Origin: Norana najaformis
Lineage: Eukaryota > Annelida > Clitellata > Crassiclitellata > Hormogastridae
DNA length: 64,000 nucleotides
Assembly: GCA_964023275.1 (NCBI GenBank)
Contig: OZ029914.1
Location: 44,137,937-44,201,936, forward strand
Direction: 5' to 3'
The notes beneath the pieces are model-generated. The model searched no databases. It was not told the origin of the DNA and was given only the letters and a program-made list of their open reading frames with translations. Position 1 is the first letter of the stretch; every line of letters begins with the position of its first letter. Both the position numbers and the translations under genes were made by a program. Shown here piece after piece: positions 1 through 64,000 of the stretch.

Positions 1-442
1 ATTCACTTATTATACACCTCTTTTGGTATTCGGATCTATGTGTGTGCGCGGGGCCCACCAGTTGTGACTTTCAGGTGACCTGAGCACCTTTTGCCTACTA
101 ATGAACTTATTGTTGTTAATGAACTTTGACTGAGAGGTTCTTAAACGGCATTATATTAAGTTACTTTACAGCTAACTCACTCATTCTATGAGCTTTAGTC
201 CTAGTGTATGTATGTTTCTGTAGCATAGTTTAGAGATTGTTTTTTAAAAGCTCCGCAATGGACGTGGTCTGCAGATTGAAGAATAGTCTAGCGGAAACCA
301 CAAGCAGTAGAGCAGCAGTTCGACAACAGCATTATCTTTCCTTACAAGAATGAAGCTCAACAGTGAGTTGGCCAGATTTTGTGTAACACAACAACTGCTC
401 AATTTTCTTGTGTTAAAGTTGATGCTGTAACTTGAATTTCAG
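1..442. other. Left-edge intron, no exon recognised
   Basis: No frame resembles the missing N-terminal part of the methyltransferase. The stretch ends in a clean acceptor (ttgaatttcag) at 442, so I read it as the intron before the first visible exon. Confidence 0.5.
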
Positions 443-3324
443 GAATTTGTGAAAATGTTGAAGCTGAAACCAAAGGAGCACGTTCTTGATGTGGGCTCTG
501 GAATTGGTGGAGGTGATTTCTACATGGCCCAGGTACGCTGAGAAGCTACTAGACAACTTGTGCTACATTTACTCTTGTTTTTCCTAACTGCTTGACCTTG
601 TTACTGGGTTGGCATGTTGTTAGACGCTAGTGCATATTCCACACCTGGATTATTGTACTAAAAGAACGCGTAGAAACAGCAGGTGCTAATATAGCCAGAA
701 CTCTCATAAGCATAATTGTCTGGCAATAAAGAACTGTCACTGTGGCCTGTAGCCAGACAGTATTGTGGCTTTTTAATGTAATTTGACAGAAGTGTTTGGT
801 GACAGGTGACAAATATGTTCTTTGACACTAGTCGGTTAATGTCTGTGAACATTCTAGCCACACTAGTGTCTTCTGTTATCAGACTTTATTTTCAAGAGTG
901 TACCTTTTGGTTTTTTGTTCTTGAATTCGTATAAATATAAATAAAATTATTTTTTCTCATTGGTCTTATGATTTAGCTTTTTATCTCAGAAAAGTCATCA
1001 AAACCAAATATTTGAAGTGAATTTTTGAATATTTGAATTGAATATTTTAAATATATTGTTCTTTTCTGATAATTACCGTACAATTTGTGATCCTTTGGTT
1101 TTCAGGAGCATGATGTCTTTGTCACTGGAATTGATTTGTCTTCAAATATGGTGTCAATTGCTCTGGAGAGAGCAAACAAAATCCGAGATATACGGGTATG
1201 TGCCTTAGTTTGTAGAGACACAGGGCTTTTTTGACATATATTGAAACACAGTTTTTTATTTTATTTATTTATACCAACATTGTGAACTACCATTTTGTAT
1301 TTTGCATATTTTTTTATCAGGTTCAGTTCGAGGTCTGTGATGCCACAAAAAGAAGTTATCCACCCGAAAGTTTTGACGTCATCTACTCGAGGGATACTAT
1401 TCTGCACATAGTTGACAAACGTAAACTCTTTGCTGCATTTTTTGTAAGTTGTACAGTTTTTTCTGTCTGATTTCAGTCGACAGTTATCAGAGCTATTCTG
1501 ATTACTACCTATCTGTCTGTCTGCCTGATTCTTGGATCTTGACCTGGAACCAAACCCTTCCTGCCTAACGATTTCTTTTAGACTGAGCGCTTGTGAATAA
1601 GCTGGTTCCCGTGACTTAGGGTGCTGTAGAAATCACGAGCTTACAATTACGATATTTTACTTTCAGAATTGACTGTTGATTCTGCTTTCAGAAATTAAAT
1701 ATTTACCTTTCAAAAGTACTTTATGCTTTTAATAATTACCTTTCATAATTACCTTTAATAAGAAAATATCTGTTGCTGGTACTTTCATAATTTATCTTTC
1801 ACTTTTAATAATTAATTTTTACTCTATTGTTAGCAAACACCTCTTACTTTTCATACTATGAAGTTAACTCATAGTGAAATTTTAGTTTTTGCATGACATT
1901 TAGAAATGGCTTAAGCCCGGGGGTCGACTGTTGATATCCGACTATTGCTGCTGTGAAGGTCCTTGGTCAGATGACTTTACAAAGTATGTCGGGCAGCGTG
2001 GTTACACACTTCTTTCCGTCAAAGACTACGGAAAGGTAACAGCACCAGGAATGAGTTTACGTGTGACAATAGATATTTGTGCAAACACTTGGCTGGTCTC
2101 TTCATTTATCTTATAACCGAACCTGACTTTACTTGCACTGGGTAAGGTTAGGTTCATGTTCAGCACAAGCATCCATTTTCAGCTTCTGTTTATAATGCAC
2201 CTTTTATGCCTGTCAGCTATGGTTTAGCGTTGTTAAGTGGTTTACAAAGACACTTTAAATGCCCGGATACATTCACTCTTTCTTGTAGGTGTTCTAAGCT
2301 CAACAGTTCCTTGGTTCCCAGGTGTAAAACACCAACCACTCCAAATAGTTGATAATTTGCTTGATTTGTTGTGCTTGCTTTAGAATTCAAGTTAATTTTA
2401 TTTATGGATTTTTTAATACAGATTCTTGAAATATCCAATGGCCAAAACAGTTGCCAGTTGTTGATTTGCTATCGTTTTGTCTGTTTTATTATAATTTGTC
2501 TTGAATGGTTTTTGTGTTCTGGTGTTTAGCTGTTGGAAGACGTTGGCTTTGTGAACGTGAAAGCCGAGGATCGAACAGATCAGTTTGTGAAGATGCTCGA
2601 GAAGGAACTGAAGCGCATTGAGAACATTAGAGAAGACTTCGTCAAGGTCAGTCATTTAGTTTCAAAAGTTGCTTTTCTATAGGGATCTACTTTGGCAGAT
2701 CCTGAAATTGAGAATGGAACCAGTTTCAAGCTGCCCCTTTTATAGTCATTCTTTTCTCCATCTGCTGTTCTTTTGCCCACTTTTTTGCTTTAGTTTTCTA
2801 TTTTCCCAACCTTTATATCATTTAACAGTATTATGGTCTGTTTATTAGTGTTTTGGGGCTTAGTCTTCTTTTTAGGCAACTCATGCTGAAACTGATTTAG
2901 GGGCCAACTCGTTGGAATGGGTCCTTCATTTGGAAAAGTGGTCTATATTTTGGCTGTGAAATTGAGTTTCCATCCTGGCGCAATAAGAATCCAAGAAATC
3001 CAAGATAAGTTCTGAGTCTCAAGATGCCTTGATCACTGTGTGCCACATTGCTGTTACTTTGTGAAATGCTATGTAATTGCCTACCTACCTAGCTACCTTT
3101 ATACTTACCTGCCTGCATATTTACGTACCTACCAACTTAACATTTCCATAACGTGTTTGCTTACCAACTTACTTACATTTGTTTGTTTGGTGCAGGAGTT
3201 CACTGAGTCTGATCATGGTTACCTGGTAGATGGCTGGAAGGACAAACTAGAGCGCTGTGCCAGCGGAAGTCAGAAGTGGGGTCTGTTCTATGCGGAGAAA
3301 GCTTCCGACACCAATAAGCAGTAA
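443..3324 (+). CDS. PMT: Phosphoethanolamine N-methyltransferase, 3' exons (5' end outside window)
   Basis: Enzyme of phosphocholine synthesis: SAM-dependent methylation of phosphoethanolamine in the cytosol. Six exons with GT-AG borders in phase 0: 443-532, 1106-1195, 1321-1443, 1904-2035, 2530-2646, 3196-3324 (TAA). Seen in the translation: SAM motif [18 protein letters not shown] in exon 1, [16 protein letters not shown] in exon 2, [20 protein letters not shown] and SRDTILH in exon 3, [16 protein letters not shown] in exon 4, and the C-terminal WGLFYAEK in exon 6. These are the catalytic methyltransferase domain signatures of animal PMTs. About 227 residues are visible; exons upstream of the SAM domain, including any second methyltransferase domain, are off the left edge. 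Introns are 125-573 bp. The assignment is from known family motifs; no search was run. Confidence 0.93.
1505..1655 (+). mobile_element. LINE 3'-tail, family A (L2/CR1-like)
   Basis: Intronic copy of the commonest dispersed repeat here. In plus orientation it reads 'cttggatcttgacctgg ... gaataagctggttccc ... gctgtagaaatc' and ends in (ATTACG)n-like sequence. At least 14 copies occur in the window on both strands. The 3' hexamer tail and the RT-like reading frame upstream of longer copies indicate an L2/CR1-type LINE. Confidence 0.75.
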
Positions 3325-3374
3325 AGAGAGCTGACCAGATTCTGTTGCTGCCGATTTCTGTTTTTTTTTAAAAT

Positions 3375-3795
3375 TAATCCTTTAATGCTTTACGCAAAAT
3401 GTCTTAATATCTGCAATGACCTGCAGTGTGTTCTTTAAAGGTTGATGTTGCTAATTGTCTCAAATTGTCATTGGTTTTTGTTACTAGGGTATGTGTCTTT
3501 GCTGCACCGTTAAAGGTTTGTTTGAGTTGGAATATCAACTGCAAGACTTGAAGGGATACAATCTTCATTGCAGTCTTCATTTATAGCTTTTTGGTCCTTG
3601 ATATTATTCCTTTAACGCCTTATGTGTAGTATTGTAGTTTCTTAGAGTGTTCATTTTAGGTGGATTTTCAGTGACCTGCAATGCGTTTTTTAAAGTTTAT
3701 GATGTAAATGACTTGTCATGTGTTCTTGTTACACTGGTGTGTTTTGCTATGTTGCACAAGGTTTGCTCATTGAGTCAGAGTGCAAACCCAAAGAT
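3375..3795 (+). repeat. Diverged tandem duplication of the PMT 3' region
   Basis: About 3375-3540 and about 3597-3790 are two diverged copies in direct orientation. Shared pieces in order are 'ttcctttaa(t/c)gc', 'cagtgacctgca(g/a)tg', 'ttctttaaag' versus 'ttttttaaag', and 'gttgcac / gctgcacc' followed by 'aaggttt'. The rest of 3325-4045 shows no gene. Confidence 0.6.
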
Positions 3796-4045
3796 GTAAA
3801 AACAATTTAATGTTCTTTACTAATTCTGTCTGTTTTCATTCTCCACCTGGAAGTTAGAAAACAATTATCATTGTTGACAAATATATGAAAATCCTGTTGG
3901 AACATTATTTCTGATAAGCAGTTTACTGCTTCTGGTTTATGTCCTCCCTCTTTATCATTTGGCAGAGTGTCCTATGATATGATATCAAATCTAATGGAGT
4001 AATTTCAGAGAGCCAACAAGTTGCAGTAAATGTAAATTCAAATGT

Positions 4046-4150
4046 ACATGTTTCCCTATACCGACCATATGGCCTCGACCCTATTCATTTTTCAATTAAT
4101 TTATCCGGCGAGATCCTTTACCAACGTTGTCCTTTTGATGGGTAAAGCTG
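4046..4150 (-). mobile_element. LINE/SINE 3'-tail, family B
   Basis: Copy of the repeat whose plus-strand view reads 'gaccgtatggcctcgaccc ... ttcaatgaatttatcgg(t/c)gagatcctt'. Six copies lie in the window. In its own orientation (minus here) it ends '...ggtcgctatagaaaacc' followed by (ACATTT)n. Confidence 0.7.
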
Positions 4151-5243
4151 GTTGACTTATCTAACTTTGCTGAACTTCAGTGCCAGTGTTGAAAAGTAGT
4201 GCACAACGACTTTTAACAACATCAAAGCTCATGCAGATTTCAAATTCTAATTGAATAGTGTGATATTCCAAATGCCATTATCAACATATGTGTCAACTTT
4301 AGTTTAGTTCTTAATTTAAGTTTAGCCATGTATAATGTGACGGACGGATGTTTTCCCTAATTCTTTCTCTCGTGTTATGCCTCTGGCCAGTCCCGCTATT
4401 AATTCAGCCCCCATTTTGAAATCCTGGATTCCCTGAAATACATATCGGCATTATATAACTCTTGCCCTCTCACCTGCAGCTTTACACATAAAGCTGAAAA
4501 CTGAACTGTTGAAGCTAGCTTACCCCGCTTCTGCTCCTGCGAACTATCCTGATAATGAGCACAATCGAGGCGCCTCTGTGTGATGATGTCCACTTCCACC
4601 TAGCACTACTCGGAAGTCTTGGCCACCCTCTGCATCCGCCACTGGCTAAGAGAGAAGCATACTATACCGTTTATTGGTAAGTAAAGACTCTGAAATGAGT
4701 AAAAATACTAGTCTCTGCGCCAAGTACCACAAAATGTATATAATTAATGTTCGCTCGGCAAAGTCACTAGGCCTTCAGATCTGGACTAAAAACTCGCCAC
4801 TTCCTGAACTCATTTCCTCCGTAGGCTGTCTCTGTGCCTTCTGGACTGCTTTTTAGCTTTTCGACCCGGACTCACTATGGAATTTGGCTTGGACAATGAT
4901 TCTGCTTATCAGCGAAAATCGACTGATGACTTGGGCATTATTGCAGTGGCGCTGTAGAAGTTCTTAGATTAGAATATTAATACGACGTATAAGAACGTTG
5001 TTACATACTTACTTACTGAAGAGATTATTCTCCTTATTCTAAAGTTATAAATATTCAACAGGGTACCTTATGAATATGCAATACAGACTTTCACGCGATA
5101 GCAATAACGCTGTTTCGTCGGGAGAGTGTAAAAATAAAATTTGTGTATTAAATTGTGCGGTAAATTTAAAGTTGTATGCTGTAATGTAAGGCTGTGACAT
5201 CAGCTGTGTTATATACGCTAACTAGGTCTTGCAGACAGATGCA
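4151..5243. other. Intergenic, no gene recognised
   Basis: No exon with splice sites and a recognisable product. The short open frames at 4399-4599 and 4674-4856 have no family signature; 4380-4660 may be old retroelement sequence but I could not place it. Confidence 0.4.
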
Positions 5244-5320
5244 TCGTAATCGTAATCTCGAGATTTCTACAGCGCCCAACGAAAGCTAAGTCGCGGGAAC
5301 CAGCTTATTCACAGCGAAGA
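5244..5320 (-). mobile_element. LINE 3'-tail, family A
   Basis: Starts with 'atcgtaatcgtaatctcgag' (the tail seen from the plus strand), then 'tttctacagcgcccaacgaa' and 'ccagcttattcacag'. It is upstream of the zinc-finger gene. Confidence 0.75.
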
Positions 5321-5792
5321 CCAATAAATACTCTTTAAGCAATGTGATGTAACAAAACATTTCTTCAGATCTCAGTCGAGAGGCCAAGTGTTACTTGCAG
5401 ATTTGCATAATTCCGTCTGGTTCAGTACGCAAACGTTCGATTCCTCAGCCATTTAGAATATTTGCCATTCCTAGATATTAATTTTTATTACTTATCGGCC
5501 GATTTGCATTGCACCATAAGAACGCGACGTAATGTAGTCGATGGACAGGATCGCGACCAGTTAGTGTTGACATTTAAACAAAACCCACTAGCAAGAGCCA
5601 CCTCAACAGTGTAAGTATGTAACTAGTGATATAAATTTACCTGTAAAATTTCCGGTAAAAAAATCCGGATTATTTAAAAAAAAATTTTGTATTTCAGATT
5701 TCATCCTGTCGGGATAGTGATGGATATCCATTGTACTTTGGAGTGAGAGTTTGTTTACAGTGACATTCCTTTGCCTTAAGAAACCAAATCTC

Positions 5793-7169
5793 ATGGAAAC
5801 TTCAAAAGATTTTGTTACTTATAACTACAGGAGCACACTACGCTTCGAAGGTCTGCAGAGAAGAGACAGTGAACAGAGTCCTACTCCTTACCCAGTTGAT
5901 TCTACATCTCATGTGTGTACCTGTGCAGTCTGTGGCAGACAGTTTGGTGAAAATGCGACTGTGGGTTTAAATCCCGATATTGTTGAAAGAATTGAGGATA
6001 TCGGTTCTGACGTCAAGACTGCACCAGACGACCTGAATAGATTGGGTATCAAACGAGAATGTGAATTTTTAAAAAATTCTATTCAAGATAAAATCAAGGC
6101 ATCCCAAAAAGAAAATCAGAATGTTCAGAAAAATTTAACAGTAATTTGGGACAGTACCTCGGAGGGAGAGGAGTCTGTTATTGGTGACGTGCAGCAGTTA
6201 GACAGGTTGTCGTGTGGCGAAAAGAAGACTGAAACAAAACATGTGACTGATGTAAAATTGAGCTCAGATGATTTGTCTCATGGTAAAAGCAAGACTAAGA
6301 GAAACTGTGCAAGTGATTTCAAATCGAGTTTGGTTAGTTTATCTCATGGAGGTGGCCAAACAAAGCGCATAGCTGATGTAAAACCAAGTTTGGAAAAATC
6401 GTTTTTGTGCAACGTATGCGGAAAGCAGTTCCAGAAATCTGCCCAGCTGAAGAACCACACAGTCGTCCACTCTGGGCAGCGACTCTACGTCTGCAGCGAC
6501 TGCGGCAAACCCTTCTCTCGACTCGAGGGCCTTCGCATGCACTTCAGAACTCACAGCGGAGAGAAGCCGTATACATGTGGAGTATGCGACCGAAGATTCA
6601 GCGACGCCGGAAGCTGCAGACGTCACGCCCGAACGCACACTGGCGAAAAGCCGTTCATCTGTGTCCACTGTGGAAAGGCGTTTGTGGATCCGAGCGGGCT
6701 TCGAATGCACGTCAAAGCACACGACGGCATAAAACCCTATGGCTGTGAAGAGTGCGGATTTCATTTTGCTCAAGCAACACAGCTTAAGATGCATCGTAGC
6801 GTCCACACTGGTGAAAAACTGTTCATCTGTGACGAGTGTGGGAAGCGATTCACGCGTGCGGCACACCTGAAGGGTCACCTCAAGCGGCACAGAGGTGAAC
6901 TGATCCCTCAGCATGCTTGCACAACCTGCGGCAAGAAATTCTCGAAGGTGACAGACCTCAAGAGCCATGTGTTGATTCATAGCGGTGAAAAGCCGCATAT
7001 GTGTGCAACTTGTGGAAAACAGTTTCGGCGACTGCAGACGCTGCGTGATCATCAGCGACTGCATACCGGAGAAAAGCCTTACAGATGCTCAGCCTGTGCT
7101 GCTGCCTTTACGCATTCTTCAGCCCTGAAACTACATCAGAAAGCGCACAAATCATTGCAACTCTTGTGA
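5793..7169 (+). CDS. C2H2 zinc-finger protein, nine tandem fingers
   Basis: Probable nuclear DNA-binding protein. The frame is open from ATG 5751, but 'tttgtttacag' at 5750-5760 looks like a 3' splice site, so I prefer ATG 5793 (METSKDF, 458 aa). The N-terminal ~200 residues are acidic/polar and contain one degenerate CxxC half finger (CAVCGRQF). Nine fingers of Cx2Cx12Hx3H type then follow from about residue 205 to 455 (first CNVCGKQF, last YRCSACAAAF), joined by TGEKP-type linkers (SGEKPY, TGEKPF, TGEKLF, SGEKPH, TGEKPY). No KRAB, BTB or ZAD domain is visible. All fingers lie in a single exon. An upstream non-coding or short coding exon may exist. The target sequence is unknown. Confidence 0.9.
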   Translation: METSKDFVTYNYRSTLRFEGLQRRDSEQSPTPYPVDSTSHVCTCAVCGRQFGENATVGLNPDIVERIEDIGSDVKTAPDDLNRLGIKRECEFLKNSIQDKIKASQKENQNVQKNLTVIWDSTSEGEESVIGDVQQLDRLSCGEKKTETKHVTDVKLSSDDLSHGKSKTKRNCASDFKSSLVSLSHGGGQTKRIADVKPSLEKSFLCNVCGKQFQKSAQLKNHTVVHSGQRLYVCSDCGKPFSRLEGLRMHFRTHSGEKPYTCGVCDRRFSDAGSCRRHARTHTGEKPFICVHCGKAFVDPSGLRMHVKAHDGIKPYGCEECGFHFAQATQLKMHRSVHTGEKLFICDECGKRFTRAAHLKGHLKRHRGELIPQHACTTCGKKFSKVTDLKSHVLIHSGEKPHMCATCGKQFRRLQTLRDHQRLHTGEKPYRCSACAAAFTHSSALKLHQKAHKSLQLL

Positions 7170-8469
7170 ACCTCGCACATGTTAAGCCACATGAAGCCTT
7201 TTACATTTAGATACTGAGTATAAGTATGGGGGTGGTAATCGTTGATTTATTACCTGCATTGCTAACTATACTTAGTCTTAGAAGCGTACTTCTGGTCTTA
7301 AAAAGTGAGCTTCTGAGTTAAAATAATCATTCTTCTGCAGCATGAACACAGCAGCAATGCAGTTTTAAATTCTCCACAGCTCAACAACTAATTCTTGTTT
7401 TACATCGGACACACTGGGAGATTAAACATTGGCACAGAGATGACTTGACATGTAGGTATTCAACCACATGATCTTTTGCTTCAACTGTCAAATATGACTA
7501 TTAGTAAGTTGGAGACATTTGCCACATGTTTTTAATGTTTTTTAGAAACTACAGTTGAAATGGCTTGTGTTTTCTTAGACACGAGAGAGTCTGTTATTTA
7601 AGAAATTTTTGTTTCATGTTTGTTCAGCCTTCAAAATTGATCCAGTCTGTCAACTGGTTATACTAAACCAGCCTCAGCTTACAACTGGATTACCAGTTGG
7701 TATGGGCAACTAGCAGAGTATATTACCACATTACAATTTAAGTTTGATCTAACAGACTTGGGTGTCGTCCATTAAGGAAAAATTACCTCCCTGCGCTTTT
7801 CTGGATTTATACGGTTTGATGTGCTAACTCAGTTTCACACCCTGAAAAGGTCTTTGTTTGTAAAACAATGTTCACTGTTCAAAGCATTTGGTAGGTGCAG
7901 TTTTCAAGTTGAAAGATCCTTCTAGTAAAGTGTGATCCTGAAAATGACAGGAGGCAACCCATTCTCGCTGGCTAGGAGGCGTGGCAGCAAATTGACAAAT
8001 TTAATGACCAATCAAGAGTTGAACCCGGGACAATAGAGTCATATAATTTCTCAATGTGAAAGTTTATGATATCAGTCACAAAAACGAGATATTTATGTGC
8101 TTAATAATTACATATGTTAAAAGCACTAGTCCAGTAGAAGGTGCACAACCAATCGCACCAACAATTGGATTTCAGCCCTCAGTTGCTGTGTACCAGTAAT
8201 TAACATTGGTAGTTGTTTACATACAAACATTTGTCAGTAGACTGGAAAGTTAACAGTAAATCCTGATACACTAGTGCTGTCCATGATTTTTCTAAAACAG
8301 AAAATTACCGCTTCTGCTGTCAGACATCAGAGACAATTACTGATCATCTTTTTTAGACTTAAAATTTTGAAAGCGACTGTTTTGTTCTGCTTCATTGTTG
8401 AATGCACCTCAATACTACTGTCTATTTGGATTCAGTAAAATCGCCAACAGGGTTCTTTTCGTCACAGTG
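7170..8469. other. Intergenic between zinc-finger gene and ATAD1 (tail to tail)
   Basis: Holds the 3' UTRs of two convergent genes. I see no exon, RNA gene or clear mobile element. Confidence 0.5.
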
Positions 8470-16287
<7,818 letters not shown>

Positions 16288-16512
16288 TTCAAAGTCCTGT
16301 AAGAATTAAAATTAAACAAGAAACTTATTTTTTGCTACGATAAATGCGACCAATTTCATCATCCCACCAAGACCCACTGGACAGACAAAAAGTGATAATA
16401 TATAAACATCACAGCGGAATTTCCAGCGAACTAATACCAAAGATCTTTTCCAATATGGCCGTATTTGATAATTTTATAGCGCTTGAATATGATAGCCCAT
16501 TTGTGAGCTCCG

Positions 16513-16600
16513 CATTATCGTAATCGTAATCATAATCTCGAGACCTAAACAGCACCCAACGAAAGTTACACCACGAGAACCGCTGAGCTCACAGGCGCTC
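16513..16600 (-). mobile_element. LINE 3'-tail, family A
   Basis: 'atcgtaatcgtaatcataat' tail followed by 'ctcgagacctaaacagcacc' and 'ccgctgagctcacaggcgct'. It lies about 230 bp upstream of the ATAD1 start codon. Confidence 0.7.
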
Positions 16601-16695
16601 ATTTTCCTCATCGTTAAAAGCTGAGTTGAGATTATTATTTTTTTATTTTGTACAAACCTAGCAAAAAGTTGCGTCCAAGGCATAATCTGACAGTA

Positions 16696-16697
16696 TT

Positions 16698-16736
<39 letters not shown>

Positions 16737-16960
16737 ATAGCGACCGTAAGGCTTCGACCCTGCTCATTTGCTTCAATGAATTTATCGGGTGAGATCCTTT
16801 ACCACTGCTGCCCGTTTGAACGGGCTTCACGCCATATAAAGTCCTGGTGCCCCGACCGAGCTACCCCAAGATAAAAGTATCTTAAGCAAGCCACGATCGG
16901 TATACAAACCGGCATCCTCGCGCATCGAGGCGCCGTAACTTACGCTTTACACTGCAGTAC
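16696..16960 (-). mobile_element. (TTG)n tract and family B tail
   Basis: (TTG)14 at 16696-16737 is followed directly by a family B copy (gcgaccgtaaggcttcgacc ... tttatcgggtgagatccttt ... accactgctgcccgtttgaa ... gccatataaagtc). The copy is on the minus strand. Confidence 0.65.
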
Positions 16961-17304
16961 GGTCCGTACACGGGGACCTAAAATAGCTTGGCGCCCGTTC
17001 AAACTGGCGGCGGTTAAACTGCTGGTTAGAGAATTGGAACGCCATCCTTTGATCACAGACCAAAATGGTTCAGACCAGAGACGACCACACTGAGGACCAG
17101 CAGAAATAAACTTTCAAAAGCCGAAGACACGTTCTAATGACGCTTGTTTTGAAGTCTAAACAGGGTAAGCAACCCGATATAGGCCTATGCTTAAAATCGT
17201 ACTGAGTTGAGAAAGGAAAGACCCCAAGGACTCAACAGTGCGAACAGGTTGTTGAAGTGTATTCCAGAACCCTACCACTCCTTAAATCACACAATTATAC
17301 ATTT

Positions 17305-17405
17305 TAAATCGAAATCGTAATCTCGAGATTTCTACAGCGCCCAGCGAAAGCTAAGTCGCGGGAACCAGCTTATTCGCAGGCGCTCGAACAAAACAAAATC
17401 GATAA
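17305..17405 (-). mobile_element. LINE 3'-tail, family A
   Basis: 'aatcgtaatctcgagatttc', 'tacagcgcccagcgaaagct', 'aagtcgcgggaaccagctta', then 'aacaaaatcgataaagt'. Nearly the same sequence recurs at 19468-19572, flanks included ('gttaacggtctttgcagtca'), so the two come from a longer duplicated element. Confidence 0.75.
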
Positions 17406-17479
17406 AGTTGACAAGTTCATAAGGTCGACGTTAACGGTCTTTGCAGTCATTCGAGATCTGTATACTTATTAAACCTACA

Positions 17480-17700
17480 GTTAATGGTAATCGTAATCGT
17501 AAACTCGAAATTTCTAAAGCGCTACTTAAAAGCTAAGCGCAAGGCACCATCTTATTCACGAGCGCTGCGTCAAGTCAGTGGGGTTGTCCATAGATGCCAT
17601 GTCAAGAACCAAGTCCGGTTATGAGAAGACCGGAGAGAGAAGGGGGAAGGAGCTGTTAAGGTGGGTTGTGTTTAAGTTAGCTAGCTAACTCTTAGGGGGC
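17480..17700 (-). mobile_element. LINE 3' end, family A subtype
   Basis: 'taatcgtaatcgtaaactcg' tail followed by 'aagcgctacttaaaagctaa' and 'cttattcacgagcgctgcgt'. It shares a subtype with 25625-26110. It lies just 3' of the glycosyltransferase-like gene. Confidence 0.65.
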
Positions 17701-17807
17701 CTAAACCATTTTGTCAGTGCCCAGTCACTAGTCGTCATAGAGAACTCCTTGACTTTGAATTTCATTTTGTTTTCCTTGATTCTCTGTTGATATGACTCGT
17801 CGCGTCA

Positions 17808-19292
17808 TCAACTGCGTCTGAATAATTCCACTTTTCCGTCAGCGTTGAAGATCGTGGCCAGCTTTGCGTTCTTCGAAAATCCCTTGAAGTGATTGAACTT
17901 CGATCCGATTAACTTCCGGTTGAACTCGCCGTCCGGGTTCTGCGACCCGTGAGAGACAACGCCCTTTTCAGACAGGTGAACGGCAAGTACAGTGCCTGTC
18001 GTGTCGATGACGCCGACTCCTTGATCGGCTGCCATGGCAACAAGGTAGGTACCGTATGCAGGTCGCCCTATCACCAAGTCCAGCAGGCTTGACCAGTTCA
18101 GAGAACAACCTGTTGCAATTTAGAACCGAAGTAACTAATAGTCTAAACACACAATGCCTAAATTACTTAACGCAATATACACAGTTAATATCGCTACACA
18201 CACAAACACATAGATACATACAATACAGTGCAAATGTAATTTGATGATGCCCTCCTTACTAGCTAAATTATTCTATAGATTTGCCTATGGCATCAAATTA
18301 CTTAAGGCCTATACATTATACTGATGTGAAAACTGGAGTTTAAGAATAAGTGTAAACGGCAACACGACATAATGACAGATGTAAAATAGCAAATATTAAT
18401 TGATGGATAATGACAGCCTTTGCTTTGGTGCGCCATCGACTGATGCCTTGTATACAGCATCATAACGACGCTATATCAATTAGCCGATTTAGTTTAGGTA
18501 ACTCTTGAATAATAAGGTGAGAATGAACGCAATAGAATGGCATATTCTGGTGAGATCGAGGACTCACTAACCGTCTTTCGTGATGAAAAAATAGTCGACA
18601 GCGCCCTCCTGGAACAACTGTCCACGCTGTTTGGTCACGTTTTGAAGCCGATCCTTCTGGAACTCCTCGAGTGACACTGGTCTGCTCATATCTACATCAA
18701 CGTTGGTCCTGATCCCAGTCAGCAGAACGTTGTTCTTGAGGGCTGGCAGCTGATCAACAACCACCTTCAGCGTATTAGCGAAACCCTCGTCAAATATCAG
18801 ATCCCCATTCGCGTAACCGTACAGCCACGAGTCATATCGGTCGAATACGGTTTGATACATGTCCCTGAGAAACGGCGTCCCTGCCTCGTTGACTCTTGTC
18901 ATCGGGAGCACGTCCCAACCCGTGGCCAGGGCAGTTTGGGCCATGGAAGATTCTGGGTATCTGAGAAACATGACTGGCTGCACGAGGGGCTTGAACGAAG
19001 GCCAGTTCGAAACGACGATGTTGAAGGACAGCTGATGGTGCGGTATTATTCCGATTTCCTTGAAAGTCGTGAACATAGTCAGCAGTGGTTTCGACGGAAC
19101 CTCTTCAACTGACATGGGATTCTCGATGTGCACCGATGATCCGTCTTTTGTTCCTCGTTCTGTCTTGGACTGTACCATGTATATGACGATGCAGACTGCG
19201 ATAGTAATCGCAACCGTCATAACCCACGTTCTCTTCATAGCCTTGGTAGTTCTTCCTAAAACTACGAAATGTTCATAACGACATCTTTTCAA
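17808..19292 (-). CDS. Type II membrane glycosyltransferase-like protein, two exons
   Basis: Exon 1 is 18572-19292 and exon 2 is 17808-18109, joined phase 1 (G|GT) to give 340 aa. A short N-terminus precedes one TM (about residues 23-41, WVMTVAITIAVCIVIYMV), then a lumenal domain with SFNIVVSNWPSFKPLVQPVM, AGTPFLRDMYQ and GYANGDLIFDEGF (159-171). NGD is a plausible DxD-like nucleotide-sugar site. Exon 2 has VIGRPAYGTYLVAMA and VVDTT-like VIDTTGTVLAVH. This matches, from memory, a family of nucleotide-diphospho-sugar-transferase-like proteins common in marine invertebrates, probably Golgi; donor and acceptor are unknown. ATG could be 19292 or 19238 (MKRTWVM). The function is inferred, not shown. 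Confidence 0.8.
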
Positions 19293-19467
19293 GATCAGCA
19301 GGCAAAAAATAAATTGTTTACACGCCTCTGCATAAAATCATAGCTTAATCACGAGGTTGGCTATATTTCACAAATGAATGCAACATCAGTTTAACCTCTC
19401 AACTCCCTTTTGGTAGCCTACTTAACACTGGACACTACTGTTCTTTAAATCAAACAATTATACATTT

Positions 19468-19572
19468 TAAATCATAATCGTAGTCCTAATCTCGAGATTT
19501 TTACAGCGCCCAGCGAAAGCTAAGCCGCGGGAACCAGCTTATTCACAGGCGTTCGGACAAAACAAAATCGAT
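19468..19572 (-). mobile_element. LINE 3'-tail, family A
   Basis: 'atcgtagtcctaatctcgag', 'tttacagcgcccagcgaaag', 'ccgcgggaaccagcttattc', 'acaaaatcgatgaagtgaca'. See the similar copy at 17305. Confidence 0.75.
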
Positions 19573-20181
19573 GAAGTGACAAAAGGTACGGTGGACGTTA
19601 ACGGTCTGTGCAGTCATTCGTTGTTTATTAAACCTACAGTTAGTCTAACTCTCAAACCAGTTAGCTTACTAAAAGTCCATTCATATACCGACACAGAGGG
19701 AATGGCAGGCTGAGTTAGCCCAGAAAGCGTGGTACTCCATTAACGGTCACCCATTTAAGTAGGCCTACTAGTAATTATTGACCGTACTTAACTCCGCTGT
19801 ACTTCCCGTTGTCGTATCAAAAGTATAAGGAGGACATTGTTATATTACATTTGTAATTAATACAGTTGCAAGTAATAAATAAATTAATATTGTAGAACGG
19901 TATTGCTTTATCATAAAGCCTTCTTTTCTTCAAAACACTCTACATTTGTATTAGGTCACAACCAATCTATCGTAGAGCATCGTACGCCGTGTGTTTTTCT
20001 GTATGCAAACAGGAAACAGAAACAGGTGTTCGAATAAAGGTCGATAAAGCGTACATCGATGGCGCACAGCAAATAGTCATCAAAAGCTGCATGTAACAAC
20101 ATTGTCACCGTACTCTTCATGCTATCTAGGCCTATAGCTATATACAGACTTAGTTTTGTGCCCACATACAGTCCCACATAA

Positions 20182-20354
20182 TATTTGTCCAGGGGCGTAG
20201 CAATAGGTTGTGCAGGTTGTGCAAAGCACAAGGGCCCACGAGGCCTGGGCCCCCAAGGGGCCAAGGCCCGATTGCTGAATTACTTAAAAGAAAATAGCCA
20301 AAGTTCGGTTTGCACAAGGGCCCTCGGACGGCTAGCTACGCCACTCTATTTGTC
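20182..20354. mobile_element. 157-bp non-autonomous hAT-type MITE with 8-bp target duplication
   Basis: The element at 20190-20346 begins CAGGGGCGTAGCAATAG and ends GGCTAGCTACGCCACTC. The imperfect terminal inverted repeats match at 11 of 15 positions. Flanks are identical 8-bp direct repeats TATTTGTC at 20182-20189 and 20347-20354. An 8-bp duplication and a CAGNGGCGTAGC end are typical of hAT elements. The interior is rich in GGGCCC blocks and has no coding capacity. Confidence 0.85.
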
Positions 20355-20550
20355 ATATGATTAAACAATGTATAGGTCTATACACGGTACATAGGAATGC
20401 AGGTGAATCCTTCGCAAAATACCTTATGAACGCATGAGCTGATGACATACAGTTCACGATGAAATAGCAATTGAGCATGGCAAGGTGTATGCCAACCTTA
20501 TAACCTAGTCCTCCTCCAGTTACCTTGTTCAAAATTGTTTAGTGACCTCA

Positions 20551-20575
20551 AAATTATTATTATTATTATTATTAT

Positions 20576-20633
<58 letters not shown>

Positions 20634-20656
20634 AATAATAATAATAATAATAATAA
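20551..20656. repeat. (ATT)n-(ATG)n-(AAT)n trinucleotide tract
   Basis: Eight ATT, then about 19 ATG, then about nine AAT repeats in a row. The long homopolymer-like open frames here are artefacts. Confidence 0.95.
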
Positions 20657-20845
20657 CTTCTAAACTTCTAATGCGCTGGTGTCTAATGCACAAGCTATCA
20701 ACCGATGGCGCACCAAACCCAAGCCGCAATCAGGTCAATATCCAGAAGGTCAGTCCACAAGACAGAGAGACAGCTTTGAAACAGGTACATTTTAAGTTGA
20801 GAACGAAATGACAGAATCGACTGAGCAGAACGAACAGACACAGGG

Positions 20846-20925
20846 AGAAATTAGGTCCAGCAACCGAAAATGCAGGCTTACCGAGAACAGTTCTATAAAT
20901 TAAGGTAATATAAAATGATGAAAGC
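20846..20925 (+). mobile_element. SINE family F fragment
   Basis: 'ggtccagcaaccgaaaatgc', 'aggcttaccgagaacagttc', 'tataaattaaggtaatataa' match the reverse complement of 21660-21730. Confidence 0.7.
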
Positions 20926-21210
20926 TAAATAACATGTAGCTTACTTGAAGTTATATTAGGAAGAGACATAGTAGCCAGGTAAGAAAGTGAAAGGAGAAAG
21001 GAGATAGATCCGTCACATTAACAGCAATTTCTTTGTTTAGCATGATGTTGAATTTGAACAGCTTTAGTAAAAATTAGACAAACTTTAACCGCAAGTAATA
21101 TAACGAACGCTCACGTGTCTCGTATTAACACAGATGTTTGTCCGGAATGATGGCGCAAATAGCGGACTGTCCAGTTCAAAAACGGATACATGACAGCCCT
21201 ATGTCTAATG

Positions 21211-21293
21211 CATATAAGTATGTACGTATGTAAGTATGTACGTACTTATGTATGCATGTGTGTGTATGGATGTATGTATGTATGTATGTATAA
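21211..21293. repeat. (GTAT)n microsatellite
   Basis: Imperfect tract of GTAT/GTAC repeats. Confidence 0.9.
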
Positions 21294-21368
21294 AAAACTC
21301 AATATAGCCCCTTTTTATCACTTTCAGAGTGTGGACCCGTCCTATTATAAAGTTGCAAATGACGAATA

Positions 21369-21782
21369 AGAAGAACGCGAAGAAGAAGAACTCGAAGAAG
21401 AAGAACGCGAAGAAGAAGAACGCGAAGAAGAAGAACGCGAAGAAGAATAATCTCTTAAACTAACTCCGAGAGGCAACCATGTATATGAAGTGTTAGGGAC
21501 TTCATTTTCTTAGTCTCGGCATATGAGGGCGGGCGGCCAGTCCTCTCCCTCGTCGTCTGATCTTCCTACTGACAGTGTGCTGTCAGTACACCCATTATAA
21601 CTGAGCTGGCTAGGAGTCGAAGATGGAACCTAAATCTCGAAACTAAAGTTCTATCCTCATTTTATATTACCTTAATTTATAGAACTGTTCTCGGTAAGCC
21701 TGCATTTTCGGTTGCTGGACCTAACCCCTAACCTCACCTTTCACAGTCCAGCACGTTAACCACTAGACTATCGCGTATCTGA
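21369..21782 (-). mobile_element. tRNA-derived SINE, family F, with (GAAGAA)-type tail
   Basis: Read on the minus strand it begins 'gcgatagtctagtggttaac'. TAGTCTAGTGG fits the pol III A-box (TRGYNNARNGG). A body with 'agacgacgagggagaggact' and 'ccctcatatgccgagactaa' follows. It ends in a CTTCTT-rich tail, seen on plus as (GAAGAAGAACGC)n at 21369-21450. Related bodies occur at 48045-48225 and 55105-55265. Confidence 0.7.
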
Positions 21783-22445
21783 TCAGATATATATATATAT
21801 ATGTGATAAACAATAACGATAACCTTTGTTTAAAAATATAGCGAAACCGAGAAAAATAGAAAAATAGACAAATCTGCTCGAAACATCAACCCTGACTACT
21901 GTAGAGTATAAAAAGACTGTTGTCATTAGGCAGATCGACTTTACACAGAGTAGGACAGCCGAAGAAGTTCTGCATACAATTGCGATAAGTATTAGATTGG
22001 TTGATAAAGCCAAATATCTTGCTTGACAACTTCGTACAAAAGCGCAACCTGCACAAAATAATCTAAAGGCTGCCACCTGCCTTCAGGTAACCGTGAGAAT
22101 GATGGTCAACCACATGTAGCTGATTACAACGCGATAGCAAAAGTCTGATCACATGTTGTCGTGTTTTAACGTCACCAAAAGATATTTAATTCACACGAAT
22201 CACAGAAGAATATGTCTTCTGAACCACTTAAAACCTTGTTATGTTATGTTCAATCGATTGAACAGCAGGCGCCATCGACTGAGTATTATCCGATCAAACG
22301 CAGTACACAGGCAGTACATTACTGTCTCGGGTTATTTCTAAGTCACAAAATCATTGAGTAAACTGCGGCAAAGTTGAAGCGTAGGATATTGATCATAGTC
22401 TTATGTGATAATTTTTATATGACCGAAATCAGTCATAAATCAAAT

Positions 22446-22515
22446 CGTTACCTGGTTGTTCAACGCTATCGAAAAATTATTTAATTTCTCGATAGCGTTG
22501 AACAAACAAGTAACG
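22446..22515. repeat. 27-bp near-perfect hairpin
   Basis: The left stem 22446-22472 and right stem 22489-22515 pair at 25 of 27 positions, including the perfect core TTCAACGCTATCGA / TCGATAGCGTTGAA. The loop is 16 nt and AT-rich. Confidence 0.85.
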
Positions 22516-22528
22516 AATAGGCTTAGCC

Positions 22529-22601
<73 letters not shown>

Positions 22602-22602
22602 G

Positions 22603-22635
<33 letters not shown>

Positions 22636-22705
22636 TGCATTTGTTAACACGCCATATGTCCATCAGCTGAACGAAGAATCATAGGCGATTAGACCTATAG
22701 CCTAC
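22529..22705 (-). mobile_element. (ACTT)n-tailed retroposon, family G tail
   Basis: (AAGT)26 on the plus strand is followed by 'aatgcatttgttaacacgcc' and 'atatgtccatcagctgaacg'. On minus this reads '...gatggacatatggcgtgttaacaaatgcatt' (spanning two blocks) and then (ACTT)n. The same tail is at 28960 (+), 35860 (-) and, diverged, 47215 (-). Confidence 0.75.
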
Positions 22706-23235
22706 TCTCCTGATCTTACTGCACAAGCACGATTTTCAATTTTTCTGCTCATAATTGCACTTGTAGCTCACAATCGTTATATTCTGCAGGGGCCATATCC
22801 AACCCAATGTTTCATCGGCTTGATTTTGTCCCCTCTGACATTTTGGAGTTTTCATACGTTAGTTAATTGCTTTCCCTCTGTATAATAATACTTTATTAGG
22901 ATAAAAATTGGAAACGAATATACAGGAGCCGAACTAATCTAATAAAGAAGAAAAGTGAGATCTAAGGAGAAAACTATGTCTCCCTCACTGTTATAGGAAC
23001 GGAATGAAGCCATAGATTTCAGTCATATAAAAACAATCTTATAAGACTATGATCAATATCATATGCTTCAACTTTACCGCCATTTACTCAATGATTTTGA
23101 GATTTAGAAATAACCCGAGACAGTAATGTAATGCGGATGGGGTACTGCTTTTGATCGGAGAATACTCAATCCATAACGCCTGCTGTTCAACTGATTTAAC
23201 ATTAAATAGCATAAGAAGGTTTTACTTGCTTGAAA

Positions 23236-24267
23236 AGACATGTTCTCTGTGTCAGAACCACTGCAACTTGGCTGGAGGTAGTACGTCCCTAGTCAAGGGC
23301 CAGAGCTTTATGTGGCGCTGAGAAATTTATATTACATTTACAAAGTCAAGAGGAAAGTCAGGTCAGTTTTCAGAAGATAAGCCCCTCTGATACAGCAACC
23401 ACACCGACATATTTTATTAGGCCTACTAATACTAGCTCTAAAATGTATGAAGAATGAAGACTAAACCGTGGCATATGAACCAGGGTTGTATGAAAGGCTT
23501 AAAATTTCAAGATCAAGACAGTGGAGTGCCAAGACTGAAACCAAGGCCAAGACTCGAGGTTCAAGACAGTAGAAGACAGGCTTTTCGGAATTTCTTCCGC
23601 AAGGTAGAAAGGAATAAACAATAAGAAAAAATGCAACTCTTTTATCAGTTTCCACGCTTGAACCCACCTTGTCTTAAACCGTTACAGTGTATGAATACGA
23701 GATCCTCAAGCACAGTATCACCTAACCGTTAGGACACATAAAAAGTCCACCTGGACTAAAGACTCTTCTACAGAAGCTGAAGTTGTAGGTACGCTAATTT
23801 TTTATTTGAGGAGAGAATATCAAACTCTTTATGAGTGTCCTTACATTGTCATGAGTGCTGGGAGAACTGCTGTAGGCCTACAATTTGTGTACGGATACTC
23901 AACAACAGTAGAATTCAAGGAAAGTATTGTTTGCTTTTCAGTATTAGCAATACTGTCATAATCTGCAAACACTGAGATTCTCGGTCTCTTCAAGTGTCAC
24001 TGAACACTGAACCTTTGGACAACAAATTCTACCAGTTTCTTCTATAATGTTGCATATTATAGACTGTCTAATAAATTTCTTATCGCGATAATTGCTGCCT
24101 GTGTAATGAGGGTCCAGCCACAAGCAACCGTAGCAGGGCTCAAGTGCAGCCTAACGCAGATAGACGCAGTTATGATATGATAAGGGATTGCCTGAAGCAC
24201 ATAATGATGAAACTCCCAAGTTTCTAAGAATTCCACTGAAGCTTCAAGACAGTTTCCAAAAAGGCAA
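23236..24267. other. No gene recognised
   Basis: AT-rich and noncoding. 23660-23770 on the minus strand has a weak tRNA-like look ('cctaacggttagg' ... 'gtgggttcaagc') and may be an old SINE head. Confidence 0.35.
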
Positions 24268-24560
24268 GAAATCGTAATCGTAATTCCAAGATTTCTACAG
24301 CGCCCAACTAAAGCCAAGCCGTGGGGACCAGCTTATTCACAGGCGCTCAGTCAAAACAAAATCGATAGGCAAAAGGGTTCGGTTCCGGGTCAAGATCCAA
24401 GAGTCAGGCAGAGAGACAGCGTGGCAGCTACCGTGGGTGATGTTTGGGGTTGGAGAGGAGAGACGGGTAAGAGGAAGAAGGGGTGTCAGGAGAGGAGCTG
24501 TGGAAGATAAATGACCTCGAGACCAAGACTGAGACCAAGGCATTAGGTTCCCAAGACCGA
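24268..24560 (-). mobile_element. LINE 3' end, family A, longer copy
   Basis: Tail 'atcgtaatcgtaattccaag', then 'cagcgcccaactaaagccaa', 'cagcttattcacaggcgctc', 'gggtcaagatccaagagtca'. An extra ~150 bp of upstream element sequence is present. Confidence 0.75.
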
Positions 24561-24699
24561 GAACAAGACTAAGACACAAAAAACCTGTCGTGAGACGTCT
24601 CGAGACCAAAACTGTGTCTCGAACCATACAATTCTGATATGAACCGCAGAAACTACAGCACAGAAGAATCTATAACACGCACATGTATAAACTATCAAG

Positions 24700-24860
24700 A
24701 AATCCTAATCGTATCGTAATCGTAATCGTAATCTCGAGATTTCTACAGCGCTCAACAAAAGCTAAGTCGCGGGAACCAGCTTATTCACAGGCGCTCAGTC
24801 AAAACAAAATCGATAGGCAAAAGGGTCAAGATCCAGGAGTCAGGCACTCAGGCAGTCGGA
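24700..24860 (-). mobile_element. LINE 3'-tail, family A
   Basis: The tail is expanded to 'cgtatcgtaatcgtaatcgt', followed by 'aatctcgagatttctacagc' and 'gcgctcagtcaaaacaaaat'. Confidence 0.8.
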
Positions 24861-25624
24861 GTGCCTGAAAGTTCTTATCACTTTTGGCAATGATTGCTAC
24901 ATGGACCAAATAATTATGACATCAGTTCACTTACACTAAAATTAACATTTTCATATTTCGTCTCGTTCTGAGCTAAGCTTCTTGAACTGATTGCAACAGA
25001 GTTGGATGTTTTAGAATGAAGCATTCACTAGGACGATCATTACAAAGGCAGTTATTTCTAAACACTCGCTAGATGGAACATAGAGCGACTGGATTATGCT
25101 AAACACGTGCCTCTGCAGCTGCCATTCGCTGCGTTTAGTCCATCGTGGCTTTCGTGGATTTCGTGGCCATGTTGAAATAAATTATCGCTTTGTTTCCTTG
25201 CCAGTTAGGGCGATTTTGATTGCAGTTGCGTGGCGAATTGTTACGACAGGTTGAGATAGACACTAGTCGCCGATTCTAAGGCCAATGCCACAACGAGGTA
25301 GACTGTAGTTCGACGCCGAAGCCATTATTAGCGTCATAAACATTATGCCGATGCAGCATCTGAGATCATGGCCAGCGACCAGCATCTGTCCAGATAGGAG
25401 CGTACAAGCAATAACCTGGACTGTGGTTCTTACCACAGAGCTATGACACTACCTAGCAAAGCTACAGGAATCGGTAAAGTAGGTTACTCTGATCAGCTAA
25501 GTTTACAGCACGTTCTGTTTGAATGAAAATGGGTCTGAATATTGATACCCGTAAGATGTAGAGGTTAACGACAAATCTCTGTCCGCTTCATTCAAAGGTG
25601 GTCAATTATTTCATGAATTTATAG
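24861..25624. other. No gene recognised
   Basis: Noncoding by inspection. No splice-bounded exon and no repeat family that I can name. Confidence 0.4.
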
Positions 25625-26110
25625 TAATCTTAAACTCGAAAATATCTAAAGCGCTACTCAACAAGTAATTGCAGGGCACTAGCTTATTCACGAATGCTGC
25701 GTCAAGTCAGAGGGTTGTGCTGTAATGGACCAGCGTAAAGAACAAGTTCCGGTTGACAAGAGACCACAGAGGGAAAAAGACGGAGGGGCTGTTACGGTGG
25801 GTTGTGTTTGTGTTGAGAGAAATGGGAATGAGGCGGAATGGATGGACCAGTGTGAAATTTTCTGAAGAGGTTGGACTTTAGTTTCTAATGAAAGCCACGA
25901 GGAGTGACAGACAGAGGTGCTTGAGACGGATGATGGGGGTAAACGATGGGGGTAGAGGAGAGGAGAATTTGCGCACTTCATGAGGGATATCGTTCCAGAC
26001 ACGAGGTACAGCATCGTGGGATATAGATTGGTCACAGACGTAAAATGAGCCGTGACTGGGGACGGACAAGAGCGGGGTAAGAGGAGAATCGAGTAGAGAA
26101 CGAGCATTAG
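25625..26110 (-). mobile_element. LINE 3' end with RT C-terminal remnant, family A subtype
   Basis: The minus-strand frame at 25878-26069 reads GSFYVCDQSISHDAVPRVWN then DIPHEVRKF, the usual C-terminus of CR1/L2 reverse transcriptases. The family A tail lies at 25625-25700. Confidence 0.75.
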
Positions 26111-26124
26111 AACTTTGCCTATGT

Positions 26125-26330
26125 TGGACCTACCAGTTGGAAACGCCTTTCTCGAGAGCTGCGGTTCGAACTCCTCAGTTTGTTCCTTCCGCAATTTCGC
26201 AAGCACCTGGAGTCTGTTTTATTTAATAGTGGTTTCACTGGTTCGGGTCGGGAGCTTCCCTGATGAGTCTACTCTTGAAGTGGCGATTTATAAATGTCAT
26301 ATTACAATTACAAATTACAATTATTGTTAG
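26125..26330 (+). mobile_element. LINE 3' end, family C
   Basis: 'ctggttcgggtcgggagctt', 'gaagtggcgatttataaatg', 'atattacaattacaaattac'. It ends about 310 bp upstream of the small zinc-finger gene. Confidence 0.65.
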
Positions 26331-26644
26331 AAAATAAACAAGCGAATCTACTGCTTATTAATCATAATGGGCTTATTTAATTATAACTTAGTTTCCAGAA
26401 GTAGAAAGAATAAAAGAATGCCATGATCCAGGTAGATAGTAGCAGGCCTATTCCGTTTTCTCAGAAAATCCGTTTAAAATTCTATTTAAACGTATACCTG
26501 TTTGCTGTGATTTACTTTGTGCCGTATTACCTTTTTTGACTGCAACTGTAGTTTGGATTGGCTTTGCTTCGTCTCAGCTACGCCAATCGACTCGTTGGAA
26601 ACTGCATCAAAATTTATCACCGAGGAACCAGATCAAGTTTAAGA
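26331..26644 (+). other. Upstream region of the small zinc-finger gene
   Basis: AT-rich. The reading frame is open from ATG 26558, and 'actgcaactgtag' at about 26551 could be a 3' splice site, so 26558-26644 may be leader or coding. Confidence 0.4.
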
Positions 26645-27178
26645 ATGGCAGACGAATCCAAGAAGCGCCCGAATTCTTGCGCCCAGTGCGGCAAACAGTT
26701 TCGCTGGCCATGTCAGCTGAAGCTGCACATGGTCACCCACTCGGATGAACGACGCTACGCTTGCCAGGAGTGCGCCAAAAGATTCCGAAGACCAGATCAA
26801 CTGGCACAACACCGCACAATCCACGACACGGAAAAACGCCACGTCTGCAAGGAGTGCGAGAAGCGCTTTGGACGACAGGACCACCTTAAGCGACACATGC
26901 GCACTCATACTGGAGAACGACTGCATACATGCGACGAGTGTCGACAGAAGTTCCGGCGCATTGACCTGATGTTGAGACATTACGTGCTTGTCCACACCGG
27001 TGGAAAGTACAAGTGTCACGAGTGCAGCACATTCTTTCTGGAAAACGAAAGCCTCGTGAATCACATGAAGACACATGCCAGCGAAAAGGATAAACTGGAA
27101 ATTGGCAATGCTGGTATCTTCTCTCCAGATACTTCTTTTGATTTTGCTGGTAATTCTCTACCAACCGGTTCGACTTAG
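26645..27178 (+). CDS. Small C2H2 zinc-finger protein, five fingers
   Basis: Preferred start MADESKKRPN (26645, 177 aa); an upstream in-frame ATG at 26558 would give 206 aa, but that extension looks noncoding. Five fingers: CAQCGKQF...HMVTH, CQECAKRF...HRTIH, CKECEKRF...HMRTH (followed by TGERLH), CDECRQKF...HYVLVH (Hx4H), CHECSTFF...HMKTH. The tail after the last finger (GIFSPDTSFDFAGNSLPTGS) has no known domain. It is a single coding exon, markedly more GC-rich than its surroundings, with no other gene nearby on this strand. It may lie inside the 3' part of the cadherin gene on the other strand if that gene extends this far. Role: probable DNA-binding protein; target unknown. Confidence 0.85.
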   Translation: MADESKKRPNSCAQCGKQFRWPCQLKLHMVTHSDERRYACQECAKRFRRPDQLAQHRTIHDTEKRHVCKECEKRFGRQDHLKRHMRTHTGERLHTCDECRQKFRRIDLMLRHYVLVHTGGKYKCHECSTFFLENESLVNHMKTHASEKDKLEIGNAGIFSPDTSFDFAGNSLPTGST

Positions 27179-28485
27179 ATTTTAGTGACTTAGTAGTGGA
27201 AGACATGTCTGTCACGGCTTTACGACTACTTCTTAAAATGACAATTTTTAGAATCAACGACAAACTGAAGTAGCAAGACAATTTGAAGAGGAGGATTTGG
27301 ATGAGCTGGTACATCATGTTAAGCAGTTTCTGGACAAACTGCGTTTTTGTCACTAGATGTACATAATTATTTAGCAATGAAACTGTTTCAGAAACTATCT
27401 TTACACATCGACTGGTCTTCAGTCAGATATTAGGTATTCAGTCATTATAATTCTTTCAACTGTAGTCCGCTGTTTCATTTTGAAGATTAGTTCACGAATA
27501 CCGTACCACTTTGAACTACCGGTCTTTTTGACATAGGCATGTAACAGGCGAAGATTAAAACTTATTAACATGACCACTGAATCAGACGAGGAGAGCAGCC
27601 ATAACTTCACTGAGCTTTCGAGTAGCCCATGTAACTACACTGAAAACTCGTTATTCAGTAAGTTGGATTAGCATACCAACAAATTATTACGCTGGAATAA
27701 ATACGCTGGCCTGGTCGATGAGAGATGCTGTTCTTATCAACCTGCACATAATATAAATATGCAATTTGCTGTTGTCGTGGGGAAGACCTGTATGGGCAAG
27801 TTTCCAGTTGACAGAACTAGAAGTATGTAAGTCGGCGGTATAGTAATGTGGGATTCACAATTTGAAGTTAAGAGCGAAATGATAATGGTGAGACACATCA
27901 GGTATTTGTTGGATGGCATTAGCGGAGAGGACTTATGGGTAGGGGCGAAATGTAGGTCTATGAGGCAAATATGTCTTCAGTGAGAGATAGTCTGACCTAT
28001 GCACTTAGGGGATTTCCCCGTTACCCCATGCAATGCATCCTGCTAATAATTATACTCTCGTTAGCACAAACTTATTAATATGCACTTATCAGCATCAGTT
28101 TTAAAACGCCTATGCTCAATTCACATCATAATCAGCGTCATCGTTAAGTAAAAAATTATGCGTCAAGAAGTGGAAGCATATCAATTTAGGCAAGTTTACA
28201 ACAAGTAAGAAAATAATATCATTGCAAAAATTCTTCGAACTACAATCTCAATTGTAAATGGGAAAGGCAGCATTGGTCGCTGGATCAAGTCCTTTCACTG
28301 CAGGCCCCTTTTGTAGTCGATTCATCAAGTGAAAGTTGTCGGTTTTTATTCGCACGCCATGTAGCAAGCAGCAGAAGCTGGGTGGTAAATAAACAACGGG
28401 GGTCTAAAGACTTCACATCAGTTGAATCTATGCGATGATTCTTGCCACTCCCCGAAGTCAGATATAGGCGATCTACGAGAAAAAA
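27179..28485. other. No gene recognised
   Basis: Contains the zinc-finger 3' UTR and AT-rich noncoding DNA. The minus-strand frame at 28285-28590 is open but has no family signature. Missing cytoplasmic cadherin exons could be here, but none is clear. Confidence 0.35.
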
Positions 28486-28735
28486 CAACACAATGCAACC
28501 ATTATTATAAAAAACGAGAACAATAAGAAAAAAACAATATGAACAATCAGAAAGAACAATCAGTACAGTCAGAAAGAACAATGTGAACAATCAGAAAGGA
28601 CTACGAGAACAGCCAGAAAGAACCATGAGAACAGTCAGAAACAACAATGAGAACAGTCAGAAAGAACAATGTGAACAATCAGAAAGGACTACGAGAACAG
28701 CCAGAAAGAACTATGAGAACAGTCAGAAAGAACAA
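28486..28735. repeat. 20-bp AGAACAATGAGAACAGTCAG-type tandem array, copy 1
   Basis: The start 'caacacaatgcaaccattat', 'tataaaaaacgagaacaata' and the first ~160 bp recur almost exactly at 30859-31018. Confidence 0.85.
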
Positions 28736-28959
28736 TGCAACTCGATCATCCCGCGCAGAGGCGTAGACCAGGCCTATCTTAAATAATGTGAATGCTCAAG
28801 TAGACTTTCTGTCCTTCCTATTCCTTCCCCTTCATTTAACGATCAATGAATTCATTTGGATGGCGAAATCCGCTCAAGAAGTCCCAAATCCAACTCGTTT
28901 ATGGCGTTAATTGATGAAAGTAGTTGCATGGCTCAAACCATGTCAAACCCAGCACCTAA

Positions 28960-29070
28960 ATTATTGAGAAGACTCGAGCCTCAGCCTACTGAAGTTGATG
29001 TCTTCCTCGCTCAGTCGATGGACATATGGCGTGTTAACAAATGCATTACTTACTTACTTACTTACTTACT
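28960..29070 (+). mobile_element. (ACTT)n-tailed retroposon, family G tail
   Basis: 'gctcagtcgatggacatatg', 'gcgtgttaacaaatgcatta', then (CTTA)n. Confidence 0.75.
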
Positions 29071-29519
29071 GCACTGCCGTTGGCAGCTGTTGGGTAACGG
29101 AGAAGAAGAGCTATGAGCAGGATCAAAATTTGTGAAGAAAACTTAGGCCTATCGTCTGCGGGGCAACTGTCTTAATAAGTAGATGGGTAGGAAGGGAGTT
29201 CCATCTTTCTTACAAATCAAGTAGTTGGAGCTACATAAAGTGCCTTTGATGAGCGATATGCAAATTCCTTGGACGCCCCTAACACATACACGAGCAAGGT
29301 TGAAACATTTCAAAGCCATAAGCCCAATCTCGAAGGCTATAAAACAAAGATCCATAACATTAGCAAGTAAACCGTAAGGCAGAGTAAGGAAGGAGAAAAA
29401 ATTGAAGATCCCAGTTGACTGAAAAAGTTTCACAAAATTAAAACAACAGATTCAGGGATGCCGTTCTCCAATTGTAAGTGAATCCGTGTTAAAACGTTCA
29501 CATAAAAAGCGACGCTTAC

Positions 29520-29550
29520 CTGGCGGCAGGTGGTTCATCGAGGACAATGT
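29520..29550 (-). CDS. CDH23-like: Cadherin exon 33, 31-nt cytoplasmic microexon
   Basis: Acceptor 'ttgtttgcag' on the right and donor 'gtaagc' on the left. It enters in phase 1 and leaves in phase 2, encoding (Y)IVLDEPPAA. Its entry phase is exactly what exon 32 needs. The next exon was not found. A candidate acceptor at about 29424 (tttttcag) would add SQLGSSIFSPSLL, which I do not trust. Confidence 0.6.
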
Positions 29551-31976
29551 CTGCAAACAAATTCAAACAGTTTCGTCGTGTTATGTACGTGGCCTTTCTC
29601 AGCTCGCATTAGCGATACAGCTGTATTTAGGGAAGAGATTCAATATACAGTGGGTATCTACCATATATTACTCGGGTTCGAAGCTTGCTCCAAAACGGCT
29701 ACTATGTAGGAACCTTGAGCAAGTCCTTCACTCACAACTGCTCGGCGACATCGACTGATGGACAGAGGCTCTTAGTAAATACAGAAATACTACTATTTTT
29801 TTATCTAGCGCATGCATCGCTACATCTTGAACTTTGCCAAAATTTAATGGGGACACGCCACTCTTTCCTCATGCAGCTGTGGCGAGGTGTAGGCTTTGGC
29901 GCACACTGTCATAGTCTATCCGCAGACATGTCACAGTAGGGGACTAACGTCTCTGCATATCGCCGGTGATGACGCCTATGACAATATTTGCGAGCCACAA
30001 ATTTTCGAATGCAAACATTAAATAAAAGCGGGCATTCAGATGAGCTATAGGTCTAAGTCTAAATGCTTCAAGTCTTAATAACTCTGAAACAAGGCAAGTT
30101 TCAAAAGCATCGCAACTTACATGGCCGATTTTTCAGGTAGCCTCTCGTATATCTGCAAACCGAACAGAATAGTATTTTATGATCAATTTGAATTTTGCAA
30201 ACCATTAGTCGAATACTAGTCATTCCAGAATAATGCCAACGCCAACTTTTCTAATTCTGCGTAGGGGATCATAAGTTTAGATAATATTATTGACAGGCCC
30301 TGATAGAAAAGTAATGAGTATATCAGACAGAAATTGAGAGTGACATGCATATCTGACAAGGTACGAGAAGCCTGGTTGAGATGGTACGGTCATGTGATGA
30401 GGAGAGAAGAGGAAAACTGCATTAAAAGAATTATGACAGAAGAGATCTACGGACGCCGCAGTCGGGGACGAAAAACGAAGAGATGGGTAGACATGATTCA
30501 GCAAGACCTAAAGCTTCTCAGGCTGAAGAAAGAAGATACTTGGAGATAGAAACAAATGGAAAAAAAGGATTCATGTGGCTGACCCCTCCCCTAGGAGGGA
30601 TTAATTCCAGCCAGAAGGAAGAAGATAAATAAATTAGGAAAACAATTAATCGATTAGACAAAGAGTACTTACACGGGCCAAAAGCAGCAGGCTAAGATGT
30701 TGAGTATAAGGGCAACAACGAATATGAACAACGCCAGAGCTATGAGCAGCCACCAGAGAAACCAGTAGCCCGACCACCAGTGAGTTGTCGTCTTCACGTA
30801 ACAAGCCTGAAATTCAATACATAACATAGATCAGTTGTTGTGTTATGACGATCCTGAACAACACAATGCAACCATTATTATAAAAAACGAGAACAATAAG
30901 AAAAAACAATATGAACAATCAGAAAGAACAATCAGTACAGTCAGAAAGAACAATGTGAACAATCAGAAAGAACTATGAGAACAGCCAGAAAGAATAATGA
31001 GAACAGTCAGAAACAACAATTCTTCGGACTCATAGCGGACCTCCTTGTGCCTTTGGTGGAAATTTGTGGCCATCTATGGTCCCAGTTAATGAGGCTGTCA
31101 CAGATGTCAAAATGTTAACGTTTTCGCGTAATACCAATGATTTCTCACAAAAAAAATATTTTATTTTTAGGTTACAGCATCAAGGTGAATATCACATACC
31201 CCTAACACTGCGAAAAATACGTATAAAAATTTTCAATAAGTTGATCTCTTCATTAAGCCAGGCTAAACATCGAAGCACGTTTGATTAAAAATTTATGCAC
31301 TTTTTGTCATTTTCACTTTCGCTAATGCAAAAAATCAATTGGTAGAATATACATTTCCAATGTCTTTAAAACAGAATTTGGCCTTAATACAACGCTTGAG
31401 GTAAGACAGCTTGTATTGAAAAGAGCCCTAGAGAGTCAGATGCATTCGACGTATGCAAAAACCAATATTCAGTGGCTATCAATTCATAATGAAAATAGCA
31501 CATTTCGGTTATCTAGTCGGCGATAAGTAATCCCGTTTCTCGGCTCTAGTTGCGTTTTTCTCAAAAAGTCAGTATCATTATTCATACAATAAACAGTACT
31601 TATATAATAGACTAACCCGTGGACCGCCTTGAACATTGTAGGCTGTATACAGTTTCTCCCACTGATCCTTCCATGCGACTTGGGTAACGGGCGGGAAAAG
31701 CTTAGTTCCCTCTTCCACGGAGAGCACATCGTTATCCTGGATCACCTGGAAGCACATATCCGTCCTAAAAGAACAGAAATCGCCATATCACACGAAATAG
31801 CACTTTGTGTGGTACTCAACTGGTGCTATATTAAGTGTCTTGATGTATACATACATATATATATATGCATGCATACATATATGTATGTGCAACAACAACA
31901 GCAACAACAACAACTACTACTACTAATAATAATAACAATAATATTAATAATAATCATAATAAAATTAATAATAATG

Positions 31977-32032
<56 letters not shown>

Positions 32033-34206
32033 GGAGTTGGGACGAAAGCTGACTAATGTGACCTACCATCCCTTGGAGACCAGCTACCTGTTTCAAAGAC
32101 TCTCGGTAGCTGTCCAATGTGGGAATGCCAACTGCTTCTCAGGGATCTCATCATACAAACTGTTCTAAACACTGCATCGAGTTAACAGTAACAACAACAA
32201 TAACAACAACAATAACAACAGCAATAACAACAACAATAACAACAACAATAACAACAACAACAATCACAACAACAATCACAACAACAATCACAACAACAAC
32301 CACAACAACAATCACAACAACAATCACAACAACAATCACAACAACAATCACAACAACAATCACAACAACAATCACAACAACAATCACAACAACAATCACA
32401 ACAACAATCACAACAACAATCACAACAACAATAGATTTATCGCTAACTACAAAGCTCACTATAGACACCTTTAAAACACTTTCAACCGACACTATAGCCC
32501 ATATTCGTCAACTACAAAACTACACTCATTCGTGAGATTTCGTCCGACTCTCTACAAGAAACCAATAAAAATGATCCTCAGTTCTTACTTTAGCCAAGAT
32601 ATTTTAAAACTGCATTTACAGTAAAAAATAATAAGAATATCAAAAGGCGGAGACGATAAGATAGCTCAAAAAAACCTTATATGGAGGCGATGTAGGCCTA
32701 CTTACATATTGAAGTAGTAGAAAGCGTTCTCGTCGACATGACTGTTCAGAACAGCTCCAGAGGCCGATATGGACTTGTTGTACATGTTCAGGAAATTGTT
32801 TGTGCCACTAAACAACAAATGCAAACAGAAATATACCAATAATATATAACTTTGTTTAACCTCAATCAGCCGCAAAATTCACGAAATACAAATATGAAGA
32901 AGAAGAGCAGTTTGACTAACAGAAAAGTGAATGTTTTGCATACAGATCTGCACGAAAGATAATGATGCTGCAGTTTGTAGTACAATATGGTTCTCGCAAA
33001 GTATCAATTTCTCAGTTAGACAGGTTGCGAATTGGACAGTAGGCAACAGCATTTCTAAGAACAAGTCTACTTTCAGGCATTAAGTTCAACTGGTTTATTT
33101 CAGGCTTTGCTATACTATATTGAACAAGTCTACTTTCTACTAGATCGCGGTCTTTCTGGGTCACTGACTCAAGACTCTGGAAATCGCTGCCTGCTTCTGT
33201 CCCCTTTGCGAATTCTGTGATTTCGTTTAGATCAGGACCAAAAGGTCTCATATTTTTTGGTAGTAGTCTTCCGGTTCAAAGGGCCTAAAGGATTTCCAGT
33301 GGTTGTGTCCAGTGGAATATGCTCTTAGAATGCTGTTTAGTTTAGCACTGACCAACGATTAATGCCTTACACATTAAGATAACGGTGTTATTACGTTTCC
33401 AGATTAAATTTTCTATGTGATATTACGATATTATGCTATATCACTGTACGTTAAGTTATGTAGCATCATCACATGTTGATGTGGCGAACTGTTATGTTAT
33501 GTAACATCATCGCATGTTGATGTGGCGAACTGTTATGTTATGTAACATCATCACATGTTGATGTGGCGAACTGTTATGTTATGTAACATCATCACATGTT
33601 GATGTGGCGAACTATTATGTTAAGTAACATCATCGCATGTTGATGTGGCGAACTGTTATGTTATGTAACATCATCGCATGTTGATGTGGCGAACTATTAT
33701 GTTAAGTAACATCATCACATGTTGATGTGGCGAACTGTTATGTTATGTAACATCATCGCATGTTGATGTGGCGAACTGTTATGTTATGTAACATCATCAC
33801 ATGTTGATGTGGCGAACTGTTATGTTATGTAACATCATCACATGTTGATGTGGCGAACTGTTATGTTATGTAACATCATCACATGTTGATGTGGCGAACT
33901 GTTATGTTATATATATTCACATGTTGATGTGGCGAACTGTTGTTATGTAACATCATCGCATGTTGATGTGGCGAACTGTTGTTATGTAACATCATCGCAT
34001 GTTGATGTGGCGAACTGTTATGTTATGTAACATCATCACATGTTTATTTGTTTGACAGGATTCGCTGTTTGTACTCACACTAGGAAAGTCTGTGCAACTG
34101 GACGGATGCTAGAGGGATCTTTATCAAAAACGAATTTGAGTCTCTGTCCTTCTCTAACAATGAAGACCTGCAAATCAAATCAAATCGCATCAATCCTATT
34201 GCTTCA

Positions 34207-34252
<46 letters not shown>

Positions 34253-34688
34253 TATATTATTATTATTACAACTACTCAATAAAATCAAATAGTTTGCTCG
34301 TTTTACTTGGAAGCAAAACATCACTTTTCAAATTGCATCAAATCTCACATGATTCGCTGATATCGCATATTGTTGCATTATATCAAATCATGCGTCAGAC
34401 ACAAGCTTTATGTGAGCTTTATGGATATAAGGTGTTTTAATAGTAGTAGTAGTAGTAGTAGTAGTAGTAATAATAATAATAATAACAATAATGATAATAA
34501 TAATTATAATAATAATAACAATAATGATAATAATAATGATGATGATAATAATAATAATAATAATAAAAATTAGTACAGATAAGACCATGTGACGTGGCGT
34601 TGTTGCCGGCGTTGATGGCAATAATAATAAATACTATCAGTAATAGTATTAATACTATAGGCCTAATTATATATAACATATATTAGGA

Positions 34689-34743
<55 letters not shown>

Positions 34744-35361
34744 GAAGAAAATTTTTCATCAAGAAAATCGGACGCCATTTAACTCAAGCATCGGGAGATA
34801 AGAGGGAGACTTCTTTCCTGTTCCAACGCCTCTCCATTGCCATCCAGCGATCTAACGCGATTGCCTTTAATGGCACATTCTTGGAGCCAGATTTAAGCGA
34901 AGACTGGCAATTCCAGAGAACAATCACCGTGCCTGAAGCCAAGATTAAAGAAAAGGAGAGAACCTGGAACTGGTCGTCGAAACCCAGCCGACGGGCCCCA
35001 ACCGATCCTCTGGGTCAAAGAGCCACACCGCCTGTCGAAGGTCAGCCGGCGGGTCGAGGTCGAGGAGACGTCGACGCTCGGGTCAGCGAAGCCCACGACG
35101 CAGGCGCTTTCGAAGCAGACGACGACGGCGATGAAGAGGAGGGAGTTGGTGGTGCTGGATGTTCGTCCGATCCACACCGGAAGTTCTTGCGCCCCATCGA
35201 AGAAACGCCCACAGAACGCTCTACACTTACGCGACCGCTAACTCAGGGTTGCTTCTTCACCACGGCGCTTAAAGACAAGATCACGCGATTCGGAGGTGCA
35301 GCTAGTCGACCTGTTTCCAGTGTGCCAACCAGGACGCCACAGCAGCTCTAGTTGCTCCAGC

Positions 35362-35397
<36 letters not shown>

Positions 35398-35437
35398 TCT
35401 TATTGTTATTATTATTATTATATAACATATATTAGGA

Positions 35438-35486
<49 letters not shown>

Positions 35487-38400
35487 TGCGTTACATCCAT
35501 CAAATCACACTGATCACACACCATCAAAAGAGGACTTAGATCGTTGAATGCTTACAGTAAGTGTGGCTGTAGCGCTGCGCCGTTTGTCGTCATAAGCCGT
35601 GACCTGCATTCGGAAATATCCGTAGCTGTACTTGCGGTAGTCGGGTAGGTTTGTGCTGACGTATCCAGTGATTGGGTCAATCAGAAAGGCGTCAGGGACA
35701 TTCTGCTTACGACTCGAATCGTTTGGATCGTAGAAGTAGATGAAGCTAGGATCGAGACTGTAGTTGTGTTTGCCGTAGACTGGAGCATCGCAGTCGCCTG
35801 CGTACATCTGGATGAACTTCGTTCCAGCCGGAACGAAATCCAGTATGCCTGCACGAAGTAAGTAAGTAAGAAGTAACTAACCAACTAAGTAAGTAAGTAA
35901 ATGAACAGGTAAGTGAGTAAATAAGTATGTAAATAATCCATTTGTTAACACGCCATGTGTCTATCGCTGGGCGAGGAATCGTGGGCGCGGGTGAGTCACA
36001 GGTGTCAGTAGTTGCAATAATAATAATAATAATAATATTAATAATAATATTAGTAATAAAAATAAAGGAAAACACCGACTAGGTTTAGACTATAGCCTGT
36101 TGTGGGTATATATATATATATGTATGCATATATACACATGTGCATTTATCCATGTATGCATGTGTATGTATGCATACATACACACATGAATATATCCATG
36201 TACCCATGTATATAGGTATGTGTGTAACTTAAGACTTATATAGCACCATTTAAGCACCTCTCGATGGTGTCGACATTATTTTCCATGTAGTGATTGGCGG
36301 AGCTGTATGTAGACAATTACTGGCCTGTGTAGGCTACATCCTAATGTGATACCGTGTGATACGATGGATATCGTGCGGTGTTATATAACTCACTATAGTG
36401 CACTGTAATGTAAAGTATTCCCAACATGTTTTTATTATCATCGCTGTCATCGTCATCATCATGATCAGTTTTAGTGTCATTGTCTTCAATTTTGTTTCTT
36501 CGTCATCATAATTTTTGTTGTGACTGTACTCAAGGATCCTGAGTGATATTTGGTCGGAAATCCCTTGTGTTGACAAAAAATCTGGCATAATGTCGGCTTC
36601 CATTCTCTTGTTGTCGTGGAAAATAAAAAATATCGGGACGCAACATATCAGGAAACGTCTTCAGGAAATTCATTCCACAGCAATCCTCCCCTCATCACAG
36701 GGTGGAATAGCAGGAGAGCCAAACTTCGTAGGGCTTCCAATTTTACCCTTTTGTGGACGTAGCAGCATTGGTATTGTTAGAGGCGGTGGTAGTGATGGAA
36801 GTGGCAGTATGTTATTATTATTATTTTCAGTAGTACCAGTAGTAGTAGTTATTGTTTTGTTGTTGTTGTCGTTGTTATGCTTTTATGCGTCTGAACAGTT
36901 ATGATTAGTATAATTATGTGTTATGTGTCTATGCGTCGTGTGTTTATGAACGTACCTTCAGTAATAGAGGTGCCAATTCCCTTGCAGGTGCCCTCTTGAT
37001 TCGGGTCAAACGAAGGTCCGCTGTCATCGATGGGTTCGATGTAGATGACCACCTGTCTTGTGGCGCCCTTGTCAGCCATGCTTCCATTGTTTCTTTTGAC
37101 GGTGACGTTGAGCGTGACCATGCTCGTGCAGTTCCATAGCAGTCTCACCTTCGTCGTTATGTTTCCCGAGATGGGGTCAAGTTCAAATGGTGCCTGTCCG
37201 TTGTAGCATGCCTTTTTATCGTTGCCACCTACAAGTTTCATCACAGAAACTTACATGAAACTGTCTGATATTGGCACGTCGTTTGGAAATCATTTGCCGC
37301 CGAGAATCAGAGAAGGAGCCAGAGAAGAAGGCAAAGATATGAACAGAGACAGAAAAAGACAGCCGCACAAACCGACTGAGATAAAGGAAGACACTGAGAC
37401 AGTTATTGAGACAAAGGCAGAGACAGCGACAAAGACAGAGAGAGAGAAAGAGAAACTGAGATAGTGCGATAAACAAAGAGACAATCAGAGAGAGAGAGAG
37501 AGGCAGAGAGACAGGCAGCGACAGAAATAAAGACATAGACAACAACAGAGACATTGAGACAGACAGAAACCGGAAATCGTAAGTCTGTACTACGTTGAAA
37601 TTGAATCATCTTGGGCGGAAGTATGACTCCCTACCGGTTATTTCATAAACCATGTCCGTGTTGTTCGGTGGTTTGTCTAGAGAGCATGCCTGAATCGTTG
37701 TCACGTAGGAACCTGCATCCTCCTTCTCTTTAATACTTGCACCATGGGTAGAATTCAGCTGAAGAAAACAAAAGCATGTGAACATCCATGAGTTAACTTT
37801 ATTCGTCACAAGAAAGATCCACAAACAGGAAAAGAACCAAGAAAAACAAATTGAAAGAACCAAGACAGTCCCAACTATACCTTATGTGTCATTATACATG
37901 TTATAAATTTCCTGAGCTAGGCTACGAATTGACACTTCCGATTTGCAATGCAATTAGAGCATAATGATGAAACTACCATACCGCGAAACGAAAACTCTTT
38001 AAGAAATGAAGTTTTCTCAGGACTTAAACGCAAATAGAATAAACTCCCACCAGAACTACAATTATCTGACCCATCATATGAACTCACCAACACTTCACCT
38101 CTTGCAATTTCTGCGCAAGTCTTCCACTCAAAACTGAAAACATTCCTCTTCCACAAATCCTATCCTGATTCTTCCTCTTCCCTTTATCTCACTTTCCGGT
38201 TCAATTCCAAACATCATCTACCATAGCTACCGTCTGACTGTCTGCCTGTCTGACTTTTGGATCTTGACCTGGAACCAAACCCTTCCTGCCTAACGATTTT
38301 GCTCTGACTGAGCGCCTATGAATACGCTGGTTTCCGCGACTTTGCTTTCGTTGGGCGCTGTAGAAATCTCGAATTACGATTACGATGAGCAAAATCCAAG

Positions 38401-41400
38401 CGACACAACGATTATAATTAATGAAATATCTTATTGCTTTCCATTTCGACGGTATGCCAGTTACATTTCCTGCACATAGCTGTATATTTAAAAGTATTTC
38501 CCCTCATTGTTTCTAAAATTGAAGCCCTAGCCGTGTGCAACTCAATCATCAATACTGCAGCTCCATTCAGCTTGAGCTAAGGGTAATGAAAATGCTACTT
38601 GATATAGGCTGTTTACTCAAATTAAACGCCAAGATGAAACAGACACACTTTAAGATAAATCCTACTTTATATCGAGGAAAGGTATGACCAGGTAAGCAAT
38701 AATTTTCTCCTAATTAAATACAACAGTTTTAAGATGCGCCAGTCCAGAAGCACAGAGAAAAAGTTTAGTTTGAAATCTTCTTACATAACATAACTTTAGT
38801 TTAGTTTAAATTTCAGTTTGACTCACTAAATCACTAAAAAGTGGGCTTTAAGAGCAGCTCACCCCAAGACAGAGATCAAAAGATGGCGGTTGATCGCTGA
38901 CCATAATCAAGGAAATACATCTGGTAATGTTCATCATAGGTGAAGCGTTTTCCGTCAAAGTGATACACACCTGTGAACGATGAAGTCGTAAGCAATGAGT
39001 AGTAATGCATATAGGCATCGGGCTATACACCAGATCCATTAATATATCGTTCAGGTGGAGTCAGGAATTCACTTAAATAAGAAAGCTATCGTTTACGTTT
39101 TCAGTCCAGAGGAAGAGCACAAAGAGAAGACGAATAAGATGAAGAGAAGGTGGAAGGAGAGGAGTTGAAAGAAGAACAGGAAGAAGAGAAGAAACAGGAG
39201 GGGAAGAGGTGGGGAAAGAACATGATGAGTTTAAGAAAAGCGAAAGTAGAACACTATTACTAAGAACATCATCATGATAATGATAATGACTATGATGCGA
39301 TGATGACGGCTATGATGATCATGATCACGAAGATAAAGCGGAGAAGAAGAAGAGAAAAGAAGAAGAGACTAAGATGAAGACGAAGAAGAAACACAAGGTG
39401 ATAGAGAAGATGATAGAGATGAAATTGAAACTAAGATGGAGACGAAATGATGTACATAAAATCAATCAGTCACAGCAAAACTTCTGAAGGACAGGCATAT
39501 TTTCAAGAAAATGATACAACATCTCCAAATTTTCGTTAAATTCTGTCGACTATTCTGGGAATTCCATAACTTTTTTATGTATAAACTCCGATTTCGTTGA
39601 CGCAACAAGCAAACATTTCACTAAAAAAAGAAAAAAGGTGGTTTAATAATTAGACTCACAACTTTTGACGGATTCAACCGGTCCAAAGACCCATTGGTGG
39701 TCATATTGCCTGACACCGGATCGATAAAGAAAATGGGTGGACCCGAATAACCTGGAACGTTTAAGCTATACGTGATGTTAGATGATGTTGTTCTGCTGCT
39801 GTATCCTTTGACTTGAAGAAATACTTCGGTCGGTCTATTCTGCAAGACAATCAGAATTTCGTGTAAACTCAGTAACTGAACAAATCCAAGGTGAAGTGTT
39901 TTTAAAGGTTTAGCTTTATATCGACAACTTGGCCATAACATCAAAAGATGGCTTGCATGGTCATCTTTAAATGTAAATGTACAAGGTTTTATATAGCGAC
40001 CGTATGGCCTCGACCCTGCTGAGTTTTCAATGAATTTATCAGGTGAGATCCTTCACCACTGCTGCCCATTTGAAATGGTGCCACGCCAGGTAAGGTCCCC
40101 GTGTATGAACTGTTCTAGCCCATGACTCAAAGATCTATAGATTTTGCCATCTTTTCCCTATCGGTTGCACGTTTTGACAACGTATTAAGCAGAATTACTG
40201 ACTGTTAGTAATTGCGCTAACATTAGACACTTTAAAGTACCCTAGAAGTAGCTCGCTACTTGCGATACTATATAAATTATCGTCATTACATTACATAGCA
40301 GATCTAGAGTCTCTGTTTGCTGTGTAGTTTTTGCGCAGCGGCGAAGCTTTCCATGGGCAACAGGGCCAATGCTTTAGACTGCTAATCGCTTGACTTTCAC
40401 TTCTGCTTCGAATCCCTAAAACCGCTTAACTCGTTGTCAAAGTATGCAACCCATAGGGGTAGGCTGTCCAGTTGTTCGACTGCTGTTGTGTAAAGTAAAG
40501 TATCCCATATCAGGTGAGACGATGAGGAGGCGCTCATTTCCTTTTCTGTAGGCCAGTGAGCCGGCAATGGACGAATCCCAAGGTCCTGGGTACAAGGCCA
40601 GTGCATCGCAGGACTTGCCGTTTTACTTCCCAGCTGACGCCGGTACCAAATTATACTGCTTGGTGACATAAGCACTTCTCATTCTGGCTGAAAATAATCC
40701 CTCCCAGGGAGGGATTAGCAACACGAATCCTTCTTTTCCATTGGTTTCTATATCCAGTATCTTCTTTCTTCAGTCTGAGGTGCTTTAGGTCTTGGGCAAA
40801 TAACCTCTTGAGTGGTGTTGGTGGCATTATAATAAAGGCGCTATAGGAGTCAATAGAATTGATTAGATAAATACCTCGTATGCGTAATAGTTCTTCATAT
40901 CAGTCTCGGGAACGTAAAAACCAACGGAATCCGGGTTCGTGACGTTGGCGACGTAGATCATGACTTCTGTGTAGGTGGTCTGTGGGGGTTGACCGCTTAG
41001 CGTCCCCGAAACGTTCAGGATGTAAGGCAGATCCCGTGAAACCAAAAGCTGTCTCGTTGAGACGACTCCTGTCACTGGGTCGACTTTAAAATAATCTGTA
41101 CAAAGTGACACGCTTTATGAGATAGGTAATTTACGCGTGTTTATACATCCGTGCGTCCGTCCGTCCTTCCGTCCGTCCGTACTTACATACATACATACAT
41201 ACATACATCCCATACATACATATATACACAGACATACATACACGAATATATGTATACATACATACATACATACTACATACACTACTTCGTTCGGCGGTAC
41301 GGGGTGACTTGCTTGTCCCATCGGTCCGAACAGCTACGACCCAGCGCAGAAGTTTTGCTGTGGAATGGACTTCATAATGACCTACGCCAGGAACTTCTTA

Positions 41401-44400
41401 CTCTATCTCCCCCTCTTTTCCGCAAGCGCTTGAAGACCTTCTTATTTCCCAGTGCTTCTGGGTTGTAGGGCCGGCAGCGACTCTGAGGAGTTTACCTCGA
41501 AGTGACGCTTTATAAATTTTTGATTACATTACATTACATACATACATACATAGATACAACATACATACATTCACACTAAGATACACCATGCATACATACA
41601 TACATACATACATGCATGTATGTTAGATATGCATGTTAGCGCCTTGGTTTGTGAATGCCGGCTATGTTACCTGCGACATGAACCTTTCTCTGTCTTCCTA
41701 CCTATCTCTTCCCCAAGCACTCGAAGACAATTCTGTTCCCCAGCGGATCTAGATCATGGGGCCCGGATCGCCTCTGATGAGTTTATCTTGGAGTGGCTCT
41801 TTATAAATTCTTGATTACGATAACAATACTTACATACATATATATATATATATATACATGCATGCATGCATGCATACATACATACACATACATACAAAAT
41901 AAATAGATACATACACAGTTGAGTCCGAATCATCAGTCTGCCTGAACCCTTGCAAATTCCTTGCGATGTACTGTGATTTCATGTCACTTTAAGTTTTCTT
42001 ACGTGATTATTGCAATTTAATGTGTTTTAATTTCCCGTTATGAATAAAATCGCAGTTCACTTGTAGTGTATTGTTTTGTAGTGTATTGTTTTGTAGTGTA
42101 TTGTTTTGTAGTGTATTGTTTTGTTTTGTATTGTTTTGTAGTGTATTGTTTTGTAGTGTATTGTTTTGTAGTGTATTGTTTTGTAGTGTATTGTTTTGTT
42201 TTGTATTGTTTTGTAGTGTATTGTTTTGTAGTGTATTGTTTTGTAGTGTATTGTTTTGTAGTGTATTGTTTTGTTTTGTATTGTTTTGTAGTATATTGTT
42301 TTGTAGTGTATTGTTTTGTTTTGTATTGTTTTGTAGTGTATTGTTTTGTAGTGTATTGTTTTGTAGTGTATTGTTTTGTAGTGCATTGTTTTGTAGTGTA
42401 TTGTTTTGTAGTGTATTGTTTTGTAGTGTATTGTTTTTGTAGTGTATTGTTTTGTAGTGTATTGTTTTGTAGTGTATTGTGCTCTATTGTATTGCATCGT
42501 ATCCTCTCATCTCTCATCTGTGTTATGCCGCATTGTATTGCAATTGTAACTGCAACATAATAATACTAAGACAATTTCTATAGCGCAGTAACACGGCCGA
42601 GGCCGAAGAAAAAGGCGATGTAAATGAGTTCAAGCGACTATAGAAGAAATTAACTGCAATCAAAGGATAATTTGATAATTTAAACAGAAACGTTTTTAGC
42701 CCTTTATTAAACGTATCCAAGGATGGAGCGTTCTTCACGTGTTCGGGAGGCTATTCCACTCAGAAATCGCAATTGAGAAAGACATTTGTATAGCGCCTAC
42801 TAAGAATTTATTATAAGCTATATTGTATTGCACTGTACTGAACTTTATTACATTACACTGTATGATTTTTGGTAATTTTGCATTGTCTTGCCTATTGTAT
42901 TGTATTGTATTGTATCTATCTGTCTACCTGCCTGACCTTTGGAATTGTAAACATATGGAATTGTAAGCATATCATGAGCATATGGTTGCTTACCCTTTCC
43001 GTCGCCACCAACTATGGCATAGGTCATGTTGCCGACGTAGTAGTAATCTTTGCTTCTGGCATAAACGAGACCGATGGAGGTGTTGACAGGTGCTCGGTCG
43101 AGTGTGTAGAAAGTGAAGGTCGGCGGTTGAAATTCCGGAGGATAATTGTTGAACCAGTGAATTACGTTAATAGTGACCTACGGTGCCACAACGTAACGGT
43201 AAGGTAATCAATCGTTTGCTTATGTTTGCATATTTATATAGACTACAAGAAGTCTTTCGCTCATTTTGTATATTGTGTACCACTTATGCATAAGCTGCAG
43301 CTTTGTTACTGTAGCCAACGTTGAATTATCAACGTTAAAACAGTTTTAAAATACGCTGATAATGTTGTAATTTGAAAATAACGATTTTAACAATGTTTTG
43401 ACATACATCTTTATGTATGACAGAAATTGGGACACTTAGGATTTTTTGCAGGAATTGTGATTCCTTCAGAGTTTTCTCTGTGTCATTTTGCAATACAATC
43501 TCCCCATTGATACATATCAATTCTTTTTGTGGAGTACAATAAAGTGTGCCTCAGCTCAATTCCGCCAAATTTTAACAGCAGGCATTTCGCTTTGTTTGAC
43601 CTATCTGCTTCATTACATTGTTCACCTCACTTTTTTAATAACATTTCTATTGCTTTAGAATCATTCCATTTCTAAACATCATGCTCGGTACTATCGTTCT
43701 ACGTTTGACCTTTGGCCCATGACTAAGAATCGAACCTGACCATACCTGGACCATACCACACATTTAACCTCTTGTTTATCTACCCTTTCGCCCTCTTCAG
43801 TTTGACAGAAACTGAACTCACCACAACCGTTGCGCGTTGTATTGATGGTTTTCCTTCGACAAACGCCGAGCCCAGCAAACCATACTGTTGCATCAGTTTC
43901 ACATTATCTGGCTTACGAACGAGGATTTTGCCCTATTCATACAACAAAACGCAAATGCCTATGACAGCAGAGAAACATCAAATACACCGACTTCTAGAAA
44001 AGCGGACAACCTAGAAATTGTCAGCAAACATCAGGACGCCTTTGCTGGCCTGATTAGCTACATTGGTTAAAGCGTACGTCAAGGCTTGTAGTTAAGAAAC
44101 AGATTATTCAGTATTTTAGTATTTCTTCTGACTGAACAATGTATAATTTTTTGAATTTTAGTTTTTCCAAAGTAGTAGGGTTTTTCTTTTCTTTGTGGAC
44201 AGATGTTGTTCACATTTTAGTTAAGAATTGATTAGTTGCTGGTATATAAGTCATTAGCCATCGATATATTATTGTAGTATAGGCTGCTCTAAATTAGCGG
44301 GACCTTAGCTCCTTTTGGGTAGACCTTTGCATCCAGGTAAGTGTTTGTGTTATTTACATTTACAATGTTTCATTCTGTTCTTGCAGCAATACATATGCCG

Positions 44401-47400
44401 AATAAATAAGCCTATGTGCGTGAGTACAGTGGTTCGCATACCGATAGTGGCTATTTCAGAGATTTAAATCTCGGGCAAGCACGATCCATACACGGGGACC
44501 TTAAATGCCGCGACGCCCATTCAAACGGGCAACGGTGGTAAAGAATCTCACCGGATGAATTCATTGCAACATGAACAGTGAAGAGGCTATAGGTCGCTAT
44601 AGAAAACCGTATACACTAATGTTTACATTTGGAATAGGTAAGATATGCACACTGAAACACATAACTGCAAATCCTTCAAAACGTTACATAACAAACGGTT
44701 TTCAGGATATGGTATATTAAATAAATGCGTATAAATGTAATGCATACACTTTACATAAATTAATGTGTATATCAAAGTGTATCAAAAGAAGAACATAGGA
44801 CTATTATTTAATATGCCGTTGTTTTGTCGATGACATTCTTCTTCTTCTTCTTCTTCGTTCTTCTTCTTCGTCTTCTTCTTCCTTCTTCTTCTTCTTCCTT
44901 TTTCTTCTTCTTCTTTCTTCTTATTTTCTTTCTTCTTCTTTTAACTACTACTACTACTACCACCACTACCACTACCACTACTACTACTACTACCACCACT
45001 ACTTCTACCACTACCACTACCACTACTACTACTACTACCACCACTACTTCTACCACTACCACTACCACTACTACTACTACTACCACGACTACTACTACTA
45101 CTCAATAATAACAACGGACTCGCTCAATAACGTGTATATATGCTTGAAGGAACGTTACTTTGCCAGTCTAAGCTCTTTCATAATTCGATCGGATGACAGG
45201 TAGTGGTTGCATATACCAGGCGGTAGGCAGATGATAGAGCAACTGTGAAACTCCGTGAACATTTTAGTATCAGCTAGGGTCTATTACTAAACAAGATAGA
45301 CGGCATAAGGTATTGCTAACCGTTTTGTTTTCGATGTAGAAGTCGTCAGCGTTGAATCCCTCGAGGTTGTATATAATGGAAGTTGATGGTTGAGACAACT
45401 TAACTGTGATGGTTCCGACTACATCCCATTGTGACACATTGTTGTAAATCGTGAAGATGTAGTTCTGAAGAAAGCAGAAAATAACTCCATGAAAAATCCT
45501 GATTAGAAAGTAGTACATCCAATTCATATTAATGCAAGCAGTTAGGCACACGCTTGACAATCAAGAACCGTGCATTACTACAGTAATAATATGGGCTAGC
45601 TTATATTAATTACTACAACTTTTGAAATTGTCAATTAACGGGATTGTTATAATAATTAATCAACATGACTACTAAATGAGTAATAAGTACTTGAAAAATA
45701 TGACTACTTACAGTGTTTTTATACTATAGTAGCTTTATAGTATCAGACTATAATCAATAGTCTATAGTATCAGACTATAATCTTTATAATATCAGACTAC
45801 AGCCAAGTCTATAATATATTATATCAACTATAAAGTAGTTTTGTGTAGTCTATTAACTATAAAGTAGTTTTATTTAGTCTATTAACTATAAAGTAGTTTT
45901 GTTTAGTCTATTAACTATAAAGTAGTTTTGTTTAGTCTATTAACTATAAAGTAGTTTTGTTTAGTCTATTAACTATAAAGTAGTTTTGTTTAGTCTATTA
46001 ACTATAAAGTAGTTTTGTTTAGTCTATTAACTATAAAGTAGTTTTGTTTAGTCTATTAACTATAAAGTAGTTTTGTTTAGTCTATTAACTATAAAGTAGT
46101 TTTGTTTAGTCTATTAACTATAAAGTAGTTTTGTTTAGTCTATTAACTATAAAGTAGTTTTGTTTAGTCTATTAACTATAAAGTAGTTTTGTTTAGTCTA
46201 TTAACTATAAAGTAGTTTTGTCTAGTATATCAACTATAAAGTAGTTTTGTTTAGTCTATTAACTATAAAGTATTTTTGTTTAGTCTATTAACTATAAAGT
46301 AGTTTTGTTTAGTCTATTAACTATAAAGTAGTTTGTTTAGCCTATTAACTATAAAGTAGTTTTGTTGAAAATGGACAGTTACAGACAAATTGCTCATAGT
46401 GACAGTTGCACTTCGGGGTTGGACAGCTTTTGCTTTGCACTTACTGGTATTATAATAAAGCAGTTAAAACTTCACAACTAATTAATTAATCACAGTTTAA
46501 TGATTAATTGCAGTTCAACTGCTGCACTTTTCTCTGTTGAATCTAAGACGACTCACGCGCTGATCGAAGGTAGGTAGGTCGGCGTCTGAGCTTCTCACGT
46601 TGATGGTGACGGTGGCCGTTTGGGTGGCCACGCTCGGAAGATCAGCCGTCGCAGTAACGGTGTATGTCACGTTCACTGGAAGAGGCAGTTTCAGGTCCTT
46701 CAGGAACTGAGCAAGAGTTATCGTACCTACGAGAGGACACAGAAGAAAACTGCGATACACATATTGGTAAGCTTCTGTTTACAGATATTGATTATGCGTC
46801 AGTCTGTGAGCAACAGAAGCGAAAAGGCAAAAAGGTAAATTTAACATTCTTCTTTAAACGTCTTTCCGCATAAGCGTGGTCCTGAGGTAGAAGAATTATT
46901 GGCCGAGGAACAGACACGACGGCAGTAATACAGTTATATTACATCAATAATTACTTGTGAGTTCGTTCCCCAATGCACCGGGATTCGACACCAGGACACT
47001 GAGATGGCAGGCGAACATTTTAGCAATAAAGTGGCATGCACTCGACTTTGATAAATCGCACAACAAATAATCATAGCTCTGCATAAATATCCTACAGCAG
47101 TTTTATATGAATAAGTTTCAATATTGCATTGGAAGAAATCCAATCGAATGCAATCTATGAACTTCAAAAGCGCCGGTACCTCCAGTACACCAGACTTAAT
47201 CGATGGTTGTTTCCTGTGAAACCAGTCAGTAACTTACTATTATTCCTGCATTTGTTAGGCGCCACTATCCAATGATTAAGCATCAATCGATGGCGCTGAG
47301 CAATTGTGATTGAAGGACATGCTCAAAGTCCTTACACAGTAACTATCTTAGAGGATACTTGAACCCGTACCCGCCGCGTTACAAGCAAAGCCAAGAGCTC

Positions 47401-48423
47401 TAACCAATCGGCTACCATGCGCCTGTCTATAATTCCACTAAGTTAGACTCGCTATATAATAATATCTGTTGAATATTTTCTTAAATAATCAAACATTTTC
47501 TTAAGTAATGAAATACTTTCTTAAATAATCGAATCTGATTGGTTTGTCTCTTACCGTTTCTGCTGTCGACGTTGACGTATCCAGTGGTTTCAGGCCTAGT
47601 GGCAGAATATGTGAAGTTCGTAATTCTCTTTTGCGATGCCCGATGGTATGCTACCATCTCGGGATAAAGAACCGTGCCGACTGGCAGGTTGTCCGGGATT
47701 GAAATAAAGACCTGTTGATTTGCTGGGACCAGGAAAGTTACAATGTCCGTATTCGGCACCGGTGGCAGAATGAAAACTGTCACGTTGACTGTAATATGAC
47801 AATCACCATTTCGCCAATCAGGCCTAAGACAATTGAATCAGTAATCTTAATTCTTCTATTGCATTTCATCGATGCCAATAAAACTTTTAAATCAGCGCAA
47901 CATAGGCTTCGCCAAGGTTTCAGTATCAAGCAGGTTTTGGTCATTAGTCATTGTTTAAGAATCAAGTTGGCTTTCGCTCTTAATAAGTGTGTCTAGTATT
48001 AACAATAGGTTCCTACAGACAGTCGAGTTCCAATGTCTCATCTTATTCATTTGCGCCTTACTTTTCTCGAGTCCGCGATCTCGACCAACACCTTATCTTT
48101 GTCGAACATATCACTCAGTTAGATCTCAGGTATATCTGGTGGTGAGGGAGAGGACTGACTATCCTCCCTCATATGCCGAGGCTAAGAAAAGTTAAGTGCA
48201 CATGGTTACCTCTCAAGGAATATCCTTCATTCTACTTCTAGTAGTATTTGGCGTCATACAATATGTGCAGAAGTGTAGGCTTATCCCAGTGAAAAGAATT
48301 ATAACGAATAATAATAAAAATAATAATAAATAATTTTAATAATAAACATTTCTCGGATGCTGTTCCTCTTCTCCAATAGGTTTTTTAAATCTGAGGAATC
48401 ACATGAACTTCGGGGAAATTAAA

Positions 48424-48468
<45 letters not shown>

Positions 48469-51400
48469 TTTATAATCCTAAATTAATTTTTTAGTTCCTG
48501 AGAGATCATTTCTATCTCGAGTAAAAATAATAATAACATTTCTGAGAGATCATGTGTAATTCGGAAAAACAATAATAATGAGATAAACTTGTCAAAGGTC
48601 AAACTTGAACCAGAGACATTTACTACGAACCCGTAGCTGGTGGAATTGGATCTGTACTTTCGGGGTTTGTGACATTGGCCTGAACTTTGAAGTCTATTCT
48701 CGACGCATAGTCATAGCTCAGCTTCCCATTTACGATGATTGTTCCGTTAGTGGGATCGATCCTGAACCAAGTCTGAAAATTAAAAGCATGAAAAATATTA
48801 CCGATAGAAATTTAGGTCACTCAGGTGTGAAACATATCACATGCAAACTTTTATTCATGTATCATATTTATTATATAATTTATTTGTTTATCCTAAGCAA
48901 ATCACTTTGTTAGTTTTATTTATTATATAATTTTTCTAAACACTTCACGCGGATATTTCGAGTCATCATTTATAACTGAAAACTGATAAATTTATTAACG
49001 GAACTGAAATATTCATCGAAAAGTTCTTTAACCAACGATGCTGTGATCTGAGAATTCCCTCTCGAAGTCTTGGTTATTGTTTTAGCCGAACAACTAACTA
49101 GTATATCGATTGAAACAGTTTACAATTTAAACTACATATCGAAGACTGTTATCTGAGAATTCTACCGTGTAGTTGAGGATGGCGCTGGAAGAGTTGAGTG
49201 GCACTGGTTGGTCATCTTTATTTTTGGCTGTAAAGGAATCCGGTAGAATCCAGTAGACTATCTGAGCTCTACGGTCAGGACTCTTCGCGTTGACTCTTCC
49301 AATGATCGAGTTGATTGTCGTGTCTGTGATTGTACACACAAATGTGAATGTACAGGTTTTTCTATAGTGACCGTATGACCTTAACCCTGGTCATTGTTCA
49401 ATGAATTTATCGGGTGAGATCCTTCTCCACCGCTGCCCCATTGTAAACATTAGGAAAGTCCCCCACTAAACCCAGTTGGCGAATTAACTGACCAAACAAC
49501 TACCCAACATAACTTTCCAACGTATTATGACTGTGAAGTTATGTAGCGCCCCAATAGAAAGGCGCTCTCCAATCAAATCCGGTTGGGTGCATCAGAAGTG
49601 GACTCACTTTCGTTGACGTAGTAGGTGTAGACGGGTGACTGGAAGACCGGAGGACGGAAAACGGAGTCAGTGACGGTGACGTACACCATAGCAGTTCCAG
49701 TCAGTGGGGGGCTTCCCTCGTCTATGGCAAGCACCTGCAAAACATTCAGGAAAAGATCAGCGATCACATATTTTAGAGCTTGGCATTCGTTGGGCGCTGT
49801 AAAAATCTCGAGATTACGATTACGATTCAGCGTCCAGTTGGCACCAGCTTAGATTATTACAGTCAGTCAGATAAATGTAAATGTACCTGCGTTTCTATAG
49901 CGACCGTATGCCTCGACCCTAGTCATTTGTCAGTAAATTTATCGGGTGAGACCCTTCCCCCACACTGCCCATCTGAATGGGTGTCACGCCGCTTAAGGGT
50001 TCCCGTGTAGAGACGGTGCCAGCCAGATACTTGTGTACAGCCATATTCACAATAAACTCATAGTTTGCAATGGAACTAATGGAGTGATAGGTTTCCGGAT
50101 TAACGGTTTTACGCCTGTAGAGTCGAAATTAGTGGAACTCAAGCTTGAAAACACTCATCATCCACAAATCCTATCCTGAACTTTTCCCTTTCCCTTATAT
50201 CTCTTTCCTCTTCAATTTCAAACACCACCCACCGTAGCCGTCTGACTGTATAACTGCCTGACTCTTGGATCTTGACCTGGAACCTAACCCTTCATGTATA
50301 TCGATTTTGTTTTGACTAGGCGGCTGTGAATAAGGAGGTTCCCGGGACTTAGTTTTCTTTGAGCGCTGTTGAAATCTCGAGTTTACAATTACGATTACAA
50401 GTCGTGGTTCTTACGGTGATGTTATACTGATTTCCAAACCGATCGATGGTTAGATTGGCTTGAGACGCATAGCTGATCAGCCCGGTTCTGTAATCTATGT
50501 CAAAGTTGTCTCTGCCGCCACTGGCGATGATGTAGTGAATTTTCGAGTTGTTTGATGTAATCGAGTCTTCGTCAGTTGCATTAATTTGTGTCAGTGGCTT
50601 TCCTGAAAAATAGTACCAAGTAGAACTGCTTTTCTTCCACCGCCAAATACTTACGATAAAAAAGTAAAATCCAAGTCATGGGTTCAAACGCTTTTTGGAC
50701 TCTGCAGTATCAGAGGCGAGCTGTAATGTATTACAATGTAAATGCAATGCAATGCAATATGATTTAATGTAATATGAATCGCCTGAATTTCTCAATGTTA
50801 AAGGCTGCGTTAGGGAGATCTATTCGCCATCGCCTAATTAAAGTAAGACTCCAAGAGTCATTTTTTTTTGTCAGTCTCAATGCCCTGGCTTCATACGGGA
50901 TGAATTAAAGCGACTTTAGACAAAGTGGTGCCAAGATGTACGTACATTAAACCGTTATGTATAAAGTTACCAGCTTAAACTGACAACAGTTCTCCATTTG
51001 TTTTACATTGATGTATGTAGCTGAACATTTGTATAGCGCCTTTTAAAAACCCTCACAAAGGCACTGAAGCACGGATATCTAACACATCTTAAAAGGTGCG
51101 GATTAAGATAAACTGAAGATGGTTCTTGAGTTATTTTTGGCGGTAAACTTCTAATTTTCAGTGGACGACTGTTCTGTGAGAACAGTTCAATGAACGCAAA
51201 AGAACGGTGTGTCCGAATTGCTGTCGAATACGACAGCGATTACTGAAGCTTGAACAACATGAAAAGTGAATTCAAACTTGCTTACTTGCTTACGCCATTC
51301 GAAGATGGCATTTACATTACTTCAAACAACAAGCAAATATGTAAATGGCGTCACTAGCGGATAACAGTAGGGATGACTAAGCAACGTTGGCGGAAGAAAA

Positions 51401-53571
51401 AACAAAAGTCGTACCTCTGTTAGCTATGGATTCGAGTTCAGTTACTTGAATGCTGGTAACGTTCGGATTGCAGACTGGAGGGTGGTTATTGGTGTCCTTT
51501 TCAAAACAGAGCAACGTTTAGAACGCTATTCTTTACTTTCTATGCCCTATCGGATCTGTATCCACGCTCAGTCACACAAGTTTCAGCCAATCACGCTCAA
51601 ATTAAAATATGTTTACATAAAAATATACTCTTAGGTAAACTCGAAAAGACTAAGCAAAATCTGGGACAATTAAACCGAATTTAAAAGTTTCTTTCCATAC
51701 TTATCTAACATTTATAATTTTTATAGTTTATAAAGGGTTCCTATAAAAAAGATTTCATATAATTACGTAACGATTTTCGAGAATTCTGACCCAAAGACAG
51801 AATTGTTATTAAATTTTACGTCTAAATATGATTTATGGTGCAAAACGTTTCTTTAACCCTCATCCACATTGGTCATAAAAGTATCGACTGACTCTTGATG
51901 ATGGATAAAGATGATTGACTGGGAACTTATGAAACGACCAGTGACCGGAGTAGCCCCCTATATATAAATGCCTGGTACATTAAGATAGTAGAAGTTTTCA
52001 GATTACATTGGATTAGACTGGATTTTAGTAGACTAGTCCAGATTAGATTAGGATTAAATGTGATGATTGACGAACAGAGAAAACACAGGAGTTAAACAAC
52101 TATGTTATATCTGAACTTACCTGTACGTTGATTCTTATGGTGAGATTGCTAGTCTGGTCAGTAGGTCCCCCTGAGCTAATGGCTTCAACGGTCACTTCAA
52201 AACTAAACAAAACATTGCAGAAACTGTTACTATGATCAATGTTCTCGTCTAGAAAAGAAAGGTTATAACACGCTGTTTTCACGAATTATGCTAAAGACGC
52301 GATCTTAAAGAGGGTCAAAATGAATACATTAATGTTAACGGCCGAGGCGAGCAATGTTAAAGTCGACGACTATAAAGATAAAAAGTGCTAAAAACGCAAT
52401 AAACAACGTTAGTTTTATTTAAGGTATGGACGAGTTTTGACTTAGAACTCATAATACTACAGAACTCATAATACTACTACTACTACTGCTAATAATAATA
52501 ATAATAATAATACTACTACTAATAATAATAGTAATAGTAATAATAATAATAACAATAATAATAATTATATGCATTCATTTTGTTCATTCCCCGGAGAATT
52601 TTTTAAATCGTGAAGGTCTATAAATACCTTGGGTAAAAATAATAGTAATAAGGATGCCCTTTGGATGGTAACAGGACAATAACCCCCGGACAATTACCCC
52701 CCGGACAATAACACCCGGACAATAACCCCCGGACAATAACCCCCCGTGCAAAAAACACCCCGGACAATTACCCCCTGTACTGATACAGTACATACAGTAA
52801 AGAGTAGACATGAAAGACTTACCATACATCAAAAACTAATTATTAGACAATTATTAGACAACTGGCAGAGAGTAGACACGAAAGACTTACCATACATCAA
52901 AAACTAATTAGGCCTATTAGACAATTATTAGACAACTGGCAGAGAGTAGACACGAAAGACTTACCATACATCAAAAACTAATTATTGACAATTATTAGAC
53001 AACTGGGCAGAGAGTAGACATGAAAGAATTACCAAACATCCAAAACTAAATATTGGACAATTATTAGACAACCTCCAAGGAAGAAGTATGCTGACTCCAA
53101 TGCACGGATTTTGGCCGTCATTAGCAACTACAATGAGTGCAATGTTCTTGACTATCTACGTGGAACAGCTCACAACTTTTTCTTTTAAGTTCAATAAACT
53201 AATAAACAATAAACAGCATTTTCTTTTACACATTTAATTTCATACTGTGACGTTGCATGGTTCTCCAGTATATGTCTAATAAATTAATATATAAACTGTA
53301 TGATTAATATACATTATTTGTATATTTATATAATTAATATATCAGTATAGGGGGTTACTGTCCGGGGGGTTATTTGCATGGGGGGTTATTGTCCCGGGGT
53401 TATTGTCCGGGGGTTATTGTCCGGGGGGTAATTGTCCGGGGGGTTATTGTCGTAGAAGCCTTTGGATGTAATCCTCTGGGTTAAAAATAATAATGATAAT
53501 GATGATGATGATGATGATAATAACAATAATAATAATAATAGCAGTAGTAGTAGTAATAATAAAAATATTAA

Positions 53572-53602
<31 letters not shown>

Positions 53603-54631
53603 TATTATTATTATTATTATTATTATTAGTAGTAGTAGTAGTAGTAGTAGTATTATTATTAGTATTATAGAGTAACACTTCAATTATGAAACGAATTCAT
53701 TGTTTCTGGAGCAACTAGAGCTGCTGTGGCGTCCAGGCTGGCACACTGGAAACAGGTCGACTAGCTGCATCTTCGAATCTCGTGATCTTGTCTGTAAGCG
53801 CCGTGGTGAAGAAGCAACCCTGATTTAGCGGTCGCGAAAGTGTAGAGCGTTCTGTGGGCGTTTCTTCGATGGAGCGCAAGAACTTCCGGTGTGGATCGGA
53901 CGAACATCCAGCGCCACCAACTCCCTCCTCTTCATCGCCGTCGTCGTCTGCTTCGAAGGCGCCTGCGTCGTGGGTTTCACTGACCCGAGCGTCGTCGTCT
54001 CCTCGACCTCGACCCGCCGGCTGACCTTCGACAGGCGGTAGAAGACAAGGGAAATTATGAGGAAGCGAAGAAGCATGGTCTGAATGGGTAGAATGTTCGT
54101 CGCACTGATCTGAGGCTGTCTTCCGGCCGGTGATTGTTCGCTGGAATTGCCAGTCTTCGCTTAAATCTGGCTCCAAGAATGTGCCATTAAAGGCAATCGC
54201 GTTAGCTCGCTGGATGGCAATGGAGAGGCGTTGGAACAGGAAAGAAGTCTCCCTCTTGTCTCCCGATACTTGGGTTAAATGGCGACCGATTTTTATTATT
54301 ATTTATTATTTATTATTTATTTTATTATTATTACTATTATTATTACTATTATTATTACTATTATTATTATTATTTTTATTATTATTATTACTACTACTAC
54401 TACTATTATTATATGCACAGATTTCGGGAGATGATAGGGGAACTATTTTCTATATCAGTGCTTATTATCTGCAGCTATCCACCTCTTCTATGCATTCGCT
54501 ATTTGCAGCATCGCTACCACCGACGAAACCACCCGGGAAGATTCGCCTTCCCAGAACTAAGTCCTCTAATTTTTGTACTCCTGATGGATCATATGTAACA
54601 ATAAGTAATAATAATAATTAATGATAATAAC

Positions 54632-54664
<33 letters not shown>

Positions 54665-54993
54665 TAACATAATAAATATTTGTACTGACGTTCCTGTTCG
54701 ATTGGGAGTGTCGTTGAAATCGACTGGCTTTTTCATCCTTATCACGCCGGTAGGTGGAATGTTCGGATTCGTCGAGGGGTTTACCACAAGCTCGAAAATG
54801 TTCGAATCTCCACCGACGAACCTATAGGAGATCATCCTGTCACGCTCCAACGGAGACGCCTAAATCGAAACCATTCATTGAATCAGTAACTGCACTGTTT
54901 GATTATTAAAATTAAGGTGTGCCTTAATTAACTACTTACTTTTATTAATAACTTTCTTTATCTAATTTACTTTATAAAATTACTTAAAGAAGC

Positions 54994-55084
<91 letters not shown>

Positions 55085-58000
55085 CAGCAGCAGCAGCAGA
55101 TGAAGAAGAAGAAGAGCAGCCCCCTTGAGCTAACCCCGAAACGCAGTCATGTGTACGAATTGCTAGCGACTTCATTTACTCGGCCTCCGCACATGAGGGT
55201 GGGTGACCTGTCCTCTTCCTCGCCGATTGATCTTACCGCCGATAGTTTACGTTCAGTTTACTTATTTTATATCTGATTTCGAGGGGACGAAATTGAAGCA
55301 GAATTTTCGAATCATCCTTCTGCGCTGGCGCGGAATTGGACTAACCGACCTCATGGCCGCACCTTGCACCATCGGCACTACTTTAAATTCACTCAAACCT
55401 ACAGAAAACTCTGCGGCTGGCGTTAGGCCCGTCTGGCCTTCGAGGACAACGACATCCATGACCTCTGGGTTGAACCGTGGACCACTGTGTGAGCTGTCGA
55501 CGACCTGGATACGAAGTTGCGCCGTTGAGCTGAGACCCGTCTGGTCCGTTGCTTGGATCGTCAGGACGATGTGCTGTCCGGTTGTGTTGTAGGACACTTT
55601 CTTTGCCAGGGTGATGATCGCCGATCCGTCAGTGGCCGAAGTGATAGCGAAACTATGCATAGTAAACATTTACGACGCTGCTTTTTCAACTCGGGCTCGA
55701 TTATTTATAATTATCAAAGATTTTGAACTGAAGTTAATTATAATTGATTATAATTATCAAATGCCACCCCGCATATCAAGACGCTGAGCTTTCGCCAAAG
55801 TGAAATTCTGTTCTAGCACAATGTATGCCTGTATAAATGTATGTATGCATGCATGCGTCATGCATGTCTGCATATATGTATTCATGTATGTATGCATATA
55901 TGCATGCGTGTGTTTATGTATGCATGCATGTATGTTTGTAGGAATGTATGTATGCATGCATCGATATGTGTATGTATGCATGTCTGCTTTGTCGTATCAC
56001 AACTGTTACAATACAGTCAAACCTGTAAATTCAATGTAAAGTATTCTGCCCAATATTCAAAACCAGTCTGTTCGCTTAATCAAACCGAATCAAACCCGAA
56101 AAAAATCACTATAATATTAATAGGGGTTGAGTGAAAGAGGAAAAGGAATGAGTACATCAGACAGAAATTGGGAGTGGCATGTATATCTGACAAGGTATGA
56201 GAAGCCAGGTTGAGATGGTACGGTCATGTGAAGAGGAGAGGAGGAAAACTGCATTAAAAGAATTATGACAGCTGAGGTTTACGGACGCCGCAGTCGTGGA
56301 CGACAAAAGAAGAGATAGGGAGACATGATTCAGCAAGATCTAAAGCTCCTCAGATTGAAGAAAGAAGATACTGAAGACAGAAACAAATGGAAAAGAAGGA
56401 TTCGTGTGGCTGACCCCTCTCCTAGGAGGGATTAATTCCAGCCAGTAGGAAGAAGAAGAAGAAGTTTCTCATTTTGGCAAATATTAAACTTCATTAAAAT
56501 GATGAAGTACAGGAAATAAGACGATGGTTTATAAAGCGCATTTAGGCGAAACAATAAAACTGCACGAACATATTAATTTGAGCACAAGAAAAAAACTGGC
56601 TTTCGTTGTGGCAATTGCTACTTACTAGCCGTTGCTGTCTCCTTTAATAATTGAGTAAGTTATGCGTCCCGCTTCGCCAGTATCCGGATCACTTGCCTAC
56701 AGAAATGCATCAGGAAACGTGAGACGGGTTGAAAGCGAATCATAACGAAAGGCACATGACGGACTATTGCTGGAATCGTTCGGATGGTTAGCGATGTTAG
56801 AATTATGTGCTAAATGTTATAAAAAATTTAGGTAATATGTGGCAATAAGGAAGAAATGATCACTCTTCGAGAGCTATATATTACTTTGCCTGTTCGCAGT
56901 ATATTGACGAGTAACTGCTTTTGTTAGACCGAGCTCTTAATCCTTTCTATCCTGGATTTAATCAGTAAATTCTTAAAGATAGAAGATAATCAAGAGAGGT
57001 GGTCCACTGGCGTTTCTGCGCTTGAACCAAAATATCTCAGGACAGACCATAGATTTAAAGTAAGGATAGAGTGAAATATGGATTGGAGTCTGGGACGGAG
57101 TGAGAAAAATAATTAAGACAAATGTCAATTCCGCAACATGAGGGGTGTACATCCATGTCGTCCCTCACGAATCCACCAGAAGTTCCTTTCAACGACTGTA
57201 GACCCGTCAGATAATGCTAAGCGATTTGTGTGCAATTAACTTGCAATCAAGTTACATGCAATATGCACAAATATTAGAGTACCTCACTTTAAGCAAGTTA
57301 ACATATGCACATTTGTATTGATTCAGATACTACGTCAAGTCTTAATGCATGTAAACAAAAGGTTGATAATGCCAAACAATCTAAGTGCGATTAACTTGAA
57401 AATACTCTGAATGAATTATGAGCAAAGGTCAGGGCAAAGACTATGGACTTGTTGACAGTGCCAAACGATCGCGTTACGCGGAATTTTTTCTTCTTCTTCT
57501 TCTTCTTCTTTCTGGCTGGAATTAATCCCGCCTAGGGAAGGGTCAGTCACATGAATCCTTCTTTTCCATTTGTTTCTATCTCCAGCATCTTCTTTCTTCA
57601 GTCTACGAAGCTTCAGGTTTTGTTGAATCATGTCTCCCCATCTCTTCTTTTGTCTTCCTCGACTGCGGCGTTTGTAAACCTCAGCTGTCATAATTCTTTT
57701 AATGCAGTTTTCCTCCTCTCTCTGCACCACATGGCCATACCATCTCAACCTGGCTTCTCGTACCTTGTCAGATATACATGCCACTCCCAATTTCTGTCTG
57801 ATATACTCATTCGTTAGGCTGAAGGTATTGTGAATAAAGCGCAAGAGAATCAACTAGAAACGAATTCGAAATGTCTTACCTTGACCTGGTCGGTGATTAG
57901 CGACCCCACAACGCGATTGTCGACAAGAGACGTGAGGTACTCAACCTTAGTGAAGATGGGAGCGTTTGTGTTTCGGCTGAGTACGTTAATCGTTACCGTT

Positions 58001-58097
58001 GTAGATCCGGAGTTTTGCTCCTTTGTCTTGCCTTCTCGCGCCGTGATCTAAGATAAAATGATTTTCAAGAAGTTAAAAATCATCATCATCGTCATCC

Positions 58098-58130
<33 letters not shown>

Positions 58131-61100
58131 AGATCCATGGTCAGAAAGCCTGTAGATGTGCAATTCACATGTTATCATCTGTCTCCATACTCTGCAGTCC
58201 TGCGCCAGTTATGTTCAAGCTGTGTAAATCCTTCTGGCACCAATCTTTGATATCATGCATCCACTCTCTGTTAGTTAAAGTTAAAAATCCCTCTTATGTT
58301 ATCTATCAAAACCATCCACTCAGTACATCTTTTGCAACTAGAAGATTAGTTCTCGCAAGGCAGGCTTGGGTATATTGCTGGATACTTTATTTTCTGAGCT
58401 TTAGCAGATGAAGAGTTACCTTTCAAAACTAGAGTAAACCTTTCACAGTTAGTAGATTACTCCCCGAGATGAACACACGAGTATAGTGTTAGTTATTCAT
58501 TATCTTATCTTCGTATCGCATAGCATCGTATTTGATAATTTTTATGGTGCTTCTTGCAGAACGAACTACTCAGAAGCTCTTCCAGTTTGAAGACTCCCGG
58601 GGACATAAGAACGTCTTTAAACAACGAGCTGACTCAGCTTTGTTTCCAGGCCTGCATGAATCGAAGGCGGAAGTCCATTCCTTCTTCGGCTTACCATTGT
58701 TCCAGTTGGGTTCATTCAGTGACATCAAGTATCAATGTTAGCGAATGTAGCATACACTCTGCATTTTATGTTCAATAGAAATATCTCTGAATCTATTTTA
58801 AGATGCATATTGATTCCAGGATCGGTTAGACTAGACTTAAACCAGTAACGTGCTCACATTGCTTTTCTGGTCATACATTCCATACCTGAATCGTGTATTT
58901 CCTTTTAGTCGGGTCGTCATATCGCAGGTATTCTGGTTTGTTGGCGATGAGAGACACAGTTGTCGAACCTTGACCACTTGTTGGCTGAACTAGAAATATG
59001 TCGCTCACAGGATTCGGATTCACGTTGGTTATTGTAATGTCAAAATAGGCGTTATCAGCCTGTCAGATCACCAGATAGAAATCAGACAGAAAAATCACCA
59101 TTACATATTTTTCAGCACGGTTAATAGTAAATGACAGCAATTAATCTCAGTATAAGACATTAACCTAGCACAGTACTGCACAAATATATCTCTGAGGAAT
59201 TGCAAAAAGGAAAAAGGAAAATACAGCACACTTGAAGCAACTCCTGTTTCTTTTTGTATTTTATTGTATTTTATGTTAATGCTTATGTGTGCCGCCTGAT
59301 TTTACCCATTTTCGGTTCGTTTAAATAATTGTGATTTACTGTGTTTGAGCGCACTCTGGATTTCGGTGAAAAAAAAGTATCACAGAGTGTAAAAAGTGTA
59401 AGGAATTGCATTACTGTACATTGAAATGACATACACTGTATTGTATTGCATTTTTACATTTGTAAATTAAAGTATCCCAGATCTCAAAAGTGAGACGTAG
59501 GGGAGGTGCTCGTTTCCTCTTCTTGGCAATAGACGAATCCCAAGGTCCTGGACACGGGGCCAGTGCATCGCAGGACTTGCCGTTTACTTCCCAGCTTACG
59601 CCGGTATCAAATTATACTGCTTGGTGACAGAGGCACGGTGTTGACAAACAACTTGACCAGGGTCGTTACACGAAGTCGAACCCTCACCCGCATGATCATT
59701 GACCAAAATACCACAATGCCGCACTGCTTTTGTAATGTATCATATATCGTAATGCATTCTATTGCATTGTATTTTATCGTTTTGCACTGAATGTCTAATT
59801 TGTATTGTGTCATATCGCATCGTATTGTATTGCACGTGTGTTGGTAGCGGTGGACAGAACTTGCCACATCGAGATCAGTGACGACCATGCTGAGCCCTGG
59901 TATAACTGCACCGATGCCAAGTCCTTCAGTGACGTCCGTGGAATAGGCGGGTCTCTCGAAAGTCGGAGCGTAGGCGTTCGTATCCTGGATTATGACCTGA
60001 ACTGTTGTTTCACTCGACACGGACAGTTGACCGGTTAACGTCTCCATAGCCTGCATTTCAATACGGTAGAATATATGGTGTGTTTGCCCATACAAAACTG
60101 GTTACTTAACTAGATGAAGACTAACAAAAGATGCCGCTTTAGAGAATATAATACAATATATTGACGTCTATAGCGCCATTTTTATAATACACAAGGCATC
60201 AGTCGATGGCCATTTCAGGTGAGGTCATAGTCAAGTATAATAGTCCATAGGAGAAGCTCAGTCGAAATCCTAGAGGTTAGAAAAACCAGGAAATCAGGCT
60301 ACAGTGGATGAACAAGTTGAAACAGGTAACTCTTATGTTTCGACCTGAATGACATTAAAGACTGAGAGAACATACAGAACAGGGCAGCGATTCCTAAGCC
60401 TCGGATCAAACATCAAGGACGCCTGGTAGCCCAATTCTATTCTGGAGCGAGGCACATCAAGAGTCATGGTATCCGTTGATCTTGTGCATTATCTGCTTGT
60501 ATGATGGGTGAACAAGGAACAGAAATAGGGGGGCGGATTTAGATGTACTGCTTTGTGAACAGTAAGACAGATTTAAAGGTCATTGGGCAACCAGTGTAAC
60601 GAATGCACTATGAGTGTGATATGCTCATGTACACTGAACCATTGAATGTAACTTAAAAGAGAATGTGACCCAAACAGGATAGAGTAAGGAGCTCAAATAG
60701 AATGGGGTCTGTAGAAGAACGTGGTATTAGACAGAAAATGGCCTACAGGAGAAAACGTGACCTTAATTAAAGAGAATATGGTTTTCAGAGGATATGGTCT
60801 ATAAAAGTGGTCTAGCACAGAATGTGGCCTAAAAGAGAGTGTGCCTTTAAAGAGAATGTGGCCTAACGGCGAGTAAACAAAGAGAATGTAACCTAAAGAG
60901 GATGGGCCTAGACAAAAAAGTCGGCAAAACAGAATACCGCCTATGCTAAAAGTTAGTGTGACAATAAGCTTTGTGTACTGATGTTGGTGCACTGATTAGT
61001 CCTGAAGGATTTCACGCAAGTCGCCATATATGTGGTGGGCATACTTATTATATATGGTGGGCATACTTATTATATGTGGTGGGCATACTTATTATATGTG

Positions 61101-64000
61101 GTGGGCATACTTATTATATGTGGTGGGCATACTTACGATGATCTTGAAGAGGTACTGTCCGGAGGGTATGAGGGCTCGATTGATGTTTCCGTTTGTTCGA
61201 ATCTTGGCCGAGGTAATGTTGGTCACTTGATTAAAGGTAGCAGCTTCCAGGTAAAACCAACTTCTGCTATCTAAACATTGGAAAAGTAGATAAGCAAGTA
61301 AGCCTAAGTTGCAGCCATTAGTAAAATTATCAGCAAATGAATTGTATGTAAGGTAAGAATCATATCAAAGGCCCTGGCAGGCAATAGAAAACCAACTGAC
61401 AGACCTACTACTTCTAGTAATCGTTAGAAAAGTTTTATTTAATTAACATCTGCACTAATTTCCATTTAATTGCAGTTTCAGATAATTTATTCTCTACTAT
61501 TCTTTGTCATAATCCTGAAGGATTATTTTTACATCGGATACTTATTTTACATAGCTCTTACTAACTCTTACTAACTCTTAATAACTCGTACTATAGGTTC
61601 CAGTCGAAACAAATTACTTAAGTTACGATTCAGTTTTGTTATCCACAGTAGATGTAGGTAAATATCTTCATAGAAAGATTGTCCTACGTAGGAATAGTAT
61701 TAAATTTCGTAATAAATAATTCTGAATTAACACCATCTACTATTAGACCTGAGCTGACTATAATTTTGTTTTGGCGCTAACCAGTAATAGAAGAACATAA
61801 ATTAATGCAATTGCATAAATTTCCTAATAGTTGTGAACTGAAACCATCGTTATCCTCTAATATCAACCACATCGAAGATTAACAGAGCAACACTCTCTAA
61901 TTTTTGCAAATCAGATGAATCAATTCCAACTCGAGTAAAATCATAAGAAATTACTTAAGCATTAAATCAAAGGAAGTAGCTCAGTTTAAGAAAGGAAAAC
62001 AGTAGTTTAGGAAGACATCTTACCGTCTGAGATTGCGAAAGTCAGGGGACTTGGATTAACGTTGTTGCCGCTTTTTGCTTGAATCGAGCCAAGGTCTGTT
62101 GTCTGCAAAATACAGATTTGTAATATCAGGAGTCGGATGGGCTAAATGATCAACAATGATCTTCTTCTTGGAAATACATACAAGGCTCGATTTACGCGTA
62201 TTTGCCCATAAATGCATATGTATTTTTAAATTTTCAACACCAATACTTGTGTTGTTTGTGTACGACTGTATGTATGTAATATTATAATATATTATTTATA
62301 TTTATGTAGGCATATACGTATATCATTATGTGTATATGAATGCATGTATTTCTATATGTATGTATAGTCAGGTATGTGTGCAAATGTTTCTCCATATTAT
62401 ACACGTAATTAAATCTATATACTTGTAGCTATAGAGATATCCTTGACAATTTGTAGACTATGACTTCACGTGGTAAAGTATCCCATATCCCACAAGTGAG
62501 ACGTAGAGGAGGCCCTTATTTCCTTTTCTTCGCTCTTTAGCCGGTAATGGACGAATCCCAAGGTCCTGGACACGGAGCCAGTGCATCGCAGGACTTGCCG
62601 TTTACTTCCCAGCTTACGCCGGTACCAAATTATACTGCTTGGTGACAGAGGTACGGTGTGCGCAAACAACTTGCCCAAGGTTGTTACACGGAGTCGAACC
62701 CGCAACCGCATGTAGTAATTCATAAAATATGTAGGCTTGACTAACACTTGGTGCGCTTTCGTTGACCACCAGGATGATGGGTGTGTTGACGAAGATGGGC
62801 CTTTGGTCATACTGACTTTCGATGTTGACAACCAGCGTGGCAGTGTCCGACAAAGGGGGACTACCACCGTCCTAAAAGAAACCAGCTTTACGAATTGAAA
62901 TAGAATCGCTATTTTTATAAGATACGGTAATTTAGACATTAATTGCATGCCTGAATTAATGTTAGTCCTTAAAGACGTGACCTTTAGGGCTGAGAGATTA
63001 TTCGGCTGAATCGCAAAACACGACTTCAGTTATCGAACAACCGGACAACATTTTCTTAACGTTGCGATCTTTCAACGTTCAATCAGTCAATCTTTATTTT
63101 AAAATTAATGCAATTTTGAATGTTGCAGAGCTTGAGCAATCCACTCACTCACTCATCTACTCCCCCATCCACTCAATTACCCATCCACTCACCCATCCCC
63201 TCACTCACCCATCCACTCCCCCATCCACTCACTTACCCATCCACTCACCCATCCCCTCACTCACCCATCCACTCACCCATCCACTCACTCACTCATCCAC
63301 TCACCCATCAACTCACCCATACACTCACCCATTCACTAACTCACCCATCCACTCACCCATCCACTCAATTACCCATCCACTCACCCATCCCCTCACTCAC
63401 CCATCCACTCCCCCATCCACTCACTTACCCATCCACTCACCCATCCCCTCACTCACCCATCCACTCACCCATCCACTCACTCACTCATCCACTCACCCAT
63501 CAACTCACCCATACACTCACCCATTCACTAACTCACCCATCCACTCACCCATCCACTCAATTACCCATCCACTCACCCATCCCCTCACTCACCCATCCAC
63601 TCCCCCATCCACTCACTTACCCATCCACTCACCCATCCCCTCACTCACCCATCCACTCACCCATCCACTCACTCACTCATCCACTCACCCATCAACTCAC
63701 CCATACACTCACCCATTCACTAACTCACCCATCCACTCACCCATCCACTCACTTACCCATCCACTCACCCATCCCCTCACTCATCCATTCACTCTCTCAC
63801 ACAATCTTTACTTTACCAAGTGAAGTAATTCTCGGTCTCCTACCTGAGCACGGATGACAACGTTGTACTTCGTGATGTTTGTGCGAGCAAGACTGCGAAG
63901 GGTGGTAACAATCCCCAAGTAACTATCATCTTTGCCTTGAACCGGCTGCTTACTTATCAGGAACGTCTGGCAGGTCTGCAAGGCCTAAATAACACACAGC
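29520..64000 (-). CDS. CDH23-like: Giant CDH23-like cadherin, 33 exons assembled, incomplete at both ends
   Basis: Type I membrane cadherin. I joined 33 exons by GT-AG borders; every phase agrees and no stop interrupts about 1,624 codons. Order: exons 1-27, about 13 cadherin (EC) repeats (63984 to 35556); exons 28-31, membrane-adjacent domain and TM (34167 to 30673); exons 32-33, cytoplasmic microexons. The membrane-adjacent segment (VFIVREGQRLKFVFDKDPSS ... VIQDNDVLSVEEGTKLF ... LYTAYNV) aligns by eye with that of vertebrate CDH23 (RIKIVIN..., VVNRDTN..., LFRNYNV). CDH23 and PCDH15 form tip links in hair cells; relatives of this type sit on microvilli in other animals. The signal peptide and further N-terminal repeats lie beyond 64000; the C-terminus was not found. 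Exon details are in the entries for each block. Confidence 0.88.
29660..29760 (+). mobile_element. Degenerate tRNA-SINE with CORE-like segment
   Basis: 'ctcgggttcgaagcttgctc' has B-box-like GGTTCGAAGC, followed by 'ccttgagcaagtccttcac', close to the conserved SINE core seen in the family E elements. Confidence 0.4.
30121..30152 (-). CDS. CDH23-like: Cadherin exon 32, 32-nt cytoplasmic microexon
   Basis: Acceptor 'gtttgcag' and donor 'gtaagt'. It reads (V)YTRGYLKNRP(Y), entering in phase 2 and leaving in phase 1, so it links the transmembrane exon to exon 33 without a frame break. The joined cytoplasmic start is CCFWPVYTRGYLKNRPYIVL: basic residues right after the membrane, as expected for a type I protein. 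Confidence 0.65.
30315..30632 (+). mobile_element. LINE 3' end, family D (LRWYGHV type)
   Basis: Open frame ISDKVREAWLRWYGHVMRRE, CIKRIMTEEIYGRRSRG, then RWVDMIQQDLKLLRLKKED: the standard C-terminal sequence of endonuclease-type LINE proteins. 'ggagggattaattccagcc' and a (GAA)n tail follow. Other copies are at 56130 (+), 57488 (-) and 40688 (-). It lies in the intron just 3' of the transmembrane exon. Confidence 0.85.
30673..30806 (-). CDS. CDH23-like: Cadherin exon 31: Trp-rich transmembrane exon
   Basis: Acceptor 'ttgaatttcag', donor 'gtaagt', phase 0 to 2. It reads ACYVKTTTHWWSGYWFLWW, then LLIALALFIFVVVALILNIL, then ACCFWPV. One clear membrane span with five Trp in the first half and a Cys-Cys-Phe-Trp end that could be palmitoylated. 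Confidence 0.85.
30859..31018. repeat. Second copy of the 28486-28650 tandem-repeat segment
   Basis: 'caacacaatgcaaccattat' through 'cagtcagaaacaacaat' match copy 1 in the same orientation, 2.37 kb away. It starts about 50 bp from the transmembrane exon. Confidence 0.85.
31019..31616. other. Cadherin intron 30, nothing recognised
   Basis: No exon or known repeat seen; AT-rich. Confidence 0.4.
31617..34167 (-). CDS. CDH23-like: Cadherin exons 28-30: CDH23-type membrane-adjacent domain
   Basis: Exons 34079-34167, 32706-32807, 31617-31764, phases 0/2, 2/2, 2/0. Translation: VFIVREGQRLKFVFDKDPSS, then TNNFLNMYNKSISASGAVLN, HVDENAFYYFNMTDMCFQVI, and WKDQWEKLYTAYNVQGGPR. The order of elements (xRLKFVx, long helix, beta strands with VIQDNDVLS, final YNV helix) is that of the CDH23 membrane-adjacent domain. 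It follows directly on the last EC repeat (ATLT|VFIV). Confidence 0.82.
31973..32156. mobile_element. (AAT)n followed by fragment of the 'FLFQRLS' segment
   Basis: (AAT)n at 31973-32030, then a frame reading ELGRKLTNVT ... ETSYLFQRLSVAVQCGNANC, clearly related to 34745-34870 and 54175-54290. It is truncated after about 120 bp. Confidence 0.65.
32189..32433. repeat. (ACAACAACAATC)n tandem array
   Basis: About 20 units of a 12-bp repeat alternating ATC and ATA; it opens long artefactual Thr-Ile and Val frames. Confidence 0.95.
32434..33424. other. Cadherin intronic DNA around exon 29
   Basis: Apart from exon 29 (32706-32807) I see no coding sequence or recognised repeat. Confidence 0.4.
33425..34043. 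repeat. 41-bp minisatellite next to cadherin exon 28
   Basis: About 15 copies of TGTTATGTTATGTAACATCA + TCACATGTTGATGTGGCGAA + C. Variants differ by single bases (CACATG/CGCATG, GTTATG/GTTAAG). Each unit carries the near-palindromes GTTATGTAAC and CATCACATGTTGATG. The array ends 35 bp from the exon 28 donor. Confidence 0.95.
34205..34740. repeat. Cluster of (ATT)n, (TAG)n and (AAT)n tracts
   Basis: (ATT)n at 34207-34265, (TAG)n-(AAT)n at 34437-34567, (AAT)n at 34690-34740, separated by short AT-rich sequence. Confidence 0.95.
34741..35360 (+). mobile_element. 'FLFQRLS' segment, copy 1, flanked by (AAT)n on both sides
   Basis: The frame begins KKIGRHLTQASGDKRETSFL, then FQRLSIAIQRSNAIAFNGTF, and passes through EPDLSEDWQFQRTIT. 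A second frame (SRRVEVEETSTLGSAKP, TTTAMKRRELVVLDVRP) is also kept between copies. The other full copy is 53700-54295 on the opposite strand. It looks like a degenerate retroelement-encoded segment; the family is not identified. It lies in the intron between exons 27 and 28. Confidence 0.65.
35361..35487. repeat. (AAT)n / (ATT)n tract
   Basis: (AAT)n, short (ATT)n, 'ataacatatattaggaatat', (AAT)n. The motif 'atataacatatattaggaat' also precedes the (AAT)n at 34672-34690, so this block is a repeat of that one. Confidence 0.9.
35556..41095 (-). CDS. CDH23-like: Cadherin exons 22-27: Cys-containing membrane-proximal EC repeats
   Basis: Exons 40875-41095, 39660-39839, 38863-38970, 37635-37758, 36956-37228, 35556-35848. 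Shown by YFKVDPVTGVVSTRQ, FFIDPVSGNMTTNG, FELDPISGNITTK, FLIDPITGYVSTN: four successive 'DPxTG' strands. Cysteines appear repeatedly (VCITL, RCISL, DLCLG, QACSL, KACYNG, LWNCTS, GTCKG, GDCDAP) where earlier repeats have few, suggesting disulfides. N-glycosylation sequons are frequent. No calcium linker motif remains except DPNQEG-like remnants. Confidence 0.85.
35860..36005 (-). mobile_element. (ACTT)n-tailed retroposon, family G, at cadherin exon 27 acceptor
   Basis: 'gaagtaagtaagtaagaagt' begins about 6 bp from the exon 27 acceptor and continues to 'aatccatttgttaacacgcc' and 'cgaggaatcgtgggcg'. On the gene strand the (ACTT)n tail forms the pyrimidine-rich stretch before the AG. Confidence 0.7.
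36010..36240. repeat. (AAT)n and ATGT/ATAC-rich microsatellites
   Basis: (AAT)n at 36015-36060 and imperfect ATGT/ATAC repeats at 36105-36225. Confidence 0.8.
38040..38393 (+). mobile_element. LINE 3' end with RT remnant, family A
   Basis: The frame SPLAISAQVFHSKLKTFLFH is the final reverse-transcriptase helix. The family A 3' UTR ('ttttggatcttgacctggaa', 'tttgctttcgttgggcgctg') and tail 'aattacgattacgat' follow. This copy links the RT remnant to the family A tail. Confidence 0.8.
39968..40115 (-). mobile_element. LINE/SINE 3'-tail, family B
   Basis: 'aatgtaaatgtacaaggttt', 'tatagcgaccgtatggcctc', 'tcaatgaatttatcaggtga'. The tail reads (ACATTT)n on minus. Confidence 0.75.
40430..40676 (-). 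mobile_element. CORE-like tRNA SINE, family E
   Basis: Shares 'gacgaatcccaaggtcctgg', 'ccagtgcatcgcaggacttg', 'ccgttttacttcccagctga' and 'aaattatactgcttggtgac' with 59465-59700 and 62468-62705. This copy lacks the tRNA head. Confidence 0.7.
40688..40800 (-). mobile_element. LINE 3' end, family D, short
   Basis: 'aatccctcccagggagggat', 'cgaatccttcttttccattg', 'cagtatcttctttcttcagt' match the minus-strand view of the LRWYGHV family. Confidence 0.75.
41171..41280. repeat. (CATA)n microsatellite with (CCGT)n edge
   Basis: (CCGT)n then imperfect (CATA)n. Similar CATA tracts lie at 41530-41615 and 41830-41915. Confidence 0.9.
41281..41540 (+). mobile_element. LINE 3' end with RT remnant, family C
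   Basis: The frame LLWNGLHNDLRQELLTLSPP and FRKRLKTFLF is the RT C-terminus. 'gaagtgacgctttataaatt' and (TTACA)n tail follow. Confidence 0.8.
41625..41830 (+). mobile_element. LINE 3' end, family C
   Basis: 'tcatggggcccggatcgcct', 'ttggagtggctctttataaa', 'ttcttgattacgataac'. This is a second family C copy in tandem with 41281-41540, separated by CATA repeats. Confidence 0.7.
42060..42480. repeat. 15-bp minisatellite TGTTTTGTAGTGTAT
   Basis: About 28 units, with TTGTTTTGTA variants at regular spacing. The unit length is a multiple of three, so four long reading frames on the two strands stay open. I regard none as a gene. Confidence 0.95.
42481..42993. other. Cadherin intron 21, no gene
   Basis: The minus-strand frame at 42523-42738 has an RT-like end (TFNKGLKTFLFKLS), so part of this is another old LINE fragment. 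The rest is TATTGTATTG-rich. Confidence 0.5.
42994..48772 (-). CDS. CDH23-like: Cadherin exons 16-21: divergent EC repeats lacking Ca motifs
   Basis: Exons 48631-48772, 47555-47788, 46557-46726, 45321-45464, 43822-43932, 42994-43177. Repeats remain recognisable by FRIDPTNGTIIV, PVGTVLYPEM, VTATADLPSVATQTATVTI, DADLPTF, NYIFTIYNNV, GKILVRKPDNV, VTINVIHWFNNYPPEF. The calcium motifs (DxNDN, DRE, DxD) are absent. The exon 16 donor is GTTCGT, just before an in-frame TAG. Exon 20 (37 codons) was found only because exons 19 and 21 left a half repeat between them. Confidence 0.83.
43178..43821. other. Cadherin intron 20, nothing recognised
   Basis: No repeat family or extra exon seen between exons 20 and 21. 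Confidence 0.4.
44465..44640 (+). mobile_element. LINE/SINE 3'-tail, family B
   Basis: The only plus-strand copy: 'gatccatacacggggacctt', 'aaagaatctcaccggatgaa', 'gaggctataggtcgctatag', 'cactaatgtttacatttgga'. Confidence 0.75.
44830..45108. repeat. (CTT)n followed by (CTACTACCACCA)n
   Basis: About 110 bp of nearly pure CTT then about 160 bp of CTA/CCA repeats, with a roughly 63-bp higher-order period in the second part ('ctaccaccactacttctacc' recurs). One strand is almost all pyrimidine in the first part. Confidence 0.95.
45830..46370. repeat. 29-bp minisatellite in cadherin intron 18
   Basis: About 18 copies of GTCTATTAACTATAAAGTAG + TTTTGTTTA, very uniform in the centre and diverged at both ends. 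Confidence 0.95.
47215..47425 (-). mobile_element. tRNA-derived SINE, family G
   Basis: On minus: 'ggtagccgattggttagagc' (A-box TAGCCGATTGG), then GGGTTCAAGTATC about 45 bp on (B-box like), a body with 'gctcagcgccatcgattgat', and the end 'ggcgcctaacaaatgcagg', close to the (ACTT)n-tailed family at 22529, 28960 and 35860. Confidence 0.7.
48045..48225 (+). mobile_element. SINE family F body
   Basis: 'ggtgagggagaggactgact', 'cctccctcatatgccgaggc', 'catggttacctctcaaggaa' match the minus-strand element at 21369-21782. Confidence 0.65.
49166..56696 (-). CDS. CDH23-like: Cadherin exons 8-15: best-conserved EC repeats
   Basis: Exons 56626-56696, 55382-55652, 54690-54859, 52121-52202, 51415-51496, 50415-50602, 49608-49734, 49166-49323. 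Canonical pieces: KASDPDTGEAGRITYSI, LTIQATDQTGLSSTAQLRI, VQDTNNHPPVC with TELES, INATDEDS, DNFDIDYRTGLISYA, VLAIDEGSPPLTGTAMVYV, VNENTTINSIIGRV. The exon 9 donor is weak (AAA|GTAGTG) but keeps phase and yields SEFKASPLERDRMISY. After this block the linkers degenerate (SVFRPPVF). Confidence 0.87.
49343..49478 (-). mobile_element. LINE/SINE 3'-tail, family B
   Basis: 'aatgtgaatgtacaggtttt', 'ctatagtgaccgtatgacct', 'caatgaatttatcgggtgag'. It begins about 20 bp beyond the acceptor of cadherin exon 15. Confidence 0.75.
49770..49829 (+). mobile_element. LINE 3'-tail, family A, short
   Basis: 'gcttggcattcgttgggcgc', 'tgtaaaaatctcgagattac', 'gattacgatt'. It lies about 35 bp from the acceptor of exon 14. 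Confidence 0.75.
49870..50010 (-). mobile_element. LINE/SINE 3'-tail, family B
   Basis: 'ataaatgtaaatgtacctgc', 'tctatagcgaccgtatgcct', 'gtaaatttatcgggtgagac'. Confidence 0.75.
50120..50400 (+). mobile_element. LINE 3' end, family A
   Basis: 'cttgaaaacactcatcatcc', 'actcttggatcttgacctgg', 'gaataaggaggttcccggga', 'cgctgttgaaatctcgagtt', tail 'acaattacgattac'. It ends about 14 bp from the exon 13 donor (exon edge 50415). Confidence 0.75.
50603..51414. other. Cadherin intron 12, nothing recognised
   Basis: No repeat family or exon that I can name. Confidence 0.4.
52440..52580. repeat. (CTA)n/(AAT)n tract
   Basis: Imperfect CTA and AAT repeats in cadherin intron 10. Confidence 0.85.
52658..53468. 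mobile_element. Foldback element with repeat-built inverted termini and 10-bp direct repeats
   Basis: The left terminus (about 52672-52793) is tandem GGACAATAACCCCC units; the right terminus (about 53346-53452) is the reverse complement, GGGGGTTATTGTCC. The two match almost base for base, ending in 'tgtactgatac' / 'gtatcagtata'-like sequence. The interior has three to four ~66-bp units ('agacatgaaagacttaccat', 'acatcaaaaactaattatta', 'gacaactggcagagagtag') and AT-rich DNA. CCTTTGGATG flanks both ends (52658-52667 and 53459-53468). No transposase frame is present. Confidence 0.8.
53490..53672. repeat. (ATG)n/(AAT)n/(ATT)n/(TAG)n tract
   Basis: Mixed trinucleotide repeats directly left of the 'FLFQRLS' segment copy 2. 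Confidence 0.9.
53700..54295 (-). mobile_element. 'FLFQRLS' segment, copy 2, flanked by trinucleotide tracts
   Basis: Reverse-oriented relative of 34741-35360, very similar in sequence (MEPDLSEDWQFQRTIT at the start of the frame in both), with an internal replacement around 54040-54120. (ATT)n-type repeats lie immediately on both sides. Confidence 0.65.
54296..54412. repeat. (ATT)n/(ACT)n tract
   Basis: Imperfect ATT, TTATT and ACT repeats. Confidence 0.9.
54993..55105. repeat. (TAG)n-(CAG)n-(GAA)n tract
   Basis: About 30 TAG/TGG repeats, then CAG and GAA repeats, which form the tail of the neighbouring SINE. Confidence 0.9.
55105..55265 (-). mobile_element. SINE family F body
   Basis: 'cacatgagggtgggtgacct', 'gtcctcttcctcgccgattg', 'atcttaccgccgatagttta' correspond to the family F body at 21480-21600. 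Confidence 0.6.
55815..55995. repeat. ATGTATGC-type microsatellite
   Basis: Imperfect ATGT/ATGC repeats. Confidence 0.9.
56130..56465 (+). mobile_element. LINE 3' end, family D
   Basis: 'aggttgagatggtacggtca', 'aactgcattaaaagaattat', 'aggagggattaattccagcc', tail (GAA)n. The frame is broken (stop at 'agatagggagac'). Confidence 0.85.
56697..57487. other. Cadherin intron 7, left part, nothing recognised
   Basis: No exon or repeat family seen. Confidence 0.4.
57488..57822 (-). mobile_element. LINE 3' end, family D
   Basis: On minus, the open frame SDKVREARLRWYGHVVQREE, CIKRIMTAEVYKRRSRG, RWGDMIQQNLKLRRLKKEDA. It is inverted relative to 56130-56465, about 1 kb apart, and its (CTT)n tail faces that copy. 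Confidence 0.85.
57880..63984 (-). CDS. CDH23-like: Cadherin exons 1-7: EC repeats with partly canonical Ca sites
   Basis: Exons 63844-63984, 62746-62871, 62024-62102, 61137-61270, 59868-60050, 58886-59059, 57880-58047. Translation shows RAQDGGSPPLSDTATLVV, linker-like QYDQRPIF, XEX-like VVNES, then VIIQDTNAYAPTF (DxNxxAP linker), VTDLDADNAYFDI (DxD) and LSRNTNAPIF. The donor of exon 5 is GTGGCA (exon end GAT), chosen because it alone keeps phase. Exon 4's donor (GTAAGT at 61136) is the first unit of a 22-bp minisatellite. The exon 1 acceptor could be 63985 or nine bases further in. Confidence 0.87.
58048..58885. other. Cadherin intron 6, (ATC)n only
   Basis: (CAT)n at 58083-58130; otherwise nothing recognised. 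Confidence 0.4.
59465..59700 (-). mobile_element. CORE-like tRNA SINE, family E
   Basis: On minus: 'gtgagggttcgacttcgtgt' (B-box GGTTCGACTTC), 'aacgaccctggtcaagttgt', 'gtgcctctgtcaccaagcag', ending 'ttgagatctgggatacttta'. It parallels the MIR-type core (ACCTTGGGCAAGTTACTTAA). Confidence 0.7.
60690..60925. repeat. Degenerate ~17-20-bp AGAGAATGTGGCCTAA repeat
   Basis: About ten diverged units such as 'acagaatgtggcctaaaaga' and 'aagagaatgtggcctaacgg'. Confidence 0.75.
61028..61136. repeat. 22-bp minisatellite made of 5' splice-site copies (cadherin exon 4)
   Basis: Five units 22 bp apart. On the gene strand the functional one reads C|GTAAGTATGCCCACCA and the other four read A|ATAAGTATGCCCACCA. 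Confidence 0.95.
61271..62023. other. Cadherin intron 3, nothing recognised
   Basis: AT-rich; no exon or repeat family seen. Confidence 0.4.
62468..62705 (-). mobile_element. CORE-like tRNA SINE, family E, best copy
   Basis: On minus: 'ttgcgggttcgactccgtgt' (exact pol III B-box GGTTCGACTCC), 'aacaaccttgggcaagttgt', 'acctctgtcaccaagcagta', 'taatttggtaccggcgtaag'. There is no A-box, so the head is truncated. It ends about 40 bp from the exon 2 donor. Confidence 0.75.
63135..63792. repeat. 12-bp CCATCCACTCAC array with 192-bp higher-order unit
   Basis: About 55 units. The rare variant ACTCAATTAC recurs at 63171, 63363 and 63555, exactly 192 bp (16 units) apart. The order of the other variants is identical within each 192-bp block. 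Confidence 0.95.

What the first reader, a model, noticed from the sequence alone, without database searches (positions are those of the whole stretch)
52658..53468. Foldback transposon with termini built from GGACAATAACCCCC units
Two ~110-bp inverted termini made of the same 14-15-bp repeats enclose ~550 bp, and the whole is flanked by perfect 10-bp direct repeats CCTTTGGATG. That size fits a target-site duplication of a Mutator-like or foldback element. The G-rich strand (runs of 4-6 G) could also form quadruplexes. I know no named family with this terminus.
Basis: partly seen in the sequence, partly recalled or inferred. Interest (0 to 1): 0.75.

Follow-up and report, generated by a model that had tools for sequence, protein, structure and literature searches.

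The report
Small foldback Mutator transposon, non-autonomous
This is one of many copies of a small jumping gene that has lost most of its own machinery; its ends are stacks of a 14-15-letter repeat, and fuller relatives in the same genome show that it belongs to the known Mutator group of transposons.

Summary
The element is 52667-53459 (793 bp), flanked by an 8-bp target-site duplication, CTTTGGAT; the reported 10-bp repeat is that duplication plus one matching base on each side. The genome (608 Mb, 17 contigs, probably an animal) holds many copies. Of 40 loci examined, 35 have both ends recognised; 31 of those carry copy-specific duplications (17 of 8 bp, 14 of 9 bp), against 0 of 1190 mismatched flank pairs. 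One copy sits in a minisatellite whose other units are the empty site.

All 40 loci match the last 38 codons of a transposase gene, some brokenly. A 1.9-kb relative with the same arms carries a broken FLYWCH + MULE transposase gene (Pfam 2.7e-8, 3.8e-14). The family is an internally deleted, non-autonomous Mutator/foldback element.

The closest described kind is Tm1 of root-knot nematodes: 7-bp asymmetric ends, GGA, ~14-bp tandem units, 8-10-bp duplications, Phantom-type transposase. Two further MULE families here, 39% and 46% identical in the matched transposase region, share this end plan with other units.

New member of a known kind. Quadruplexes are possible only with long loops.

The parts
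52659..52666 (.). left target-site duplication CTTTGGAT
   Evidence: ends defined by 35 copies
52667..53459 (+). whole non-autonomous foldback MULE copy, 793 bp
   Evidence: 463 first-look candidates, 40 scored, in the same genome
52667..52673 (+). left asymmetric 7-bp terminal motif GGTAACA, before the first GGA
52674..52775 (+). left arm: tandem 14-16-bp units GGACAATAACCCCC, one degenerate (containing GTGCAAAAAACACC)
52801..53072 (+). internal array of a 68-bp repeat, 3.9 copies, containing AGACAATTA
53072..53188 (+). remnant of the last 38 codons of the transposase gene plus stop (PPRKKYADSNARILAVISNYNECNVLDYLRGTAHNFFF*)
   Evidence: the same residues end or nearly end a MULE transposase frame in L068, L069 and L070
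53193..53213 (+). three AATAAA motifs just after the stop, a probable transposase polyadenylation region
   Evidence: sequence read directly; function inferred
53350..53452 (-). right arm: tandem 14-16-bp units on the minus strand
53453..53459 (-). right asymmetric 7-bp terminal motif; GCTTCTA here, GGTTCTA in most of the 35 copies
53460..53467 (.). right target-site duplication CTTTGGAT

Best explanation
This is an internally deleted, non-autonomous copy of a Mutator-superfamily (FLYWCH + MULE transposase, Phantom/Tm1-like) cut-and-paste DNA transposon with foldback-type ends. Shown: discrete shared ends, copy-specific 8- or 9-bp duplications, an empty site lacking one duplication, a graded series from a 1.9-kb relative with a transposase gene through ~1.0-kb forms to forms mostly of 0.54-0.9 kb, and a remnant of the transposase C-terminus in the short forms. 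Inferred: a transposase supplied in trans binds the tandem 14-15-bp units of each arm, cuts at the 7-bp terminal motifs and joins the ends to staggered cuts 8 or 9 bp apart. The arms gain and lose units by slippage or unequal exchange, which would explain why unit number differs between arms and copies. The window copy is a passive insertion beside a TAA microsatellite and probably does nothing for the host.
For: Copies: 463 first-look candidates, 40 scored. Ends and duplications: 31 of 35 with both ends, against 0 of 1190 mismatched flank pairs. Empty site: L021 lies in a minisatellite whose other units hold GTTATTCCC once; L045 aligns to ~79%-identical window repeats once one 8-bp copy is removed. 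Transposase: the 38-aa remnant has 150 scored matches of 378 candidates. L069 carries FLYWCH (PF04500, 2.7e-8) and MULE (PF10551, 3.8e-14) pieces between the same arms, flanked by GGATTTTA. L068, L070 and L074 are 995-1052-bp intermediates; 8-bp repeats flank L068 and L074, and a 9-bp repeat with one mismatch flanks L070. Unit number varies from 4 to 9 per arm.
Against: No intact transposase of this exact family was seen, though only the C-terminal 262 aa were searched for, 146 of 657 candidates were scored, and not every long copy was opened. Only two matches cover the whole query: the query's own gene, broken by frame shifts, and its 97%-identical duplicate, with a TAG. These two share flanks, so they are one insertion later duplicated. 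4 of 35 copies (L009, L013, L014, L036) showed no duplication by the rule used, and 5 of 40 loci lacked a recognised end. The 40 loci are the best matches, so they are not a random sample. The empty site was not shown for the window copy itself. L069 has lost its left 7-bp motif.
Confidence: 0.94

Rival explanations
1. Foldback element of another superfamily (P-type such as Galileo, hAT or Merlin), since 8-bp duplications and repetitive arms also occur there.
For: 17 of 31 duplications are exactly 8 bp.
Against: 14 of 31 are 9 bp. The gene between the same arms matches FLYWCH and MULE models, and the 38-aa remnant is its C-terminus.
Confidence: 0.03
2. Chance or slippage-made inverted satellite arrays next to microsatellites, with no transposition.
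For: The window copy is flanked by TAA-rich simple repeats, and the arms are tandem arrays.
Against: The same outer boundaries in 35 copies at different places, 31 with copy-specific duplications, and a minisatellite interrupted exactly at one duplication.
Confidence: 0.01
3. The arms matter mainly as DNA structures (quadruplex or cruciform) with a host regulatory role, the transposon origin being incidental.
For: Runs of 4-6 G at ~14-bp spacing and 91%-complementary arms.
Against: No quadruplex motif under the usual loop limit of 7, only with loops up to 12. Unit number varies between copies. No host role was tested.
Confidence: 0.02

Closest known systems
Tm1, Mutator/Foldback family of Meloidogyne root-knot nematodes (PMC3169594, abstract and passages seen)
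   Same: Asymmetric 7-bp outer motifs, then GGA, then a variable number of 13-15-bp tandem units (mostly 14). 8-10-bp duplications, mostly 9. A form with a FLYWCH + MULE transposase, and MITE-like short forms.
   Different: Unit sequence (CGATTCAGTATCCGC there, GGACAATAACCCCC here). Some Tm1 forms carry a histone hairpin, not looked for here. Duplications here are 8 and 9 bp in similar numbers.
Phantom group of MULEs (Marquez and Pritham 2010, paper not held; known here through passages of PMC6446971 and PMC3169594)
   Same: FLYWCH + MULE transposase (in PMC6446971's table the finger may be none, FLYWCH or SWIM); duplications of 8-10 bp; some have foldback-like ends.
   Different: No tree placed this transposase inside Phantom, because no reference sequences were on hand.
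Rehavkus / FB-NOF of insects (FB link recalled; table entry for Rehavkus in PMC6446971)
   Same: Inverted ends of up to 400 bp and 9-bp duplications; related to MULEs.
   Different: Rehavkus has a PHD finger; here a FLYWCH finger was found.
TU elements of sea urchin (recalled only)
   Same: Outer inverted domain of ~15-bp tandem repeats and 8-bp duplications (recalled).
   Different: Much longer arms (recalled); no comparison was possible.

Membership tests
Mutator superfamily (MULE) | transposase with MULE catalytic domain | tested here: met
   PF10551 3.8e-14 in L069 between the same arms; the window copy holds only the C-terminal remnant
Mutator superfamily (MULE) | 8-11-bp, mostly 9-bp, duplications | tested here: met
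   17 of 8 bp and 14 of 9 bp among 35; the 8-bp share is high
Phantom / Tm1 type | N-terminal FLYWCH finger | tested here: met
   PF04500 2.7e-8 in L069
Phantom / Tm1 type | grouping with Phantom in a transposase tree | not tested
   no reference transposases held
Tm1 | 7-bp asymmetric ends + GGA + 13-15-bp tandem units | tested here: met
   GGTAACA/GGTTCTA, then GGA, then 14-15-bp units; compared with PMC3169594 passages
Tm1 | Tm1 unit sequence CGATTCAGTATC | tested here: not met
   unit is GGACAATAACCCCC; so it is of the Tm1 kind, not a Tm1 element
Foldback (structural class) | inverted ends built of internal tandem repeats of variable number | tested here: met
   4 to 9 units per arm over 35 copies, counted in the outer 230 bp with one mismatch allowed
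Rehavkus | PHD finger | tested here: not met
   FLYWCH found instead; no PHD match in the three pieces of the broken L069 gene nor in the open 469-aa frame of the related L075

The most novel reading that the evidence does not exclude
The ~14-bp period of the tandem ends is an old, conserved part of this transposase lineage: three MULE families of one genome, and by published description Tm1 of nematodes, keep a 7-bp cap and ~14-bp units while the unit sequence changes. The arrays would then be ranks of transposase-binding sites that co-evolve with the FLYWCH domain, not independent accidents of arm expansion as has been proposed for foldback families (proposal cited in PMC3169594).
Probability: 0.35. 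Interest if true: 0.5.

Novelty: new member of a known kind. Interest (0 to 1): 0.33.

Why it matters
It turns a sequence-only guess into a defined transposon family with ends, duplications and a transposase lineage. Finding the same end plan in three diverged MULE families of one genome bears on whether foldback ends arise repeatedly by array expansion or are inherited and functional. The family also gives many internally deleted copies of different divergence for studying how non-autonomous forms arise.

Tried and rejected
Searches that led nowhere: the terminus pattern in viral contigs, 0 hits. A 161-aa transposase piece in viral contigs, 13 pattern matches and no relative confirmed. Pfam with the 38-aa remnant alone, no family, and with the 161-aa L068 piece, only a sub-threshold unrelated match; the middle 173-aa piece of L069 also matched nothing. 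A literature search for molluscan foldback elements gave 2 papers, listing only. A search for TU elements returned only the Tetris paper, listing only. A 2026 arthropod MULE paper was searched for five terms and one methods passage came up. Pfam on five minus-strand frames that looked like cadherin exons supported one of five, below the curated cut-off, so that reading is weak.

Considered and rejected: P-, hAT- or Merlin-type origin, because of the transposase match. A chance array, because of the duplications and empty site. A 10-bp duplication, because the element's ends are fixed by the other copies. TSD length tied to the element's last two bases: 8-bp class 9 CC and 8 GC, 9-bp class 12 CC and 2 GC; suggestive but not tested further.

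Full report
What is there. All 13 window matches to the unit at up to 3 mismatches lie in the element, against a shuffled mean of 2.76. The window is G000:C2:44137937-44201936 of a genome of 608 Mb in 17 contigs.

Copies and ends. A DNA search of the own genome gave 463 first-look candidates, of which the best 40 were scored; counts are lower bounds and the sample is of best matches. I fetched the 39 other loci with flanks. With the window that makes 40 loci; both ends were recognised in 35, and 5 (L017, L026, L039, L040, L046) were dropped because the pattern did not find an end. The element starts GGTAACAGGACAATAACC and ends GGTTATTGTCCTAGAA(C/G)C. Next to these ends, 17 of 35 have a perfect 8-bp duplication and 14 of 35 a 9-bp one (10 perfect, 4 with one mismatch). 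The other 4 (L009, L013, L014, L036) fail the rule, though L013 has 9 of 10 matching at length 10. By the 8/9-bp rule 31 of 35 pass, against 0 of 1190 mismatched left/right pairs. In the window copy this makes the element 52667-53459 and the duplication CTTTGGAT.

Empty sites. I joined the flanks of the 35 copies, leaving one duplication, and compared them with the window and the loci in hand. L021 lies in a minisatellite of about 31 bp; its joined flanks align across the junction to other units of the same array (12 alignments looked at), which hold GTTATTCCC once, while the element is bounded by GTTAATCCC and GTTATTCCC. L045 lies in an older dispersed repeat; of 6 alignments across its site, 5 (identity 75-79%) have no gap within the 8-bp site and one has a 2-base gap there, and the repeats differ from the site in several bases. 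This second case is weaker. No empty site was found for the window copy.

Transposase. The interior has no long frame, only a short one that ends in a stop followed by AATAAA motifs. Its 38 residues have a match in all 40 loci: 36 over the full length, L045 over 28 residues, L012 with a gap, L033 in two pieces and L042 from residue 4; L031 and L038 have an internal stop. They have 150 scored matches of 378 candidates in the genome. L068 (1052 bp), L070 (1014 bp) and L074 (995 bp) have the same termini and more of the transposase C-terminal region, by match to the L069 frame at 83-88%. L068 is flanked by CTTGCAGT and L074 by GCTAGGTT on both sides; L070 by GCCGAAAGG/GCCAAAAGG. In L069 a ~1.9-kb relative carries, in three separate overlapping frames, a FLYWCH finger (PF04500, 2.7e-8), a middle piece without a Pfam match, and a MULE domain (PF10551, 3.8e-14). 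Its arms are of the same units and it is flanked by GGATTTTA, but the left 7-bp motif is missing. L072, 97% identical, has the same flanks, so it is a duplication of the same insertion. The L069 gene is broken, and L072 has the same kind of broken frames. I describe this only and mended nothing.

Related families. The 262-aa frame gives 148 matches (146 of 657 candidates scored) in the genome. Besides the family itself (roughly 75-97% identical), a second family is about 39% identical; 9 of the 148 rows show a 469-aa open frame, 6 of them with no stop in the match. Its member L075 matches MULE (2.1e-13) and FLYWCH (2.3e-7), and L077 and L078 have the same 469-aa frame. Its ends are arrays of the 14-bp unit CCCGACAAAATAGC, with caps GGTGACC and GGCGCAC, and two of the three loci read have 9-bp duplications, ACCGAATAT and GTATAGTAA; in L075 no right-arm unit was found. 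A third, L076 (46% identical over the matched region; MULE 2.7e-15, no FLYWCH in the frame searched), has inverted arms of a degenerate 14-15-bp unit near CCTGGACATTTCCCC, ends GGGATCC and GAGTCTA each followed by GGA, and is 2170 bp long with the perfect 9-bp flanks GGTTGAACT. The L075 and L076 frames are 39% identical to each other over 384 columns. The same plan, a 7-bp cap and then ~14-bp units with a GACA core and a run of C, is therefore present in three diverged families; the third rests on one locus.

How it works. Cut-and-paste transposition by a trans-acting MULE transposase is inferred from superfamily membership. The role of the tandem units as transposase-binding sites is also inferred; no binding was tested. 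Divergence of the 35 copies from their plurality consensus is 0.9-8.0%, with 12 of 35 at 1.5% or less. This suggests a fairly recent burst, though the consensus leans towards the commonest group. No intact transposase of this family was seen, within the limits. The second family's transposase might act on it; this is speculation.

Comparison. PMC3169594 (abstract and passages seen) describes Tm1 with asymmetric 7-bp motifs, GGA, 13-15-bp tandem units, 8-10-bp duplications (45 of 53 elements there) and a Phantom-type FLYWCH + MULE transposase. The architecture agrees in each of these points; the unit sequence differs. PMC6446971 (passages) lists Phantom with 8-10-bp duplications and FLYWCH in some members, and Rehavkus with a PHD finger. 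Repbase is not on hand, so whether this exact family is already named is unknown.

Quadruplex idea. With loops up to 7 no quadruplex motif is found on either strand; with loops up to 12 the right arm on the plus strand and the left arm on the minus strand match. It is possible but not needed.

Verdict. The finding is real, correctly guessed, and of a known kind. The added point of some interest is the shared end plan in three families.

Noticed in passing
L075, L077, L078: A second FLYWCH-MULE family with a 469-aa open frame and 14-bp tandem ends (CCCGACAAAATAGC); two of the three loci have perfect 9-bp duplications.
   Followed up: partly
L076: A third MULE family (46% identical over the matched region) with a degenerate ~14-15-bp tandem inverted end and perfect 9-bp flanking repeats GGTTGAACT.
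   Followed up: partly
31 duplications: 9-bp duplications begin with G or C in 13 of 14, and 8-bp ones end in C or T in 15 of 17; this may be a weak target preference or an end-definition effect.
   Followed up: no
window 34600-35500 (+) and 53600-54500 (-): Two repeats in opposite orientation, 82% identical over 848 columns, each next to TAA-type microsatellites. One borders the element.
   Followed up: partly
window 35514-60101 (-): Five minus-strand open frames look by eye like cadherin-repeat exons; Pfam supported one of five (55265-55669, PF00028 1.3e-4, below the curated cut-off). The element may lie in an intron of such a gene, unproven.
   Followed up: partly
window 5721-7169 and 26552-27178 (+): Open frames with multiple C2H2 zinc fingers (PF00096 3.1e-39 and 3.2e-19).
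   Followed up: partly
window 33450-34044, 42061-42480, 45822-46366, 63139-63794: Long minisatellites with 41-, 15-, 29- and 28/192-bp periods.
   Followed up: no
C16:3039347 and C16:3221220: Two 97%-identical copies of the 1.9-kb relative share the same flanks, so they are a segmental duplication rather than two insertions.
   Followed up: partly
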